Assembly: GCA_011523365.1 (NCBI GenBank)
Contig: WTGY01000127.1
Coordinates: forward strand, 1-64,000
Source: Caldilineaceae bacterium
Lineage (GTDB): Bacteria; Chloroflexota; Anaerolineae; Caldilineales; Caldilineaceae
DNA length: 64,000 nt
Direction: 5' to 3'
The position numbers and the translations under genes were made by a program. Positions 1 to 64,000 of this stretch are shown here, piece by piece. How positions within the stretch are numbered: the first letter of the stretch is position 1; each line of letters opens with the position of its first letter. The notes below the pieces were generated by a model, which was not told the origin of the DNA, did not search any database, and saw nothing but the letters and a program-made list of their open reading frames with translations.

Positions 1-38
1 CCCCGCACAAGGGAGGGCCGAATAGGCCCGACCGCCCA
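1..38 (+). repeat. Dispersed two-hairpin element, copy 1 (cut by window edge)
   Basis: Positions 1-38 match the second half of an element found complete at 20378-20435, 43405-43464 and 57078-57137. Only the 3' arm of hairpin 1 and the whole of hairpin 2 (GGGCC-GAATA-GGCCC) plus the closing CCGCCCA are inside the window. It is followed by a purine-rich GAGGAGAGAG tract, as in the 20378 copy. Confidence 0.85.
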
Positions 39-61
39 AAGGCGAGGAGAGAGGGTAGAGG

Positions 62-91
62 AGAGAGGAAAGAGAAAACTCTTCTCTCTCT
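62..91 (-). terminator. Imperfect hairpin at the 3' end of the corrinoid/isomerase operon
   Basis: A purine-rich arm at 62-74 pairs imperfectly with a pyrimidine-rich arm at 79-91 around an AAAA loop (TTTT on the transcribed minus strand). It lies about 30 bases beyond the stop of the isomerase gene at 119, where the minus-strand operon must end. There is no clean U-tract after it, so a terminator role is only suggested. Confidence 0.3.
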
Positions 92-118
92 GAATCATGA
101 GCGCCATTAGGCAAGGAC

Positions 119-1582
119 CTAGCAGACTACTTTGAGTTCGAGGTTGGCGATGCTGGCGAATTTTTCAATCTTGGGCAGGATGTGGCCTACGCCGAGGGCG
201 AAGTGGTGGGTCGGGCCCTCTTTGCACCAGGCGTTGATGAAGTCGGCGGGGCCGAGCGAGAATTTGAGGCGGCTGTCGGTGTTGCCGATCTGGAGGACGG
301 GGCCGGGAATGCTTTCGGCCTGGGCGGCGAGGAGCTTGAGATTGCCCTGGCGGGTCTGGGTCATGGAGAGGACGGTGACGGGGCCGTGCTTGACCTGGGT
401 TTCGACGCCGACGCCGCCGCCGTGTTTGCCGTGGTAGAGGGCGAGGCCGCGCAAGAGGGGCCGGCCTTGGGCGATGTCGATGTGGAAGGGGCCGTCGTGG
501 CCGGCGAGGATGAACTCCTCACGGAAGTCCATGGCGGTGACCTCGGAGTAGCTGCCGCCGGCGCCGAAGGTGTCGACGACTTTCATCACCTGGCAGTTCT
601 TGAGGTCGCCCTCGCCACTGCAGGGCACGCCGCGAGCGGTGAGAAGTGAGCAGCCCAGGGCGAAGCCGGCCGCGATCTGTTCGTATTGGTTGTCGTCGAG
701 GCCGCGATAGTAGTAGGTGAGGCCGTCGAGGTCGAAGTCGGCGACGAGGCGGTCGAGGCCGACGGCGACGCGGTAGGCCCAGTCGAGGGCCTCGGGGGAG
801 GGACGGGTTGCGAGCGGATCGGAGGGCGAGTCTTCGGCCAGGTCGAAGATGGCGAGGGCTTCCTCTTCCTTGGCTTTGATGTCTGCGGGGGTGACGCCGT
901 TGACCATCTGCGCCAGGTCGCACATTTCGAGGATTTCGATGTGGGTGCCGAGCTGGCCATGGTGCTGGGTGAAGTCGCTGTACATGTCGAGCATGCCGGG
1001 GTAGGTGTGGCCGAGGACACCCATGCGGCTGCGGCGCAGGGTGCGGAGTGCGCCGGCGGCCTCGGTCCAGTCCTGGATTTCGGCCCAGGCGCGGCGGGCT
1101 GGTTCTTCGCAGCCCTCTTCTTCGTCCAACATGCCGGAGACGACGTGGAAATCGATGTCGCAGCGATGGAAGACGGAGCTGAGCTCGGGTACGCAGCAGG
1201 CGCAGCAGTTTGCGAGCCACTCCTTGGTGTCGGTGTTGGCGTAGTCGAGGGCGGCGGAGGGCTGGAGATTGAGGACGAGGACGGGGACTTGGGGGATCTG
1301 GACGACGGGCAGGACGGTAGAGCTGGTGGCGTAGGTGCCGACGTAGCAGTAGACCATGTCGACCTGCTCGCGCTGGAAGAGGTCCCCTGCGTCGCGTCCG
1401 CCGGGGGCGGAGTCGACGAGACCGGCGCTGACGACATCGGCCCACTGGCCGACGCGGCTTTCGACGCGGGCCTGGTAGCCTTCGAGCTGCTCCTTCAGGC
1501 CTAGGAACTGGGGCCAGTACTCACCGAGGCCGATGCCGAAGATGCCGATGCGGGGACGGACGGTTTTGCGCTGGTTGCTCAT
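119..1582 (-). CDS. L-arabinose/L-fucose isomerase-family protein
   Basis: The 487-residue protein resembles the L-arabinose/L-fucose isomerase fold, cytosolic Mn-dependent aldose-ketose isomerases of about 490-500 residues. Visible family motifs are GEGDLKN near residue 324 (the region of the first catalytic Glu in AraA), AGHDGPFH near 358, and THHFALGVG near 460, which matches the C-terminal His segment. The start at 1582 has AAGGA about 9 bases upstream. It is the last gene of the minus-strand operon that begins with the binding protein at 7987. The substrate is unknown: neither kinase nor aldolase of the arabinose or fucose pathways is nearby, so a rare or modified sugar is possible. Family call is firm, specificity is not. 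Confidence 0.8.
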   Translation of the reverse strand: MSNQRKTVRPRIGIFGIGLGEYWPQFLGLKEQLEGYQARVESRVGQWADVVSAGLVDSAPGGRDAGDLFQREQVDMVYCYVGTYATSSTVLPVVQIPQVPVLVLNLQPSAALDYANTDTKEWLANCCACCVPELSSVFHRCDIDFHVVSGMLDEEEGCEEPARRAWAEIQDWTEAAGALRTLRRSRMGVLGHTYPGMLDMYSDFTQHHGQLGTHIEILEMCDLAQMVNGVTPADIKAKEEEALAIFDLAEDSPSDPLATRPSPEALDWAYRVAVGLDRLVADFDLDGLTYYYRGLDDNQYEQIAAGFALGCSLLTARGVPCSGEGDLKNCQVMKVVDTFGAGGSYSEVTAMDFREEFILAGHDGPFHIDIAQGRPLLRGLALYHGKHGGGVGVETQVKHGPVTVLSMTQTRQGNLKLLAAQAESIPGPVLQIGNTDSRLKFSLGPADFINAWCKEGPTHHFALGVGHILPKIEKFASIANLELKVVC

Positions 1583-1633
1583 GTTCTCGTTCCTTGTTCT
1601 TTCCTCGTAATAGGTTCCGTTGACGAACGCCTG

Positions 1634-1681
1634 AACCGCGAACTGCGGTTTATCCGCGAAGAGACGCGAAGGGGCGCGAAG
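1634..1681. repeat. Hairpin plus 10-bp CGCGAAG repeats
   Basis: The gap between the isomerase and corrinoid genes holds a perfect hairpin (AACCGC 1634-1639, GCGGTT 1645-1650) followed by three CGCGAAG units at 1655, 1665 and 1675, exactly 10 bases apart. No gene is supported in 1583-1811. The block lies inside an operon, so it would be transcribed. Confidence 0.6.
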
Positions 1682-1811
1682 AAAACCCTTTGGTGTTGGC
1701 GCGGATGATGGGCGTTAAGCACCAGAAACACGCGAAAGGCCATAGGATTGAGTTTGCGGTCACTTCGCCGCTGCAATGGTTCGAGCGGTCCCTTCCAATT
1801 GGCAACAGATT

Positions 1812-2567
1812 CTAGCCGCTTACGTGTTCTTCGTCGGCCTTGCTCATCAGGTCTTGCACTGCGTCGACGGCGGCGCGCATGGCTGATTCGCCTTCCCCGT
1901 CCTGGTCGATTTCATAGCCCATGTCGACCATCAGTTGCTTGGCAAGCTTAACGGACTGGCTGGCATCGGGGCCAAAGCCGTCGGCGCCGACGCTCATGGC
2001 GTACTCTTTGGTGATGGGCGCGCCCCCAACCATGACTTTGACTTTGTCGCGCAGTCCGGCGTCCTCCAACGCCTCTATGTTGGTCTTGAAGTAGGGCATG
2101 GTGGTGGTGAGGAAGGCGGAGAAGCCGACCAGCTGGGGTTGATGCTCGATGACGGCGTCGAGCAACCTTTCGGGGCTGACATTGACGCCCATATCGATCA
2201 CTTCGAAGCCGGCGCCCTCGAGCATGATGATGCAGAGGTTTTTACCGATGTCGTGGACATCGCCCTTGACGGTCAGCATGAGGACCTTGCCGACGGGTTC
2301 GACGCCGGTGTCGCCGAGGATCGGCTGGAGGATGGCCATGGCGCGTTGCATAGCTTTGGCAGAAATCATCATTTCGGGCACAAAGTATTCGCCGACCTCG
2401 AAGAGACGACCAACTTCCTGGAGCGCAGGAATCAGTGCCTGGAAGAGAATCTCCAAGGGGTCCATGCCCAGGTCGATGCCTTCCTGGGTGAGCTTTTCGG
2501 TGACGGGCGCTCGTCCTGAAAGCGTGTTTTCGTACAGCTCTTTTTTGATCTCTTCATGACGGCTCAT
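1812..2567 (-). CDS. Corrinoid (methyl-B12) binding protein of a methyltransferase system
   Basis: This 251-residue protein has the layout of MtbC/MttC/MtaC-type corrinoid proteins: a helical B12-binding-2 cap (about residues 10-90) and a Rossmann-like B12-binding domain (about 92-215). The cobalt-ligand motif GDVHDIGKN is intact at residues 102-110, with His105 as lower ligand. Such proteins carry a methyl group between a substrate-specific methyltransferase and a second acceptor such as tetrahydrofolate or CoM. The start has GGAGG 9 bases upstream. It lies between the 270-residue unknown and the isomerase. Neither an MttB-like nor a MtaA-like methyltransferase is adjacent, so the partner is either the unknown gene, further left of the window, or elsewhere. 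It is slightly longer than usual (about 210-220), with an acidic C-terminal tail. Confidence 0.92.
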   Translation of the reverse strand: MSRHEEIKKELYENTLSGRAPVTEKLTQEGIDLGMDPLEILFQALIPALQEVGRLFEVGEYFVPEMMISAKAMQRAMAILQPILGDTGVEPVGKVLMLTVKGDVHDIGKNLCIIMLEGAGFEVIDMGVNVSPERLLDAVIEHQPQLVGFSAFLTTTMPYFKTNIEALEDAGLRDKVKVMVGGAPITKEYAMSVGADGFGPDASQSVKLAKQLMVDMGYEIDQDGEGESAMRAAVDAVQDLMSKADEEHVSG

Positions 2568-2659
2568 GCGGTGTGCCTCCGGTACCAGCGGCGGATCTGT
2601 ATTTGGTCTCAGTGATGCGGACTGCGCTTAGATTGCAAAACGGCAGCTTGGTTGACGGT

Positions 2660-3472
2660 TCAGGCGGTGAAACAGTCTGCCATCTCTTCAAGGAAATCGT
2701 CTACCGACACCTGCCGGTATGACTCACGGCTATGGGGGCGGGCCGGGTGGCCGTCTTGTTCCAGCGCTTGCCGGACGGCTTCCGGCAGGCGGTCGAGGCT
2801 TAGCTGAACAATGTCATCGGCCGGCTGGGCGGCGCAGATCTCGACGGTTGGCGCGGACGAACTGTAGTAGTAGACGGATTTGAGACGCGTCTTCAGCATT
2901 CTGCGGGCGTAGTCGGGCAGGAGAGGGTGTGCGCTGTCCCCGTTTTCCGTGGCCGGTTCCTGGCGGCGTTTGGGGGTGAGATCCTGCGGCCAGAAGAGGC
3001 GATTGATGTGGAGGTCGAAAACTTTCTTGAGCATTGCTGCCGGCGTGACTGGGGCGGTGAACCAATTGGAGGCGGGCCAGACGTCGAGCCAGGCCCAGGC
3101 GCCGCCGATGCCGGCCTCGTCGAGGGTCAGATCGAGGCGGCCGGCGCAGGAGGCGATACCGATCCGGTCTGCGCTGTCGGTCCGGTCGCGAGTGGGGGAC
3201 GCCTCTAACGGATCCTGGCCGATGACAGCGAAATGCTGGGGGTAGATGAAAAAGTCGCTGCCGCTTGCCCTCTGCACATCGTAAAAGGCAGTGGTCAGGG
3301 CCAGCAGGGCGTAGGCGGTGTGGAGGATGCCGTCCTCGAGTTGGGGGGAGACGACGCCGACGCGATCCTGGTCGTGGTAGTCTGCGCAGAAGGCGCTGAA
3401 GGCGACGCGTTTGCCTGACTCCGGGCGCTGGTATTCGAAGTGTGAAGAGCGGAGTGCCTGGCTTGTATGCAT
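2660..3472 (-). CDS. Unrecognised 270-residue protein in the corrinoid operon
   Basis: I do not recognise this protein. It is soluble, with no signal peptide or membrane segment. It is rich in Trp, Tyr and Asp in the middle (for example AWAWLDVWPASNWF near residue 130) and contains a YYYSSSAP stretch near 200. It reads through as a single frame, lies 28 bases downstream of the FAD oxidoreductase and 92 bases upstream of the corrinoid protein on the same strand, and so is very probably co-transcribed. No convincing ribosome binding site precedes the start at 3472, where the heptad repeat sits. Context suggests an enzyme or substrate-binding component of the corrinoid step, but nothing in the sequence proves it. 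Confidence 0.75.
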   Translation of the reverse strand: MHTSQALRSSHFEYQRPESGKRVAFSAFCADYHDQDRVGVVSPQLEDGILHTAYALLALTTAFYDVQRASGSDFFIYPQHFAVIGQDPLEASPTRDRTDSADRIGIASCAGRLDLTLDEAGIGGAWAWLDVWPASNWFTAPVTPAAMLKKVFDLHINRLFWPQDLTPKRRQEPATENGDSAHPLLPDYARRMLKTRLKSVYYYSSSAPTVEICAAQPADDIVQLSLDRLPEAVRQALEQDGHPARPHSRESYRQVSVDDFLEEMADCFTA

Positions 3473-3480
3473 TGGAACAC

Positions 3481-3508
3481 CAGTGGTCGGTGGGTAGTGG
3501 TCAGTCAG
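3481..3508 (+). repeat. Heptad repeat, CAGTGGT type
   Basis: Four consecutive 7-base units (CAGTGGT, CGGTGGG, TAGTGGT, CAGTCAG) fit the pattern YNGTNNN. The stop codon of the FAD oxidoreductase (3501-3503) is formed by the repeat itself. Confidence 0.7.
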
Positions 3509-4559
3509 TTTGCAGACAGTTAAGGTTGAACTCTTTCTGCATGGCGGAGCGGATGTTGTCGATAAAGCGCACGCCCTCGTTGTCGGGACAGAGGTTGTGG
3601 GTCAGCCCGATATGCTCCAGGTGTTTTTTGGCGAGGGCGCCGACGAGATAGAGGCCGGGGCGCTCGCAGGATTCGAATGTTTCTTCATCGAATTCGAGGT
3701 TGCCGTTGAGGAGGCGCGTGTAAAGGTCCTGGGCGGGTCTGTGGCCGATAAGCATGTAGCAGAGATCATAATTCCAGGTTTTCTGGCCGTCTGGCGTTTG
3801 GACCACGGCGGTGTTGTCTTCCAGAGAGACGACCTGACTTTCGGTCAGGATTTCGGTGTTGACGAGGCGGGCGTCGTGTTGGCCCCATTTCGTCTTCTGG
3901 AGGTGCAGTATTTCGTCGACGGCGTCTCTGGATTTGCGCACCACCCAGAGGATGGTGTTGCGGGGGCAGAGGGCGACGATGCCGTCGGCGGAGGAGAAGC
4001 CGCCGCCCATGAAGAGGACTCTTTGATCACTGATATGTTCCCATTCATGGAAATAGTGCTGAACTGAGCCGTTCAGCTCGCCGGGAATGCCGGCCAGATT
4101 GGGCTCGTCGTATGAACCGGTGGCCAGCACGATCCGCTTCGCCATGAGGCAGGAAGTACGCCCCTCGCCATCGCGCACGGACAATAGAAAATCATCCTTG
4201 GCGCCTTCGATATCGACAAGCTCGTGGTAGGTCTTGATGGGGAGATTGAATTTCTGCGCAAAATCGCTGTAGCTCTGGATCAGCTCCTCGATACGGGGGT
4301 GGTACTCATTCCCTTCGCGGGCCAGGATGGGGTCCTCCGGATCCAGCACCATGTAGGAGAGATACGAATGCATCAGCATGTTCTTCATATAGTGGCGGAG
4401 ATTGTTACAGATCTCTTTGCGCTCGATGCCGAGAACGCGGAGGCCGATGTCGGAGAGCACTTTGAGGGCGGCCAGTCCCCAGCCTCCGCAGCCGACCACG
4501 ATCACATCATATTGGGTCGTGTCATCTATTGTAGGTTGATTTGCGGACATGCGATTCAT
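3501..4559 (-). CDS. FAD/NAD(P)-dependent oxidoreductase (thioredoxin-reductase-like fold)
   Basis: The 352-residue protein has an N-terminal FAD-binding GxGxxG loop (GCGGWG, residues 23-28) followed by a YDVIVVG-type strand and the LATGSYDEP motif near 145-153. A second dinucleotide-binding loop, MGGGFSSAD, sits at 184-192. This is the two-domain layout of the thioredoxin-reductase/YpdA and flavin-monooxygenase group. There is no CxxC redox pair. It lies between the ABC permeases and the corrinoid protein gene; a role in reductive activation of the corrinoid or oxidation of the imported substrate would fit but is inferred. An internal ATG at 4550 is an alternative start; neither has a strong ribosome binding site. 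Confidence 0.85.
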   Translation of the reverse strand: MNRMSANQPTIDDTTQYDVIVVGCGGWGLAALKVLSDIGLRVLGIERKEICNNLRHYMKNMLMHSYLSYMVLDPEDPILAREGNEYHPRIEELIQSYSDFAQKFNLPIKTYHELVDIEGAKDDFLLSVRDGEGRTSCLMAKRIVLATGSYDEPNLAGIPGELNGSVQHYFHEWEHISDQRVLFMGGGFSSADGIVALCPRNTILWVVRKSRDAVDEILHLQKTKWGQHDARLVNTEILTESQVVSLEDNTAVVQTPDGQKTWNYDLCYMLIGHRPAQDLYTRLLNGNLEFDEETFESCERPGLYLVGALAKKHLEHIGLTHNLCPDNEGVRFIDNIRSAMQKEFNLNCLQTD

Positions 4560-4607
4560 TGGGGCAGCGACGGTCGTTGGTGGTTGCGGTCAGATGGAAG
4601 AGCCGGG

Positions 4608-5477
4608 TCAGGTTTTAATGGCGCCGGAGGTGAGCCCTTCGACGAAGAGGCGGCTGGTGAAGACGAAGAGTAGCACCAGGGGAATTGAGCCGAGCAGCAG
4701 GCCGGCCATCACGCGCCCGTAGCTGGTGTAGTACTGTTCCATGTAGGAGTAAAGCCCCGGTGTGAGCGGCCACATTTTGCGTTCCGAGAGGGTCAGGGTG
4801 GGCCAGATCAGGTTGTTCCAGGTGCCGAGGATGTTGAGCACGGCGACGACGCCGAGCATCGACCGGGTCAACGGCAGGGCCACGTGCCAATAGATCTGCC
4901 AATCGGAGGCGCCGTCGATGCGGCAGGCGTCGAACATCTCGCCGGGCAGGCTTTCGAAGAAGGCGCGCAGGATAAGGATGCCGATGAGCTGTCCGCCTGC
5001 GATCCAGGGCAGGATCAGAGACCAGTAGGTATTGATGAGGCGCAGATCTCTGATGAGCACGAAGGAGGGCACGAGGGTCAGCGACGCCGGCACCATCATC
5101 AGGGCCAGCACGGCGTAGAAGACGAATGTTCTGCCTGGAAATCTTATCTGAGCGAAGGAATAGGCCGCCAACGAGCTGAGGAGGAGCACGCCGATGACGG
5201 TGGCGCCGCTGGTGATGATGCTGTTAAGGAGGAACTGGCTGATGATCTGGACGGCGAACTCGTAGTTCTCCCAGCGCAGCGGCCAGGTGGGGAGGAAGGG
5301 CACGCGAGTGAACTGGGAGGGACTTTTGAGTGAGATGATGACCGCCATGACCAGCGGCGCGATCATGAGGGCGCAGAGTATGCCCAGAGCCAGCGTGCGC
5401 CAGCCGTCGCCGCGGTACAGGCGGCGACTCTGGTTTTGCGGGGGGCCGCCGGTAAGCGATTCGCTATGCGTTACCAT
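4608..5477 (-). CDS. Carbohydrate ABC transporter permease (MalG type)
   Basis: This 289-residue inner-membrane permease has about six hydrophobic segments and the cytoplasmic EAA loop (DACRIDGASDWQIYWHVALPL region, near residue 185) that docks the ATPase. It ends with the EGLTSGAIKT tail typical of CUT1 MalG-like subunits. The start has AGGA 8 bases upstream. It is the second permease after 5543-6439 and is followed closely by the FAD oxidoreductase. No ATPase gene accompanies it, which is common when one MsmK-like ATPase serves many CUT1 importers. Confidence 0.93.
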   Translation of the reverse strand: MVTHSESLTGGPPQNQSRRLYRGDGWRTLALGILCALMIAPLVMAVIISLKSPSQFTRVPFLPTWPLRWENYEFAVQIISQFLLNSIITSGATVIGVLLLSSLAAYSFAQIRFPGRTFVFYAVLALMMVPASLTLVPSFVLIRDLRLINTYWSLILPWIAGGQLIGILILRAFFESLPGEMFDACRIDGASDWQIYWHVALPLTRSMLGVVAVLNILGTWNNLIWPTLTLSERKMWPLTPGLYSYMEQYYTSYGRVMAGLLLGSIPLVLLFVFTSRLFVEGLTSGAIKT

Positions 5478-5496
5478 GCCGGGATCCTGATTGCGG

Positions 5497-5517
5497 TGCG
5501 TCTTGCGTACTGCGTGG
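5497..5517 (+). repeat. Heptad repeat, TGCGTAN type
   Basis: Three 7-base units TGCGTCT, TGCGTAC, TGCGTGG in the gap between the two permease genes. The same unit recurs at 11408, 14209 and 41884. Confidence 0.6.
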
Positions 5518-5542
5518 TACGGGGCAGGCGATAGTCATGCTG

Positions 5543-6439
5543 CTAGTATTCCTGGGACCTTATGTATCGCATGTTCAGGATGGTTGCCACGAGGGTTATC
5601 AGGAACATGACGACGCCGATGGCAGAGGCGTAGCCCATGCGGCTGATGCGGAAGGCGTTGAAGTACATCCACATTCCGGGGACCTGGGTTGAGTCGATGG
5701 GTCCGCCCTGGGTCATTGCCCAGACGGCGGAGTATTCCTGCACGCCCCACATGATAGTCAGCACGATGAGCAGTTTGATCTGACCGGTGATGAGGGGCAG
5801 CTCGATGTATCGCAGGCGCCGCCAGCCGCTGGCGCCGTCGAGAAGGCCGCTTTCGATGATCTCGACCGGGATGGCCTGCAGTCCGGCAAGCAGAATGAGG
5901 ACGGAGATGCCGTCTATCCAGGGGAAGTTGCGGAACATGACCGCATAGATAGCGATTTTGGGTTCGGCGAGCCAGGCGTGGGTCCAGTCCTGGAGGCCGA
6001 CGCCGATGAGGATGGCATTGAGGGGGCCGATTGTGGAGTCGTAGATAAATTTCCAGAGCAGGATGAGGACGACGGCGGGGATGATGACGGGCAGAATCAT
6101 GAAGAGGCGGAAAAAGTACTTGGAACCCTCGTTTCGGATGCGGTGGATCAGAACGGCGACGCCGGTGGAGAGGCCGACGAAGGCGATCAGGTACCAGATG
6201 GTGAGCAGGGCCATATTTTTGAGGGAACGGATGAAGACATCGTCGTCGGTGAAGAGCTCGACGAAGTTGGAGAAACCGATGAAGTTCCCTGCCAGCCCGG
6301 CGTTCCAGTCAAACATGGAACGGTAGAGCCCGGAGACGGCGGGATAGTATTGGAAAACAAGGAGGAAGGCCAGGGTAGGCACGACCATCAGATACCCTGT
6401 CTTTGTCTCCCAGATCCGTTCCCAGAGTGTCTTTTTCAT
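5543..6439 (-). CDS. Carbohydrate ABC transporter permease (MalF type)
   Basis: The 298-residue CUT1 permease has an N-terminal hydrophobic segment (GYLMVVPTLAFLLVFQYYP) and five further membrane spans. The EAA loop ESGLLDGASGWRRLRYIELPL is near residue 197. It pairs with the MalG-type subunit downstream and the binding protein upstream. No Shine-Dalgarno sequence is obvious in front of the ATG; the gene start lies 11 bases after the stem-loop at 6451-6484, so processing or coupling may control its expression relative to the binding protein. Confidence 0.93.
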   Translation of the reverse strand: MKKTLWERIWETKTGYLMVVPTLAFLLVFQYYPAVSGLYRSMFDWNAGLAGNFIGFSNFVELFTDDDVFIRSLKNMALLTIWYLIAFVGLSTGVAVLIHRIRNEGSKYFFRLFMILPVIIPAVVLILLWKFIYDSTIGPLNAILIGVGLQDWTHAWLAEPKIAIYAVMFRNFPWIDGISVLILLAGLQAIPVEIIESGLLDGASGWRRLRYIELPLITGQIKLLIVLTIMWGVQEYSAVWAMTQGGPIDSTQVPGMWMYFNAFRISRMGYASAIGVVMFLITLVATILNMRYIRSQEY

Positions 6440-6450
6440 CGTGGTAAGAG

Positions 6451-6484
6451 GCCGGTGGTTAGCGGATAGCTGCTAACCACCGGC
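6451..6484 (-). promoter_or_regulatory. Stem-loop between binding-protein and permease genes
   Basis: A perfect 13-bp inverted repeat (GCCGGTGGTTAGC / GCTAACCACCGGC) with an 8-base loop fills the gap between the binding-protein stop and the permease start. It has no U-tract, so it is more likely to protect the binding-protein mRNA end or limit read-through than to terminate fully. The left arm is also a CGGTGGT/TAGCGGA heptad repeat. Confidence 0.75.
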
Positions 6485-6493
6485 ACTGTGACG

Positions 6494-7987
6494 TCAGGGG
6501 CAGGCGTTGCCTTGCTCGTCAATGTAGCGGGTTGCGTAGCCCTCGAAGGCGGCCTGGTTCTGTTCGATGCACTCGTCAATGGAGATCTCATCGAGCAGGT
6601 AGGACCACCAGGCCTTGCCGCAGGCTTCGGCGGCTTCGAGGTCCATGGTGACGATCTCGTACTGGAACATGGTGACGTAGCCGATCGATTCTACCAGCCC
6701 CTTATGCGCCTCGGCGAAGCGGTCGGGGACCCTGGTACCCTTGACATTGGGCATGTTCTGGCCGATTTCGCCCTGCACCAGTTCAATGTTTTCGGGGTGT
6801 GAGAAGAAGCGCAGCAGGTCGATGGCGGTGTCGAGCACGCCGTCTCTGCGGGCGCGGGTGGCGATGGCGAAGTTATCGGTCACGGTGCCGACGTTGGGGG
6901 CGACGGTGGGCGGGTCGGTCACGAACTCGCTGCTCTCCTTGGTCAGGGGCGGCGCCCAGAAGGTAGCCCACTCGAAGTCCAGCAGCGGATCGATCTCGAG
7001 CTGCGGAATGATCCAGGAGCCGTTCTCGGTGATGGGCGTGTTCTTGGTGAGGAAGAGCCGGGTGGAGTCGGGCGCGGAGACTGTCCAGTCGGCGCGGCGG
7101 TAGGGCACGTTGAGCTTCCACAGTTCGAGCCACTGGCGGAACTGGGGGAGATGGGCGTGATAGACGCCGTCGCGGATGGCGCAGGCGACCTCGGAGAGTT
7201 CGGCGAAGCGGCCATCGGGGTTGACGAGGGGGGCGAGGTCGCGCTCCATGATCATGGAGCCAATCTGTTGGCGGTACCAGGCATCGGTGTCGGCGGGGGA
7301 GAAGGTGATGAAGTCGTACCCGATGAGGCCGGCGTCGCTGGCAACCTGGCAATTTTCGAGGAATTCAGCATAGCTGTTGGGGACGGAGATGCCTAGCTCT
7401 TCGAACATGTCGACGTTATAGAAGAACCAGGTCGTGTTGATGCCGAAGGCGACGTTGTAGAAGTTGCCTTCGATGTTGAGCATGGAGTTGGGCGTGGGAT
7501 AGAACTGGTCGAGCCAGCGTTCGCTGCCCGGTTCACCTGCGGCGATATAGGGGTTTGGCTCCTGGAGTGCGTCGGTCAGGACGACCCACCAGTCTTTGTC
7601 GACGTCCTCTTTGATGATCCACTGGGCGGCGGGCATGATGTGGGGGACTGTGCCTGCGGTCTGTTGGGCGACCATCCACTCGCGGCTGCTGACGCCGGAG
7701 GGCAGCCTGATCCATTCAATCGAGACGCCGGGATGCTCGGCGGTGTAGTCGTCAAGCACCTCCAGGATCTTGTTGTGCGGGTTAGGGTTGTCCTCGCTGC
7801 GCTCCATGCTTTCGGTCGGGGTCCAGCCACCCAGCCATGCGATCAGTTCCTGGGTGGCGGCGGCCGGTTCGCCGTCCTGCTGTGGCGCGGATTCGCCGGC
7901 CGGAACACATGCGGCCAGGGCCGTGCCGGCCGAGACAACGCCAACGGTCTTCAGGAAGTTTCGCCTAGAGAGGTTCAGGTTTTCCAT
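6494..7987 (-). CDS. Extracellular sugar-binding lipoprotein (family 1), Tat-exported
   Basis: The mature protein is a periplasmic-type family-1 solute-binding protein that would deliver a sugar or sugar derivative to the permeases downstream. The N-terminus has a twin-arginine motif (SRRNFLK, residues 7-13) and a lipobox ending at Cys27 (LAAC), so it is a Tat-exported lipoprotein of 497 residues. The start at 7987 is chosen over an upstream in-frame ATG at 8191 because AAAGGAG lies about 10 bases before it and the signal peptide begins there. It is the first gene of the minus-strand operon. The ligand cannot be read from the sequence; the corrinoid protein and isomerase downstream hint at a methylated sugar. 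Confidence 0.92.
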   Translation of the reverse strand: MENLNLSRRNFLKTVGVVSAGTALAACVPAGESAPQQDGEPAAATQELIAWLGGWTPTESMERSEDNPNPHNKILEVLDDYTAEHPGVSIEWIRLPSGVSSREWMVAQQTAGTVPHIMPAAQWIIKEDVDKDWWVVLTDALQEPNPYIAAGEPGSERWLDQFYPTPNSMLNIEGNFYNVAFGINTTWFFYNVDMFEELGISVPNSYAEFLENCQVASDAGLIGYDFITFSPADTDAWYRQQIGSMIMERDLAPLVNPDGRFAELSEVACAIRDGVYHAHLPQFRQWLELWKLNVPYRRADWTVSAPDSTRLFLTKNTPITENGSWIIPQLEIDPLLDFEWATFWAPPLTKESSEFVTDPPTVAPNVGTVTDNFAIATRARRDGVLDTAIDLLRFFSHPENIELVQGEIGQNMPNVKGTRVPDRFAEAHKGLVESIGYVTMFQYEIVTMDLEAAEACGKAWWSYLLDEISIDECIEQNQAAFEGYATRYIDEQGNACP

Positions 7988-8439
7988 CTTGTCATTTCTC
8001 CTTTTGCGGTCAGTGCGCGAATACGGAATGTTAAGATGGCAGGCGAGGGGCCTGCTTAGCCAGGTTGATGGTGGACCGGAAGAGCGGGGGCATTGCAGAT
8101 TCGCCTCGGCTTCGCGGTGTGTGGGCGAGCGCCGCGCGTCATTGCCAGCAAGACTCCGGCAGATTATAGCCGATAGGAGATTGGAGAGCAATCACCCTAA
8201 AAAGGGACAATGACCGGTCCCTGTTGGCCGCGGCCAAGTTCAGTAGGCAGCGTGTCCAGTGCGGTTGTCCGGCGGCAGACGTCTTTGCAGGGAAAATCTG
8301 TCGTTGCATGTTCAATCGTACCAGTGGTAGTTTCTATGTACAAACTTGAACAGGATTCCAGTGTCTGGAGGGCGCACCACAGTACGATGCAGAAGACCCG
8401 ATGGCGTGCTCACAGGAGGTGGAAACCAGGAGGGCAGCG
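7988..8439. promoter_or_regulatory. Divergent promoter region with a 14-bp palindrome
   Basis: This 452-base region separates the sugar-binding-protein gene (-) from the PhyH gene (+). It holds a perfect 14-bp palindrome, TTGGCCGCGGCCAA (8224-8237), immediately preceded by a small hairpin (AGGGAC 8203-8208, GTCCCT 8217-8222), and a spaced inverted pair TGTTCAA (8309-8315) / TTGAACA (8346-8352). The palindrome is a plausible operator for a dimeric repressor. No clean -35/-10 pair was found and no regulator gene is linked. Confidence 0.45.
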
Positions 8440-9261
8440 ATGACGTTTCAGTTCGAAGATTGGATGGTGCATGCGTATCATCAGCAGGGGTTTATCATCT
8501 TTCGCGGCATTGTGCCGCCCTCGCTCCTGACGGACTTGCGGCGCGAGGCGGACAGGGCGCGTGCGCTGGCGCATGAGCTCAACGGGCCGCAGACGCAACG
8601 GATTCAGCCGCTGGATCGGTACGAAGAATATTTCGATCTACAGCCGTTCAGGGACTATGCCGAACTTGATGAGCTGCGGGAGACGGTTGACCGATTGCTG
8701 GGACCGGGGTATACGCACGCGCACCTGGACATTATGGGGTTACTGGTCGAGCCGTTGGAACGGCCTTGGCACTGCGGCTGGCACCGGGACGGCGTGGTGG
8801 AGGTGCCGGCGGAGGCCCGAGATGCGGAGATGGAGTCGTTCATGGCGACGGTGTGGAACGATCTGCGCTATTTCAACCAAGTCAACTGCGCGATTTACGC
8901 GGACTCCTGCACGTGGTATGTGCCGGGCAGCCATCTGCGGCAGCAGGATCTTCCTGACGAGGTCCAATCTACGGGCGACCCGGTGATGAAGGAGGCGCCG
9001 GCGGAGTGGAGCGACGCCGAGGCGGAGCAGTTTTACTTTGCGCATTGCCGGTCGATGCCGGGGGCGGTGCAGGTCTATCTGGGGCCGGGTGACTTCATGG
9101 TCTACCGCAACCTGGCGTGGCATTGCGGCATGTATCTGCCCTATCAGCCGCGGGCGACAATTCATGACATTATTCGTCATAAGGGCAGGAATGCGTGGAT
9201 GGAGAAGTGGAATAAGGTCAAGCAGGCGGCGCAGAGGCGGGTGACGGGCGCGGTTGACTGA
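8440..9261 (+). CDS. Phytanoyl-CoA dioxygenase (PhyH) family protein
   Basis: A 273-residue Fe(II)/2-oxoglutarate-dependent oxygenase of the PhyH superfamily. The facial triad can be seen as HRD within WHCGWHRDG (near residue 115) and a distal His in AWHCGMY near 228, with an Arg soon after for 2-oxoglutarate. The family hydroxylates small molecules; the substrate here is unknown. The start at 8440 is preferred over 8401 because GGAGGG lies 7 bases upstream. It is a single gene divergent from the sugar operon and convergent with the peptide transporter operon, so it may share the regulatory region with the importer. Confidence 0.88.
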   Translation: MTFQFEDWMVHAYHQQGFIIFRGIVPPSLLTDLRREADRARALAHELNGPQTQRIQPLDRYEEYFDLQPFRDYAELDELRETVDRLLGPGYTHAHLDIMGLLVEPLERPWHCGWHRDGVVEVPAEARDAEMESFMATVWNDLRYFNQVNCAIYADSCTWYVPGSHLRQQDLPDEVQSTGDPVMKEAPAEWSDAEAEQFYFAHCRSMPGAVQVYLGPGDFMVYRNLAWHCGMYLPYQPRATIHDIIRHKGRNAWMEKWNKVKQAAQRRVTGAVD

Positions 9262-9301
9262 ATAGTAATACTTGAAGTGAAAAGACCAGGACCTGTCTCT
9301 G

Positions 9302-10270
9302 TCAGTTGCTGCTGTTACCGGGGGCGGGTCCTTTTCTTAGCAGTCTTTCACGTTGAATCGGGTCGGAGATGGCGCGCAGGGTGGCGGCGAGCAGGTTGAG
9401 GCTGAGGGTGGTGAGGAAGATGGTGAGGCCGGGGAAGGCGACGATCCACCAGGCGGAAGTGATGTACTGGCGGCCGCCGGCAATCATGAGACCCCAGGAG
9501 GACTGAGGCAACTGGATGCCAAAGCCGAGAAAGCTCAAGCCTGCCTCACTAAGAATGAGGGTTGCCACCTCCAAGGTGCCTAAAATGATAAGTGGGGAGG
9601 CGACGTTGGGGACAATATGGCGGAAGAGGATGCGGGTATGGGTATTGCCTATGGCGATGGCAGCGTCGATGAACGGTGAGTTGCGCAAGGCCAAGGTCTG
9701 GCCGCGGGCAAGACGCGTGTAGGCCATCCACCTGACGATAGCGAGCACGACGACCAGGTTGAGGAAACCGGAGCCGAGGGCGAAGAGAACCAGCAGCGCC
9801 AGCAGAAGGACGGGGATGCTCATTTGAATGTCGACCAGGCGCATGATGATGTCATCGGCAGCGCCGCGGTAGTAGCCGGCGATGATCCCCAGCAGGGTGC
9901 CGATCAGACCGGAGACGAGCGCGCTGCTGAGCCCAACCGTCAACGAGACGCGTGCGCCAAAGATGATGCGGCTGAGGATATCGCGTCCGAGTGGATCGGT
10001 GCCCAGGATGAAGGGAAAGCCGACCGGTGAGTCGTTTTCATCGAGGGCACGTGCCATGGGGGGCATGTTGCGCAGTTTCAGGTCCTGCTCGAGCGGGTCG
10101 AAGGGCGCGATCAGTTCGGCGCCGATCGCCGAAAACAGTACCAGGGCGAGAATCGTTACGGCTACGAAGGTGACGGGATCGCGCATCAGGCCGCGCACGA
10201 TGAGCCAACGGGATGCACTCTGCGAACGCGCCGTCTGTTCTTCGGGAAACAACGTCATCTCGTCGGACAT
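9302..10270 (-). CDS. Peptide/nickel-type ABC transporter permease (DppC type)
   Basis: This 322-residue membrane protein has the DppC/OppC layout: an N-terminal cytoplasmic stretch, a first membrane span, the conserved ILGTDPLGRDILSRIIFGAR region near residue 90, and further spans with the EAA-type loop (AAIAIGNTHTRILFRHIVPN) near 215. It forms a heterodimer with the DppB-type subunit upstream. AAGGCGG precedes the start. The operon stops here without DppD or DppF ATPases, and the next gene is convergent. Confidence 0.93.
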   Translation of the reverse strand: MSDEMTLFPEEQTARSQSASRWLIVRGLMRDPVTFVAVTILALVLFSAIGAELIAPFDPLEQDLKLRNMPPMARALDENDSPVGFPFILGTDPLGRDILSRIIFGARVSLTVGLSSALVSGLIGTLLGIIAGYYRGAADDIIMRLVDIQMSIPVLLLALLVLFALGSGFLNLVVVLAIVRWMAYTRLARGQTLALRNSPFIDAAIAIGNTHTRILFRHIVPNVASPLIILGTLEVATLILSEAGLSFLGFGIQLPQSSWGLMIAGGRQYITSAWWIVAFPGLTIFLTTLSLNLLAATLRAISDPIQRERLLRKGPAPGNSSN

Positions 10271-10379
10271 GGCCGCCTTGACTTCTTGAGGAGAGCGGAG
10301 GGAACAGAAGGCTGCCCGTAACCCTCCAGGGCGGTACGTATTATGCAGCAGGCAGGGCGCAGCAGGCAGGGCGTGCGGT

Positions 10380-11297
10380 TCACTGGAAACGGATCCTCGG
10401 GTTCAGGTATACATAGCTCAGATCGACAAGCAGATTGACGACGATCACCATGCAGGCGACCACGAATACGGTCGCTTCAACCAAGGGCAGGTCTCTCCGC
10501 TGCAGGGCTTGCAAGGTCAGATAGCCGATGCCCGGCCAGGCGAAGACCGTCTCCACCAGAATTGCCCCATTCAACATAGACGACAACATATCGCCGCTGA
10601 TGGTGACGACGGGAATGGCGGCGTTTTTGAGTGCGTGGACGAAGACGATGCGGCCTTCGGCAAGTCCCTTGGCGCGAGCGACGGTGATGTGGGGCCGGTT
10701 CATCTCGTCCAACATGGCGCTGCGGGTGATTTGGGAGATGCGTCCCAGGGGTGAAAGGCAGAGCGTCAGCGTCGGTAACGCCATGTAAGAAAAGCCACCA
10801 TAGCCGGACGTCTTAAACCAGCCGAACTGGACGGCAAAGACGATGATCAACATCAACGCCATCCAGAAGTCGACCATGGAGACACCCCCCAGCGAGAGGA
10901 CGTTGATAATTCTGTCCAGGTAGGTCTGGGGACGAAGTGCGGCCGCGGCACCCAAGAGAATGCCGATGGGCGCGGCCAGCAGGAAGGCTGCTGCGGCCAG
11001 TCTGAACGTAGCGGGCAGACGGTCTATCACCAGGCTCAGGGACGATGTTTTCTGCCAGAAGGAGTCTCCGAAGTCGAGGAGGATCGCGCGCGCCGCGAAT
11101 CTGGCATATTGCACTGGAATCGGATCGTTGAGGCCCAACTGGTCGCGCACCTGCTGGACGCGTTCTTCGGAGGCTTCGACGCCCACCATGATACGAACGG
11201 GGTCACCTATCACACGGCCCGCAATGAAGACGAATGTGAGAACAGCGAAGGCGACGCCAATCGAGTGAATGGAACGTCTGAGAAGATAGGGAAGAAT
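10380..11297 (-). CDS. Peptide/nickel-type ABC transporter permease (DppB type), non-canonical start
   Basis: A DppB-type permease with the ASEERVQQVRDQLGLNDPI motif, an SQITRSAMLDEMNRPHI segment and a C-terminal YLNPRIRFQ tail. The only canonical in-frame start is GTG at 11213, which would cut through the first membrane helix. The same frame upstream encodes a textbook DppB N-terminus (LPYLLRRSIHSIGVAFAVL) back to an ATT codon at 11295-11297, preceded by AAAGG at about 8 bases. No ATG, GTG, TTG or CTG exists in that frame before the stop at 11394-11396. I therefore extend the gene to 11297 and flag either a rare ATT start or an indel in the assembly. An out-of-frame ATG peptide (11392 to 11312) ends just before. 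Confidence 0.8.
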   Translation of the reverse strand: MLPYLLRRSIHSIGVAFAVLTFVFIAGRVIGDPVRIMVGVEASEERVQQVRDQLGLNDPIPVQYARFAARAILLDFGDSFWQKTSSLSLVIDRLPATFRLAAAAFLLAAPIGILLGAAAALRPQTYLDRIINVLSLGGVSMVDFWMALMLIIVFAVQFGWFKTSGYGGFSYMALPTLTLCLSPLGRISQITRSAMLDEMNRPHITVARAKGLAEGRIVFVHALKNAAIPVVTISGDMLSSMLNGAILVETVFAWPGIGYLTLQALQRRDLPLVEATVFVVACMVIVVNLLVDLSYVYLNPRIRFQ

Positions 11298-11407
11298 TGG
11301 ACCGGCCTTTACTGCGGAGGAGCGAGAAGTGAGGAAAGAGGGGGCGGGAGATGATCTCTCTTGCCTACTCTTCTTGTTGGAACAGCAGTCATCTCAACTC
11401 CGAGTGC

Positions 11408-11509
11408 TGCGTATCACGTATTGCGTAGTTCTGTTTTCGCAGGACATGGCGCAACACGTGATACGCATTCAGTTGACGAGCCTCGACGGGCTGTTCAATC
11501 TCAGCCCGT
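11408..11509 (-). promoter_or_regulatory. Two stem-loops downstream of the peptide-binding-protein gene
   Basis: On the minus strand an 8-bp hairpin (11486-11493 with 11502-11509) abuts the stop codon of the binding-protein gene. It is followed by an 18-bp inverted repeat with one mismatch (11408-11425 with 11450-11467). The outer repeat is built from TGCGTAT heptads. Both would form in the mRNA between binding protein and DppB, like the stem-loops at the other binding-protein genes in the window. Confidence 0.65.
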
Positions 11510-13113
11510 TACTTGGGTGACATCTCCTTAGCCTGCAGGCGATGGTCCAGCTTCACGTTCCAGTTCAGATCTTCACTGATGAGATAGGCCAGGTCCAGGT
11601 GAGCGATCAGGCCGTAGGCGAAGTCGTCGTAGGCGACCTGTGCGGCCTCCTTCAGCTTCATGTCACGGGCATCACCGGAGAGAGTGCGGGCCTCTTCCCA
11701 GAGCGCGTCGACCTCGGCGTTGCAGTAGAGTGACACCACGCCACCGCAGGTGAAGTAGTTGACGTAAGAGAACCAGAGGTCGAGGATCTCGTTGCCGTGA
11801 AGGTGAACGGCGACCCAGTTGGGCTGGCCTTCCAGTTCGGACCAGTTATGGCTGAACTGGGGGTTGAAGGTATCCGGGGGCATGACACTGACGGTGGCAT
11901 TGAAGCCGACATCATTGAGCATACCGCCGATAGCCTGGATGACCTCGACATGGCCTGCGTGCAGGCCCTGGCGGGAGGCGAGGGTGAATTCCTGGCCAAC
12001 ATCTACGCCGTCAGCTGCGGCGTCTTCGAGAAGGCCGCGAGCCCGATCGGGGTCATAGGGATAGGGCTGAAGGTCAGGGTGGTGCCCGGTGGCGGTCTCA
12101 TTGACGATCTGGCCGGTGATGGTCGCGGCTCCACCCAGGAGCGTTTCGACGATCAGCTCTTTGTCGATAGCAAGGTTGAGTGCTTCGCGGACGCGGATGT
12201 CCTCGAAGAGTTTCTGGTTACCCATGCGGGCAAACATGGTCTCGACGCTGGCGACAGAGGCGCAGCGCAGGCTTTCATCACTCAACGCCGCGTTGCACTG
12301 ATCGGGCGTCACGAACTGGGCGATGTGGACCTCGCCGGCCTGGGCGGCGGCTGCCCGCACCGTGTCTTCGGGCAGGAAGCGCCAGGTCAGCTTGTCAAAG
12401 GATACCTTACCGCCGGCCTCGTCGGGGTTGCCGTGGCCCCACCAGTCGTCGTAGGCGACGAAGGTGATCGACTCACCACGCTTCCACTCGTCAAGCATAT
12501 AGGGGCCGGTGCCAACCAACTTGGTGGAATAGGTTTCCGGCTCTTCCTCGATCTGCTTGGCCGAGGAGATGGCGACGAAATACATCTTTTCCAGCAGGAT
12601 CGGGTCGGGGTCGGCGGCGGATACGTTGACGCTGTATTCATCGACCGCTTCGGCGCTGAGGGTACCGCCGATAAAGCCGGTGAGCGTGTTGACGAGGTCA
12701 GCCTCCCACATGTAGTTGATGCTTGTGGCCACGGCTTCGGCGTTCAACGGGGAACCGTCATGGAAGGTTACGCCCTCGCGCAATTGGAACTGGATGGTCC
12801 TGTCATCGAGCCGTTCCCACTCGGTTGCCAGCAAGGGGATGATCTCGCCGGTGGAGAAGTTGCGCGTGACCAGCGTTTCGACAACGTTCAAGCAGCCGTT
12901 GCAGTTGGTTTCGGCGGCAGCCAACGTTGCCTCCAGGGATGTCATTTCCTGTGCGACAGCGACGATGAGCTCGCTTTCCGCCGCCTCCATCATGTCCCCG
13001 TCGCCTGTGTCTGCGGGCGCGGCTGCGGGTGCGACACACCCGGCCGCGAGCAGCAGGAGCAACAGGGCTGCCAGGGGTACAGCTGAACGAATCACTACCT
13101 TACGCAATGCCAT
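11509..13113 (-). CDS. Peptide/nickel-type ABC transporter substrate-binding lipoprotein (family 5)
   Basis: A 534-residue family-5 extracellular binding protein of the DppA/OppA/NikA group. A lipoprotein signal peptide is evident: RKVVIR, a Leu-rich core and a lipobox ending at Cys26 (AAGC). Family features include the IPLLATEWERLDDRTIQFQL region near residue 90 and FHDGSPLNAEAVATSINY near 120. The start at 13113 is preferred to the upstream ATG at 13302 because AAAGGAG lies about 9 bases before it and the signal peptide begins there. It leads the operon binding protein-DppB-DppC. The cargo may be peptides, opines or oligosaccharides. Confidence 0.93.
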   Translation of the reverse strand: MALRKVVIRSAVPLAALLLLLLAAGCVAPAAAPADTGDGDMMEAAESELIVAVAQEMTSLEATLAAAETNCNGCLNVVETLVTRNFSTGEIIPLLATEWERLDDRTIQFQLREGVTFHDGSPLNAEAVATSINYMWEADLVNTLTGFIGGTLSAEAVDEYSVNVSAADPDPILLEKMYFVAISSAKQIEEEPETYSTKLVGTGPYMLDEWKRGESITFVAYDDWWGHGNPDEAGGKVSFDKLTWRFLPEDTVRAAAAQAGEVHIAQFVTPDQCNAALSDESLRCASVASVETMFARMGNQKLFEDIRVREALNLAIDKELIVETLLGGAATITGQIVNETATGHHPDLQPYPYDPDRARGLLEDAAADGVDVGQEFTLASRQGLHAGHVEVIQAIGGMLNDVGFNATVSVMPPDTFNPQFSHNWSELEGQPNWVAVHLHGNEILDLWFSYVNYFTCGGVVSLYCNAEVDALWEEARTLSGDARDMKLKEAAQVAYDDFAYGLIAHLDLAYLISEDLNWNVKLDHRLQAKEMSPK

Positions 13114-13365
13114 ACTCTGAGTCTCCTTTGCTACGTGTGATGATGTATGAAACGCGGATGAGGGATTGGCGGGGTTGCATGTGCTTCCAGTTTGGCGGAC
13201 AGCAAGACCCTTGCCAAGGACGATTGGTTGCCCCTGCCGCTCTTTGGGAAGAGCGGCGTAATGGGAACGACTCCATTTTACGGAGAAATTGTGTTGTGTC
13301 AAACGTCGCTATCGCGGCGTTCGCAGCCAGATTGCTGCAGTGGCAGGGCTGGGACGGTCCGCCGG

Positions 13366-14184
13366 CTACGAGCGGCTTGAAATAGCGTTCAGGTAGGCGA
13401 GGCTGTCGCGTGCGGTCTTTTCAGGACCGGGGGTGAAGTCGAAGACTTCGACTGAGAGCCAGCGGTCGTAGTTGAGGTCTTCGAGGGTCTGCAGGATAGG
13501 CCGGAAGTCGAGATCGCCCATGCCGGGGCCGCGCAGGTTGGGGTCGTTGAGATGGACATGGTGGAAGAGGGGATGGACGGCCCGGATCTGTTCGGGGATG
13601 GGGCGGGGGTCGTTGCTCATGGCCTTGGTATCGACCATCATGCGGAGGCCGGGGTGGTCGACCTGGCGCACGAGGTCGGCGGCTTCGTCGACGTTGACGA
13701 TGAAGTTGGTCTCGTTGGTGCTGAGCGGTTCGACGCAGAAGAGGATGCCCTGCTGCTGGGCGCGCTCGCCGCAAGTGTGCATGATCTCGGCGGTGGTATT
13801 CCAGGCTTCGGCGCGCGAACGGTTGGGGGGCACGTCACGCTGTTGGGGCGAACCGAAGATGAGCACCTCGCCACCCAACTCGGCGCAGCAGTCGATCAGG
13901 TCGAGAAGATATTGGGCGGTGCGGGCGCGGACATCGGGATCGGAGTCGTTGAGCTGGAAGCCTTCGGTCTGGGCAAGCAGCCAGTGGAGGCCGACGAGGG
14001 AGAGGCCGGCGCCCTCAACCGTACGCCGGATGCGAAGGCGGTCGGCGGCGGAAAGGTCGGTGACGAGGTTGCAGAGGGTGAAGGGGGCCAGTTCGAGGCC
14101 CTGGTAGCCGAGGTCGGCGGCGAAGGCGGCGGTTTTCTCGAGGGACCAGTCTTCGAAGAGTTCGTTGCAGATGGCGTAGGGCAT
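13366..14184 (-). CDS. Sugar phosphate isomerase/epimerase (xylose-isomerase-like TIM barrel)
   Basis: A 272-residue AP-endonuclease-2/xylose-isomerase-like TIM barrel. The four metal ligands expected for D-tagatose/D-psicose 3-epimerase-type enzymes are visible: Glu in CVEPLS (near 150), Asp in MMVDTK (near 184), His in HHVHLND (near 210) and Glu in LSVEVFD (near 252). These enzymes interconvert ketoses or inosose-type sugars in the cytosol. The start at 14184 is preferred over an ATG at 14220, which lies in a heptad repeat with no ribosome binding site. It is followed upstream on the same strand by a related barrel and an oxidoreductase, forming a small sugar-catabolism set. Confidence 0.85.
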   Translation of the reverse strand: MPYAICNELFEDWSLEKTAAFAADLGYQGLELAPFTLCNLVTDLSAADRLRIRRTVEGAGLSLVGLHWLLAQTEGFQLNDSDPDVRARTAQYLLDLIDCCAELGGEVLIFGSPQQRDVPPNRSRAEAWNTTAEIMHTCGERAQQQGILFCVEPLSTNETNFIVNVDEAADLVRQVDHPGLRMMVDTKAMSNDPRPIPEQIRAVHPLFHHVHLNDPNLRGPGMGDLDFRPILQTLEDLNYDRWLSVEVFDFTPGPEKTARDSLAYLNAISSRS

Positions 14185-14208
14185 GGTGGGGTCGTCCTGG
14201 GGTTCTGT

Positions 14209-14236
14209 TTCGTATTGCATATTGCGTGTTGCGGGG
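14209..14236 (+). repeat. Heptad repeat, TGCGTAN type
   Basis: Four 7-base units (TTCGTAT, TGCATAT, TGCGTGT, TGCGGGG) lie between the two epimerase-like genes. Confidence 0.6.
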
Positions 14237-14293
14237 GTTCCGGATTTCTCATGGGCAGAGAGACAGAAGTGGGCGCCCCGCTGGGTTTGTGCG

Positions 14294-15169
14294 CTAGGGC
14301 CGGTCGATAAGCTTGCGCAGGAAGGCTCCTTCTGTCTGCACGATTTCGTCGTCGTTTCCGGGCTCGAAGTTTTCGGGGATGAAGAGTTCGAGGGAGAGGG
14401 CGCCGTTGTAGCCGACGGTCTTGAGGTCGTCGATCAGTTGGGGGATGTCGGCTACGCCTTCAGCGAGGCGTGCGCCGCGCCAGCGCCAGATTGTGTTGCC
14501 GTCGGGGCCCTGGCCGGCGGGTTCGGGCAGGCGGTTGCCGACGTGGCAGTGGGCCACGTAAGGGCCGAGAAGGTCCAGGCCCATGCGGGTGTCTTCGATG
14601 CCCACTTCGATCATGTTCTGCACGTCGTAGATGGCGCCGATGTGGTTGGGGTCGAGGTCGCGCAGGAGTTCGAGTGCGCGTGAAGCGGAGACGGCGAGGG
14701 TGCCGGTATGAATCTCATATGTGGCTTTGACGCCGTGCTCGCTTGCCAGCTCGGCCAGTTTGGCGTAGCCGGCGCGGGCCTCGAGGAACTGGGGCCAGTA
14801 GGGTCTGGTGCGGTCGTGTTTGGGGGCGTCGATGCGAATCAGCGGCGGCCGGTCGGGATCGATGGCGAGAGCGCCTTTGAAGAGCTTGAGGACATGCTCG
14901 GTGTCGTCGTAGCTGGCGTTGGGCGCGAGCGCGGCGACGCGTATGCCGGTACGTTTGACGGCGGCGCGAATCTGCGGGGCTTTGTCGAGGATATTGTCCG
15001 GGCTGACGTCGGAAAGATGGCGGCCCCAGAAAAAGGGCTTTGCGTTGGGGTCTTCGGGGTTGTAACGGCAGCGCAGCTCGACGGCGTCGTAGCCGTACTC
15101 CTGCAGCTTGTCGAAGGTCTCGTCCAGTTCCCAGCGGGGAAGCATGACAGATGTGCAACTCAGTTCCAT
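14294..15169 (-). CDS. Sugar phosphate isomerase/epimerase (xylose-isomerase-like TIM barrel)
   Basis: A 291-residue TIM-barrel protein of the same superfamily as the gene at 13366 but only distantly similar to it. Candidate metal ligands are Glu in ATYEIHTG (near 155), Asp in IYDVQNM (near 187), His in AHCHVGN (near 212) and Glu in LSLELFI (near 268). The start has AAGGAG 7 bases upstream. With the neighbouring epimerase and the Gfo/Idh/MocA dehydrogenase upstream it fits an inositol-like or keto-sugar route, in which a dehydrogenase makes a keto-sugar that the barrels isomerise or dehydrate. That assignment is inference. Confidence 0.85.
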   Translation of the reverse strand: MELSCTSVMLPRWELDETFDKLQEYGYDAVELRCRYNPEDPNAKPFFWGRHLSDVSPDNILDKAPQIRAAVKRTGIRVAALAPNASYDDTEHVLKLFKGALAIDPDRPPLIRIDAPKHDRTRPYWPQFLEARAGYAKLAELASEHGVKATYEIHTGTLAVSASRALELLRDLDPNHIGAIYDVQNMIEVGIEDTRMGLDLLGPYVAHCHVGNRLPEPAGQGPDGNTIWRWRGARLAEGVADIPQLIDDLKTVGYNGALSLELFIPENFEPGNDDEIVQTEGAFLRKLIDRP

Positions 15170-15236
15170 ACGAAACTCCTTTATGACGGAGAGAGAAAGA
15201 GAGCGAATAACGGGAAGATTCCACGCGTCGCTTCTG

Positions 15237-16295
15237 TTAGATTACACCGGGATTGAGTTCACGGCACTTTTCGAGGACCGCGATCTGGGCGCGTACGCTT
15301 TCGGGGGTGATGTCGAGTTCTTCGCCCTGGCGGATGGACGCGTAGAGGGCGCGATATAGTTCCTGTACACCGCCCGCGCCATCGTAGGCAAAGGAGAGTT
15401 TCTCCTCCTTCCAGGGAAGTTGCTCGCGATTGTAGACGCGGTCACGGGCGATGGGCGCCTCGTCCAGAACCAGGGGCGGGGCTGCGGCGGGATCGAAGTA
15501 TCTCAGGTGTGCTTCTTCGCGGTAACAGGCCATGGAGCCCTGCGTTCCCAGGACCAGGAAGTTCGGCTGGGGGACGGCGCAGGCGGTGGTGATGTTGATT
15601 TCTATCAGGGGACCCTGGCCGGGCTTGGGCTTTAGGATGACCTTGACGTGGCTGTCGGCGTCGCCGGCATAGAGGGGGGTGGCCTCCATGTGGCAGAAGA
15701 CATCCGGCTCGGGGTCGTCGATCAGGAGCATGCCCATGTCAACGAAATGGGGGCCGCTGTTGTTGAGCATGCCGCCGCCGTAGCTTTTCATGGTCTGCCA
15801 GTCCCAGCGGCGGTCGAAGCCGCCGTTGTGGATGCGGACCTCGATGATGCGGCCGAGGACGCCGGAGGCGATCACCTCGCGCACTTTGACGAAGTCGGCA
15901 GCGTAGCGCAGATTCTGATGGACGGTGAGGGTGCGGCCGGTCTCTTTGGCGACGGCGAGCATGGCGTCGGCACCGGCGAGGTCGCTGGCCATGGGCTTTT
16001 CGACGATGACGTGCTGGCCGGCGCGCATGGCCGCGATCGACTGTTCGGCATGGAGGTTGCTGGGTGTGGCGACCACCATGAGCTCGACGGCTTTGTCGGC
16101 GACCAGTTCCTCGTATGATGCGTAGGCGAGGCAGTCGAAGCGTTCGATGGCTTCGGCCTGGCGATCGGGGTCGGGGTCGCAGACGGCGACGACGCGGAAC
16201 TGTTCGGGGAGATGGGCACAGGCGTTGGCGTGGTTGTTCCAGCCGGTGCGGCCGAGGCCGGCGATGGCTACGTTGATGGGTGATTGGTCTGTCAT
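15237..16295 (-). CDS. Gfo/Idh/MocA family NAD(P)-dependent oxidoreductase
   Basis: A 352-residue dehydrogenase with an N-terminal Rossmann fold (VAIAGLGRTG, near residues 9-18) and the family signature VIVEKPMA near 95-102, whose Lys is catalytic. The C-terminal domain carries GGGMLNNSGPHFVDM near 175, including the His of the active site. The family oxidises or reduces hydroxyls of sugars, inositols and their derivatives. The ATG lies at the edge of a TTTNAGT heptad array and has no clear ribosome binding site. Genes on either side on the same strand are an epimerase-like barrel and a polysaccharide deacetylase. Confidence 0.92.
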   Translation of the reverse strand: MTDQSPINVAIAGLGRTGWNNHANACAHLPEQFRVVAVCDPDPDRQAEAIERFDCLAYASYEELVADKAVELMVVATPSNLHAEQSIAAMRAGQHVIVEKPMASDLAGADAMLAVAKETGRTLTVHQNLRYAADFVKVREVIASGVLGRIIEVRIHNGGFDRRWDWQTMKSYGGGMLNNSGPHFVDMGMLLIDDPEPDVFCHMEATPLYAGDADSHVKVILKPKPGQGPLIEINITTACAVPQPNFLVLGTQGSMACYREEAHLRYFDPAAAPPLVLDEAPIARDRVYNREQLPWKEEKLSFAYDGAGGVQELYRALYASIRQGEELDITPESVRAQIAVLEKCRELNPGVI

Positions 16296-16336
16296 TTTAG
16301 TTTTGAGTTTTCAGTTTCTAGTTTTTAGTTTTTAGT
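16295..16336 (+). repeat. Six-copy heptad repeat, TTTNAGT type
   Basis: Six uninterrupted 7-base units: TTTTAGT, TTTGAGT, TTTCAGT, TTCTAGT, TTTTAGT, TTTTAGT. The exact period and the single variable position make this the cleanest heptad array in the window. It occupies most of the 70-base gap between two genes and touches the start codon at 16293-16295. Confidence 0.85.
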
Positions 16337-16365
16337 GACACCGCTCGTAGTGAGTAGTTCGGTGT

Positions 16366-17235
16366 TCAGGCCAGTTCGGGATGCTGGAGGATGTGCTGGT
16401 AGATATGGTTGCAGGAGGTCAGCTCCATTTTCTGGCGGGCGTGATCGAGCAGGAGGCCGATCTGGGCGGCCTGTTTGTCGATGCGGTGGATGGACCAGGG
16501 GTGAAAGATGGGCATGTAGTATAGAAGGTCCTGCTGCGTGCAGTAGTCGATGCCGGGCGCGTAGGCTTGGTAGACGCCTTGGGCGTCGCGGGGCATTTCG
16601 GTGGGATAGGGCCAGGGCAGGAGCGGCGGCCAGTGCACCTTAGCCGGCTGGCCGGTGAGGACGTTGTCGTGCCAAGCGTGCGAAGGCGTTTCCAGGAGAT
16701 CGGGGAAGCCATCCTCAGCATACCAGAAAGGCTGATCGAGCAGGGCGGGGAAGGTCCCATTTGGCCCCATGCCGACGCTGCGCACGTAGCGGTAACCGGC
16801 CTCCCACATCACCTCCAGAACGGCAGGATGGCCGCGGAAGCCGTTTGTGTAGCCGCCGGGCGCGGTGAGGCCGTTGACCGCGCGGCCGAAGGAGTCTTCG
16901 ATCAGTTTTTTGGCGTCGCCGAGCTCGTATCTGAGGGCGGCTTTGTCGTGGCCCAGCTCTTTCAGGTTGGGATGGGTGAAGGTGTGGCACTGGATGTCGA
17001 AGAGGGGATGGTCGAGAATGGCGCGCAGTTCGGGGCCGCAGAGCTCCAGCATTTTGGCGACGAGGAAGAAGGAAGCGGGCGCGCCGCGCTGCAGGTGGAC
17101 GTCGGCGACGGCGCGCACACCGTTGAGAAATTCGGCGATGTGTTCGGGCGTGTAGCTGAAGCCTTTTTGACGCCGGGCCTTATCCCACCAGGGGTATACG
17201 CCTTCGGTGTCATATGCGGCGACGTAAAAAGACAT
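16366..17235 (-). CDS. Polysaccharide deacetylase (CE4/NodB-like) family protein
   Basis: A 289-residue protein with a NodB-homology-like fold. The early YDTEGVYPWW segment supplies the catalytic/metal Asp, and CHTFTHPNLKELG near residue 120 is the His-x3-His metal motif (HTFTH). GGYTNGFRGHP and a later SHAWHDN follow. It would de-N- or O-acetylate a glycan or act as a related amidohydrolase. No signal peptide is present, so a cytosolic role is likely. The start at 17235 is chosen because GAGAGG is correctly spaced and the fold begins there; the ORF extends to 17289. Confidence 0.8.
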   Translation of the reverse strand: MSFYVAAYDTEGVYPWWDKARRQKGFSYTPEHIAEFLNGVRAVADVHLQRGAPASFFLVAKMLELCGPELRAILDHPLFDIQCHTFTHPNLKELGHDKAALRYELGDAKKLIEDSFGRAVNGLTAPGGYTNGFRGHPAVLEVMWEAGYRYVRSVGMGPNGTFPALLDQPFWYAEDGFPDLLETPSHAWHDNVLTGQPAKVHWPPLLPWPYPTEMPRDAQGVYQAYAPGIDYCTQQDLLYYMPIFHPWSIHRIDKQAAQIGLLLDHARQKMELTSCNHIYQHILQHPELA

Positions 17236-17452
17236 GGTGTGCCTCTCTTTCGGTTGAGGAGAGGAAAGTGGAAATCCCCTGCTCCTCAATCATTGCTTCG
17301 CGATCAGGTTTCGACAAGTCTACACAGTTCGCTCTGGAATGCAACGCATCAGCGAACGTAATCTTTGCATTGGGATGTTGGACAGCCTAGAATCGTCGAG
17401 CACTTTTGTGCGGTAGATTTCCATCTATTTCGGGCCGCAAGGATTCATGCTT

Positions 17453-17695
17453 ATGGACAAACAGAATGTAACCCTCTCGCTGCCGGGCTCGGTCCTACGC
17501 AAGGCAGGGAAGATAGCGAAGGACCAGAACCGATCCCTGTCGGAACTTGTGGCGGAGCTGCTCACCGAACTAGTAGAACGAGAAGATCCGTACGCCAAGG
17601 CGATGCGCAGACATATGGCCTTGCTGGCCCAGGTTACTGATCTGGACACCTGCGGCTCGACCGGTTGGACGCGTGCAGACCTTCACGATCGCTGA
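17453..17695 (+). CDS. Ribbon-helix-helix (CopG/VapB-like) antitoxin, orphan
   Basis: An 80-residue protein whose N-terminal part (VTLSLPGSVLRKAGKIA) is a ribbon-helix-helix DNA-binding motif, followed by SLSELVAELL and a short tail ending WTRADLHDR. Such a tail commonly precedes a PIN-domain toxin gene. Here no toxin follows; the next gene is convergent and begins 27 bases later. The ATG at 17453 has AAGGA 9 bases upstream, better than the ATG at 17447. An overlapping frame at 17673 starts MQTFTIAEAKSQLQ, which looks like the first residues of a Phd/YefM antitoxin, so this spot may be a decayed toxin-antitoxin locus. Confidence 0.75.
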   Translation: MDKQNVTLSLPGSVLRKAGKIAKDQNRSLSELVAELLTELVEREDPYAKAMRRHMALLAQVTDLDTCGSTGWTRADLHDR

Positions 17696-17721
17696 AGCGA
17701 AATCTCAGCTGCAGCGCCCTT

Positions 17722-18810
17722 TTACAGCTTACTCATCTTTTCCAGGACCGGCCAAAAGTCCAGCTGTTCGACGGCGTGGCTGCGGTAGATGCCGACGCCG
17801 TCGGCGCCGCAGTCCATGGCGACTTCGGCGGCGCGCAGCATCTGGTCGGGCTGCTGGAAGCTGCCGGGGTGATAACAGGAGAGCTCGGCGATGACCGGGG
17901 TGCGACCGGCGGATACTTCGACGGCGTAGGTGAGCTGGCGCTGGAGTGCGTCGAGGTCGGAGTTGGTGCGGAACCAGATGTAGAACTCGTCGACGAGGCC
18001 CTGTTCGAGCCAGGCGGGCCAGTCATGCAGAAGCTTGAGGTAGTCCTCTTTTTCGCCGGCGATGAGGGTGGTGGAGAAGACGGCGTCGGGCCTGGCCTGC
18101 TTGACGGCGGCGCGCATTTCGGTCAGGGCGAGGGTGACGTAGTCGGCGCGGAACTGCAGCCATTCGGGGTCGTCGTTGGGCAGGTCGAACGGGTTTTTGC
18201 CGTGTTTGGCCTGGAATTCGTTGACGGTACGATCTTCGTAGCCGTAGGGGACGGCGCCATTCTCGTCCTCGTTTCCGAGTACGAACTCGACCTGTATGCC
18301 GTCGCCCCGGGTGTGGGCGAGCGTGTCAATGAACTGCTCGGTCTGCTCAGCGCGCACTTCGGGGAAGGCAGCGCTGAGGTATAGATCGTCGCCTGGCTGC
18401 AGGGTGTAGGAGCGGGTGCGGGTGAGGCTGCGGAACTGCGGGTTTTTGGCGGCGAAGTCGGTCATGGTGGTGGTTACTTTGGGGGCGTCGTAGATGGGGC
18501 GATGGCTGTCCATGACTGCGCGGGCCTCGGCTGCGGTCACGGGGGGGCGCAGAAAGTCGAGGGACCAGCCGTAGGTGACGCGCGCCCAGCCGTGACGGGG
18601 GAATGAGTTGTAGTTGATGTAGGGGTCGACCTTAAGGCCGACGGCATGGGCGGCTTCAGTAAGGGCGCGGGTGCGGTCTCCACCGATGATTTTGGTGACG
18701 CCTATGTCGGCGCACTTCTGCACCCAGGCGGGCAGAAAGTCGGCGTAGTCGGGATCGTCGGGGATTCTCTCCACTACGGGCGGTCCCCAGAGTACCAAGC
18801 GTTCAGGCAT
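17722..18810 (-). CDS. TIM-barrel glycoside-hydrolase-like protein
   Basis: A 362-residue soluble protein that reads like a glycosidase-type (beta/alpha)8 barrel: alternating segments such as KVDPYINYNSF, QVEFVLGNEDENG, WLQFRADYVTLAL, VFSTTLIAGE and VDEFYIWFRTNSD. The FRADY segment and neighbouring acidic residues recall GHL10/family-10-like hydrolases. I cannot name catalytic residues with certainty and no signal peptide is present. The start has GAGGA about 10 bases upstream. It is transcribed with the aminotransferase-fold gene upstream and is convergent with the orphan antitoxin. Confidence 0.55.
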   Translation of the reverse strand: MPERLVLWGPPVVERIPDDPDYADFLPAWVQKCADIGVTKIIGGDRTRALTEAAHAVGLKVDPYINYNSFPRHGWARVTYGWSLDFLRPPVTAAEARAVMDSHRPIYDAPKVTTTMTDFAAKNPQFRSLTRTRSYTLQPGDDLYLSAAFPEVRAEQTEQFIDTLAHTRGDGIQVEFVLGNEDENGAVPYGYEDRTVNEFQAKHGKNPFDLPNDDPEWLQFRADYVTLALTEMRAAVKQARPDAVFSTTLIAGEKEDYLKLLHDWPAWLEQGLVDEFYIWFRTNSDLDALQRQLTYAVEVSAGRTPVIAELSCYHPGSFQQPDQMLRAAEVAMDCGADGVGIYRSHAVEQLDFWPVLEKMSKL

Positions 18811-18873
18811 CTTACTTTTTCCTCTTCTTCGTGGATAGTTGCGCGTATGCGTCGGCGTTAGCGGCCACTGTGG

Positions 18874-20058
18874 TTACAGCTCTTCGTCCAGGCCCTCCAG
18901 CAGGCGGTCCACCTCGCTCTCGTCGTTGAAGGCGGCGACGGAGATGCGCATGGCGACTTTGACCGGATCGGGCGGGGCGGTGAGCCATTGGGATTTGACG
19001 ACCGTCTGATGGCGTTGGTGCATCTTTTCGACGAGGCCGTCCATGTCGGTCTTGGTGAAGCCGTCGAACATCAGCGAGGTGATGCCGGCGGACTTTCCGG
19101 GTTCCTGGGGGGTGATGATGCGGGCGCGGTCGATGTGGCCGACGCCCTGGCGCAGGCGGCCGGAGAGCTGGGTTATTCTTTCCTGCATTGTATCCAGGCC
19201 GATGCTTTCCGCTATCTCGACGGCGCGGCCGAGGCCGACGACGAGGGCGTGGTTGTAGGTGCCGATTTCGGTGCGGGAGCGGGCGGTCGGCGCCGGCGTG
19301 GGGGCATCGGGCAGCGACCAGGGGCTGCGGTCGGGAATGAAGTTGGGGTGGAAGTTGGGGAGCTGTTTTTGGGAGATATACGTATAGCCGGTGCCCATGG
19401 GGCCGAGCAGCCATTTGTGGCCGGAACCGACGGCAAAATCGCAGTCGAGCTCCTTCAGGTCTACCGGCATCTGGCCGACCGATTGGGCCAGATCGAGCAT
19501 GACGGGCACGCCGGCGTCGTGGGCGATGGCGGCTGCCTGCTTGCAGGGGAGAAGACGGCCATTGGGGGAGGCGATGTGGCTGAGGCAGATCAGGCGGGTG
19601 CGGTCGGTGAGCACAGATGCGAGATCGCCGAGAAGATGTTCGTCGTACACTTCGCCCAGCACGATGGTCTTCACGCCGTGTAGCTGCTTGAGCGAATAGG
19701 AGAGCCCGTAAGTGCTGACATGTTCCAGCGAGGTCATGACGAACTCATCGCCTTCCTGCCAGTCGAGACCGCGTACGATCTGTTGCATGGCACGGGATGT
19801 GTTTGTCTCGATGCCGAGCTCCTCTTCCTGGACGTTGAGCATTCGAGCCAGTCCGCTGCGGGCGGCGGCTTCGCGTTCGATGTGCGACTGCCTGCCGGCG
19901 GGGGTGGCGGGGCCGTGGCGGGCCTCGGTTTCCATCGTCTCGCGCACCGCCTGGAGCACGGAGTCGCTGGCGGGACCGTAGGTCCCGGTCTGAAAGTATC
20001 CGACTTCCGCGGTCATGGGAAGGTCTTGCCGAAGCTGTTCAACCGTCATGCGTGACAT
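18874..20058 (-). CDS. Class-V aminotransferase-fold PLP enzyme
   Basis: A 394-residue fold-type-I PLP protein of the class-V group (cysteine desulfurase, isopenicillin-N epimerase, kynureninase-like). The PLP-binding Lys lies in GSGHKWLLGPMGTG near residue 210, the Asp that pairs with the pyridine N in VMLDLAQSVGQ near 185, and a substrate-binding Arg near the C-terminus in VAMRISVAAFN. A desulfurase-type cysteine loop is not obvious, so an epimerase, lyase or aminotransferase activity is more likely. The long upstream extension of the frame (to 20502) is non-coding: it crosses the dispersed repeat, and the conserved N-terminus begins at 20058. Confidence 0.88.
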   Translation of the reverse strand: MSRMTVEQLRQDLPMTAEVGYFQTGTYGPASDSVLQAVRETMETEARHGPATPAGRQSHIEREAAARSGLARMLNVQEEELGIETNTSRAMQQIVRGLDWQEGDEFVMTSLEHVSTYGLSYSLKQLHGVKTIVLGEVYDEHLLGDLASVLTDRTRLICLSHIASPNGRLLPCKQAAAIAHDAGVPVMLDLAQSVGQMPVDLKELDCDFAVGSGHKWLLGPMGTGYTYISQKQLPNFHPNFIPDRSPWSLPDAPTPAPTARSRTEIGTYNHALVVGLGRAVEIAESIGLDTMQERITQLSGRLRQGVGHIDRARIITPQEPGKSAGITSLMFDGFTKTDMDGLVEKMHQRHQTVVKSQWLTAPPDPVKVAMRISVAAFNDESEVDRLLEGLDEEL

Positions 20059-20377
20059 ACAATGGGCCTTGTGCTGGATGGAGTTGGAAAGAAAACCCCC
20101 GGCGGGATTTTTTCGGGCACTGTGAAGGCCGGAAGGGATCACCGGGAGGGTACTGCGAATGATAACCGACAGAGACAGATTCTGTCTAAGGTGGACTGAA
20201 GCGGTAGACAGAAGTGGGGAGCGGGTTGGCAGAACGTGGCGCGTCAAGTAAGATTGAAGATCGCTGGGGGAGTGACCTGCAGTGGTCAGTGGCTTGAGAA
20301 AGTGCGAGGGAGAGTAAGCCCTGTTGGGTAGGCACGATGGTGGAAAGAGGCAGCACGGTGGATGAGGCTGGTGTAGA

Positions 20378-20435
20378 GGGGGCGTTGCGGGGGCGGAGCC
20401 CCCGCACAAGGGAGGGCCAAAGGCCCGACCGCCCA
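20378..20435 (+). repeat. Dispersed two-hairpin element, copy 2
   Basis: Hairpin 1 is GCGGGGGC-GGA-GCCCCCGC (20387-20405). Hairpin 2 is GGGCC-AAA-GGCCC, with a 3-base loop where the other copies have GAATA, so the stem is kept while the loop changes. A GGGCG at the left can pair with CGCCC at the right to close the structure. The rest of the 531-base gap 20059-20589 holds a two-unit CAGTGGT heptad (20280-20293) and a purine-rich tract; no gene is supported in it. Confidence 0.85.
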
Positions 20436-20589
20436 AATGTGAGGAGAGAGGGGAGAGGAGTGAGGAGTCAGAGAAACCTTCTCTCGCCCGAATCTGGGTC
20501 ACGAACTGAATGTGGCCGGGATGTGATGGCGTTTACTTGATAGGGTTTGCTGCGGGAAAGAAGGGCCGCAGCCATCCACGAGCTTGTTG

Positions 20590-21708
20590 ATGAATCAGAC
20601 ATCACCGCTGCCACAGGCAGCCGCAGAGAGAACGGGGAACCGGTGGTTTGGGCGCCCGCGATGGGGGGTGGCGGCGTTCCTGGTTTTTGCGTTGCTGGTG
20701 GTCCTGGCGAGCAGCATCAACACGCCCCAGGCCCGGTTTTTCGCGGCCGAGCGCTTCCAGACCTTCGTCACGATTTTCCTCAGCCTGTTTATCGAGGCCG
20801 CTCCTTTTCTGATTGCCGGTTCGGTTGTTTCGGGCTTCATTGCCGTCTATGTGAACCAGGGGATGGTGGAGCGGTACATACCCAATCATCCGTTGCTGGC
20901 GGCGCTGGCGGGTGCGGGGTTGGGCTTTGTCTTCCCTGTGTGTGAGTGCGGGGTGGTGCCGGTGACGCGGCGGCTGTACGGCAAGGGGCTACCGCTGCCG
21001 GTGGGGATCGCCTTTTTGCTGGCGGCGCCGGTGATCAATCCGGTTGTGATCTTCAGTACTTATGCGGCGTTCGGTTGGGGCCCGGTACTGTGGGGGCGGG
21101 TTGTGTTCAGCATGCTGGTGGCGTTTTCCGTTGGGCTGATCTTTCATCTGGCGCGTCCGCGTGAGATTCTGCTGCCGGAGACGCTGGCCGTCTCCAGCGG
21201 CCACGACGACTCCGGTGATCACGAACAGTGTGATGACCATGACCACAGTCACGATCACGACCATAGTCACGACCATAGTCACGACCACGGTGGTTCCGGC
21301 CCGGGCGTCTGGCAGGCGCTTATGATGGCGGGGGATGATTTTCTGGACATGGGCCGTTATCTGATCGCCGGAGCGATGCTGGCGGCGGTGATGCAGACGG
21401 TCGTTCCGCAGTCGACATTGCTCACTATCGGTCAGGGGCCTATCATCTCGGTCTTTGTGATGATGGCGCTGGCGTACATTCTGTCGGTCTGCTCGACGGT
21501 GGACGCCTTTATCGCGCTGGCTTTCAGCAACGCGTTCACGACCGGCTCGCTGTTTGGCTTTCTGGTGTTCGGGCCGATGGTGGATATCAAGAGCTCGCTG
21601 CTGTTTATGGGGGTCTTCCGGCGGCGGACGGTCCTGTATCTGATCCTGCTGCCGCTGGCGCTGGTGGCGGTTATCGGTGTCTTCTGGAACGTGCAGGTGG
21701 GTGTTTGA
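20590..21708 (+). CDS. YraQ/ArsP-type permease with His-rich metal-binding loop
   Basis: A 372-residue integral membrane protein of the DUF318/ArsP_1 (PF03773) group, with two blocks of four to five hydrophobic helices separated by a cytoplasmic loop. The first block contains the conserved [12 protein letters not shown] (near residue 118), the second [15 protein letters not shown] (near 300). The loop at about residues 205-235 is almost entirely His and Asp (repeats of DHDHSH), a likely Zn, Cu or Ni binding site. Homologues are implicated in efflux of metals or metalloids; direction and substrate here are inferred. The downstream TIGR03943 gene overlaps by 4 bases, a pairing known for this family. 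Confidence 0.88.
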
Positions 21709-22589
21709 CGGGTAGGTTGGAGAGAGACAGGACAGGCGAGGAAGTGTCACAGGATTCAGCTACTATAACCGGCAGACTGCTGCGATTGCCCAAGGTGCAG
21801 GCCGCTCTCAAGGGGCTGCTGCTGCTGGGGCTGGGCATCTTTCTGTTTACGCGCATCACGTCAGGCACGCTCAACTACTACATCAGTCAACGGTTTGACT
21901 GGCTGACAGTGGCAGCTGTGCTCGGTCTGATCGTGGTGGGGTTGAGCTACCGTTACCTGCTTCAGGAGGCCGAGGATTCGGACGCGTCGGATGACCCTAC
22001 GCCCGACGTGTCAGGCGAGGCCGGGTCCACGGCTGCGGGTGACAGTCATCAACTCAGCCACGATCACAGCCATACTTTGGGTTGGTCGGGGCTTGTGCTT
22101 ATCTCCCTTCCGATCGTTCTCGGGCTGCTGGTGCCTCCGCGTCCTCTGGGCGTGGCTGCGCTGCAGAATCGTGAAATCAGCGGCGGGGGATTGGACTCGG
22201 TATTGCCGGCTGCGGTAGGTTCCTCGGTGGTGCGGGAGAGCAGCGAGCGCACGATTCTGGACTGGATTCTCGCGTTTCACCAGGGAGAGCGGCCAGCGGA
22301 GACCGACACTGCGGATGTGGTTGGTTTTGTCTACCTCGATGACGCCGAGGATGAGGCAGCGTTTACCCTCACGCGCTTTGTCGTCGGTTGCTGCGCGGCG
22401 GATGCCATGGCGGTCGGTCTGCCGGTCAGCCTGGCGGCCGGTCTGCCTTCTGAAGAGGCGTTGGAGGAGGGCCAGTGGGTGCGGGTCGTCGGACAGTTCG
22501 CGGCTTCCACAGGTAACGATATTCCGGTGCTTGTGGCGGAGCAGTTGGAGGCTGTACCGGAACCCAATCAGCCCTATCTCTACCCCTGA
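21705..22589 (+). CDS. TIGR03943-family membrane protein (YcgQ-like), partner of the permease
   Basis: A 294-residue protein with two or three N-terminal hydrophobic helices, a short His-rich linker (SHDHSHTLG near residue 122) and a C-terminal soluble domain with [13 protein letters not shown] near residue 226, the hallmark of the TIGR03943/DUF1980 family. The double Cys may bind a metal. These proteins are encoded beside YraQ/YcgR-type permeases, as here. The assigned TTG start overlaps the permease stop (TTGA); a GTG at 21744 is an alternative. Confidence 0.88.
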
Positions 22590-22663
22590 CACCTTTGAGA
22601 TGATGCCAGTGCTCAACGGCCAGGCGTATCTGCGGCCCGTACTGGTCCCCAACCCTCAAATTC

Positions 22664-23803
22664 ATGAGCCGATTTGATCTGACCGTACTGTCGATCCTCA
22701 GCCTGTGCACGCTGTTGCTTCTGGGCCTGTGGGGGCAGAGCCGCCGGGTTGGCAGGGACGACGGCGTTACTTACGTTCTCTACAAGACGGTCGATGAGGT
22801 CGGGCGCGCGCAGTTGCACGCACTGCCGTTCGAGGCGGGTGGGCCCGGCGCCGACCTCTCGCCCCGTGCCCTGACCCCAGATGAAGTCAGTGTGTGGGAT
22901 TTCGCGCCGTCACCGGACGGCAGGTTGGTGGCCTACGGGGCGCTGGGTGAACTGGGGTTCAGCGATCTGCGGTTGATCGATCTGGCCAGCGGGCAGGACC
23001 GACCGTTGCTGGCCTGCGAAAACGCGTCGTGCAGTGGGCCGAGCTGGTCGGCCGACGGCCAGTACCTAGCCTACACGCGCCGTTCGGTCAACGCGTTCGC
23101 GTCGGGTGTGCTGAGCCCGCCGCGGATCTGGTTATTGGATGTGGAATCGGGCGAAACTGCGCCGATCTTCAGCGACAGCCAGCGTCTTGGTCTCGATGGG
23201 CGCTGGTCTGTTGATGGGGCGTGGCTCTGTTTCGTGTCGCCGGAGGAGCAACAGCTGGCGGTCATCGATCTCACGGGAGGGCCGGCGGACGAGGCCGGGC
23301 GGACCGACTTCTATCCGACCGCCACTGGTGAGACATGCACCTGGGACCGTTCGCTACCCCGACTGTATACGACCGAATTCAGTCAGAGCGGCGACGAGTG
23401 GATGACCCATCTGATCGCGATCGACGTAGAGACCGGCGAGCAGGTCGAATTAAGTGTAGTAGGGAGCGAGGGCGCGGCGCTGGTCCACGACAGTTCGGCG
23501 GTACCGTCGGCGGACGGCGCCTGGATCGCGTTTCAGCGCAAGGAGTTGGAAGGGCCGGGCGCGACGCGGGGCAGCCAGATCTGGCGGATGCGCCCGGACG
23601 GTACGGAGGCGACGGCGCTGACTGCGGATCCGGCCTACGACCACGGGCGACCGGTGTGGAGTCCCGACGGGCGCTTTCTGATCACGCGGCGGTTTCCCCT
23701 GCGAGGGCCGGATGTCGTGCCCTCGTTGTGGCTGATCGATTTGGAGACGGGTGAGGTGCGTCTTCTGGTGGAGCCGGGGGACTTCCCGGCAGTTGCGCAG
23801 TAA
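22664..23803 (+). CDS. Membrane-anchored beta-propeller (TolB/WD40-like) protein
   Basis: A 379-residue protein with an N-terminal signal anchor (residues 5-23, Leu-rich, without a lipobox) and repeated propeller blades marked by FAPSPDGRLVAYG, GPSWSADGQYLAYTR, GRWSVDGAWLCFV, VPSADGAWIAFQR and PVWSPDGRFLITRR. The blades place it outside the membrane, probably as a scaffold or ligand-sensing protein. It is 74 bases downstream of the TIGR03943 gene on the same strand; whether it belongs functionally with the metal permease is unclear. Confidence 0.85.
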   Translation: MSRFDLTVLSILSLCTLLLLGLWGQSRRVGRDDGVTYVLYKTVDEVGRAQLHALPFEAGGPGADLSPRALTPDEVSVWDFAPSPDGRLVAYGALGELGFSDLRLIDLASGQDRPLLACENASCSGPSWSADGQYLAYTRRSVNAFASGVLSPPRIWLLDVESGETAPIFSDSQRLGLDGRWSVDGAWLCFVSPEEQQLAVIDLTGGPADEAGRTDFYPTATGETCTWDRSLPRLYTTEFSQSGDEWMTHLIAIDVETGEQVELSVVGSEGAALVHDSSAVPSADGAWIAFQRKELEGPGATRGSQIWRMRPDGTEATALTADPAYDHGRPVWSPDGRFLITRRFPLRGPDVVPSLWLIDLETGEVRLLVEPGDFPAVAQ

Positions 23804-23853
23804 CGGCAGCGGCCAGCGGCTTTATTGATCCCCACTCTTTGCCAACCACTGAC

Positions 23854-23880
23854 AGCGAGCGGTAAACACCGGTGCTCGCT
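23854..23880. terminator. Hairpin between convergent genes
   Basis: AGCGAGC (23854-23860) pairs with GCTCGCT (23874-23880), with further GGT/ACC pairing inside. It lies between the beta-propeller gene and the convergent UxaA-like gene and overlaps the stop of the latter by two bases. There is no T-tract, so the terminator role is weak. Confidence 0.4.
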
Positions 23881-26668
23881 ATGTTGATATCCCCAACAGG
23901 CCGCGAGTGAGTTGAAAGTCGATGTGGTTGTGAACGACGCTGTGCGGCTGATAGTCGCCGGCCAGTGTTCGCGCGGCCAGATCCAGGATCTGCTGCGGCC
24001 ACGCGCCCAGGTCGCCGCACAGGCGTAGATCAAGCGCGGCGGGGGCGTCTTCCCCGGCAATCTGCAAGATGGGCACGAGGGGATGCCCTGCTCTCAGCCT
24101 TTCGGAGTAGGCGATGATCAGATGCGCGCCGCTGGCGCCGAGGCCGGTCAGCGTTTCGCTCCAGTGGGGGGTGGGCATTTCCATGAGATGGAAACCGGCA
24201 GCCAGCGCGGCCTGGCCGTAGGCGAGGGAGGGGGGCAGATCGGGAGAACCGAGGCCCAGGGCGGTGCGGAAGGCGGGCGCCCCGATCAGCCCGTTGGCTA
24301 CCGGTGTGACGACGGTGCCGCCGGCGGCCACGACCCAGCAGGCGATGAGGGCGAGGGTGCCGGCAACAGCTGGGGGCGCGGCGCCGTCGCTGAGCAGCGC
24401 CAGGGACAGATTGCGGTCGTCCTCGTTCTGCCGGCGCAACGCGGCGTCCTGGTCGGCGAAGTAGCCGTCGATCTTTTCGAGGACACTGGCGATGCCGCCG
24501 TCCAGCTGAACGCTGGCCCAGCCGAAATCCTCCTCCGCGAGTTCGCCGTCGCGCAGCAACGAATGGATGTAGTCGTTGTGGGCTTTTTCGCATCCGTGCT
24601 CCAGAAAGAGGCAGGCGCCCACGAGGGGATGGGTGGCGTAACCGATCATGGTGCGGGCGTAGATGGCTTGCGTTGAGGCGAAGGCGACGCCGCAGCCCTC
24701 GGTGTGGGGCAGGGCGGTAAAGAGGGGACCGCCCCCCGCATCACCCGACACGCCGGTCTGCGGATCGGAGGCAGCGCGGTTGAGGCGTTGGGCTGCCATG
24801 CCGGCGATCTGGCCGGAACAGAGACTGGTGGGCAGGATGAGGCCGACGCGGGCCGCGGGCGGTTGGGGCAGGTCGATCGCTTGTGCCTCGGCAGGTTGCG
24901 TTCTTATAATGAGCGGCTGCCCGTCCGGCTGGGGGCGTTCCAGGATCGACTGCAGCCGGCTGTGGTCCTGCTGCTGCCAGTTGCGCCAAATTGAGATCTG
25001 CGAGTGACCGGCCAGTTCGCCCTTGCTGGGCTGGCCGGAGGCGATCTCTACCAGGAGGTCGAGAGTCTCTCCGCACAGCTGGTCCATCGACATGCCGTCC
25101 AGATAGGCGCCGGCGTTAACGTCCATCTCTTTGGATAGAAGCTCAAAACGCGGCGTGGTTGTCATCACTTTGATGGTCGGCACGATGGGAAAATTGGTGA
25201 TCGAGCCGTTGCCGGTGACGAAGATGATCAGATTCGAGCCGCCGGCCACCTGACCGGCGATGCTTTCGAGGTCGTTGCCGGGTGTGTTCATGAAGTAGAA
25301 GCCGGGGGCAGGTGCGTCATTGGTCCCGGGCAGGGCCGATCCTTCCTCGGCCTTCACCATCCTTTCCCCGTAGTCGACAGTCCAATCCAGACGCACGTCG
25401 GGGTGCCGCTTGATTGCGGCGCCGATGGACTTGAGGGCGATGTTGTAGAGCCCGCGCAGCTTGTTGCCGCCGGTGGGATTGCCCTCAGCGGTCTGGCCGT
25501 GCCAGGCCAGCCGTTCCTTGAACTGGGCAACATAGTCGAGAAAGGACTGGGCGGTAACCAGATCGCGGGTGTTCTGGAGCAGGTAGGCTTCGGCGCCGAT
25601 GAGTTCGTCGGTCTCGGCGAGGTTGGCGCGTCCGCCGTAGCGGATGACCTCTTTGGCGACGGCGGAGGCCAGCGGGTTGCCGGAGAGGCCGGAGAAGGCG
25701 TCGGAGCCGCCGCACTGGAGGGCGATGTTGAGATGGGCCAGGGATTGGGGCGTGCGCGGTAGGGTCGCGATTTCGGGCAGCCAATGCTCAACGGTTGCAG
25801 AGGCTTCGGCGAGGTCGGCTTGCCAGTCTCCGGAGAGCGTGAAGAAGCGGTGCGGCACGACTGCCAAAGGGTAGTCATTGGCTCGCAGATAGGCCTCCAA
25901 CTCGGCGTTGCTGATGGGCCGGTCGGCGGTCGAGTGCGGTTCGTGTGTGTCCACGGCGAGGACCGCGCCGACGTTCGGATGAACGATCAGTCCGGCGAGG
26001 GTGCGCAAGACAAAGTCGCGGTTGTTGAGCCGTTCGTAGCCGCTGCCCTCGGTGTGGGCGATGGCGACAATACCATCGAAGCCGGGGAAGGGGGCGGCGG
26101 CGGGCTGCAATGCCTGCGCCAGGCTTCTGGCAAAGGCGGCTGTGCTTGAGGTGGTTCCCAGGATGACGATCGTGTTGCGTGTGCCGACACCGCGCCCGCC
26201 GGCGCGGCGGAAGCCCAGGAAGGTGCGCTCCTCTTCATATCGTTCCACCTGCCGGCCAGGACGAAAAGCGGCTGCGTCGACTTCGTAGGGGATGATGCGG
26301 TCCTGAAAATTCGGTTGCTGTGGGATGGTGAAATCGAGGGCGCGCTGGCCGAGCGCCTCGATCATGCCGGCGTTGCATACATACTGGCCCGGCGCGATGG
26401 GGCGGGTCGCCACGCCGAAGGGAAGGCCCCAGGACAGCAGAGGTTCGCCCTCTGCTACCGGTTCGATGGCAAAACGATGGCCGACGAGGATGGTGGTATC
26501 GAGGGTGAAGTGCCGGCCGTCATGCTCGATTGTCAGCCCGGCTTTCAGGCGACGGGTGGCGATGGCGACGTTGTCGGCATCCTGCGGCAAGCGGGCGACG
26601 TCGTCAAAGGGGACCGGACTTCTGCGTTCGGGCCGGGGTACGGGGTGCGGCCTGTCTTTTTGTACCAT
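23879..26668 (-). CDS. Double-length UxaA/altronate-dehydratase-family protein
   Basis: A 929-residue protein, nearly twice the usual length of UxaA or GarD (about 500). Residues about 30-130 form a SAF-like N-terminal domain (KAGLTIEHDGR). The central part carries the UxaA/GarD core: GRRAGGRGVGTRN near 155, IAHTEGSG near 200, QCGGSDAFSG near 315 and GTNDAPAPGFYFMNTPG near 455. After residue 620 a second partial UxaA-like segment appears (LILPTSLCSGQIA, LPHTEGCGVAF, GYATHPLVGACLFLEHGCEK), so the protein looks like an internal fusion of two homologous halves. The family dehydrates sugar acids with Fe or Mg. GGAGG lies 6 bases before the start. Confidence 0.82.
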   Translation of the reverse strand: MVQKDRPHPVPRPERRSPVPFDDVARLPQDADNVAIATRRLKAGLTIEHDGRHFTLDTTILVGHRFAIEPVAEGEPLLSWGLPFGVATRPIAPGQYVCNAGMIEALGQRALDFTIPQQPNFQDRIIPYEVDAAAFRPGRQVERYEEERTFLGFRRAGGRGVGTRNTIVILGTTSSTAAFARSLAQALQPAAAPFPGFDGIVAIAHTEGSGYERLNNRDFVLRTLAGLIVHPNVGAVLAVDTHEPHSTADRPISNAELEAYLRANDYPLAVVPHRFFTLSGDWQADLAEASATVEHWLPEIATLPRTPQSLAHLNIALQCGGSDAFSGLSGNPLASAVAKEVIRYGGRANLAETDELIGAEAYLLQNTRDLVTAQSFLDYVAQFKERLAWHGQTAEGNPTGGNKLRGLYNIALKSIGAAIKRHPDVRLDWTVDYGERMVKAEEGSALPGTNDAPAPGFYFMNTPGNDLESIAGQVAGGSNLIIFVTGNGSITNFPIVPTIKVMTTTPRFELLSKEMDVNAGAYLDGMSMDQLCGETLDLLVEIASGQPSKGELAGHSQISIWRNWQQQDHSRLQSILERPQPDGQPLIIRTQPAEAQAIDLPQPPAARVGLILPTSLCSGQIAGMAAQRLNRAASDPQTGVSGDAGGGPLFTALPHTEGCGVAFASTQAIYARTMIGYATHPLVGACLFLEHGCEKAHNDYIHSLLRDGELAEEDFGWASVQLDGGIASVLEKIDGYFADQDAALRRQNEDDRNLSLALLSDGAAPPAVAGTLALIACWVVAAGGTVVTPVANGLIGAPAFRTALGLGSPDLPPSLAYGQAALAAGFHLMEMPTPHWSETLTGLGASGAHLIIAYSERLRAGHPLVPILQIAGEDAPAALDLRLCGDLGAWPQQILDLAARTLAGDYQPHSVVHNHIDFQLTRGLLGIST

Positions 26669-26710
26669 CAGGGTCCTCCGTTTCGCGACCTGCGTTGCAC
26701 AAGTGAGGCT

Positions 26711-27946
26711 CTACGCCTCCGACGCGCGGACGGGCTGAGTCGGCATCCACCGCATCATACCGATCATCGCCAGCACCACCAAAGCGGAGGTGGCCGCGCC
26801 GATCCAGTAGGGGACCGTTGGGCCGCGGGCGAAGAGGACGCCGGCGATGGCGGTGCTGATGATGGTGGACAGATTGATGGAGGATTGAAACCAGCCGAGG
26901 ACGCTGCCGCGGTCCTGATCGGCTACGAGCGAGGTGGCCATCGACTGCAGGGGTGGACTGGAGAGCCCGTAGCCGACGGCAAAAAAGAGTGAACCGAAGG
27001 CACCAAGCCAGGGCGTTGTCACGAGCGCGTAGACCGTCATTCCGATCGTACGCAGAATGCTGCCCATCACGACAAGCTGACCTTCGTCAAAGCGCTGCGC
27101 CATACGCCGCAGCAGGTAGGTCTGCGTGAACAGCTGGGAGATCCCCACAACGGAGAGCAGCAGGCCGATGCCGACATCGGTGACCTCCCGGCTCTCGCCC
27201 TGGAAGAGTACCGCTTCTCCGAAAAGCGCAAAGGTGGACTGCAGTAGACCCAGCGCAAACTGACCTAAGAAGGCGATGAGGAGGACGGCCAGCAGCGGCA
27301 GGGCCCAGGGAGCGCCCCCCAGCAGGCTGCCGAGGGTGAGGCTGCCGGCGCGGCGGGCGCGGGCGCGGCGCCTTTCTTGCGCAGAGAGGGTTTCATCCAG
27401 CGCGTACCAGGTGAGCAGGACGACAGCGGCTGCGGCTACGGCGGCTACCAGAAATGGCACTGCGGGACCGTAGGCTGCGGCGAGCGCACCGCCCAGGGCA
27501 GGCCCGAACATGAAACCGAGGCCAAAAGCGGCGAGTATGTAGCCGAGGCTCTCGGTGCGCTTCTCGCGGGGCGTGATGTCGGTAATGTAGGCCTGGGCCA
27601 CGATGATATTGCCTCCGGTGATACCATCGAGGATGCGGGCAAAGAAGAGCCAGCCGAAGCTCGGCGCAAAGGCCAGGATGACAAAGCTGATGACCGTCCC
27701 GATCTGGCTGACGATCAGGACCGGAATGCGCCCGTAATTGTCGGAAAGGCGGCCGACATAGGGGCCGGAGAGGAATTGGGCGGCGAAGAAAGAGGCGCTG
27801 AGTAGTGTGATCAGCTCGGCCGACAGATGAAACTCGCGCTGGGCATACAGCGGCAGAACGGGAAATATCAGGGACGCGCCCAGCATCTGAACAAAGACGA
27901 CCAGCAGAATTGTGAGTAGTCGTCTGTCGATTGTGCCGGATTTCAT
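26711..27946 (-). CDS. MFS transporter (TetA-like drug/metabolite antiporter group)
   Basis: A 411-residue protein with 12 predicted membrane helices and the MFS loop-2/3 signature GPYVGRLSDNYGRIP near residue 60. The ARILDGITGGN motif near 107 is typical of the DHA1 (TetA/Bmr) group. It lies 42 bases upstream of the UxaA-like gene on the same strand and may move the same sugar acid or a drug-like compound; substrate specificity cannot be read. The ribosome binding site is weak (GAGAGAAC). Confidence 0.88.
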   Translation of the reverse strand: MKSGTIDRRLLTILLVVFVQMLGASLIFPVLPLYAQREFHLSAELITLLSASFFAAQFLSGPYVGRLSDNYGRIPVLIVSQIGTVISFVILAFAPSFGWLFFARILDGITGGNIIVAQAYITDITPREKRTESLGYILAAFGLGFMFGPALGGALAAAYGPAVPFLVAAVAAAAVVLLTWYALDETLSAQERRRARARRAGSLTLGSLLGGAPWALPLLAVLLIAFLGQFALGLLQSTFALFGEAVLFQGESREVTDVGIGLLLSVVGISQLFTQTYLLRRMAQRFDEGQLVVMGSILRTIGMTVYALVTTPWLGAFGSLFFAVGYGLSSPPLQSMATSLVADQDRGSVLGWFQSSINLSTIISTAIAGVLFARGPTVPYWIGAATSALVVLAMIGMMRWMPTQPVRASEA

Positions 27947-28061
27947 GCGTTCTCTCGCCGCGGGCGGATGCGTCGATAGCAGCGCGTCCAGTGTTTGAAC
28001 AGGGCCGGATTATGGGAACAGAGGAGTATCAGGGGCGTAGCAGAGCGCTAGGGAACACGAC

Positions 28062-29378
28062 TCATGGCTGGACCTGTTCCTCCTGGGAATTCGCCTCCTG
28101 AGGAATCGTCAGCGAAAGGCCGACCCAGAGGTTATTGGGATCATCGCCGACCAGGTCCCGGTTGGCTTCGTAGATCTCTGTCCAGCGGTCCTGGTCTCCG
28201 TACAACCGCAGTGCGATGTGACGCAGGTTTTCGCCTGCCTGGACAGTGTACGTCTCGGGCAGGTTCACGTCCAGCCCACTACTGTCGATCGAGGTAACCC
28301 CTTCGATCGCCGCCGCCAACTCCAACAGTTCGGTCTGTACAGAGGTCATTGTTACCGTTCCCTGGAGAATCAGCTCGCCGGGGGGTGCATCCGGGGCCCA
28401 CGTCGCCTGTATGCCGAGGGCGGCCAGGTCGGCACGGTCTTGTTCATTGAGGAAGGTGGTCAGATCGAAGGATTGCACGCGTGCTGCGGCGATAATTGTC
28501 GCGGCCACGTCAGGAGACGGGCTTTCCGTAGGAGCGGGGGTAGGCACAGATTGGGTCGGTGCCGCCGTCGGCAGCGTCTCGGGCGTTGGGGGTGCGGCAG
28601 AGGCCTGCACGGGTGTCGGCGCCTCTTCGACGGCGGCGGTGTTTATCTGGGCGTTGGTGTTGACCTGCGAGCCGGTTGCGGACTCTTCGTCCGTGCCGGG
28701 CACGGCAGCTGAGTCGTCGCTGGTAAATGAGGCGTAGATGGAGGTCAGCCGGTCCGGTATCGTGCGCAGCTGCTGCAACGCCGTGAGGATAGAGTCGCCC
28801 GAGCCGCGCGAGAAGAAGATGGCAGCCAGCAGCACGATAGCGATGGGAATCGCCCAGGGAAGACGGTTGCGGCGTATTTTGGCGACGGCCTTGGTTGCGA
28901 CCTGTTTCTTGTCGAGCGGGGCCGGGTAATATTCGGTGCTGAACTGCCGGCTGGCTTTGCCCACTGCGAGCTGGGTGCCTTTGGCGCGGCCGCGTCGGCG
29001 GGCCTCTTCACGCCGTCCCAGCTGGAGCTGCTCCTGGTGCGAGCGCAGCAGCCATTCGCCTTCGCTGCGCAGGATGTCATCGGCGGGGATAGCGGCCACG
29101 TGCTCGCGCATTTCCTTGAATTCGCCGCGTTTGCGATAGATGAGAGCCGCCAGCAGATGCAACTCGGGCGCCTCCAATAGAGAGATGCCCTGGTCGATCC
29201 CCTCCAACGCGGCCACTTCGTTTCCCATCGAGTAATGTTCGAGGGCGCGATGATATATCGTCCGCGTCATTTCGGCGGGCGTATAGTGTGAGGCGACATT
29301 TGCGTTACAGGCAGGGCAGTTCGCGAACGACGGGGTAACCTCAACCGGTGCGCCGCATTCGGGGCAAGCCAGGTGCAT
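28062..29378 (-). CDS. Zinc-ribbon, membrane-anchored LysM protein
   Basis: A 438-residue modular protein. Residues 5-24 form a zinc ribbon (CPEC and CPAC pairs). A helical, TPR-like part (about 35-110) follows, then a basic stretch, a single membrane span (about 175-190, PWAIPIAIVLLAAIFF), a long Thr/Pro/Ala-rich linker (about 215-290), a BON-like segment (about 300-375), and a C-terminal LysM domain (YTVQAGENLRHIALRLYGD, about 380-430). The topology puts the ribbon in the cytoplasm and LysM outside, where it could bind peptidoglycan or glycan. The combination suggests linking an internal signal to the envelope. It is a single gene next to the tRNA-Sec gene. Confidence 0.8.
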   Translation of the reverse strand: MHLACPECGAPVEVTPSFANCPACNANVASHYTPAEMTRTIYHRALEHYSMGNEVAALEGIDQGISLLEAPELHLLAALIYRKRGEFKEMREHVAAIPADDILRSEGEWLLRSHQEQLQLGRREEARRRGRAKGTQLAVGKASRQFSTEYYPAPLDKKQVATKAVAKIRRNRLPWAIPIAIVLLAAIFFSRGSGDSILTALQQLRTIPDRLTSIYASFTSDDSAAVPGTDEESATGSQVNTNAQINTAAVEEAPTPVQASAAPPTPETLPTAAPTQSVPTPAPTESPSPDVAATIIAAARVQSFDLTTFLNEQDRADLAALGIQATWAPDAPPGELILQGTVTMTSVQTELLELAAAIEGVTSIDSSGLDVNLPETYTVQAGENLRHIALRLYGDQDRWTEIYEANRDLVGDDPNNLWVGLSLTIPQEANSQEEQVQP

Positions 29379-29484
29379 TCTGTTCTATCCAGACCGCTTT
29401 CAGCGTTGGGTGTTGGATGTCAGGTATAAGTTTATTGATAAATCCTGGGCGATCAACAGGTCGCCAAAAGTCGGCCTGCGGTCA

Positions 29485-29537
29485 CGACGCATTTTCGAGT
29501 CGTGTAGAGTGACCAGAGACCAGAACCCGTTCTGGAT
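29485..29537. other. Two adjacent hairpins upstream of tRNA-Sec
   Basis: CACGAC pairs with GTCGTG around a 10-base loop, with outer GGTCA/TGACC pairing possible. A second near-palindrome CCAGAA-CCCG-TTCTGG follows. They lie in the 286-base gap between the LysM gene (-) and the tRNA-Sec gene (+), where no gene is supported. They could be regulatory or chance structure. Confidence 0.35.
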
Positions 29538-29628
29538 CGAATGCCAAAGCCTATGGCAAGCTGAATCGGGGAAAACAGACTTGCGTACCCAGCGTGTGGG
29601 ATCCTGATATAAAACGCGGCCGCTTCAC

Positions 29629-29657
29629 TTGACCGCGTGCAGTTCAATCGATACAAT
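29629..29657 (+). promoter_or_regulatory. Sigma70-type promoter for tRNA-Sec
   Basis: TTGACC (29629-29634) and TACAAT (29652-29657) are separated by exactly 17 bases. The -10 box ends 7 bases before the first base of the tRNA, so transcription would start within a few bases of the mature 5' end. Confidence 0.85.
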
Positions 29658-29664
29658 AACCAAC

Positions 29665-29762
<98 letters not shown>

Positions 29763-29772
29763 TTAGGTTAAC

Positions 29773-30639
29773 TCAACACTCTGCCCCTAACCCTTCACCG
29801 CCAAAAATCGCCAGTCTTTCCTCTTGGCTGGTGGGGGGCGCGCTTTGCGGCCTATAGTGAAACTGCAGCGCGCGGCGGCGCGACCCGGTTTGGTTGGGTG
29901 GCGTGCCGTGGTGAAGTAAACTCTGAAAGATCAAAAGACCGCCGGGCTTCAGCGGTACGGCCACGGCCGCGCTGTTGTCCACGTCGGTGTCACAGATCTG
30001 CCAGTCCCGCCTGCGAAAATGTACGACGGGACCTTTGAGATGGCTACCAGGGGCGACAACCATGCAGCCGTTCTCGATCGTGGCCTCGTCCAGGGCGATC
30101 CAGCAGCCCACGACTTTGGCGTCCAGTTCGAGTTGGAAATAGGCGTGGTCCTGGTGCCAGGGTTTGTCGCGGCCGAGGCGGGGCGGCTTTAGAAGCGCCA
30201 TGCTTTGGAAAAGAACGGGCGATTCGCCGATTAGTCGTTCCACAAGGGCCAGAAGCAGCGGGTGATGCGCGAACTCGTTGAGGCGCTCATCGTAGTCGAC
30301 GAAGCTCATGAATTTGCGAACATAGTCCTGCTTCTCTTCAAGCGGCATCTCCTCAACCGCTACGCCAGCGGAGGCCCGCTCGTACTGAACGCCGTTGAAC
30401 TCCTCCACTTCACCTGACAAGAGATGAAACAGACCGTCCAACGCCACCTGCACTTCGTGCGCGGTGAAGGCGTTCTCGACAATCAGAAAGCCCTGCTCGT
30501 GGAACTGCGCAACGTGGGCGTCGGTCACAGCGTCAAAGCCATCGACACCAGTGACTACCCCTGTCGGTTCATAGAGACCCGGCGGGAATTCGTCGGTAAG
30601 GCCGTCGTCGAACTGCCGTTCCGGAGCCGTTACCGTCAT
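29773..30639 (-). CDS. Phytanoyl-CoA dioxygenase (PhyH) family protein
   Basis: A 288-residue Fe(II)/2-oxoglutarate oxygenase of the PhyH family. The triad is seen as HQD in KPWHQDHAYFQ (near residue 157) and His in SLLHHGTPPNQT (near 242), followed by the Arg of SRRRALQFHY. MVVAPGSHLKGPV near 195 is a conserved family segment. GGGAGG precedes the start by about 8 bases. It converges on the tRNA-Sec gene with only 12 bases between them. Substrate unknown; it is only distantly similar to the PhyH genes at 8440 and 44768. Confidence 0.9.
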   Translation of the reverse strand: MTVTAPERQFDDGLTDEFPPGLYEPTGVVTGVDGFDAVTDAHVAQFHEQGFLIVENAFTAHEVQVALDGLFHLLSGEVEEFNGVQYERASAGVAVEEMPLEEKQDYVRKFMSFVDYDERLNEFAHHPLLLALVERLIGESPVLFQSMALLKPPRLGRDKPWHQDHAYFQLELDAKVVGCWIALDEATIENGCMVVAPGSHLKGPVVHFRRRDWQICDTDVDNSAAVAVPLKPGGLLIFQSLLHHGTPPNQTGSRRRALQFHYRPQSAPPTSQEERLAIFGGEGLGAEC

Positions 30640-30770
30640 AATCTATCCTCCCGAAACCGTAATGGATGGGATGTTCTAACAGTTGTCATGCTGTTCGACG
30701 GCTGTGCGTCGAGCCTGTTCTGCGGACCCTATGTTAACGGGCGTTTAGCGAGAAAAGGTACGAATAAAAT

Positions 30771-30798
30771 GGACGGTTGTCGAACCGTCCCCTTTTTT
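30771..30798. terminator. Bidirectional intrinsic terminator
   Basis: GGACGGTT-GTCG-AACCGTCC (30771-30790) is followed on the plus strand by CCTTTTTT and on the minus strand by ATTTTATT. It fits the end of the minus-strand operon whose last gene stops at 30999. The rest of the 359-base gap 30640-30998 is locally AT-rich and holds no supported gene. Confidence 0.8.
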
Positions 30799-30998
30799 GT
30801 CGCCGCCGCCATTGGTCGACGATGCCTCATTCAGAAACTACCATACCCTACTACTAACATACCATACAATACAAGAAAGTTAAATCGTTTACAAGCTCAA
30901 AAATTGACGGAAAACGTGCAATGCAATATGTCGGGCAGAGCAGCCAGACAGCGACCGATCTGGGTCATTGGTCACTCGCACCGCACCACTGGTGTTGG

Positions 30999-31931
30999 TC
31001 AATTCCGCGCCAGAAACGCGGCTACCTCTGGGCCGGTTGGGATGCCAAGGCGGGCGCCTTTCTTTGTGCAGCAGAGCGCGCCGACCGCTGAGGCGAAACG
31101 CAGTAGTTCCTCCCATGCCATCCCCTGTGAAAGGCCGGCGGCGAAGGCGCCGTGGAAGGCGTCTCCGGCGCCGGTGGTGTCCTCTGCCGTGATCGAAAAG
31201 GCCGGGTAGCTGCCGGCGCTGGCGCCAAAGGGACTGTCTGCACGGTTGCGCCAGTACAGCCCCCGTTCGCCGAGGGTGATGATTGTCGAGGGCGCGCAAT
31301 GACTCAGCTGCGTAAGGGCTTTCTCGACGTCGTCCTGGCGGCTGAATTGCCGGGCAAAGTGCTCTGAGACGACCAGAAATTCCACCATTTCCATCAGCGT
31401 TTTCGAGCCGGGATGGAGGGTATCGCCATCCAGAATGGTTGGGATGCCGGCGGCGCGGGCGCGGGCGACCAGGGGCGCGGCTGCCTCGTGGTAATGTCCG
31501 TCCACCAGAACAGCACGAGGGCCGCAGTCTTCGAGATGGAATTCCTCCTCGCCCGGCATTTCTCGGCCTAGGCCGTAGTTGACGAGAGCACGGGAGCCGT
31601 CCGGCTTGACGAGGATTGCGGACAGGGAGGTCGGCCATTCACCGCGGACGACCAGATCCGTGTTGACGCCGGCAGCGTTGAGTTCGTCGAGATGTTTGTC
31701 GCCGTACATATCCTGGCCCAGATAGCCGGCGAAGGCGACGGAGTATCCAAGACGAGCGACGGTCATGGACGCATTTGCGGCGATGCCTCCGCCGCAGGCG
31801 GTGAGGTCGGACGCTTTCATCTTTTCATCGGCGTCGATGTGCCGGTCGACAGAGAAAATCAGATCGTAGCAGGCGATGCCCAGACAGAGCACATCGACCT
31901 GCAGACCGGCCGAATCCGAATTGCCGCTCAT
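30999..31931 (-). CDS. PfkB-family carbohydrate kinase
   Basis: A 310-residue ribokinase-fold kinase. The N-terminal GGGIAANASMTVARLG (near residue 45) is the first PfkB signature, and DTTGAGDAFHGAFAAGL near 253-269 is the second, with the catalytic Asp. It would phosphorylate a sugar, nucleoside or related alcohol in the cytosol. The start at 31931 is chosen because its ATG overlaps the TGA of the PHP gene (ATGA), giving translational coupling; the frame runs open to 32012. It is the last gene of the operon before the terminator at 30771. Confidence 0.92.
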   Translation of the reverse strand: MSGNSDSAGLQVDVLCLGIACYDLIFSVDRHIDADEKMKASDLTACGGGIAANASMTVARLGYSVAFAGYLGQDMYGDKHLDELNAAGVNTDLVVRGEWPTSLSAILVKPDGSRALVNYGLGREMPGEEEFHLEDCGPRAVLVDGHYHEAAAPLVARARAAGIPTILDGDTLHPGSKTLMEMVEFLVVSEHFARQFSRQDDVEKALTQLSHCAPSTIITLGERGLYWRNRADSPFGASAGSYPAFSITAEDTTGAGDAFHGAFAAGLSQGMAWEELLRFASAVGALCCTKKGARLGIPTGPEVAAFLARN

Positions 31932-32836
31932 TCTTCCAGCCAGATCGGGTTCGACCACGCTTTGCCGCCCCACTGGTCCCGCACCGTCACCCGGCAGTAG
32001 TGGCTGTCCCATTCGGACAGGTCGAATTCGGCGCTTGTGAGACCGTTGCCCCAGGCGCGCTGGGCGGCGCTGCCGACACCGGTCAGAAAGACGCGTTCAG
32101 CGGGCGAACAGTGGACGGAAAGGCGTTTTCCCGGGTCGAGGTTGATGTCATAGATTTCGGGGCCGGTGCTGGAGTAGAATGCACCCGCCTTCAAGGCGGT
32201 GAGCAGGGCTTCCGGCGACAATTCCTCGGCTTTCACCTGCACCCAGCCGCGGCGGAAGTCCTTGTAGTTGTCGGTGAGATGGGCATCGTCGGCGGCGTAG
32301 GCGAAATAGCGCTGGCGCCTGTCGAGCAGGACGTCGAGAATGTGCCAGCTTTCGGCGCGGTCGTTGGCGTCGGCGGCGACGCCGTTGTAGACCTCTACCG
32401 CGTGGGCCGGGCCCAAAGCGTCGACGTCGGCTGCGGTAAGCGAGTACCAATGGGGATGGGCGATGCCGACGAAGGCGCCGGCCTGCTTGGCCCTGGCGGC
32501 GAGCTGGGCGCCGCTTTCCTCAGCAGACGGGGGGGCAAAGTCGAAGGGCAGGCCGGCGGCCACGATATGCCAGACCGAGCCGTTTTCGATGGCTCCGCTG
32601 TGCAGTTCTGCGCCGATGATGGTCGTGAACTCGGCTGAACGGTACGGCTGCGTATCGGTGATGGGAAAGCCGTACTGTTCCAGGAAATGATCGGTCAGGG
32701 CGATGAAATCGTAACCGCCCTGTTCGTAGAGCCGGCAGACCTCCTGAGGCGGTTGCGTTCCGTCGGAACGGGTCGAGTGGGTGTGAAGGTTCCCTTTCCA
32801 GAAGCGGCCGGGGTTGGCAAATGGCAGCAGTTCCAT
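31928..32836 (-). CDS. PHP-domain metal-dependent phosphoesterase
   Basis: A 302-residue protein with the PHP motifs: NLHTHSTRSDG near residues 15-25 (HxH), FIALTDHFLEQYG near 45, GIAHPHWYS near 125 and a late YAADDAHLTDN near 175-185 supplying Asp and His. The C-terminal 80 residues look like a beta-sandwich extension (VHCSPAERVFLTG). PHP enzymes hydrolyse phosphoesters using two or three metals. GGAGA lies 5 bases before the start. It is coupled to the kinase by a 4-base overlap. Confidence 0.9.
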   Translation of the reverse strand: MELLPFANPGRFWKGNLHTHSTRSDGTQPPQEVCRLYEQGGYDFIALTDHFLEQYGFPITDTQPYRSAEFTTIIGAELHSGAIENGSVWHIVAAGLPFDFAPPSAEESGAQLAARAKQAGAFVGIAHPHWYSLTAADVDALGPAHAVEVYNGVAADANDRAESWHILDVLLDRRQRYFAYAADDAHLTDNYKDFRRGWVQVKAEELSPEALLTALKAGAFYSSTGPEIYDINLDPGKRLSVHCSPAERVFLTGVGSAAQRAWGNGLTSAEFDLSEWDSHYCRVTVRDQWGGKAWSNPIWLEE

Positions 32837-32950
32837 AGTTTCTCCAATCTGTGGTTTTGATGCGTTGCAAAGGCTGGTAAATGGTACAGGCAGTTGGATA
32901 TTGGACGATCTGTCAGAACGCTGGTTGGTATTTGGTCGCTCGGGGGCTTG

Positions 32951-33886
32951 TCAGTGGCCGCCGACTATGTCCCTTTCATCCAGAAAGTCGGCGACGATAT
33001 CGGCGAAATTATCCAGCCGCTGAACGCGCCGGGCATAGGCCGCGGCGCGGCCGCCGACGAGAACGGTCAAGGCCTGGTTTTCAGTATGCTTGCGGATTGT
33101 GCAGTCCTCCACGTTGCCGTGATCGCTGGCGACTATCAGGAGGGTGTTTTGCCAGTCCATCACATCCAGCAGGCCGGCGAGGAAGCCGTCGATATGTTCG
33201 AAGTCCTCGATGGCCCCGCGCAGGTCGCGGTAGTGGCCCAGGAAGTCGGTCTGCCAGTGCTCGAAAAAGGCAAAGCGCACGGGCTGGGCAAGGCGCCAGA
33301 ACTGCGCTCCGGCCTCCTGCGGCGAGTAGAGCGGCACATCGGGATAGCCCAACTGCGTGCGCCAGCCCTGGCCGGTGAAGTTGGCGGACAGGGCCTGCTG
33401 GGCCACCATCTCTCTCCATGTCCGCAGTTGGAGACCGCCGCTTTTTGCTGCGTAGGGGACTGCGCTCAACAGGCGTTTGCCCCGCTTGACGGCGTCAAAA
33501 TAGCCTTGGGGGTAGGCATTGACGTATGCGGTCGCATGCTCCGCTGCGTGGAGCCGGGCGAAGATGCCGGCCTCGTCGATGATGTCGCGCACGCGCTGGT
33601 CCGGTCGCGGACCGTAGTGTTCTCCCAGGCGGGCCGGTGCGTTGATGCCGGTCAGGATAGCGGTCTGGCCGGTGGCGCTTTGGGGGCGGCCCGGCACGCC
33701 CAAGTGGGCGTCGGTCGGGATCAGATGGGCGTCGCCATGACTGAATCGCCCGGTGGATGCGGTGAGCGGACGGCCGTCGAACAGCGCGGAAAAAGTCGGC
33801 AGAGCGGCTGCGGCGAGCGGGTTGACCTGCGGGTCATCCAGACCCAGGCCGACGCCGTCAAGGAACAGGAAGAGGACTCGGCGCAT
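32951..33886 (-). CDS. Phosphoglyceromutase/alkaline-phosphatase-superfamily metalloenzyme
   Basis: A 311-residue member of the alkaline phosphatase superfamily, closest in layout to cofactor-independent phosphoglycerate mutase/phosphopentomutase but shorter. Metal-site motifs are FLDGVGLG (residues 8-15), SATGQTAILTG near 90 (nucleophile Thr/Ser), TDFLGHY near 215 and SDHGNVED near 255. It may isomerise or hydrolyse a phosphate ester. Its start lies 12 bases after the DUF1638 stop, within a heptad repeat and without a ribosome binding site, so translation is probably coupled to DUF1638. Confidence 0.85.
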   Translation of the reverse strand: MRRVLFLFLDGVGLGLDDPQVNPLAAAALPTFSALFDGRPLTASTGRFSHGDAHLIPTDAHLGVPGRPQSATGQTAILTGINAPARLGEHYGPRPDQRVRDIIDEAGIFARLHAAEHATAYVNAYPQGYFDAVKRGKRLLSAVPYAAKSGGLQLRTWREMVAQQALSANFTGQGWRTQLGYPDVPLYSPQEAGAQFWRLAQPVRFAFFEHWQTDFLGHYRDLRGAIEDFEHIDGFLAGLLDVMDWQNTLLIVASDHGNVEDCTIRKHTENQALTVLVGGRAAAYARRVQRLDNFADIVADFLDERDIVGGH

Positions 33887-33906
33887 AGTGGTCGGTGGTC
33901 AGCGGT
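33886..33906 (+). repeat. Heptad repeat, CAGTGGT type
   Basis: Three units TAGTGGT, CGGTGGT, CAGCGGT fill the gap between DUF1638 and the metalloenzyme gene and form the DUF1638 stop codon (33899-33901). Confidence 0.6.
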
Positions 33907-34492
33907 TTTCGCATTCGATCAGGTCCACCAGGCGCTCCTCCAGAACTTCCAGTCCGGAATCGGCCTCCTTGTAGGCCAACCCCAGTCTTGCCGCGGCCTC
34001 TCGGGCGCGTTCGCTCTCATCCTGGTCCGGCAGCTGGCGTAGATAGAGCAGTTCCTCGTAGTTGCCGAAAAATGTGTCACGCAAGTCAGGATGGCGGTCG
34101 AGGCCCAGCGATTCGATTACAAGGCCTTGATAGTGGTGGGCGAGAAAATCGGTCAGGTAAAAGGTGCCGGGCTGGCGCTCGGCCTGCTGGTCGAAAAGTG
34201 CGCCGCCGTAGAACTCGTAGCAGTGGGGGCCGGGGATGCGGACGGCGTGGGGGTAGCGGGCGAGCAGGGCATCGAGGGCGCCGACGGTGCCGCAGTCGGC
34301 ATAGCCGATGAGAATGCGATCGAAGCGGCTCGCCCAGTCGTCGAGCTTTTTTGCGACGGCGGGGGCGATGCGTTCGGGGCGGTTATGGAGCTGAGCGGGG
34401 ACGGCGGTCAGTTCATAGTCCCAGCCGCGGCGGTTGGCAATAGCGATTAGTTCGCGCACGATGGCGCCGCAGGCGATGATTCCGATTTTCAC
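33899..34492 (-). CDS. DUF1638-domain protein
   Basis: A 197-residue protein of the DUF1638 family, recognised by IIACGAIVRELIAI near the N-terminus and GYADCGTVGALDALL near residue 80, with HCYEFYGG near 108. Family members occur in methanogens and anaerobic bacteria, often near corrinoid methyltransferases; the biochemical role is unknown. The conserved Cys and His residues could form a metal site. I place the start at the GTG at 34492, where the conserved strand begins, although the frame is open to an ATG at 34576. It heads the set DUF1638-metalloenzyme-PHP-PfkB and lies downstream of a methyltransferase-domain gene on the same strand. Confidence 0.85.
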   Translation of the reverse strand: MKIGIIACGAIVRELIAIANRRGWDYELTAVPAQLHNRPERIAPAVAKKLDDWASRFDRILIGYADCGTVGALDALLARYPHAVRIPGPHCYEFYGGALFDQQAERQPGTFYLTDFLAHHYQGLVIESLGLDRHPDLRDTFFGNYEELLYLRQLPDQDESERAREAAARLGLAYKEADSGLEVLEERLVDLIECENR

Positions 34493-34709
34493 GTTGATTC
34501 GCTTCGCCCTGAAATTGGAATCCTGAAGGAAAGAAAGGTCGCGATTTGTGGCTATTTCGGCTTTCCAGTCAAACAACGGTCAAGCAAATTCTCTGCTTCG
34601 AATCCCTCTGAATTGGTGATATGACCGGCCAATTGCGTACCTCGAGACACCGAGGCCCCGCTGAGCGTATCCGAATGGCGTTCGACAGATTTACCGTTCT
34701 CCCGGTCCG

Positions 34710-35000
34710 TCAAGACGTGGTTTCCCTTTCACGACGTATAACGTGCTCGCGAAGTGCCCGATTGATGTCGGTCTGGTATCCGCGGCCGCCCTGCGCGTGG
34801 GCTCTGAACCATGAAATAATGTCGGCGTCCAGGCGAAGGGTGATCTGCTGCTTGACGGGCAGGTAGAGGACGCCGCGCTTGGCGCCCGTCCAGTCGAGAA
34901 TTTCGGGGATGTCGGTTGTATCAATTTGGTCGTCAGGCATCTCTTGAAGAGATTGAAGGTCGTCCCGCTGTCTGTCGGTCAATGACGCTTTATTTGTCAT
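34710..35000 (-). CDS. BrnA-like antitoxin
   Basis: A 96-residue protein. The N-terminal half (LTDRQRDDL, MPDDQIDTTDIPE) and C-terminal half (KQQITLRLDADIISWFRA ... YQTDINRALREHV) match the BrnA antitoxin family, with a ribbon-helix-helix DNA-binding region near residue 50-90. Its ATG overlaps the stop of the upstream gene by 4 bases (ATGA). BrnA normally follows a BrnT toxin, but here the upstream gene is another ribbon-helix-helix protein, so no toxin is visible. Confidence 0.8.
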   Translation of the reverse strand: MTNKASLTDRQRDDLQSLQEMPDDQIDTTDIPEILDWTGAKRGVLYLPVKQQITLRLDADIISWFRAHAQGGRGYQTDINRALREHVIRRERETTS

Positions 35001-35266
35001 TCTTTGTGGCGTTTCGCCAGTAGGTGTTGGTCCAGAGTCTGCCGCAGGCGCGAATCGATGGTTGACTGGCGGCTGACACGCAACTCAGCGGCCAACTGAT
35101 CGAGTTCCTGAAGCATTTCCGGTGTGAAATCGCCGTTGACGCGCGTCAACGGCTGTTTCATTGTCCCTTGACTGGTAAAAAACTCAGATATGTCGCGGCC
35201 GTTGTCGGCCATATCTGCAATTTCGTCGGCTGTCGGCCGGTAGGCGATAGTATACCCTACAGTCAT
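34997..35266 (-). CDS. CopG-like ribbon-helix-helix protein coupled to BrnA
   Basis: An 89-residue protein (from the ATG at 35266; a TTG at 35287 would add 7 residues). The N-terminal half, with PTADEIADMADNGRDISEFF, is an unassigned acidic domain. The C-terminal half, LTRVNGDFTPEMLQELDQLA and LRVSRQSTIDSRLRQTLDQ, is a ribbon-helix-helix motif. It resembles antitoxin components that bind operator DNA. With the overlapping BrnA-like gene it forms a two-gene unit in which both products look like antitoxins. Whether its N-terminal half is itself active is open. Confidence 0.7.
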   Translation of the reverse strand: MTVGYTIAYRPTADEIADMADNGRDISEFFTSQGTMKQPLTRVNGDFTPEMLQELDQLAAELRVSRQSTIDSRLRQTLDQHLLAKRHKE

Positions 35267-35322
35267 GAAGTTTTCATGTCGGTCCAATAAGCCAAAGGAT
35301 TCGCGGCTGGCTCACCGCTCTC

Positions 35323-36531
35323 CTACTGCAGTGCCTCGCGCATTGCACGCAGGTGGGTCGGGGTGGTGCCGCAGCAGCCGGCGATTACGTCTACGCCGAG
35401 GGCTTTCATCTGGCGGGCGTAGTCGGCCATGACTTCGGGTGTGCCGTCGTAGATTACATCGTCTCCCTGCAGGACCGGCAGGCCCGCATTGCTCTGGGCA
35501 TAGAGCACGACTCCGGGGGGACGGTGGGTAACCATCTCGGTCATCACGGTCCGGATCTCGTCGGGGCCGTTGCCGCAGTTGGCGCCGATTACCTGTACGC
35601 CCCAACTGGCCATTGTTTCCACGGCCTGTTTGGGGCTGACGCCCATCATGGTGTGCAGGTTGGTGTCGAAAGTGAGCATGGAGACGATGGGCAGGTCGGT
35701 CGCTTGATCAACGGCGCGCACTGCGGCTTCGACTTCCTGCAGATCGCTCATCGTCTCGGTGAGGATGAAGTCGGCGCCGGCTTGGGCCATGACAGCGACC
35801 TGTTCGGCGAAGAGCTCTGTGGCCTCGTCCATCGTCATCACGCCGAGGGGATCGAGCAACTCTCCGGTCGGTCCGACGGAGGCCCCCACCAGCACATCGC
35901 CGGCCTCGTCGGCGACTTTGCGCGCCAACTGGACGCCGGCTGCATTAAGTTCAGCCAGTCTGTCCTCCAAGTCATGCATTTTGAGCCGGGCGGTGGTGCC
36001 GCCAAATGTGTTGGTGGTAATGATGTGGGAGCCGGCCTCGACGTAGCCGCGATAGACTGCCTCCACGGCGGAAGGGTTCTCCACATTCCACAGTTCGGGC
36101 GCGGCGCCGCCGGTGAGGCCAACTTCCTGCAGCATCGTTGCCATGGCGCCGTCGCCCAAGAGGGGGCCGTTGTGCCGGCCCAGGCGCTCGATGACCGGAT
36201 GGGGGCGCGGCGTCAGCCATCCGCCGGAGGAAGAGTCGGGTGTAATCAAGGATAGGAGCTTACGTATTCGTTGGGGGGGATAGTCGGCTTCGAGCTGTGC
36301 GGCGACGGTTTGAGCCACCTCCTCAGGATCTCCCGCCTGCTCCTGCCAGTCTGTACGCAGCCAGCCGTCCAGGTATTCATCTGTCCCGGTGGCGCCGGCG
36401 CGCATTGCGGCTTCGTCGATCGCGACCTGAAATCGGGCCGGCAATTGGACTTTGTGCCGGTTGCTACGGCCCTCGCGAGCTACCACCATTGACGGGAATT
36501 CCCGCCAGTAGGTAATCTGATATTCTGTCAT
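35323..36531 (-). CDS. 'Virulence factor' domain fused to homocysteine S-methyltransferase
   Basis: A 402-residue fusion. Residues 1-95 match the small 'virulence factor' domain (PF13769 type: YQITYWREFP, LPARFQVAIDEAAM, GTDEYLDGW). Residues about 115-402 form a homocysteine S-methyltransferase barrel, with LLGDGAMATML near 125, the first Zn-ligand Cys in IGANCGNG near 315 and the CC pair in IAGCCGTTPTHL near 388. The second domain would move a methyl group from a donor (S-methylmethionine, betaine or a methyl-corrinoid/folate) to homocysteine. AGAGG precedes the start. It is upstream of the antitoxin-like pair and DUF1638 on the same strand. Confidence 0.82.
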   Translation of the reverse strand: MTEYQITYWREFPSMVVAREGRSNRHKVQLPARFQVAIDEAAMRAGATGTDEYLDGWLRTDWQEQAGDPEEVAQTVAAQLEADYPPQRIRKLLSLITPDSSSGGWLTPRPHPVIERLGRHNGPLLGDGAMATMLQEVGLTGGAAPELWNVENPSAVEAVYRGYVEAGSHIITTNTFGGTTARLKMHDLEDRLAELNAAGVQLARKVADEAGDVLVGASVGPTGELLDPLGVMTMDEATELFAEQVAVMAQAGADFILTETMSDLQEVEAAVRAVDQATDLPIVSMLTFDTNLHTMMGVSPKQAVETMASWGVQVIGANCGNGPDEIRTVMTEMVTHRPPGVVLYAQSNAGLPVLQGDDVIYDGTPEVMADYARQMKALGVDVIAGCCGTTPTHLRAMREALQ

Positions 36532-36885
36532 GAAGTTTGGACCTCTGATATATTCTCGGTGGCCGGATGCCGGTCGTCATTCGCAGTTCACCGGCAGGTT
36601 GCCACAGTCTTCAATGAAATTATACCGATGGGCGCGCATGAATGCCTAACGGTAGCCTTTGTGCAGTATCGCGCTGATTCCGTAGTTGAGTTTTGGCGGT
36701 CTTTGCGATACCATTGCCTCATCTTGGCTCAGCAGTTATTGTTCTAGCCATTCACCGGAAACCCGTCGATTCCCCAGACGCGCAGTTCCCCTGCTGCTGA
36801 CTCCGGCTATCTACCGCCTAGCAACGGGCGGCCTACAGTTCAGACATCATCCAGCGGACCCATTTGATTCAAAGGAGAACGTTTC
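36532..36885. promoter_or_regulatory. Divergent upstream region, no recognisable promoter
   Basis: These 354 bases separate the methyltransferase fusion (-) from the first BMP lipoprotein gene (+) and must hold both promoters. A minus-strand AATATATC near 36549-36556 could be a -10 box for the methyltransferase, but no matching -35 was found. AAAGGAG at about 36871-36877 is the ribosome binding site of the BMP gene. No gene is supported here. Confidence 0.35.
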
Positions 36886-38034
36886 ATGAGAATCCGACAT
36901 TCGTGGACAGTAGTGGGTGTCATGGTCATTCTGGCGCTGCTGATTGCGGCCTGCCAGCCGGTTACCGAGGCGCCCATGGAAGAAGAGATGGCAGGCGATG
37001 AGGACATGGCCATGCCATTGCAGGTGGCCTTCGTTTATGTAGCGCCTATCGGTGACCTTGGCTGGACGTATGCGCATGATCAGGGGCGGCTGTACCTGGA
37101 AGAGAACCTGGAAGGCGGCGCGGAGACGGCCTTTATTGAGAATGTACCGGAAGGTCCGGATGCAGAGCGCGTGATTCGCGATTTCGCCCAGAAGGGCTAT
37201 AACCTGGTCATCACCACCAGCTTCGGCTACATGGACCCGACTCTGACGGTGGCCCAGGAGTTCCCGGATCAGTATTTTGTGCATGTATCCGGCTTCAAGA
37301 CGGCGGACAACATGAGCACGCTCTTCGGCCGCATGTACCAGCCGCGCTATCTGAGCGGCCTGGTGGCGGGCAGCATGACCGAGAGCAACATCATCGGTTA
37401 CGTGGCCGCCTTCCCGATTCCTGAGGTGATCCGAGGGATCAACGCCTTTACACTGGGTGTGCGCGAGGCAAATCCGGATGCCGAGGTGCGAGTCGTGTGG
37501 ACGAACACCTGGTTTGGCCCGCCGGAAGAGAAGGAAGCGGCTGAAGCGCTGCTGGATCAGGGTGCGGATATTATTGCCCAGCACCAGGACACGACGGAGC
37601 CGCAGAAGGCCGCGGCCGAGCGGGGCGGGACGAGCATCGGCTACAACAGCGACATGCGTGTATTCGTCGGTGACTCCGTCCTCACCGGTCCGGTCTGGAA
37701 CTGGGGGCCGGCATTCCTGAAGTTCGCGGAGCAGGCGCGCGACCATAACTGGGTTACCGAGCAGTATTGGGGCGGCATGGACGACGGGATCGTCGGTTTG
37801 GCAGATATGAGCCCGTCGGTTCCTGCAGACGTCGCCGCGATGGTCGCCGAAAAGCAGGCGATGATCATTTCCGGTGAGACGGACGTGTTCTGCGGCGCAA
37901 TGAATGGGCAGAACGGCGTTCAGTTCCTGGATGACGGCCAGTGCATGGATGACGGCCAGATGCTGGGTATGGACTGGTTTGTCGAGGGTGTTGTAGGCGA
38001 GGCGCCGGGTGAGGCCGCGCCGCTTGGGAATTAG
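36886..38034 (+). CDS. BMP-family (PnrA/Med-like) substrate-binding lipoprotein 1
   Basis: A 382-residue lipoprotein with signal peptide (RIRHSW, hydrophobic core) and lipobox ending at Cys23 (IAAC). The BMP-family core starts with VAFVYVAPIGDLGWTYAHDQG near residue 46. TSFGYMDP near 113 and the IGYVAAFPIPEVIRGINAF segment near 165 are further family motifs. BMP proteins bind nucleosides or related small ligands for an RbsA-like ABC importer. AAAGGAG precedes the ATG ideally. It is the first of two tandem paralogues followed by the matching ATPase. Confidence 0.93.
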   Translation: MRIRHSWTVVGVMVILALLIAACQPVTEAPMEEEMAGDEDMAMPLQVAFVYVAPIGDLGWTYAHDQGRLYLEENLEGGAETAFIENVPEGPDAERVIRDFAQKGYNLVITTSFGYMDPTLTVAQEFPDQYFVHVSGFKTADNMSTLFGRMYQPRYLSGLVAGSMTESNIIGYVAAFPIPEVIRGINAFTLGVREANPDAEVRVVWTNTWFGPPEEKEAAEALLDQGADIIAQHQDTTEPQKAAAERGGTSIGYNSDMRVFVGDSVLTGPVWNWGPAFLKFAEQARDHNWVTEQYWGGMDDGIVGLADMSPSVPADVAAMVAEKQAMIISGETDVFCGAMNGQNGVQFLDDGQCMDDGQMLGMDWFVEGVVGEAPGEAAPLGN

Positions 38035-38138
38035 CCCGGGAGTTGAACTGCAGTTGCATCGTGTGAAGAACCAATTTGGACTCAGGCCGCCAGCCTGCAA
38101 TAGGTCGAGGCCTGAATCAAATCGACCGTGATCCCCAA

Positions 38139-38185
38139 AGATTGCTCCTCTCTTACATTGCAGGGCACAAAGAGAGGAGCAATCT
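38139..38185 (+). terminator. Strong stem-loop between the two BMP lipoprotein genes
   Basis: A perfect 15-bp inverted repeat (AGATTGCTCCTCTCT 38139-38153, AGAGAGGAGCAATCT 38171-38185) with a 17-base loop, about 105 bases after the first BMP stop. The following GTTTA is not a strong U-tract, so it may be a partial terminator or an mRNA-stabilising element that sets the level of the second gene. Confidence 0.7.
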
Positions 38186-38255
38186 GTTTACCGCGTCACC
38201 TGGCAGTAAGATGGTTGCGTCCATCTGAAATGGAAGTGAAAGGGGGTATGGATTC

Positions 38256-39374
38256 ATGAGGATGCGACAGTGGATGAAGCTGGTTGGGGTTCTGCTGATT
38301 CTGACGGTGTTGATGAGCGCTTGTCAGCAGATTGGCGAAATGCCTGCGGCTGAAGAGGCGGCAGCTCCCGCTGGTACGATTGAGTCGGTAAAGGTTGCAT
38401 TTGTCTACGTTGGCCCGGTCGGAGATCTCGGTTGGAGCTATGCGCACGATCAGGGCCGGTTGGCGCTGGAAGAGTTGGGCGTGGAGACGGCATACAGCGA
38501 GCTGGTCGCGGAAGGACCGGACGCGGCGCGGGTGCTGCAGAGCTATGCGTCCCAGGGCTATGACCTGATCTTTGCCACCAGTTTCGGATATATGGACAGC
38601 GTGATCGAAGTCGCGGCGGGATTTCCGGACGTGAAGTTTGAGCATGCCACCGGATACAAGACGGCTGAGAATGTGGGCATATACGACGGCCGCGGTTACC
38701 AGGGCTGGTACCTGTCCGGAATGGTTGCCGGTGCGATGACACAATCCAATGTCATCGGCTACATTGCGCCCTACCCGATTCCGGAAGTTGTGCGAAATCT
38801 GAACGCTTTCGCGCTGGGCGCCCAATCAATTAATCCCCTTGTAGAGGTGCGGCCGGTATGGATCTTTGCCTGGTTTGATCCTCCTGCTGAGCGGGAAGCT
38901 GCACAGGCGCTCATCGATGCCGGAGCCGATGTTGTGGCGCGAGAAAGCGACAGTGTCGAGCCGGACAAATTGGCCGAGGAGCAGGGCGTCTATGCCATCG
39001 GCTACAACGTGGTCAACCCGGAGATCGCGCCGCAGGCCTTGCTGACGGCACCGATCTGGAACTGGCAGGTCATTTATGAGAAGAAGGTGCGCGACGTGGC
39101 TGCCGGGACATGGACCAATGAGCCGATCTGGTGGGGCATGGAAGACGGGGTGTTAGATCTTGCGCCGGTGGCTGAATTTGTGCCGGCGGTGGTACAGATA
39201 GCGGTCGAGGAGGCCAAGGAAGGCATACTTGACGGCAGTTTTCAATTCTTCTGCGGCCCGATCAGCGATAACACCGGCGTGGAACGGGTCGCCGCCGGAG
39301 AATGTATGGACGACCCTGCGTTACTCAGTTATGACTGGCTGGTAGCAGGTGTTACCGGCGAGATCCCGCAGTAG
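38256..39374 (+). CDS. BMP-family (PnrA/Med-like) substrate-binding lipoprotein 2
   Basis: A 372-residue paralogue of the gene at 36886, with the same start (lipobox at Cys23, MSAC) and the same core motifs (VAFVYVGPVGDLGWSYAHDQG, TSFGYMDSV, IGYIAPYPIPEVVRNLNAF). The two proteins diverge in the ligand-proximal middle and C-terminal regions, so they may accept different ligands for one importer. AAGGGGG is about 9 bases before the ATG. Confidence 0.93.
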   Translation: MRMRQWMKLVGVLLILTVLMSACQQIGEMPAAEEAAAPAGTIESVKVAFVYVGPVGDLGWSYAHDQGRLALEELGVETAYSELVAEGPDAARVLQSYASQGYDLIFATSFGYMDSVIEVAAGFPDVKFEHATGYKTAENVGIYDGRGYQGWYLSGMVAGAMTQSNVIGYIAPYPIPEVVRNLNAFALGAQSINPLVEVRPVWIFAWFDPPAEREAAQALIDAGADVVARESDSVEPDKLAEEQGVYAIGYNVVNPEIAPQALLTAPIWNWQVIYEKKVRDVAAGTWTNEPIWWGMEDGVLDLAPVAEFVPAVVQIAVEEAKEGILDGSFQFFCGPISDNTGVERVAAGECMDDPALLSYDWLVAGVTGEIPQ

Positions 39375-39410
39375 TGAAGGGGTAGAAAGCAGGTCGAGAC
39401 TCGTGTGTAG

Positions 39411-39437
39411 GAGAGTGGGGTCAGTGTCTCCACTCTC
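39411..39437 (+). promoter_or_regulatory. Stem-loop downstream of BMP lipoprotein 2
   Basis: GAGAGTGGGG (39411-39420) pairs with CTCCACTCTC (39428-39437) over 10 bp including one GU, around a 7-base loop, 37 bases after the stop. No U-tract follows. Confidence 0.65.
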
Positions 39438-39488
39438 TGGCTTCATTCCTGCATAGAAACTGGCTCACATTGTGAAGCTCCATCGCCT

Positions 39489-41036
39489 ATGACGAACTCT
39501 CCACCTCTCGCCGTGGAAATGCGGGAAATCACCAAGCAGTTTCCCGGGGTCCTGGCAAACGACAGCGTCGACCTGACGGTCAATAAGGGTGAGATCCACG
39601 CTCTGCTGGGCGAAAACGGCGCCGGTAAGTCGACGCTGATGAATATTCTGGCGGGGTTGTATCTGCCGGAAGAGGGTCATGTGCTGGTGCAAGGGCAGCC
39701 TGTGCATGTCGACTCGCCGAAGACAGCTTTCGACCTGGGCATCGCCATGGTCCACCAGCATTTCAAGTTGGTGATGAACCAGACGGTGGCCGAGAACATC
39801 ATTCTGGGGCTGGACGATCCGTACTGCGCGCCCGGCGAGCAAGGGCGCTTCAAACCGCTGCGGCTGGATATGCAGCGGGTGCAGCGGCGGATTGCGGAAG
39901 TGAGCGAGCAGTACGATCTGCATGTGGACCCGGAGGCGTTCGTCTGGCAGTTGAGCGTCGGCGAACAGCAGCGGATCGAGATTTTGAAGGCGCTGTACCG
40001 CGGGGCGGACATTTTGATCCTTGATGAACCAACAGCCGTTTTGACCCCGCAGGAGGCGGACGCGCTGGGCCAGACGATGCAGCGCATGGTGCAGGAGGGC
40101 AAGACGATCATCTTCATCAGCCATAAGCTGGATGAGGTGACCCGTTTTGCCGACCGTGTGACGGTGCTGCGCCAGGGGCGGGTGGTGGCCAGCGAGGACG
40201 TGACCAGTGAAACCAGCTCCGCGCATCTGGCCGAGCTGATGGTGGGGCGGTCGGTCATCTTCCGCATTGACAAGGAGGAGCAGGAGTTCGGCGAAGTCTG
40301 TCTGGAGGTTGAAGGCATCGGCTGTCTGAACGATAAGCGCTTGCCGGCGCTGCGGGATGTTTCGTTACAGATCCGCAGGGGTGAGATCCTGGGCATCGCC
40401 GGTGTTGCCGGAAACGGGCAGAAGGAGTTGGCCGAGCTGTTGACCGGTCTGCGGCGGGCGACGAGCGGGCGCTTTACGCTGCTGGGACGGGAACTCACCA
40501 ACCGGACCCCGCGCGCCATCATCGACGCTGGCATCGCCCACGTGCCGGAAAGCCGCATCCACGTGGGATCGGTCGGCTCGATGAACGTGGCCGACAACAT
40601 CGCGCTCAAACACTACCGGGACAGGCCGGGGCCGTTCCTGGATCGCGACGGCCTGGACAAGATGAGCACGGAGCTGGTGGACGAGTTCAACGTGGACACG
40701 CCCGGTATCACGACCAATGCGGGTGCGCTCTCCGGCGGCAATCTGCAGAAGCTGATACTGGCTCGCGAACTGACGACGGACCCGAAACTGATCATCGCGG
40801 CCCATCCGACACAGGGGCTTGACGTGGGCGCGACGGAGGCGGTGCGCCAGCGGCTGCTGGAGCAGCAGGCGGCCGGGGTCGCGGTGCTGCTGATCAGCGA
40901 AGACCTGGATGAGTTGTTCAGCTTGGCCGACCGCGTCGCCGTTCTCAACGGCGGGCGGGTGATGGGCGTCGTCGATATCGGCGCGGCCACGCGAGAGGAG
41001 ATAGGGCTGATGATGGCAGGCGAGCAGACGGCCTGA
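39489..41036 (+). CDS. ABC transporter ATPase, duplicated (BMP/RbsA-like)
   Basis: A 515-residue protein with two ABC domains, as in RbsA and YufO/NupO. Domain 1 has Walker A GENGAGKST near residue 38, signature LSVGEQQRIE near 155 and Walker B ILILDEPTAVLT near 175. Domain 2 has a degenerate Walker A (GVAGNGQKE near 305), signature LSGGNLQKL near 417 and LIIAAHPTQGLDVG near 437. The asymmetry is normal for this class. It should energise import of the ligands bound by the two lipoproteins upstream. The expected two RbsC-like permeases do not follow; instead two small membrane proteins do. Confidence 0.93.
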   Translation: MTNSPPLAVEMREITKQFPGVLANDSVDLTVNKGEIHALLGENGAGKSTLMNILAGLYLPEEGHVLVQGQPVHVDSPKTAFDLGIAMVHQHFKLVMNQTVAENIILGLDDPYCAPGEQGRFKPLRLDMQRVQRRIAEVSEQYDLHVDPEAFVWQLSVGEQQRIEILKALYRGADILILDEPTAVLTPQEADALGQTMQRMVQEGKTIIFISHKLDEVTRFADRVTVLRQGRVVASEDVTSETSSAHLAELMVGRSVIFRIDKEEQEFGEVCLEVEGIGCLNDKRLPALRDVSLQIRRGEILGIAGVAGNGQKELAELLTGLRRATSGRFTLLGRELTNRTPRAIIDAGIAHVPESRIHVGSVGSMNVADNIALKHYRDRPGPFLDRDGLDKMSTELVDEFNVDTPGITTNAGALSGGNLQKLILARELTTDPKLIIAAHPTQGLDVGATEAVRQRLLEQQAAGVAVLLISEDLDELFSLADRVAVLNGGRVMGVVDIGAATREEIGLMMAGEQTA

Positions 41037-41054
41037 CCGACATCCGCGAAAAGC

Positions 41055-41378
41055 ATGGACATTCTGTACAAGGCTGGCTCGGCCGTTCTTCTGCTGGTGG
41101 GCGTACTCTATCCGCTGGGCGCGATCTACATGATGATGAAGTTCCTCACGCGTGACGGTTTTCCGCGTCCCTCGCCCGCGTACATGATGCTCCATTTCGT
41201 TTTGATTGCGACAGTTCCTCTGGCCGGGATTCTGGGCGGGTTTGCCGGTTTTGCACCGACACTGTGGGAGAGCCAGGTCATTCGCGCGATCGTGTATGGC
41301 GCCGGCGTTCTCTCGTTGGTGGCGTTCGCGATGCTGCTCGTCAGCAGTCGCGCGCAGCAACCCGACCGCAGTGAGTAG
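41055..41378 (+). CDS. Small membrane protein of unknown function (107 residues)
   Basis: A 107-residue protein with three hydrophobic helices (about residues 8-28, 43-66 and 75-97). It starts 18 bases after the ATPase stop on the same strand and is probably in the same transcript. It does not resemble an RbsC/YufP-type permease, which would be about 300-350 residues with eight or more helices. I do not recognise the family. Confidence 0.65.
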   Translation: MDILYKAGSAVLLLVGVLYPLGAIYMMMKFLTRDGFPRPSPAYMMLHFVLIATVPLAGILGGFAGFAPTLWESQVIRAIVYGAGVLSLVAFAMLLVSSRAQQPDRSE

Positions 41379-41416
41379 CCGCTGGCTTAGTGCACACACC
41401 ATCAGCCATCGGTCCG

Positions 41417-41839
41417 ATGACTGACGCCCCGGTTTACCTTCCCCGAACGACATACCGCCTTTTCGCCGCGGGCGGCGCGGCGGTGGCGCTACTTTTCCTG
41501 CGGGAGATCCTGAAAGGATTCAGCCTGCCTTCCCTGTTCTTTCTGCTGGGGGCGATCGCGTTCGCCCTCATCCACGTACGCTGGGCGCTGATGCGGATGG
41601 AGTTAACCGCAGACGGCGTGACCGTGCGCGCGCCGATGCAGGCAACCATGCAGATTCAGTTCCGCCAGATGATTACGTGTGAAGAGGCGGGCCGCTTCAT
41701 GCCCGGAGTGAGCCTTGTTTACTGGCCCGTTTCTGCCGAGGGTATCGTAGAAATGGATGTGCCGCGCACGCAGTTTTTGCCGGCAGTGGCGCGCCAGGAG
41801 GAGCTGCTGGTCGCTTTGCAGGAGCGGATACCCGAATAA
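41417..41839 (+). CDS. Small membrane protein with PH-like C-terminal domain
   Basis: A 140-residue protein (149 if a GTG at 41390 is used) with two adjacent membrane helices (about residues 15-55 from the ATG) and a C-terminal soluble part (MRMELTADGVTVRAP, QIQFRQMI, EMDVPRTQF) that resembles bacterial PH-like domains. It follows the 107-residue membrane gene closely and may form a pair with it. Function unknown. Confidence 0.65.
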   Translation: MTDAPVYLPRTTYRLFAAGGAAVALLFLREILKGFSLPSLFFLLGAIAFALIHVRWALMRMELTADGVTVRAPMQATMQIQFRQMITCEEAGRFMPGVSLVYWPVSAEGIVEMDVPRTQFLPAVARQEELLVALQERIPE

Positions 41840-41883
41840 CTCCATGTCCACCTGATGTGCGTTCAAGTTGAGAACCCGCTTTT

Positions 41884-41904
41884 TGCGTATTGCGTAATGC
41901 GTAG
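41884..41904 (+). repeat. Heptad repeat, TGCGTAN type
   Basis: Three exact-period units TGCGTAT, TGCGTAA, TGCGTAG follow the PH-like gene. Confidence 0.65.
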
Positions 41905-41995
41905 TGGCAGGCAAGACGTGCGCGATTCGATTGCGTAACCCGCGAGAGGGCTTGTTTTCGAACGGGATTCACACTGGTAGGGGAGCTTGAACAGA

Positions 41996-43162
41996 GTGAC
42001 GGCAGAGCATCCGAAGGTGTTGTTCGTCACGGGTGAATATCCGCCGATGGTGGGCGGCGTCGGCAGGTTTACGGCCGAGCTGGCTGGGGCTCTGCAGGCA
42101 CAGGGCGCGCAGGTTGCCGTCCTGACGGACGAGCAGGTGACGGTGTCGGCGGAGTCGGATGCGGTTCGGGTACTTCCGGGGCGCCGCAGTTGGGGCTGGG
42201 GGATCCTGTCCGAGATTCCTGCATGCGCCCGCGCCGCCGGTGCCGAGTGGGTTCACGTTCAGTACCAGACGGCCGCTTACAGAATGCATCCGGCCATCAA
42301 CGCTCTGCCCTACTTTCTCCGACGACACGGGCTGCGTGCCGCCTGGACCTATCACGATCTGCGCGTTCCCTATCTCTTTCCCAAGGCGGGGGGGCGGCTG
42401 CGGAACTGGGTGACGCGTCTGCCGTTGCGCGCTGCGGATGCGGTTGTTGTTACGAATCAGAGCGACTGGGAAGCGGTGCAAGGGCAGGTGCAGCGCGGCC
42501 AGCTTCACCGGATTCCGATCGGTAATGACATCAAGAGCCGGCGGTTCTCGGCGGAGGAGCGAATCCAGAGGCGGGCGGCGCGCGGCTACGGCGACAGGCA
42601 GCTTGTGTTGGGCTACTTTGGCTTTCTCAATGCCAGCAAAGGCGGGCTGACGCTGATCGAGACGCTGGCGGCGCTGGCCGGTGAAGGACAGGATGTGCAT
42701 CTGCTGATGATCGGCGAAAGGGTAGGAGCCAGCGACGAGACGAACTTCAGGTATCTGCAGCGGGTCGAGGCTTCCATTGGCGAACAAGGACTGGAGAATC
42801 GCGTGCAGTGGACGGGACACCAGTCCGATGCCGAGGTTGCGGCGGACTTCAACGCGATCGACGTGTTGGTGATGCCGTATGAGGATGGGATGAGTATGCG
42901 GCGCAGCACGCTGACGGCGGCGCTGGCCAACGGCTGTGCGATCGTGACAACGCATCCGCAAGATCCGACGCCGGAACTGAGGGCGGACTCGGACCTGATT
43001 CTTGTTCCTCCCAGAGATCCGGCGGCGGCCGCGGAAGCGGTGCGGCGCATTGCCGAGGAACCGCGGCTGGCGGAGAAGCTGCGTGTCAATGCCCGTAAGG
43101 CGGCCCGCCAGTTCAGTTGGGAAGTGATCGCGGCGCGGCATCTGGAAATGTACAACGCATAG
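41996..43162 (+). CDS. Glycosyltransferase, GT4 type
   Basis: A 388-residue GT-B-fold glycosyltransferase. The N-terminal half has VLFVTGEYPPMVGGVGRFTAELA, typical of GT4 acceptor-side loops. The C-terminal half has LGYFGFLNASKGGLTLIE near 215 and DVLVMPYEDGMSMRRSTLTAA near 295, where the family E-x7-E region is partly replaced. It would transfer a sugar from a nucleotide donor, probably to an envelope glycan or lipid. The GTG at 41996 is chosen because AGGGGAG is about 10 bases upstream; a TTG at 41987 is too close to it. Confidence 0.88.
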   Translation: MTAEHPKVLFVTGEYPPMVGGVGRFTAELAGALQAQGAQVAVLTDEQVTVSAESDAVRVLPGRRSWGWGILSEIPACARAAGAEWVHVQYQTAAYRMHPAINALPYFLRRHGLRAAWTYHDLRVPYLFPKAGGRLRNWVTRLPLRAADAVVVTNQSDWEAVQGQVQRGQLHRIPIGNDIKSRRFSAEERIQRRAARGYGDRQLVLGYFGFLNASKGGLTLIETLAALAGEGQDVHLLMIGERVGASDETNFRYLQRVEASIGEQGLENRVQWTGHQSDAEVAADFNAIDVLVMPYEDGMSMRRSTLTAALANGCAIVTTHPQDPTPELRADSDLILVPPRDPAAAAEAVRRIAEEPRLAEKLRVNARKAARQFSWEVIAARHLEMYNA

Positions 43163-43240
43163 GCGGTCCTTCCTCATAGGTACGGTTGGGTGCGTCCCGG
43201 ATTCGGGGTTGGAACAGTCTTGCGGGGAAATCATGCATGA

Positions 43241-43560
43241 GGAGGCTGAAATTGTATAGCGGCTCTGGGAGAGACGCAGGGCAGGCACCAGGCCGGCACC
43301 TACGGAGACTTGATGCGGCGGGCGGGACGTGGTTTGGCGAAACTCCTTCGATTGGGCACCTGTTACAAATATCGACACCAGGTCGACGAGGCATGTTGTT
43401 GGCCGGGGGCGTTGCGGGGGCGGAGCCCCCGCACAAGGGAGGGCCGAATAGGCCCGACCGCCCAACTGCAGTGGTTAGTGGATAGTGGTCAGAGAGGGCG
43501 CTACCTCTGCTTCAGAGTTGAACGCGGAATGGCTATGGTTTCGTTGGTGCCAGAGTTGTA
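43241..43560 (+). repeat. Extended dispersed element, copy 3
   Basis: The two-hairpin core is at 43405-43464 (hairpin 1 at 43414-43432, hairpin 2 at 43441-43455). Similarity to the copy at 56909-57235 extends on both sides: CAGGGCAGGCAC upstream, a block around GGGCACCTGTTACAAAT, and CAGAGTTGAACGCGGA downstream. A CAGTGGT heptad array (43469-43489) follows the core. No gene is supported in the 538-base gap 43163-43700. Confidence 0.8.
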
Positions 43561-43700
43561 GGAGAACTCACGCATTTTGGTATGCATCCCCTATTTCCCG
43601 TCCGTTGACCCGTCTCAGGTCGCGTTGTACACTGTCTGCATCCTAAAGGATTGCATAACCTCTAGCCATTGAAAACATAGGAATGCAGGGAGGCCAAGAG

Positions 43701-44684
43701 ATGGAATATCGCGCATTTGGACGTACGGGACTGGACGTATCGGCTATCGGTTTCGGCTGCTGGGAGATCGGCGGCGGGTACGGACACTTTGAGGAGAGCG
43801 ACGTTGTCAAGGCGGTGCATCGAGCACTCGATCTTGGGATTAATCTCTTTGACACGGCCGAGGGCTACGGCTTTGGCCAGTCCGAGGAGATTCTGGGCAA
43901 GGCCCTGGGCGCGCGGCGGCAGGAGGCGATCGTCGTGACCAAGTGGGGCATCTACCAGCAGGAAGGCAAGTGGCGCCGCGACAGCCGTCGCGAGACGGCC
44001 CTGGCGTCTATCGACCGCAGCCTCAAGGCGCTCGGGACCGACTATGTCGATGTCTACCTGGTCCACTGGCCGGACAGGGATGTGCCGCTGGAGGAGCCGA
44101 TGGGGGTGCTGGAGGAGATCGTGCAGGCGGGGAAGGCCCGCTTTGTCGGTGTTTCCAACTTCCGGCCGCAGCAGATCGAGACCTGTATGGAGACGCGGCG
44201 GGTGGACATCGCCCAGTACGGCTACCATATGTTCGACCGCCGCTTGGAGCGCGAGATCTTTCCGACGATCGATAAGCACGGCATTGGGCTGATGACCTAC
44301 GGTTCGCTGGCGCACGGTCTGCTGACGGGGACGTTTACGCCCGAGACGACGTTTGACGAAAGTGACTGGCGCTCCAATGGGACAGCCTTCAATATCCCCT
44401 TGCTTACGGAGGAGGTCTTTGCCAGGAATGTTTCTGCCGTTGACGACCTCAAGCCGATTGCTGCCCGGCACGGCAAGACGATGCCTCAACTTGCGCTGCG
44501 CTGGGCGCTGTCGAATCCGGTCGTGAGTGTGGCGCTTATCGGGTTCCGCCGCCCGGAGGAGGTCGAGGAAAACGTAGCCGGTCTCGACTGGACACTTGAC
44601 CAGGAGACGCTGGACGAAATTGATGCGGTGTTCGCCAAACATGGTGTGGATACGGCGCCGGCGGCCTGGGTGGAGGATGAGTGA
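43701..44684 (+). CDS. Aldo/keto reductase
   Basis: A 327-residue NADPH-dependent aldo/keto reductase barrel. The catalytic tetrad is visible: Asp in NLFDTAEGYGFG near 50 with Tyr close by, Lys in VVTKWGIY near 83 and His in YLVHWPD near 120. The C-terminal IGFRRPEEVEENV near 283 is the cofactor-phosphate loop. These enzymes reduce sugar or other carbonyls. The start at 43701 has GGGAGG 7 bases upstream; an upstream ATG at 43683 is less well placed. It is followed by the PhyH gene on the same strand. Confidence 0.93.
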   Translation: MEYRAFGRTGLDVSAIGFGCWEIGGGYGHFEESDVVKAVHRALDLGINLFDTAEGYGFGQSEEILGKALGARRQEAIVVTKWGIYQQEGKWRRDSRRETALASIDRSLKALGTDYVDVYLVHWPDRDVPLEEPMGVLEEIVQAGKARFVGVSNFRPQQIETCMETRRVDIAQYGYHMFDRRLEREIFPTIDKHGIGLMTYGSLAHGLLTGTFTPETTFDESDWRSNGTAFNIPLLTEEVFARNVSAVDDLKPIAARHGKTMPQLALRWALSNPVVSVALIGFRRPEEVEENVAGLDWTLDQETLDEIDAVFAKHGVDTAPAAWVEDE

Positions 44685-44767
44685 GCGCAAAGGGGCCGGG
44701 CTGGTGACGTCGACACTGAGTCGATATCTTCGCCGATTCCGGCGTTACAGAGAAAGGACCGCTTTGT

Positions 44768-45562
44768 ATGGTTACACCGCGCCTGCGCGTACTGTCTGAG
44801 GAGCAGGTCAGGCAGTTCAGGCTCAACGGCTTTCTGACCGTAAAGGACGTTCTCTCGGTGGAGGAGGTGGCGGCTCTGGCGGCGCATACCGATCTGATCG
44901 CGGCCGGCAAGGTCGAACATATCCCGGATACGAGCATTCAGCTGGAGAAGGTGTTCCGGGAAGGTGAACGTGAAGTTGCGGACCAGGTGCTGTCTGTGCG
45001 CAAACTGTACAATCTGGCCGTCTATGATGAGGTCATGTGGGGGCATGCCACCCATCCGAAGATAGTCGACATCATTGCCGATCTGCTGGGCTGCGATGAT
45101 ATCAAGATGTACGGTGACCAGCTGTTCATGAAGGCGCCGGTCACGGGGACGGAGCAGCCGTGGCACCAGGATTCGGCGTCGTGGCGGGACATTTTCCCGA
45201 TGGACCTGGTTTCGGCGTGGACGGCGATCGATCAGGCTTCGGTGGAGAACGGCTGCCTGAACTTTTGCCCCGGCACGCACCGCTGGGGGATGATACGAGG
45301 GGAGCGGCTGTCCTGGTTCGTGGAAGATCTGGGGGGCGAGCAGTGGCCGATCGTGCCTGCGCCGCTGAATGCGGGCAGCGTCAGTTTTCATCACAGCCTG
45401 GTACTGCACCAGAGCAATGCCAACCTTTCGGGGCAACGGCGGCGCGGCTATGCGGTCCACTACATGCGGGCGTCGTCCAGGCGGGACGAGTCGGTTACGG
45501 ACGCGCCGAAGATGCCGCCGTTCAAGCAGGTTCGCGGGCGTTCGTTTGCGGGGCGGGTGTAG
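44768..45562 (+). CDS. Phytanoyl-CoA dioxygenase (PhyH) family protein
   Basis: A 264-residue Fe(II)/2-oxoglutarate oxygenase. The triad is HQD in QPWHQDSASWRD near residue 137 and His in SFHHSLVLHQSNAN near 210; Arg in QRRRGYAVHY near 225 should bind 2-oxoglutarate. FCPGTHRWG near 173 is a conserved PhyH loop. AAAGGA precedes the ATG. It forms a two-gene unit with the aldo/keto reductase and ends at a clear terminator. Confidence 0.92.
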   Translation: MVTPRLRVLSEEQVRQFRLNGFLTVKDVLSVEEVAALAAHTDLIAAGKVEHIPDTSIQLEKVFREGEREVADQVLSVRKLYNLAVYDEVMWGHATHPKIVDIIADLLGCDDIKMYGDQLFMKAPVTGTEQPWHQDSASWRDIFPMDLVSAWTAIDQASVENGCLNFCPGTHRWGMIRGERLSWFVEDLGGEQWPIVPAPLNAGSVSFHHSLVLHQSNANLSGQRRRGYAVHYMRASSRRDESVTDAPKMPPFKQVRGRSFAGRV

Positions 45563-45597
45563 GTTTTTGTGTGGGAAAAACAGCTGACAGATCGACA

Positions 45598-45631
45598 AAC
45601 CGGCACGCCTAACGCGTGCCGGTTTTCTTTT
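45598..45631 (+). terminator. Intrinsic terminator after the PhyH gene
   Basis: A perfect 11-bp stem (AACCGGCACGC 45598-45608, GCGTGCCGGTT 45614-45624) with a CTAAC loop is followed by TTCTTTT. It ends plus-strand transcription before the convergent Gfo/Idh/MocA gene. Confidence 0.92.
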
Positions 45632-45650
45632 CGACGGCAGTACGCCGGGG

Positions 45651-46685
45651 CTAGACCGCGCCGGGCGCGCCGAGTGGATGGGGGCCGTTTGTCATTGGGT
45701 TGGCGCGGGCGAGGGCGTAGACGGCGTCCTGGATTTCGAGGATGCGCACGGCATGTTCGACATCGGGAGAGAAGCTACTGCGTCCTTCCTCGATGGCTAC
45801 CAGTGCCCTGCGCATGATCTCCTTCATGCCGCGGGTGTTCGGTGATTCCTCGTGGAATGTCACGCCCTCGGTTGTGTGGACCTCTGTCACCCTGTTTCCC
45901 TGCTGGTCATAGCGCTGGAGGACGGTCGCTTTGGTGCCGATGAAGCGGAAGCTGTGGTCGCCCGCGCGGGCGCCAGACTGGTAGCTGTAACCGGATTCGA
46001 CGATGCCGGTGACGCCGTCGTCGGTGCGTAAGACTCCCACCGCCACATCCTCTACTTCGCGTGCGTACATCGAGTTTGAGATCACGCCGCCGACGGCGGT
46101 GACGGGGCGGTCGCCGACGAACTGGAGGTAGGTGTCGATGCCGTGGGCGGACTCGGTGGCCCAGCAGCCGCCGCCGGAGATGCTGGCGTCGTTGTGCCAG
46201 GCGGAGGGCGTGGGGTCGTAGCGGGAGGGCGGCCCGTTGTTGAGGCGGCTGTTGTAGAGAACCAGGTCGCCGAAGCTGCCATCGTCGATCATGCGCTGGA
46301 CGATGTCGACAAGCTCGGTGCCACGGTTGGGCAGGGTGAGGGCGCTGAAGACGCCGCGCTCGGTGCAGAGTTCGGCGGCGGGGCGGAGGCGGTCGGCGCA
46401 GTCGGCGAAGGGTTTGTCGAGAAGGAAGGGAAGGCCGCGCTCAGCGCAGGCGCGGACGTGGTCGGGCATTTCGGTATGTTTGCCGGCGACGAGGACGGCG
46501 TCGGGCCGGCTGGCGTCGAGGCACTCGTCTGCGGTACTGTAGGCGGGACAATTGAATTCGTCGGCCAGCTGCTGGCGAGGGCCTTGCTCGGCGTCCATGA
46601 CGGCGACGATCTCGTGGCCGAGGTCGCGGGTTGTGCCGGCCATGCCGCGGCCGTGGTGGCTGTAGGAAAGTAACGCAGTTCGCAT
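45651..46685 (-). CDS. Gfo/Idh/MocA family oxidoreductase
   Basis: A 344-residue dehydrogenase-fold protein. The N-terminal strand reads MRTALLSYSHHGRGMAGT, so the usual GxGxxG is replaced by SYSHHGRGM; LLDKPFAD near residue 92 replaces the common EKP motif while keeping the Lys-Pro pair. GGGCWATESAHGIDTYL near 172 supplies the active-site His. The atypical Rossmann loop may alter cofactor use. The start at 46685 has GAGGT 9 bases upstream; the same frame runs open far upstream through the neighbouring gene but is a shadow there. It is the last gene of the operon that starts at 52160. Confidence 0.88.
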   Translation of the reverse strand: MRTALLSYSHHGRGMAGTTRDLGHEIVAVMDAEQGPRQQLADEFNCPAYSTADECLDASRPDAVLVAGKHTEMPDHVRACAERGLPFLLDKPFADCADRLRPAAELCTERGVFSALTLPNRGTELVDIVQRMIDDGSFGDLVLYNSRLNNGPPSRYDPTPSAWHNDASISGGGCWATESAHGIDTYLQFVGDRPVTAVGGVISNSMYAREVEDVAVGVLRTDDGVTGIVESGYSYQSGARAGDHSFRFIGTKATVLQRYDQQGNRVTEVHTTEGVTFHEESPNTRGMKEIMRRALVAIEEGRSSFSPDVEHAVRILEIQDAVYALARANPMTNGPHPLGAPGAV

Positions 46686-46696
46686 GGTAGTGTACC

Positions 46697-47749
46697 TCAG
46701 ATCCAGCCGTGCTGGCGGGTAACGGGCACGCCGTGGCGCTGGTGGGTCCAGGAGAGGCCGCTCTCGAGGACGACCTCGCGTCGGCTGATGGCCGAACTCT
46801 CGGCGGCGAAGAGGATCTCCATGATGTGGCGGCTCCACTCGCCGGAGGAGGGCGGCTCGATGTCCTGTTCGATCGCCTCGACGAAGGACTTCCATTCGTG
46901 GTGCATCTCGACGGGCGGGTCGTCGAAAGGTATGTCCTTCCACTCGTCTCCCTGGCCGACCTTGACGAACTTTTCGCCGTGCTGGCTGAAGCGCAAGGTG
47001 CCGTTGGTGCAGATGACCTGGCTCTCGAAGTTGGGCGCGCCGTCGGCGAAACCGACTGAGACAGCAACGCCGGCGAGACCGTTCTTGTAGCGGACGAGCG
47101 CGGTGGCGGTGTCGTCGCTGGCCTGATAGTGGGCGCGGGTGCCCATGCTGGCGGAGACGGAGACGGCCTGGGAGGCCATGAGCCAGGTAAGGCGGTCGAC
47201 GACGTGGACGCCGTTGGCCAGCCACATGCCGCCGCCGTGGAAGCGGCTGCGGTACTGGGGCGGGCGGCCGGCGTAGTTCCAGTTCTTGGACATGTAGCAG
47301 ACGATGGTCATCACGGGGCCCAGCTGGCCGGAGTCGAGGATCTCCTTGGCCTTGAGGCTGGTGCCGTAGTAGTGCTGGGTCTGGCCGACCATGAGCTTTA
47401 CGTTGTTGCTGGCGGCGGCCTCGATCATGTCGTCGCACTGTTCGAGGCTGAGCGCCATAGGTTTTTCGACGAGGACATGCTTGCCGGCGTTGCAGGCGTC
47501 GACGGTGAGGCGGTGGTGAAGCTGATGGCCGAGCACGACGGCGACGGCTTCGATCTCGTCGTCTTTGAGAAGCTCGGTGTGGGAGGGGTAGCCCTTGGGG
47601 ATGTCGTACTTCTGCATGTATTCGCGGCGCTTTTCCTCGAAGAGATCGGCGACGGCGACGACTTCGACGTTATCGAGGGTGTCAATGGCACTACAGTGGG
47701 CGCGTGCGATGCCGCCCAACCCGATGATTCCAACTTTCAATTTCGCCAT
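46697..47749 (-). CDS. Gfo/Idh/MocA family oxidoreductase, tandem copy A
   Basis: A 350-residue protein with an intact Rossmann loop (VGIIGLGGIARAH, residues 6-18) and the catalytic HVLVEKPMALS near 90. SRFHGGGMWLANGVHVVDRL near 167 contains the active-site His. It is about 80% identical to the next gene upstream (47896-48948), with the same length and the same C-terminus (HGWI). AGGAG lies about 14 bases upstream of the ATG. Likely role: oxidation or reduction of the sugar imported by the operon's transporter. Confidence 0.93.
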   Translation of the reverse strand: MAKLKVGIIGLGGIARAHCSAIDTLDNVEVVAVADLFEEKRREYMQKYDIPKGYPSHTELLKDDEIEAVAVVLGHQLHHRLTVDACNAGKHVLVEKPMALSLEQCDDMIEAAASNNVKLMVGQTQHYYGTSLKAKEILDSGQLGPVMTIVCYMSKNWNYAGRPPQYRSRFHGGGMWLANGVHVVDRLTWLMASQAVSVSASMGTRAHYQASDDTATALVRYKNGLAGVAVSVGFADGAPNFESQVICTNGTLRFSQHGEKFVKVGQGDEWKDIPFDDPPVEMHHEWKSFVEAIEQDIEPPSSGEWSRHIMEILFAAESSAISRREVVLESGLSWTHQRHGVPVTRQHGWI

Positions 47750-47895
47750 GTCTGTCTAACTTGCTCCTGTGGGTTGCAGCGGTTGGTACGATCTATTGAT
47801 GTATCCGGAAGGCATATTCGGTTCGTGACCGGGTATGCAGATCTAGTTTGCCATGCCGTGTCGGTGGCGTAAAGCGGCCCACGCGGCTGTGCGCC

Positions 47896-48948
47896 TCAGA
47901 TCCAGCCGTGATCGCGGGTGACGGGGATGCCGGCGCGCTGGTGGGTCCAGGAGAGGCCGCTTACCAGGACGACGTCGCTGCCGCTGATGGCCGAGTTTTC
48001 GGCGGCGAAGAGGATCTCCATGATGTGGCGGCTCCACTCGCCGGAGGTGGGCGGCTCGATGTCCTGTTCGATCGACTGGACGAACGATTTCCACTCATAG
48101 TGCATGACGGCCGGCGGGACTTCAAAGGGGATATCCTGCCACTTATCTCCCTGCCCGACCTGGAGGACCGGTTGTCTGCCGCCGACAATGCGCACGGTGC
48201 CGTTGGTGCAAATGACCTGAGTATCCATGATGGGCGGCCCGTCGGCGAAGGCGATGGAGACGGCGACGCCGGCGAGGCCATTTTTGTAGCGAATGAGGGC
48301 GGTGGCGGTATCGTCGGCAGCCTGGTAGTGGGCGCGGGTGCCGATGCTGGCGGATACGGATGCGGCCTGGGAGGCCATGAGCCAGGTGAGGCGGTCAACG
48401 ACGTGGACGCCGTTGGTGAGCCACATGCCGCCACCATGGAAACGGCTGCGGTATTGGGGCGCGCGGTTGGCGTAGGTCCAGTTTTTGCACGAGTAGCAGA
48501 CGATGGTCATCAGCGGGCCCAGCCGGCCGGAATCGAGGATCTCCTTCATTTTGAGTAGGGGGCCGGAGAAGTGCGGGGTATGGCCGACCATGAGCTTGAC
48601 GTTGTTGCTGGCGGCGGCATCGATCATGTTGTCGCACTGTTCGAGGCTGAGCGCCATCGGCTTTTCGACAAGGACGTGTTTTCCGGCGTTGCAGGCGTCG
48701 ACGGTAAGGCGGTGGTGGAGATGGTGGCCGAGGACGACGGCGACGGCGTCGATTTCGTCGTCCTCCAGGAGGTCGGTGTGGGAGGGGTAGCCCTTGGGAA
48801 TATCGTATTCTTCCATGTACTGGCGGCGCTTCTCTTCGAAGAGATCGGCAACTGCGACGACTTCGACGTTTTCCAGGGTGGCGATGGCGTCGCAGTGGGA
48901 GCGGGCGATGCCGCCCAGCCCGATGATTCCGACTTTGAGAGTGGCCAT
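47896..48948 (-). CDS. Gfo/Idh/MocA family oxidoreductase, tandem copy B
   Basis: The partner of copy A: 350 residues, same motifs (VGIIGLGGIARSH, HVLVEKPMALS, SRFHGGGMWLTNGVHVVDRL). Differences concentrate around residues 125-150 (HTPHFSGPLL against QTQHYYGTSL) and 245-275, which line the substrate side in this fold, so the copies may have diverged in substrate. The gene follows the permease at 48974 by 25 bases. Confidence 0.93.
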   Translation of the reverse strand: MATLKVGIIGLGGIARSHCDAIATLENVEVVAVADLFEEKRRQYMEEYDIPKGYPSHTDLLEDDEIDAVAVVLGHHLHHRLTVDACNAGKHVLVEKPMALSLEQCDNMIDAAASNNVKLMVGHTPHFSGPLLKMKEILDSGRLGPLMTIVCYSCKNWTYANRAPQYRSRFHGGGMWLTNGVHVVDRLTWLMASQAASVSASIGTRAHYQAADDTATALIRYKNGLAGVAVSIAFADGPPIMDTQVICTNGTVRIVGGRQPVLQVGQGDKWQDIPFEVPPAVMHYEWKSFVQSIEQDIEPPTSGEWSRHIMEILFAAENSAISGSDVVLVSGLSWTHQRAGIPVTRDHGWI

Positions 48949-48973
48949 ATCAGTTTGTCGCTCCTGCGGGACG

Positions 48974-49831
48974 CTATTTGAAGACGCCGCTGGTGATGCC
49001 CTCGACGATCTGGCGCTGGAAGATGAGGGTGATGATGAAGACCGGGATGGTCGTGAGGATGGCTACGGCGGACATGTTGCCCCAGGAGACGTCGAATTCG
49101 CTACGGGCGCCGATCACCTGGGCTTCGGAGAGGGCCATGGTGATGACCTTGACGCCGGCGCCGCGGGCGAAGATGAGCGGCGTGAAGAATTCGTTCCAGC
49201 CGATGATGAAGTTGATGAGGAACATGGTAGCGACGCCGGGGCGGATTACGGGCAGGACGATACGCCAGAGGAGCTGGAAGAAACTGGCGCCGTCGACCTT
49301 GGCTGCATCCTCGATCTCGACGGGCACCTGGCGCAGAAATGAGACCAGCACCCAAGTTGTGATCGGCAGCAGCGCACTGCCGTAGAGGATGAGGAGGCCG
49401 TGCAGCGTATCCATCAGCTTGAGCGTCTGGAACATCTGGAAGAGGGGGATGACGGTGGCGGTGCCGGGCAACATACTGGAGGCGAGCAGCCCGATCATGA
49501 CCATGTTTGCGCCTGGGAAGTTGAGGCGGGCGATGGCGTAGGCGGCCAGCAGGCTGACGGTGAGCGCCAGGATGGTGGAGAATGTGGCCAATAGAGTGGA
49601 GTTGAGCATGTAGCGGGCGATGGGCAGCGCGCCGAAGATGTCCTGAAAGCGTGCAGTTGCCAGGCTGCGCGGAACGTAGGTCAGCGGTACGGTGAACAGT
49701 TTCCCGCTCGGGGCGAACGCGGTCAAGAAGATATAGTAGATCGGCAGCAAGACAACGATTAAGAAAAGGATGACCGCGAGATAGAAGAGCGAAGTCTGAA
49801 ACCTGCGTTTAGAGATGAGTTGCATATTCAT
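48974..49831 (-). CDS. Carbohydrate ABC transporter permease (MalG type)
   Basis: A 285-residue CUT1 permease with about six helices, an EAA loop (EDAAKVDGASFFQLLWRIVLPV) near residue 175 and the EGITSGVFK tail. The ATG at 49831 is preferred over the longer frame beginning at 49903, which would overlap the upstream permease by 50 bases; an ATG at 49825 is also possible. It pairs with the MalF-type subunit at 49854. Confidence 0.92.
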   Translation of the reverse strand: MNMQLISKRRFQTSLFYLAVILFLIVVLLPIYYIFLTAFAPSGKLFTVPLTYVPRSLATARFQDIFGALPIARYMLNSTLLATFSTILALTVSLLAAYAIARLNFPGANMVMIGLLASSMLPGTATVIPLFQMFQTLKLMDTLHGLLILYGSALLPITTWVLVSFLRQVPVEIEDAAKVDGASFFQLLWRIVLPVIRPGVATMFLINFIIGWNEFFTPLIFARGAGVKVITMALSEAQVIGARSEFDVSWGNMSAVAILTTIPVFIITLIFQRQIVEGITSGVFK

Positions 49832-49853
49832 GGGACGCCAGTGACCAGTATTA

Positions 49854-50744
49854 TTACAGTCGTTCCCAGGCGCGGCGGAGGAAGCCGTAGCCGAGGACTC
49901 CAACGATCAGGACGATGAAAAAGAGCAGCATGGCGATGGCGGACGCGTAGCCGAAGTTGAGGACGCGGAAGCCTTCAAGATAGACGAGATAAGAGAGCAG
50001 CGATGTCGCGGTGCCGGGGCCGCCATTGGTGAGCGCGTAGACGATTTCAAAGGTGAGAACGCGGAAGATGGCGGTGAAGATGATCATCGAGATGATGAGC
50101 GGCATCAGCAGCGGCAGGGTGATGTACCAGTAGGAGCGCGCGCCGTCGGCGCCGTCGATCTTGGCGGCCTCGTAAAGTTCAAGAGGGATGCCCTGGAGGC
50201 CGCTGAGGAAGATGACGGCGAGGAAGGCGGTGTTTTTCCAGACGTCGGTGATGGTTACGGCGAAGCGGGCGGTGGTGAAGTTAACGAGCCAGAGCGGGCG
50301 TTCGCCGCTTAGACGCCAGATGATGTCGTTGATCAGGCCATAGTCCTGGTGGAAGATCCAGCGGGCGGCGGTGGCGATCACGATCGGGGCCATGGCCCAA
50401 GGCAGCAGATTAACGGCGCGCGTAAAGTTGCGCATTTTGAAGCGCTGGTTGAGCAGCTCGGCGATGGCCAGCCCGAGCACGACCTGCAGGGCGACGGAGG
50501 TGACGGTAAAGAAGAGCGTGAAGGTGAGGGTGGCGTCGACGTTGGCGTCGCGAGTCAGCGCCATGTAGTTATCGAGGCCGACGAAGTCGAATGTGCGGCG
50601 CACGGGGCTGTTATCGAAGAAACTGATGTAGAAGGTGCGTAGAAAAGGGTAGACGGAGGTAAGGAGCCGCCACAGGACCACGGGGGTGACCAACAGCCAA
50701 GCCAGGACTATACGACGCGTGCTGAGGTTGTGTTGGCTAAACAA
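49854..50744 (-). CDS. Carbohydrate ABC transporter permease (MalF type)
   Basis: A 296-residue CUT1 permease. Its first helix (IVLAWLLVTPVVLWRLL) follows a short basic N-terminus, and the EAA loop YEAAKIDGADGARSYWYITLPL is near residue 195. The start is a TTG at 50744; no in-frame ATG lies near the N-terminus and no clear ribosome binding site is seen, while a stem-loop sits just upstream. This suggests reduced or coupled translation relative to the binding protein. Confidence 0.92.
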   Translation of the reverse strand: MFSQHNLSTRRIVLAWLLVTPVVLWRLLTSVYPFLRTFYISFFDNSPVRRTFDFVGLDNYMALTRDANVDATLTFTLFFTVTSVALQVVLGLAIAELLNQRFKMRNFTRAVNLLPWAMAPIVIATAARWIFHQDYGLINDIIWRLSGERPLWLVNFTTARFAVTITDVWKNTAFLAVIFLSGLQGIPLELYEAAKIDGADGARSYWYITLPLLMPLIISMIIFTAIFRVLTFEIVYALTNGGPGTATSLLSYLVYLEGFRVLNFGYASAIAMLLFFIVLIVGVLGYGFLRRAWERL

Positions 50745-50755
50745 GGATAGAGCAC

Positions 50756-50812
50756 CAGTGGTCGGTGGTTAGTTACCGGTGACCAGGAAGGATGCTGGCT
50801 GGCCACCGGTAA
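50756..50812 (-). promoter_or_regulatory. Stem-loop and heptads between binding-protein and permease genes
   Basis: TTACCGGTGACC (50773-50784) pairs with GGCCACCGGTAA (50801-50812) with one mismatch around a 16-base loop. The adjoining CAGTGGT, CGGTGGT, TAGTTAC heptads lie at 50756-50776. Position and stem sequence (ACCGGT/CCGGTGG core) parallel the stem-loop at 6451-6484. Confidence 0.65.
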
Positions 50813-50825
50813 TTTTCTGCGGATA

Positions 50826-52160
50826 TCAGCCCAGGTCGCGTTCGAGGATTGGGTTGATCTTGTCCATGGCGGCCGTGACCGCTTCATCGAGGCTGACCTG
50901 ATCGGTCAGATAGGCGTGAACGTTCTGTTCGGCGGCGTCGTAGATCTCCTGGATGCTGGGGGTAACCGGGCGGGCTTTGACAAGGCCGCCGGCCTCGGCC
51001 AGATCCAAGAGGAAGGGCGAAGAGGGTGCGAGATCCTGGACTTCGGGGTCGGCCCAGAGGGAGACACGGGCGGGAACGCGGCCGCGATAGATCTGCTGCT
51101 TCATGACATCGGAGCGTGCGGTAAAGCCGACCCACTCGGCGGCCAGGTCCTGGTTAGGCGAGCTGGCAACGGCGGACCAGCCCCAGCAGCCGGTGATTGT
51201 CTCGGCGTTGTCCGGTCCCATCGGCGGCAGGAATGCGGAAACCTGATCAGCCCAGAACTCCTCGTTGGTGCGCATGGCGCCGAAGAAGCCGTCCCAGCAC
51301 CACCACATGGCGTACTTATCGGAGAGCCAGCCCTGGAAGACGGAGCTATAGTCCTCCTGCGGGGCAGAATCAGGGGCGATGTTGTGTTCGGCGTAGAGCG
51401 CCTTATAGAAGGCGAGCGCTTCGCGGGCGCCGTCGTTGTCGAGGTTGTTGATGGCGCCGCCGCCCTGATTGGTCCAATGCTGGATTTCGTTGCCCAGCTG
51501 GCCGCCGATCGTGGCGGAAAGGGCGATACCGTAGACGCCTGCGTCCTCATCTGTGAGAGCAGTGCCGACTTCGACCAGTTCGTTCCAGTCGGTGGGCGGA
51601 GAGACGCCCGCTTCTTCGAAATAGTCGGTGCGATAGAAGAAGATCTCGGTGTCGTTGCCCCAAGGAATGCGGTAGAGCACGCCGTCCCAGGAGGAAACAT
51701 CGTGGATCAACGTCTGGGGCCAGTCATCGAGGTCGATGTCATAGAGTTCGACGACGGGCTCGAGCGGGGAGAGCCAGCCGGCGGCGCCGTAGATGGCGGC
51801 CTGGAAGTCGTCGGAGTGGAAGGCGTCGGTGCCGGTATCGCCCGATGCCAGCCGTGTCGTCATCATCTGCTGCCATTCGATGTAAACAGCCGGCGCGACT
51901 TCATAGTTGACGATGTTGCTGGTCTCTTCCTGATACTGGTCGATCACACCCTGGAAGAAGTCATTGCTGTCGGCCCAATAGACGATGTTCAGTTCCTGCG
52001 GTTCGGCCATGGCCTCTTCGTCGCCGGTCCCTTCCGCGGGGGCGGCTACGGGTGCGGCGCAGGCGCTAAGCGCGGCGAACGCGGCGCCGGCGCCGGCTGT
52101 CTTGAGGAAGGCACGACGGGAGACGGGGCGCGACTGGGAAGCGTGTGCTTTTCGGGTCAT
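50826..52160 (-). CDS. Extracellular sugar-binding lipoprotein (family 1), Tat-exported
   Basis: A 444-residue family-1 binding protein. The signal has a twin-arginine motif (SRRAFLK, residues 14-20) and a lipobox ending at Cys34 (LSAC). NIVYWADSNDFF near 58 and GITGCWGWSAVASSPN near 330-345 are typical of the sugar-binding family. GGAGG lies just upstream of the ATG. It leads the operon binding protein-permease-permease-three Gfo/Idh/MocA genes and is divergent from the alpha-L-rhamnosidase gene, so a rhamnose-containing oligosaccharide is a reasonable guess for the ligand. Confidence 0.93.
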   Translation of the reverse strand: MTRKAHASQSRPVSRRAFLKTAGAGAAFAALSACAAPVAAPAEGTGDEEAMAEPQELNIVYWADSNDFFQGVIDQYQEETSNIVNYEVAPAVYIEWQQMMTTRLASGDTGTDAFHSDDFQAAIYGAAGWLSPLEPVVELYDIDLDDWPQTLIHDVSSWDGVLYRIPWGNDTEIFFYRTDYFEEAGVSPPTDWNELVEVGTALTDEDAGVYGIALSATIGGQLGNEIQHWTNQGGGAINNLDNDGAREALAFYKALYAEHNIAPDSAPQEDYSSVFQGWLSDKYAMWWCWDGFFGAMRTNEEFWADQVSAFLPPMGPDNAETITGCWGWSAVASSPNQDLAAEWVGFTARSDVMKQQIYRGRVPARVSLWADPEVQDLAPSSPFLLDLAEAGGLVKARPVTPSIQEIYDAAEQNVHAYLTDQVSLDEAVTAAMDKINPILERDLG

Positions 52161-52540
52161 GGAGTTCCTCCTGGATTGGAAAGGGAGTAGGGATGGATCG
52201 CTTGTCTACAATGTGTAACTGCAGGTCAGGTAGTTGGATGAAGGTATGCGATTCACGGCATGAATCATCGCACGATGTACGGGGGTCAACGTCGCGTGAA
52301 ACTTGCTGTGGTCCTGTCGTTGCATCTTAGCAGAGACATCGGAGGCGCCGCAAACTCTGTTTTTTGGGCCATAAAGACTTTTCCTTGCAACCGACGGAGA
52401 TATCTGTCAGGAATCGCCCTTCCGTATACAGGAGGGCGGGGGCACTTTTCGGAATGCGCGCCCACTGCTGCTGATGCGATGCGTTCTGGTACAATACGGC
52501 ACGGAGTTGCTTCCAACTGTCATTCCGACACGGCAGCCAG
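52161..52540. promoter_or_regulatory. Divergent promoter region of the sugar operon and rhamnosidase
   Basis: These 380 bases lie between the binding-protein gene (-) and the GH78 gene (+). TGGTACAAT at 52487-52495 looks like an extended -10 box for the rhamnosidase, but no clear -35 precedes it. No operator-like palindrome of convincing length and no gene were found. Confidence 0.35.
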
Positions 52541-55306
52541 ATGATTACCCCCTTTGATTTACAGTGTGAATATGCCGTCGATCCGGTGGGCATCGACACG
52601 CGGCAGCCGCGCTTCAGCTGGCTGCTGCGTGCGGAGGCGCGTGGTCAGAGGCAGTCGGCCTACCGGATTCTGGTCGCAAGCAGCGAGGCTGAACTGCTGG
52701 CCGGGGTTGGCGACAGGTGGGACAGCGGCCGGGTTGCCTCGTCGGAGACGGCGCACGTGGAATATGACGGTTCGGCGCTCGCCGGCAATGAGCGCTGCTG
52801 GTGGGCGGTACGGGTGTGGGACGGGGAGGGAGCTGCCAGCAGATTCAGCGCGGCGGCGGTGTTTTGCATGGGGTTGTTGGAGGCCGGCGACTGGCTGGGC
52901 AGTTGGATCGGCGCGGCGGACAGGACGGTCTCGGCGCCGCTGCTGCGACGGGCGTTCACGGTGGACAGGCCGGTACGGCGGGCGACGGTCCACATGGCGG
53001 GGCTGGGTTATGGGGAGTTGTATGTGAACGGCTCCAAGGTGGGGCAGAGCGTGCTGGACCCCGGGAACACGTACTACAACAACGACCAGCCGATGGCTTT
53101 GGGTTCGCGCGTGCTGTATGTGAGCCACGATGTCACGGAGCTGTTGCGGCCGGGCGCCAACGTATTCGGCGTTATGCTGGGGCATGGTTGGTACAGCGCG
53201 GAGGATGACATTCCGCCGTCGCCCAGCCACCGTACGCCTTACGGGGACAGGCCGAGGCTGCTGCTGCAAGGAATAATTGAGTACGCGGATGGCGGGCAGT
53301 TCAGCATTGTCTCCGACGGCGAATGGAAGGTAGCGGCGGGCCCGATCACGTATAACGATTTCAACAACGGTGAGCGTTACGACGCGCGTTTGGAGAGGCC
53401 GGGATGGGACAGTCCCGGTTTCGATGACGCGGGCTGGCAACCGGCTGCGGTCGCGGATGCGCCCGGGGGCGTGCTAAAGGCGCAGAGTATGCCGCCGGCG
53501 CGCGTCATCGAGACGATACCGGCGGTTGAGATGACCAACCCCAGTGAGGGCGTGTATATTTTCGACTTGGGGCAGGTGATAACGGGATGGTGCCGGCTGC
53601 GGCTGCGAGGGCCGGCGGGCGCGACGGTCACGCTGCGGCACGGGACCTGTTTGTACGCGGACGGGGCGCTGGACGCGCGCAGCAATCTGTGCAACGCGCC
53701 CAGTTCGGGGGAGGCGTACAGGCAGGGGATCGGGCGCGACGGGGGCGTACATCATTGCGCGCGGCAGACGGACAGCTATACGTCAAGAGGAGATGGTGTC
53801 GAGGTATGGGAGCCTCGCTTCACGCTGCACAGTTTCCGCTACGTGGAAATTTCCGGCTATCCGGGCGTGCCCACGCTGGAGAGCGTGGAGGGGCGTGTGG
53901 TGCATTCGGCGGTGGGGACCGGGAGCCGTTTTCGCTGTTCGAACGAGCTCTTCAACCGGATTCACAGTAATGTACACTGGACGCTGCGGGGCAGTTTTCA
54001 GAGCATTTCGCAGGACGCGGCCGACCGTTCGGAGCGGGTGGCGTGGCTGGGCGATCCGGGCTTCATCGCCGAGGACTATCTTTACAATTTTGAAAGCGCC
54101 AGCTTCTGGGCGAAGTGGCTGGAGGATATCGCTGATGCGCAAACGGAGGACGGCGATGTCCCGGTGGTGGCTCCGCTGCACTGGCGCGAGACAATGGACG
54201 CGTATCTGCGCTGGATGGACTGGGCGAGCACCTATCCGATCTTTGTGTGGCAGGTCTACCGGCATTACGGTGATACGCGCGTTCTGGCGAGGCATCACGG
54301 TCCGCTGAAGCGGTTGATAGCGTTTTACGGCGCGCTGGCGGAAGGGCATATCATGCGCCATGGGCTTGGCGACCACATGGAGCCGCAGGCGGAAGGAACT
54401 TCCAGCTTCAAGCCGCTGCATACGCCGATGGCGCTCACGTCAACGGCCTATTACCAGTATTGTGTGTGGATCCTGGCACAGTTGGCGCGGGTGCTGGGCA
54501 AGGAGGAGGAGGCGCGGCGGTACGGTGCGCTGGCCGGGGAGATCCGGGAGGCGTTCAACCGCGAGTTTCTGAACGAAAAGAGCAACCAGTACGGGGGCGG
54601 AAGCCAGACGGCGAACGCGGTGGCGCTGCACCTTGACCTGGTGCCGGCAGAGAGGGTAGAGGCGGTTGCGGCCAACCTGGTCGAGGATATTCGCGTGCGC
54701 CGGGACAGGCATCTGACGACGGGGATCATCGGCACGGCGGCGCTGGAGAACGTGCTACCGCGCTACGGGCAGGCGGAGGTTATGGCCGAGTTGATGTCGC
54801 AGACGACTTTTCCGAGCTGGGGCGAGCAGATCGCCAAGGGCGCGACGACGGTATGGGAGTCGTGGAACGGCGACCCGGAGGAGGAGTTGAGCCTGAACAT
54901 GAAGATGTTCTGCAGCACGGAGGTCTTTTTCTACCGTACGCTTGCTGGCATCAGCCCGACGAGTCCTGGCTACCGGACTTTTGCGATCAGACCCAAGGTG
55001 GTCGGCAGGGTGACCGGTGTGGAGGCTGTGGTCGAGACGCAGTCCGGCACGGTGGCGTCGGCATGGCAGCACGAGGAGGGGGCGTTCGCTCTGCAGGTGA
55101 CCGTGCCTGCCAATACGAGGGCGGAGGTCTGCGTGCCCAAGATGGGTCAAGGCGCGGTGGCGATAAGTGAGGGCGGAAAGCCGATTTGGGAGAAGGGCGT
55201 GTACAGACCGGGCGTTGTGGGTATCGGGGCGGGCGAGGAGAACTGGGACGCTATCACTTTCCAGGTGGGCTCCGGCTCTTACAGTTTTCGCCTGGTCGAA
55301 GAATAG
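52541..55306 (+). CDS. Alpha-L-rhamnosidase, family GH78
   Basis: A 921-residue GH78 enzyme with the full domain order: N-terminal beta domains (CEYAVDPVGIDTRQPRFSWLL near the start, then RRAFTVDRPVRRATVHMAGLGYGELYVNG near 145), a concanavalin-like domain (IFDLGQVITGWCRLRL near 340), the (alpha/alpha)6 catalytic barrel and a C-terminal beta sandwich. Catalytic-region motifs are DAADRSERVAWLGD near 488-501 (general acid Glu) and TTVWESWNGDP near 770. It removes terminal L-rhamnose from glycans or glycosides. No signal peptide is present, so it probably acts in the cytosol on imported oligosaccharides. It is followed 36 bases later by a Gfo/Idh/MocA gene. Confidence 0.95.
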   Translation: MITPFDLQCEYAVDPVGIDTRQPRFSWLLRAEARGQRQSAYRILVASSEAELLAGVGDRWDSGRVASSETAHVEYDGSALAGNERCWWAVRVWDGEGAASRFSAAAVFCMGLLEAGDWLGSWIGAADRTVSAPLLRRAFTVDRPVRRATVHMAGLGYGELYVNGSKVGQSVLDPGNTYYNNDQPMALGSRVLYVSHDVTELLRPGANVFGVMLGHGWYSAEDDIPPSPSHRTPYGDRPRLLLQGIIEYADGGQFSIVSDGEWKVAAGPITYNDFNNGERYDARLERPGWDSPGFDDAGWQPAAVADAPGGVLKAQSMPPARVIETIPAVEMTNPSEGVYIFDLGQVITGWCRLRLRGPAGATVTLRHGTCLYADGALDARSNLCNAPSSGEAYRQGIGRDGGVHHCARQTDSYTSRGDGVEVWEPRFTLHSFRYVEISGYPGVPTLESVEGRVVHSAVGTGSRFRCSNELFNRIHSNVHWTLRGSFQSISQDAADRSERVAWLGDPGFIAEDYLYNFESASFWAKWLEDIADAQTEDGDVPVVAPLHWRETMDAYLRWMDWASTYPIFVWQVYRHYGDTRVLARHHGPLKRLIAFYGALAEGHIMRHGLGDHMEPQAEGTSSFKPLHTPMALTSTAYYQYCVWILAQLARVLGKEEEARRYGALAGEIREAFNREFLNEKSNQYGGGSQTANAVALHLDLVPAERVEAVAANLVEDIRVRRDRHLTTGIIGTAALENVLPRYGQAEVMAELMSQTTFPSWGEQIAKGATTVWESWNGDPEEELSLNMKMFCSTEVFFYRTLAGISPTSPGYRTFAIRPKVVGRVTGVEAVVETQSGTVASAWQHEEGAFALQVTVPANTRAEVCVPKMGQGAVAISEGGKPIWEKGVYRPGVVGIGAGEENWDAITFQVGSGSYSFRLVEE

Positions 55307-55342
55307 CTTGTAACAGAACAATCAGACCTGAGGGGAACTAGG

Positions 55343-56338
55343 ATGACGATGAAGATTGCAGTTGTGGGAACCGGCGGCGTAGCCGAGAGGAACTATCTGC
55401 CGTACATCGCGGAGCGAGAGGATATTCAGCTCAGCTATCTGAACCGCACGCGCAGCAAGGCAGAGGCGGTGGCGGAACAGTTCGGCGGGCGCGTGGCGGC
55501 GGATGCGGCCGACCTGCTGGCGGACGAGCCGGACACTTGCCTGGTTTTCACTAAGGAGACAGACCGTCTTGACGCGGCGAACGCGCTGCTGCCGCACGGG
55601 CCGAAACGGCTCTTCTTTGAGAAGCCGCTGGCGGCGCGGCACGGGCAGGCTAACGTGGTCGAGGAGGACTTCTTCGACGCGCGAGCGATGATGCAGGCGG
55701 CGCACGGCGCGGACGTGGAGACGGCGATGGTGTTCAACTACCGCTTCTTCGACCAGACGCGGCTGGCGCGGGAAATCGTGGAGCAGGAGGCGTTTGGGCA
55801 GCCAGTGCATTTCACGGGCATGGTGCATTACAACTGCTGGAGCCACTGCATCGACCTGTTGCTATACTTCATGGGGCCGGCAGCCAGTATCAGCGCGCAG
55901 GCGTCCTCGCCAGGCGCGGGCGCCGATGAATCACGCAACGTGACGGTGGCTGCGCGCCTGGTGAACGACGCCACTGGCACGCTTATCGGCACGTCAGCCA
56001 TCGATCCCAAGCTGCCGCTGTATGAGTTGACGTTCGCGTATGAGCACGGGCGGCTGAGTATGCGGGACCTGGACGGCGAGATGGAGGTGATCAACTACCG
56101 TACGGGCCGGCATGAACGGCACAATCTGACATTTGATATCTCGCGTTGGGACCAGTACCGGGCGTCGTTCGGCAAGGCGATAAACGCCTATCTGGACAGC
56201 GTGCAGGACGGGACGCCGCCGCCGATTCCGGGTGTGGCCGGTTTGCAGGAGCTGCAGTTTGAGGCGGGGATTAAGCGGGCGATTGCGAGCGGTGCGACGG
56301 TGGATTTGGAGGAGGCGTTTGGGCTGGGGGAGATATGA
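55343..56338 (+). CDS. Gfo/Idh/MocA family oxidoreductase
   Basis: A 331-residue dehydrogenase with Rossmann loop VVGTGGVAERNYL (near residues 6-18) and a FFEKPLAA motif near 92 holding the catalytic Lys. NYRFFDQTRLAREIV near 133 and HYNCWSHCIDLLLYFMG near 160 contain the active-site His. An ATG at 55349 is an alternative start. It is probably co-transcribed with the rhamnosidase and could act on the released or remaining sugar. Confidence 0.92.
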   Translation: MTMKIAVVGTGGVAERNYLPYIAEREDIQLSYLNRTRSKAEAVAEQFGGRVAADAADLLADEPDTCLVFTKETDRLDAANALLPHGPKRLFFEKPLAARHGQANVVEEDFFDARAMMQAAHGADVETAMVFNYRFFDQTRLAREIVEQEAFGQPVHFTGMVHYNCWSHCIDLLLYFMGPAASISAQASSPGAGADESRNVTVAARLVNDATGTLIGTSAIDPKLPLYELTFAYEHGRLSMRDLDGEMEVINYRTGRHERHNLTFDISRWDQYRASFGKAINAYLDSVQDGTPPPIPGVAGLQELQFEAGIKRAIASGATVDLEEAFGLGEI

Positions 56339-56466
56339 TTCAACCCGCCCTCGCTACAAAAATGGCAAAAGGAGCGGCCAAGCTATCTTAGAGGTAGCTG
56401 GCAGTTGGGAACTCAGATACCGCGAAGGCTGGCCTGTTGCTTTTTTCCGATCCTTGATTTTTGGCG

Positions 56467-56760
56467 TTAGTCCTGATGGGCCGGCGGCGTGGGCTGCGAG
56501 ACATGTCCCATCACGGCAGCGTACAAGAAGCCGATATCACTGGACAACTGGTCAAGTCTCTCGCCCAGCGCGGTGAATCGTTCTTCGTTGCGTTTGAACC
56601 GTTCTTCGTTGCGACGGAATCGTTCTTCGTTGCGGTTGAACTGTTCGGCGGCGTAGGCGAACGTCTTGTCGATGTTAGCGAACTGCTCTGCGTGCTCTTT
56701 GGCACTCTGTTCTAAAATGCGCTCAATGCGGTCCAGGCGATCTTCACTCTGTTCAGCCAT
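56467..56760 (-). CDS. Small coiled-coil protein with NEERF repeats
   Basis: A 97-residue, highly charged alpha-helical protein. Four near-identical 7-residue units (NRNEERF, RRNEERF, KRNEERF and a degenerate one) occupy about residues 41-65, giving a heptad coiled coil. The repeats are reflected in the DNA as a 21-base tandem repeat. A short hydrophobic segment follows (IGFLYAAVMG). The start has AAAGGAG 11 bases upstream, which supports expression. Similar small coiled-coil proteins are common and uncharacterised. Confidence 0.75.
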   Translation of the reverse strand: MAEQSEDRLDRIERILEQSAKEHAEQFANIDKTFAYAAEQFNRNEERFRRNEERFKRNEERFTALGERLDQLSSDIGFLYAAVMGHVSQPTPPAHQD

Positions 56761-56908
56761 GGGGGACTTTTCTCCTTTGGATGTTGTCGGTCAAGTATAT
56801 ACCGACTTTGGCAGGTGTTCAAGGGAGTAGAGGCGGTGGGAGCGTCCCAGTTTTGGGGCAAAAGGGGTCAGGTGGGGAATGGGAGGCGACGGTGGGTGGT
56901 TTTGTGTT

Positions 56909-57235
56909 CCGGCTCTCGGAGGAGAACAGGGCAGGCACAAAGGCGAGGAGTGTGTGCCGCAGTCTTGTTTGAGTGAGATTGGCTCGGGGACTGGCGAGAC
57001 GTGGTTGGGCGAAGTTCGTTCGAATGGGCACCTGTCACCAATTTAGACACCAGGTCGGCGAGGCATGTTGTAGGAGAGGGGGCGTTGCGGGGGCGGAGCC
57101 CCCGCACAAGGGAGGGCCGAATAGGCCCGACCGCCCAGAATTGCAGTTGTCAGTGGTTAGTGGTCAGTTGTCAGAGACGATGCTTTTCTTGCCTCAGAGT
57201 TGAACGCGGACTGACCAAGGTTTGATATGTGCAAG
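56909..57235 (+). repeat. Extended dispersed element, copy 4
   Basis: The core with both hairpins is at 57078-57137 (hairpin 1 at 57087-57105). It is flanked by the same upstream blocks as the copy at 43241 (CAGGGCAGGCAC; GGGCACCTGTCACCAAT; GGCGAGGCATGTTG) and the same downstream CAGAGTTGAACGCGGA. A five-unit CAGTGGT-type heptad array lies at 57144-57178. The gap 56761-57371 (611 bases) holds this element and the terminator at 57276 and no supported gene. Confidence 0.85.
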
Positions 57236-57275
57236 AGGTTTGCTTGAACTCACCCCCACTTTGGGATAGACACGT

Positions 57276-57318
57276 AAAAACTTTGACGGGCTCGGCCTTC
57301 CAATTTGTGTCGAGCCGT
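57276..57318 (-). terminator. Intrinsic terminator at the end of the demethylase operon
   Basis: On the minus strand ACGGCTCG (57318-57311) pairs with CGAGCCCGT (57294-57286), with one bulged base, followed by CAAAGTTTTT. It lies about 55 bases after the stop of the gene ending at 57372. Confidence 0.7.
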
Positions 57319-57371
57319 AGTTATGTTTTTCCGCCGAAATACCGGCGTCCTTATCAGTCGCTTACCACCTT

Positions 57372-58631
57372 CTACGAGCCACTACCATTTGTCAACTCCG
57401 TCTTGGGCAGATCCTTGGTGGGGTCGACGAAGGGGACGCGCACGACTTGGGCGTCGACGATGCCGTCGGCGGGGAGTTGGACATTGACCTTGGTGCCGCG
57501 TTTCCAGTGTGAGCGGGGCATGACGGCCAGGGCGATGTTGGACTCCTGGGCAGGTGACCAGAAGGCGCTGGTTACGTATCCGACGTCGGCGCCGGATTCG
57601 CTGTCTTTGACCAGGTAGAAATCCTCGTTGTACCAGACGATTGGCTCGCCGCCGAGGCGGAGACCGACCAGCCGCTGATTCACCCCCTCCTGCTCGATCC
57701 TCGTGAGCGCCTCTTTGCCGATGAAGTCGCCTTTGTCCAAGTCCACCTGCCAGCCGAGGCGGACCTCGTAGGGGTTGTTCTCGATGTCCATGTCCTGGCC
57801 GTAGGAGAGGATGCCGGCCTCGATGCGGCGGATGTGGCTGGGCGCGATTACGCCGAGGTTGAACTCCTCGCCCTGCTCGAGGATGTAGGGCCAGATGTCG
57901 TCGGCATGGAGCATGGCGTTGTGCAGGTAGATCTCGAAGCCGACCTCGGCGGAGAAGCCGGTGCGCGAGATGGTTACGGGATGACCGTTGAGCGTTTCGT
58001 GGATGAGGCCGTAGTAGGGGATCTCGCGGACGTGGGAGCCGAACATCTTCTCCATCAGGGGGGCGGACTTGGGGCCCTGGATCTGGACCGGCGAGACGTC
58101 GAGCTCGTGGATGTCGACGTTGAAGCGGCCGGTGGCGTTGACGCCCTGTGCCCAGAGCAGAACATCGGAGTCGGAGATGCTGAACCAGAACTCGTCGTCG
58201 GCGACGCGCAGGAGTACGGGGTCGTTGATGATGCCGCCGTACTGGTTGCAGAGGATGACGTAGCGTGCGCGCATGTTGGGCATGAGGGTGTGCACGTCGC
58301 GGGTGATGAGGTAGTCGACGAATGCCGCGGCTTCGGGGCCCTTGACCTGGATCTGGCGCTCGACGGCCACGTCCCACATGCTGACGTGCTCGGTGAGGAA
58401 TTTGTACTCGGCGAGCATGCCGCCGTCTTCGGGCCTAATGTAGGCGCGTGGGTGGTACTGGTGATTATAGGTGGTGTATGCCCAGCAGCCGGCGGCTTTG
58501 GACAGGTGCCACCAGGGCGACTTCCTGATGCGGGTTGAGATGAGCATGCGGGCGTCGCTGTTTCCGCTCTGGCGCAGGTTTATGGGCAGGCGGCGGTTCT
58601 TGAGGCCGTCGATGAGTAGTGTTTGTTGCAT
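57372..58631 (-). CDS. GcvT/DmdA-like aminomethyltransferase-family protein
   Basis: A 419-residue protein of the folate-binding GcvT superfamily. The N-terminal domain includes MWDVAVERQIQVKGPEAAAFVDYLITRDV near 85-115. RTGFSAEVGFEIYL near 220 is the folate-site motif with its conserved Glu. The C-terminal domain includes FIGKEAL near 315 and DVGYVTSAFWSPA near 360. These proteins move a one-carbon unit from a methylated substrate to tetrahydrofolate; relatives include the glycine-cleavage T-protein and the DMSP demethylase DmdA. The rest of the glycine-cleavage system is absent, so a stand-alone demethylase is likelier. GGAG lies 10 bases upstream. Confidence 0.88.
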   Translation of the reverse strand: MQQTLLIDGLKNRRLPINLRQSGNSDARMLISTRIRKSPWWHLSKAAGCWAYTTYNHQYHPRAYIRPEDGGMLAEYKFLTEHVSMWDVAVERQIQVKGPEAAAFVDYLITRDVHTLMPNMRARYVILCNQYGGIINDPVLLRVADDEFWFSISDSDVLLWAQGVNATGRFNVDIHELDVSPVQIQGPKSAPLMEKMFGSHVREIPYYGLIHETLNGHPVTISRTGFSAEVGFEIYLHNAMLHADDIWPYILEQGEEFNLGVIAPSHIRRIEAGILSYGQDMDIENNPYEVRLGWQVDLDKGDFIGKEALTRIEQEGVNQRLVGLRLGGEPIVWYNEDFYLVKDSESGADVGYVTSAFWSPAQESNIALAVMPRSHWKRGTKVNVQLPADGIVDAQVVRVPFVDPTKDLPKTELTNGSGS

Positions 58632-58643
58632 GCGGGAAAACTC

Positions 58644-58678
58644 CGGTGGTCAGTGGCTAGTGTTCAGTGGTCAGTGAT
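58644..58678 (+). repeat. Heptad repeat, CAGTGGT type (five units)
   Basis: CGGTGGT, CAGTGGC, TAGTGTT, CAGTGGT, CAGTGAT in exact 7-base phase fill the gap between the GcvT/DmdA-like gene and the flavoprotein gene. Confidence 0.8.
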
Positions 58679-58695
58679 CGGCGGGATGCCGCGTA

Positions 58696-61155
58696 TCAGG
58701 CTTTCATTTTTGTGCCTCGTGGATCGTAGAGAGGTTCGCGGGCGACCGTTGCAGGTAGGCGTTCGCCGAAGTATAGGATTTCCACGCCGGTTCCTTCTTT
58801 GGCGTAGTCGCTGGGCAGGTAGCCGTAGACGATGCCGCGGCCGATTGTGTGGCCGTAGTTGGCGCTGGTGACGTAGCCCAGGAGGCGGTCTGCGTCCATC
58901 ATCGGCTCTTTGCCCATGACGACGGCGTCGCGGTTGTCGAGGGTCATGCAGCAGAGTTGGCGCGCGTTGCCCTGGGCGCGATATTTTGTCAGCGCATCGC
59001 GGCCGACGAAGTCGCCTTTGTTCATGCGCACGGCGAACTCGAGGCCGGCCTCGTAGGGGTTGTACTCGGTGTGAATGTCCTGGCTCCAGAGACGGTAGCC
59101 CTTTTCGAGCCGGAGGGAGTCGAAGGCGCCGCCGCCGGCCGCGATCAGGCCGAAGGGTTCGCCCGCCTCCCAAAGGATGTCCCAGAGGCGCAGGCCCTGC
59201 TCGAACGGGGCGTAGAGTTCCCAGCCGAGTTCGCCGACGTAAGAGATACGCAAGGCCAGAACGGGGACCTCGGCAATCGTTATCTGTTTGGCGGTCAGGT
59301 ACGGGAAGGCGGCGTCGCTCAGGTCGTCTTCGCAGACTCTGCTGAGCAGGTCGCGAGCGCGCGGGCCCCAGAGGCCGAGGCAGCATTGTGCAGGCGATAT
59401 GTCGGTCAAGGTGGCGGAGCCGTCGCCTGGCAGTTGCGACTCCATCCAAGCCAGATCGTGGAGACCCATGGCACCGCCGGTCACGATCATGAAGCGCTCG
59501 TCGGCAAGGCGGGTTACGGTCAGGTCGCACTTGATGCCGCCGCGCGGGGTCAGCATGGCGGTGTAGGTGATGGAACCGAAGGGTCTGTCCATCTGGTTGG
59601 CGGCCAGGCACTGCAGTTTGGGGAGCGCGCCGGGGCCGGTCATCTCAAATATGGCGAAGGGTGTCAGATCGAAGAGAGCCACCCGTTCGCGTGTCGCGGC
59701 ATGTTCGGCCGCGACTGCAGGCGACCATTCCTGCGCGGCCCAGTCGTTGCGGGCTGTGCCGTTTACATTGCGTGTTTCGAGCAAGGCCAGGTTGGTTTCG
59801 TACCATTGGGGGCGTTCCCAGCCGGCGTTCTCGAAGAAGACGGCGTCCAGTTCCTGCTGGCGCGCGTAGAAGGGCGTCAGCCGCAGGTTGCGGGGTTGGG
59901 TCATCTGCTGGCGGGGGTGGATGATGTCGTAGACTTCGCGGTACTGCTGGGCGGCGCGGGCGCGGACGTAGGGGCGGCTGAGGGCGTGCGGGTGGAAGCG
60001 CCTGATGTCGCACTCGTGCAGATCGGTGGTGGGCTCACCTTGTACGATCCATTCGGCGACCGCTTTGCCTACGCCGCCGGCGTGTGTGATCCAGACGGCC
60101 TGGGCGGACCAGAAGCCGGGCAGGTGCGGCGATTCGCCGAGCACGGGGAAGCCGTCGTTGGTGAATGAGAAGATGCCGTTGAGTCTGCGGGTCAGCTCCA
60201 CGTCTGTGAGGCTGGGCATCAGTTCAGCGGTTGCGGTCAGCGCGGCCTCGAAGTGGGCCGGGGGGAAGGGCATTTCTGCGGGCGGCAATCCGTCGATGGC
60301 GCGGTCCGGGAGGTCGTTGGCGTCCACCAGGAGCGGTTCGTGCAGGTAGGAGCCGATACCGATGCTTTCGCCCTCCTGCCGAAAGTACATTGCTTTATCC
60401 TGGTTACGCAGGAAGGGGAGGGCTATCTTCTCGGTGGCGCCGGCCAGTTCGGGCAAAGGCGCGGTGACGGCGTAAAGATGTTGCATCGGTGAGAGCGGGA
60501 TGGGCACGTTTGCCATGCCGCCGACTTTGGGCGCCCAGATGCCGGTGGCGGCGACGACGAGGTCTGTCTTGATTTTACCTTGGGTTGTCTGTACGGCGGT
60601 GACGCGCCCGCCGGCGGTGGCGAAGCCGTTCACTTTGACGCCGCCGAAGAATTGGGCGCCGATTTGCTCGGCCGCGCGGGCCATCGCCTCTGCCGAACGG
60701 GTCGCCTTTGTTTGGATGTCGGAGGGGACGTAGAGCGCGCCGAGGATGCGGTCGGAGAGGAGTGGAAAGCGGGCGCGCGCTTCGTCGGGGGTGAGGAGGT
60801 GGCAGTCCACGCCCCAGGCGAGGCCGTAGCCGTGCTTGCGTTTGAGATCGGTGAGGCGCTCGGGCGTCCAAGCGACTTCCATACTGCCGACCTGCCGGGT
60901 GCAGGGCTCGCCGTCAAGCTCCATTTGAGTCCAGAGATCGACGCTGTGGCGTGCGAATTCGGTCATGGTTTTGGAGGCGTTGATCTGGAATACAAGGCCC
61001 GGCGCGTGCGAGGTGGAGCCGCCGGTTTCGAAGAGCGGGCCCTGATCGACGACGACGATCTCGTGCCATCCGAGTTTGGTCAGGTGGTATGCCACGCTAC
61101 AGCCGGCGATTCCGGCGCCGATAATCACTACCTGGGTATGCTTGGGCAACATCAT
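58696..61155 (-). CDS. Dimethylglycine/sarcosine dehydrogenase-like flavoprotein (FAD + GcvT)
   Basis: An 819-residue fusion. Residues 7-385 form a DAO-type FAD oxidoreductase with VVIIGAGIAGCSVAYHL near 9-25 and the GGSTSHAPGLVFQ segment near 46, whose His is the site of covalent FAD attachment in dimethylglycine dehydrogenase relatives. After an FAO_M-type bridge (about 390-440), residues 440-819 form a GcvT folate domain, with GALPKLQCLAANQMD, RISYVGELGWELY near 670 and FVGRDAL near 755. It should oxidatively demethylate an N-methylated amine and pass the formaldehyde-level carbon to tetrahydrofolate. Either ATG of the MM start (61155 or 61152) is possible. Confidence 0.92.
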   Translation of the reverse strand: MMLPKHTQVVIIGAGIAGCSVAYHLTKLGWHEIVVVDQGPLFETGGSTSHAPGLVFQINASKTMTEFARHSVDLWTQMELDGEPCTRQVGSMEVAWTPERLTDLKRKHGYGLAWGVDCHLLTPDEARARFPLLSDRILGALYVPSDIQTKATRSAEAMARAAEQIGAQFFGGVKVNGFATAGGRVTAVQTTQGKIKTDLVVAATGIWAPKVGGMANVPIPLSPMQHLYAVTAPLPELAGATEKIALPFLRNQDKAMYFRQEGESIGIGSYLHEPLLVDANDLPDRAIDGLPPAEMPFPPAHFEAALTATAELMPSLTDVELTRRLNGIFSFTNDGFPVLGESPHLPGFWSAQAVWITHAGGVGKAVAEWIVQGEPTTDLHECDIRRFHPHALSRPYVRARAAQQYREVYDIIHPRQQMTQPRNLRLTPFYARQQELDAVFFENAGWERPQWYETNLALLETRNVNGTARNDWAAQEWSPAVAAEHAATRERVALFDLTPFAIFEMTGPGALPKLQCLAANQMDRPFGSITYTAMLTPRGGIKCDLTVTRLADERFMIVTGGAMGLHDLAWMESQLPGDGSATLTDISPAQCCLGLWGPRARDLLSRVCEDDLSDAAFPYLTAKQITIAEVPVLALRISYVGELGWELYAPFEQGLRLWDILWEAGEPFGLIAAGGGAFDSLRLEKGYRLWSQDIHTEYNPYEAGLEFAVRMNKGDFVGRDALTKYRAQGNARQLCCMTLDNRDAVVMGKEPMMDADRLLGYVTSANYGHTIGRGIVYGYLPSDYAKEGTGVEILYFGERLPATVAREPLYDPRGTKMKA

Positions 61156-61187
61156 TGTCCCTGCTTTCCGGTGACTGCGTTCCGGCC

Positions 61188-62195
61188 TCAGGCCATAATC
61201 TTCAGTTTCTCATACGATACGACCAGCCGCAGCGGTTCGTCGTTGTAGAAACGTTGGATATCGCGAACGATCTCTTCGACCAGGCGCAAGCGGTTCTCGA
61301 CCGTGTGGCCTGACACATGGGGGGACAGGAAGACATTGTCGAGATCGCGCATGGGGTGGTCGGGGGATAGGGGTTCCGGCTCGAAGACATCGATGTATGC
61401 GTTGAAGCGGTTCTTCTGCAGCTCGGCAACCAGGGCATCCTGATCCAGAACCCAGGAGCGAGCAGTATGGACGAAGAGTGCTCCGTCACGAATCGACTGG
61501 AAATGGGCGCCAGTGATCATTTTCCGGGTTTCGGGAGTGATGGGGGCATGCACCGAGATGATATCGGAGTCGGCAAAGATCTCTTCCAGGGAGACGCTGC
61601 GTACGTCGAGCAGGCGGGCGTCTTCCTGGCTGAGATAAGGGTCGTAGACCGACACGTCGCAGTTGAAGGGTTTGAGCAGGCCGATGACGCGGCGGCCCAC
61701 CATGCTGGCGCTGACGAGCCCCACTTTTTTGGAATAGAGAGAGTGACCGGGCCAGTTGGGGGCGGGTTTCCAGCCGCGTTCGACTTTCATGGTTTGTTCG
61801 TAGGGCCAGAGATTGCGCTGGCCGCTGAGCATAGCCCAGAGCGTGTATTCGGCGACGGATTCGGCGATGACGTCGGCGGCGCTGAGGAGCACGATGCCGC
61901 GTTCGTGGCCGGCGGGGGCCAGGCGGGTCTTGACAGAGCCGGCGGCGTGGCCGACGATCTGCAGGTCGTCGGCTGCGGCTACGTGTTCTTCGGTGATGAG
62001 GGGCGATCCCCAGGAGGTGACCACGACGGCCGTGCCGGGGATCATTTCGAGCAGCTCATCGCTGGTGTAGTTGCGATCCAGCTTGTTCCAGATCACGGTG
62101 CCCAGGCTCTCCAGTATGGAGACGGCCTCCGGGGAGAGGATGTCTTCAGAGAGACCAGTCGGGGGCAGGTAGAGAATCTTTCGTTCTTGCGTCAT
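61188..62195 (-). CDS. D-2-hydroxyacid dehydrogenase family protein, unusual NAD loop
   Basis: A 335-residue protein with the 2-hydroxyacid dehydrogenase layout. The nucleotide-binding loop reads VGLVSASMVGRR near residue 155, where the usual GxGxxG has Ser for the first two Gly. The catalytic Arg is in HTARSWVLDQDAL near 240, the Glu in DVFEPEPL near 270 and the His in LSPHVSGHT near 292. The changed loop could alter cofactor preference. It probably reduces or oxidises a hydroxy/oxo acid made by the operon. It starts 10 bases after the MalG-type permease stop. Confidence 0.88.
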   Translation of the reverse strand: MTQERKILYLPPTGLSEDILSPEAVSILESLGTVIWNKLDRNYTSDELLEMIPGTAVVVTSWGSPLITEEHVAAADDLQIVGHAAGSVKTRLAPAGHERGIVLLSAADVIAESVAEYTLWAMLSGQRNLWPYEQTMKVERGWKPAPNWPGHSLYSKKVGLVSASMVGRRVIGLLKPFNCDVSVYDPYLSQEDARLLDVRSVSLEEIFADSDIISVHAPITPETRKMITGAHFQSIRDGALFVHTARSWVLDQDALVAELQKNRFNAYIDVFEPEPLSPDHPMRDLDNVFLSPHVSGHTVENRLRLVEEIVRDIQRFYNDEPLRLVVSYEKLKIMA

Positions 62196-62204
62196 GCGAA
62201 TGTG

Positions 62205-63059
62205 TCAGCCTTTCACGCCGCTGAGTGAGATGCCTCGGATAATATAGCGCTGCATGAGGACAAAGACGAGAAGTGTCGGGAGAAAGCCGAGCACGGCGCC
62301 GGCCATATCCAATCCTGCATCGCCGCCAGAGCGCGCCACGGTGCCCAGACCGACGGTCAGGGTACGCATATCGGATTTGGATGTGACGATCATGGGATAG
62401 AAAAAGGAGTTCCAGTTGCCCATGAAGCGAAGGACAGCCAGTGTCGCCATGGTGGGCACGACCTGCGGCATCAGCACGTGCCACCAGTTCTGCCAGAGAT
62501 TAGCGCCATCGATGGTCCCGGCATCGTCATAGTCGCGGGGGATGCTCAAATAGGCCTGGCGCAGCAGGAAGGTACCGAAAATGGAGGCAAACCAGGGCCC
62601 GATCAGAGCTGTATAGGTGTTCACAAGCCCCAGCTGCGAGAGAACGACGAACTGGGGCACGATCAGGGCTGTATCCGGCATAATCAGGATTCCCAAAAAG
62701 AGCACAAAGATGACGTTCTTGCCCCAGAAATCGCCCCTGGCAAAGGCAAATCCGGCCATACTCGAGGTGATCACACCGCCCAAGGTTGATATGACGGCGA
62801 CATATACACTGTTGAAGAGCCAGCGGAGTGCGTCCGTGCGGGCAAAGAGTGTCTGGAAGTTCTCCAGGGTCATCGGCGTTGGGATCAATTCGACTGGGAA
62901 GGTGATAAAGCGAATGTTCTGAGTGAGAGAAACCGACAGCATGATAAGAAACGGCCCAACGGTTGTGATCGCCACCGCGGCCATCAGTAGGTAGATGATC
63001 GTCTCTCGAATCGGGTTGGGCTTTTCGACTGAGGTGCTGCTGGTTTCGGAAACAGACAT
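62205..63059 (-). CDS. Carbohydrate ABC transporter permease (MalG type)
   Basis: A 284-residue CUT1 permease with about six helices, an EAA-type loop (YDDAGTIDGANLWQNWWHVLMPQ) near residue 185 and the RGISLSGVKG C-terminus. The start at 63059 is preferred over the ATG at 63092 because the GGAG before it is well spaced. It pairs with the MalF-type permease at the window's right edge. Confidence 0.92.
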   Translation of the reverse strand: MSVSETSSTSVEKPNPIRETIIYLLMAAVAITTVGPFLIMLSVSLTQNIRFITFPVELIPTPMTLENFQTLFARTDALRWLFNSVYVAVISTLGGVITSSMAGFAFARGDFWGKNVIFVLFLGILIMPDTALIVPQFVVLSQLGLVNTYTALIGPWFASIFGTFLLRQAYLSIPRDYDDAGTIDGANLWQNWWHVLMPQVVPTMATLAVLRFMGNWNSFFYPMIVTSKSDMRTLTVGLGTVARSGGDAGLDMAGAVLGFLPTLLVFVLMQRYIIRGISLSGVKG

Positions 63060-63160
63060 CTGGAGAGCTCCAAAGCGATCATTCCAAGACAAAGAGACAG
63101 GAACCGGTCTCTTCCAACAAGGGCTATCCCCGGTGACCGGCGATTATCATTACACGTCAG

Positions 63161-64000
63161 CTAATAGACGTCTTCTCCAAAACGCAGATAGCGGGACTGA
63201 ATCAGTGCGATGAGCAGAATTATCAAGAAGAAGAGTATCGAAAGGGCGGACGCGTAACCGAAGCGGCCGAAGTTAAAGGCTTCGTTGTAGATCTGGTAGA
63301 CCACGGTGGTTGTGGCGTTTACAGGCCCGCCGCCGGTCAGAATGAAGATGGAACCGAAGACCTGCAGTGCACCGATGGTGGCGATGACGATGATAAAGGC
63401 GGCTGTTGGGCGCAGAAGTGGAATGGTGACGTAGCGATGAAGACGCCATCCGTTGGCGCCATCCACTTTGGCGGCATCATAGAGTTCATTGGGGATGGCC
63501 TGCAGCCCGGCAAGCCAGATGACCATAAAGTATCCGAACGCCTCCCACAGACTGATGCCGACAATGCTGGGCATGGCCTGATACACGTCGATCAGCCATC
63601 TCTGGGGCGGGATGCCGACAAGCCCGATCAGAAAGTTAAGAGGGCCGTCGGGGCGGGGTGAAAGGAAGCGGCGAAAGATCAGGGCAAGGACCGCCACCGA
63701 CGTAATGTTGGGAAGAAAGTAGATGGCGCGGAAGGCTTTCATGCCCCGCAACGGCCGGTTTACGAGCACAGCAACGCCCAGAGAAATTGCCACCAGGAGG
63801 GGGATATACATTAGCGTAAACCAAGCCGTGTTGAGCATGGCCTTGTGGAGCTTGGCATCGGTCAGCATGTTGATGAAGTGTGCGATCCCGACAAATTCAC
63901 GCGTCGAGAGCAGATCTGTCTTCAAAACACTGTACCGGAACATCGAAATCCAAGGGACCAGGTTGAAGACCAGAAAGACAGCGGCGTTGACGATGATAAA
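63161..64000 (-). CDS. Carbohydrate ABC transporter permease (MalF type), 5' end outside window
   Basis: The frame is open to the last base of the window, giving at least 279 residues. An internal Met at 63943 is not the start: the upstream codons encode FLVFNLVPWISMFRYS, which continues the end of the first membrane helix and the first periplasmic segment of a MalF-type subunit. The EAA loop YDAAKVDGANGWRLHRYVTIPL is visible, as is GGPVNATTTVVYQIYNEAF. The binding protein is expected further right. Confidence 0.92.
   Translation of the reverse strand, partial: FIIVNAAVFLVFNLVPWISMFRYSVLKTDLLSTREFVGIAHFINMLTDAKLHKAMLNTAWFTLMYIPLLVAISLGVAVLVNRPLRGMKAFRAIYFLPNITSVAVLALIFRRFLSPRPDGPLNFLIGLVGIPPQRWLIDVYQAMPSIVGISLWEAFGYFMVIWLAGLQAIPNELYDAAKVDGANGWRLHRYVTIPLLRPTAAFIIVIATIGALQVFGSIFILTGGGPVNATTTVVYQIYNEAFNFGRFGYASALSILFFLIILLIALIQSRYLRFGEDVY

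Follow-up and report, generated by a model that had tools for sequence, protein, structure and literature searches.

A conserved operon of an uncultured Caldilineaceae genus that combines a sugar importer and glycosidase genes with genes for a corrinoid protein and a candidate methyltransferase

The closest described counterparts of the methyl-transfer genes discussed here are the MtvABC, Odm, Vdm and CdmBCA systems, in which a corrinoid protein and a URO-D-superfamily protein operate with a MeTr-like acceptor methyltransferase and a RACo activase. The MtaA and CmuA proteins (TIGR01463, PDB 4ay7) belong to the same Pfam superfamily, URO-D. The gene neighbourhood resembles oligosaccharide utilisation loci of the rhamnogalacturonan and ulvan type, which contain an importer, GH78 and GH88-GH105 genes. 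O-Methyl sugars occur in some algal and cyanobacterial polysaccharides, the latter including O-methyl rhamnoses (PMC4500136), and the only demethylation of such sugars that we found described is oxidative, with a P450 of porphyran-degrading marine bacteria acting on 6-O-methyl-D-galactose and forming formaldehyde (PMC10033563). An earlier note on this DNA, written from the sequence only, had named no characterised corrinoid system for sugars, and our literature search likewise found no described corrinoid demethylase for them.

The window, i.e. the whole stretch of 64,000 nucleotides that was analysed, contains seven open reading frames between positions 119 and 7987, all on the minus strand, which form a single unit in the order given by the earlier note. 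The intergenic gaps measure 28-92 bp, except for 229 bp ahead of the isomerase gene. Relatives were located by scanning 84,980 genomes with the 270-residue protein of the unit as query, which gave 13 Caldilineaceae loci. The seven genes are collinear in 11 of these, one locus is interrupted by a contig end, and in another the genes for importer and corrinoid protein are gone; collinearity to this extent argues against a chance grouping. At the left edge of the window (1-118, minus strand) contig C89 ends, and in relatives the operon runs on from there into genes for a GH78 protein, a URO-D-superfamily protein (MtaA/CmuA-like, encoded three genes beyond the corrinoid protein), a sugar-acid dehydratase, an RraA-like aldolase and a GH88-like protein, so the unit is larger than first described. 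Its continuation in the same genome is contig C70 (9,181 bp, locus L027). The start of C70 and the end of C89 align to locus L003 in matching order and orientation, about 140 bp apart; the two are separate contigs, not joined in the assembly. Importer, sugar-cutting enzymes and candidate B12 methyl-transfer pair form one conserved operon in this uncultured genus.

On C70, open reading frame, Pfam and BLAST analysis identified a GH78 α-L-rhamnosidase (260-2965), the URO-D methyltransferase candidate (3051-4184), an enolase-superfamily dehydratase (5846-7126), an RraA-like protein (7766-8431) and a GH88-like hydrolase (8466 to the contig end). Assignment to GH78 follows from five Pfam rhamnosidase domains above cut-off in the L004 orthologue, among them PF17389 with 254 bits. 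By inspection, neither the GH78 nor the GH88-like protein has an export signal. The importer is of the CUT1 type by composition: a sugar-binding protein (SBP_bac_1) with a Tat signal (6494-7987; PF01547 44 bits, PF10518) is accompanied by a UgpA/MalF-like permease (5543-6439; PF00528, best NCBIfam match UgpA with 97 bits) and a UgpE/MalG-like permease (4608-5477; PF00528, best NCBIfam match MalG with 115 bits), both NCBIfam scores being below cut-off. The operon contains no gene for an ATPase. The binding protein is 87-99% identical across 11 relatives; its gene is missing in L013 and a remnant in G318. The FAD/NAD(P)H oxidoreductase encoded next to the permeases (3501-4559) is a YpdA-like Pyr_redox_3 protein (PF13738, 101 bits) that scores 118 bits against the YpdA bacillithiol disulfide reductase model TIGR04018 (cut-off 340), and nothing ties this flavoprotein to the B12 step.

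The last gene of the unit within the window (119-1582) encodes a sugar isomerase of the AraA/FucI superfamily, with PF11762 and PF24856 above cut-off. Alignment with PDB 4r1o showed that the E, E, H and H positions, which we take to be the metal ligands of AraA, are all kept; against the L-arabinose isomerase equivalog NF002795 the protein scores 55.8 bits, below the cut-off of 622. A Deinococcus homologue, 45% identical, is encoded after a rhamnose transporter and beside rhaI genes. Together with the GH78 gene of the extension, this neighbourhood bears out the sugar context that had been proposed, and places the operon in a rhamnose-type pathway.

The corrinoid protein (1812-2567) consists of a helical cap (PF02607, 68 bits) and a B12-binding domain (PF02310, 96 bits) with the DxHxxG-type motif DVHDIGKN; its scores of 177 bits against TIGR02370 and 179 bits against MtgC are both under cut-off. 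A second corrinoid protein, 70% identical, is encoded on contig C44 in the gene order LDH-MtaA-corrinoid-MeTr-RACo. The MeTr-like protein is a predicted methyl-H4folate methyltransferase (PRK07535, 327 bits, cut-off 259) and the RACo protein a predicted corrinoid activase (C-terminal domain 248 bits). This cluster is syntenic in all 15 genomes with a readable locus, including two that lost the operon's pair, and the predicted H4folate methyltransferase and reductive activase that are missing from the operon are encoded in this separate, genus-wide cluster. No cobalamin riboswitch was detected in the window, C70 or the C44 stretch. In a plasmid collection, corrinoid homologues reached no more than 50% identity, and no matching sugar operon was present in the single context that was read; the URO-D protein had no match in that collection.

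The earlier note had suggested that an MttB/MtaB-like methyltransferase might lie to the left of the window. With the URO-D gene just beyond that edge in relatives and on the second contig, a candidate does lie at the predicted place, but it is MtaA/CmuA-like and not MttB. MttB (PF06253), which was rejected as substrate methyltransferase, gave no match in the genome itself and a match in a control genome. The URO-D protein scores 61 bits with PF01208 and, against the MtaA/CmuA family TIGR01463 (mtaA_cmuA), 48.9 bits with a cut-off of 235. In a weak MAFFT alignment with the MtaA paralogue of C44, which retains the His-Cys-Cys zinc ligands of MtaA, the corresponding residues of the operon's protein are Ala, Met and Thr. 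E-X14-E-X20-H is a zinc motif of some O-demethylases, and it is not present either. PDB sequence searches gave no match, and an AlphaFold model from 12 near-identical sequences reached a pLDDT of only 40. Given this divergence, the missing zinc ligands and the poor model, methyltransferase activity is suggested by weak homology and by gene context. The URO-D gene and the corrinoid gene are distributed alike: among 17 genomes of the genus, 14 have both genes, two have neither and one has a mismatch, the last being a draft that is 81% complete (Fisher p=0.022, not corrected for phylogeny). Both proteins are at least 85% identical in relatives. In the two genomes without the pair, the loss extends to the importer, to most of GH78 and to the dehydratase, of which at best remnants are left.

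The sequences show which genes the unit comprises, how well they are conserved, that the corrinoid and URO-D genes are present or absent jointly, and that the genome encodes the other components. From this we infer both substrate and chemistry, and give a probability of roughly one half to an operon that serves the catabolism of a methylated oligosaccharide containing rhamnose, with B12-dependent demethylation to folate. The oligosaccharide would enter through the CUT1 importer, and GH78, perhaps aided by the GH88-like hydrolase, would set free a methylated sugar in the cytoplasm, either O-methyl-L-rhamnose or a relative of it. The URO-D-superfamily protein would transfer the O-methyl group to the operon's corrinoid protein in its Co(I) state, from which the MeTr-like methyltransferase of C44 would pass it to tetrahydrofolate, with the RACo activase re-reducing oxidised cobalt. 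The demethylated sugar could proceed to the isomerase and/or to the dehydratase and aldolase-like enzymes. The earlier note had isomerisation follow demethylation, but the two genomes that lack the corrinoid gene, the methyltransferase candidate and the importer retain the isomerase, so this enzyme need not use the demethylated product. An N-methyl sugar, also named there as a substrate, gained no specific support. The fuller proposal is put forward more tentatively, at a little under even odds: a first B12-dependent demethylation of a carbohydrate, free of formaldehyde, in which a zinc-free URO-D methyltransferase acts on an O-methyl deoxyhexose or O-methyl uronate with a dedicated corrinoid protein and a shared folate/activase module.

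Compared with MtvABC, Odm, Vdm and CdmBCA, the locus has the same type of corrinoid protein and a protein of the same superfamily, and the genome supplies the acceptor methyltransferase and activase. It differs in that the pair sits in a sugar importer/GH78 operon, that the other two components are encoded elsewhere, and that the URO-D protein is only remotely similar, its substrate probably being neither an aromatic nor a halomethane. Similar to the rhamnogalacturonan and ulvan type loci, it has an importer, a rhamnosidase, a uronyl-hydrolase-like gene and a sugar-acid dehydratase, to which the corrinoid and URO-D genes are added. Like the P450 route, the proposed pathway would remove O-methyl groups from polysaccharide sugars by means of genes placed among glycan-degradation genes, by methyl transfer to folate instead of oxidation. 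If correct, it would add carbohydrates to the amines, aromatics and halomethanes for which B12-dependent methyl transfer is known, and link a little-known Chloroflexota genus with the cycling of methylated glycans and one-carbon units. It would also provide a testable function for one branch of the URO-D superfamily, which is large and for the most part unassigned.

The methyl group could instead come from a non-sugar aglycone, if a rhamnoside is imported, GH78 removes the rhamnose and the pair O-demethylates a methoxylated aromatic or other aglycone. Glycosides of aromatics are common GH78 substrates. The characterised URO-D-type O-demethylases MtvB, OdmB, VdmB and MtoB use methoxylated aromatics (PMC13222342). 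We nevertheless consider this unlikely, as we saw no gene for the degradation of aromatics, either in the operon or in its extension, and the partners encoded there are a sugar-acid dehydratase, GH88-like and RraA-like proteins and an isomerase. Slightly less credible still is that the URO-D protein is some other sugar-catabolic enzyme of its superfamily and the corrinoid protein a duplicate that serves the C44 system. The distance from every characterised member and the absent zinc ligands would agree with this, as would the survey of 400 Chloroflexota, 46 family and 64 Latescibacterota-group genomes, where only remote relatives occur outside the genus and those with neighbours read, Latescibacterota among them, have no adjoining corrinoid gene. 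However, the two genes are present and lost jointly in the genus and their products are under tight constraint, and URO-D methyltransferases without zinc are known in MtvB and CdmB (PMC13222342).

An oxidative demethylation yielding formaldehyde, as in the P450 route, would leave the B12 pair with another role. It could be assigned to the PhyH-family (2-oxoglutarate dioxygenase-like) gene next to the operon (8401-9261, plus strand; PF05721 26 bits, cut-off 22), which is conserved at 12 of the 13 loci (L003 is truncated) and also found in G318. This gene is divergent and outside the transcription unit, and it is retained in genomes without importer, GH78 and B12 pair, which makes the proposal very improbable. 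We give the lowest weight of all to the reverse direction, i.e. methylation of a sugar or thiol by methyl groups taken from folate. Methyl transfer by corrinoids can in principle run both ways, and MtaA-type relatives methylate thiols (PMC10418091), but the operon is catabolic, with importer and glycosidases and no biosynthetic partner, and the zinc site that would bind the thiol is missing from the URO-D protein.

With B12-dependent demethylation as the preferred reading, there remains the 270-residue protein (2660-3472), which has no assigned family and no credible match in Pfam, NCBIfam or PDB sequences. The earlier note had proposed to assay it, like the corrinoid protein, with methylated sugars. 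Its homologues in Latescibacterota and Gemmatimonadota have a DRL/SAF oxidoreductase gene or other genes as neighbours, and the genomes concerned encode no relative of the URO-D protein; we conclude that it is probably outside the B12 chemistry. On the same contexts and the missing family match it was rejected as substrate methyltransferase. Like the isomerase, it persists where the pathway is lost. Its AlphaFold model is poor (pLDDT 55), and all best structural matches of this model are LmbE/PIG-L deacetylases (Z up to 6.3); at the site of their PHPDD zinc motif the protein has P-x-L-E-D, with a variable His position, and the weak resemblance to this fold may serve as a lead.

The operon lies on the minus strand at the start of contig C89 of the 5.67 Mb draft genome, where seven genes run from 7987 down to 119. 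In operon order, the first three encode an importer, made up of a sugar-binding protein that carries a Tat signal and two permeases of the CUT1 type; next come genes for a YpdA-like FAD oxidoreductase, a 270-residue protein without family match, a two-domain corrinoid protein with the motif DVHDIGKN, and an isomerase of the AraA/FucI superfamily. An ATPase gene is absent among the seven; one ATPase is often common to several CUT1 importers. After the isomerase gene, relatives have genes for a GH78 alpha-L-rhamnosidase and a 377-residue protein of the URO-D superfamily (PF01208; best named model, MtaA/CmuA methyltransferases); most of them then carry genes for an enolase-superfamily dehydratase (of the galactonate/rhamnonate dehydratase group), for an RraA-like aldolase and for a GH88-like hydrolase. 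The genome studied here carries this set, from GH78 to the GH88-like gene, on contig C70. Since the C89 end and the C70 start align about 140 bp apart, in matching order and orientation, to a locus of another genome (L003), we infer that C70 continues the operon, the join being drawn from this alignment rather than assembled.

A scan of 84,980 genomes, one per species, with the 270-residue protein as query gave 23 loci, 13 of them in Caldilineaceae. Because the loci were picked by this gene alone, the neighbouring genes provide a fair test of conservation. All seven genes are collinear at 11 of the 13 loci; at L003 a contig end cuts the locus and all five covered genes are kept, and at L013 the importer and corrinoid genes are lost. 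The gene order is thus conserved, and the separation of genes which the earlier note held to be incompatible with its proposal, B12-dependent demethylation (or methylation) of an imported methylated sugar, was not seen at these 13 loci, which show loss only and no reshuffling. Mean identity to the window is 92-97% for the importer, corrinoid and isomerase genes versus 83% for the FAD gene and 76% for the 270-residue protein gene, so the latter two evolve faster.

Of the 17 genomes of the genus, 15 have the URO-D protein and 14 the window-type corrinoid protein; both are present in 14 and neither in G313 and G318 (Fisher p=0.022, uncorrected for shared ancestry), while G309 (81% complete, 730 contigs) has the URO-D protein without the window-type corrinoid protein. 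G313 and G318, the genomes of loci L013 and L097 respectively, have lost the genes for the importer, the dehydratase, the corrinoid protein and the URO-D protein, together with most of GH78, or keep only remnants of them. These genes therefore behave as one functional set. The PhyH, 270-residue protein and isomerase genes are retained in both genomes, and L013 additionally retains the FAD, RraA and GH88-like genes; the isomerase and the 270-residue protein thus have some role outside that set. Both decaying loci contain a GH78 remnant, L097 also remnants of the binding protein, FAD and dehydratase genes, and L013 an inserted PLD-like gene with small toxin-antitoxin-like genes (judged by eye). 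In G320, the match to the window-type corrinoid gene (L077) has one in-frame TAG inside the aligned stretch.

In the proposed pathway an oligosaccharide would be imported and hydrolysed in the cytoplasm, releasing an O-methyl sugar from which the URO-D protein would pass the methyl group to Co(I); from there it would move on to H4folate, and the bare sugar would be taken up by isomerase or sugar-acid routes. Unlike MtaA, the URO-D protein has, in a weak alignment, Ala, Met and Thr at the zinc-ligand positions, which argues against thiol methylation without thereby proving ether cleavage. The Cys ligands are replaced in O-methyltransferases of the URO-D superfamily (PMC10418091), and MtvB and CdmB function without zinc (PMC13222342). 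Two features suggest rhamnose as the sugar: GH78, and the position of an isomerase homologue (45% identical) in Deinococcus, immediately after a rhamnose transporter and with a divergent rhaI gene nearby. Different genes surround the homologue in rhizobia and Streptomyces. O-methyl rhamnoses have been reported from cyanobacterial exopolysaccharides (PMC4500136). The GH88-like and dehydratase genes make a methylated uronate a possible alternative.

A second, complete corrinoid methyltransferase cluster is found on contig C44 (L040, 5969-11711), with LDH-like, MtaA-type, corrinoid, MeTr-like and RACo genes. Its MtaA-type methyltransferase has intact His-Cys-Cys zinc ligands, which suggest a thiol or S-methyl compound as substrate, and its MeTr-like methyl-H4folate:corrinoid methyltransferase scores above the curated cut-off. 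The corrinoid gene of this type occurs in 17/17 genomes of the genus and the arrangement is kept in all 15 with a readable locus, including G313 and G318; the G309 contig stops short of RACo. Given the high similarity of the two corrinoid proteins (70% identical), both could plausibly be served by the acceptor methyltransferase and activase from C44.

The individual parts are of known kinds; their combination is new, as is the probable substrate class. Known sugar demethylation is a P450 reaction (PMC10033563), whereas B12 methyl transfer is proposed here; a search of open-access literature found no corrinoid demethylation of sugars. Outside the genus, 400 Chloroflexota and 64 Latescibacterota-group genomes gave only remote URO-D relatives, with no corrinoid gene beside those whose neighbours were read.

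Members of the 270-residue family are found in Latescibacterota and Gemmatimonadota too (L015-L024). Most adjoin a DRL/SAF oxidoreductase (PF21135), with which they form a conserved pair, and in Gemmatimonadota an IMP-cyclohydrolase-like gene lies close by as well; no relative of the URO-D protein was detectable in these genomes. The best matches of its poor structure prediction are all LmbE/PIG-L deacetylases, including BshB (Z up to 6.3). The invariant E46-D47, after P43, could occupy the position of the PHPDD motif of these deacetylases, but the zinc-binding His position varies. Together with the YpdA-like neighbour, these matches hint at thiol or amino-sugar chemistry, as a lead only.

Beyond the operon and its conserved divergent neighbour, the PhyH gene (8401-9261, plus strand), oligopeptide/dipeptide-type ABC transporter genes adjoin the latter (9302-13302, minus strand), a placement shared with at least one relative (L004). 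Another sugar-acid locus (23879-27946, minus strand) encodes a 929-residue protein with galactarate/altronate dehydratase domains, adjoining an MFS transporter, and a selenocysteine tRNA gene (29664-29761, plus strand) was detected by both Rfam and ARAGORN.
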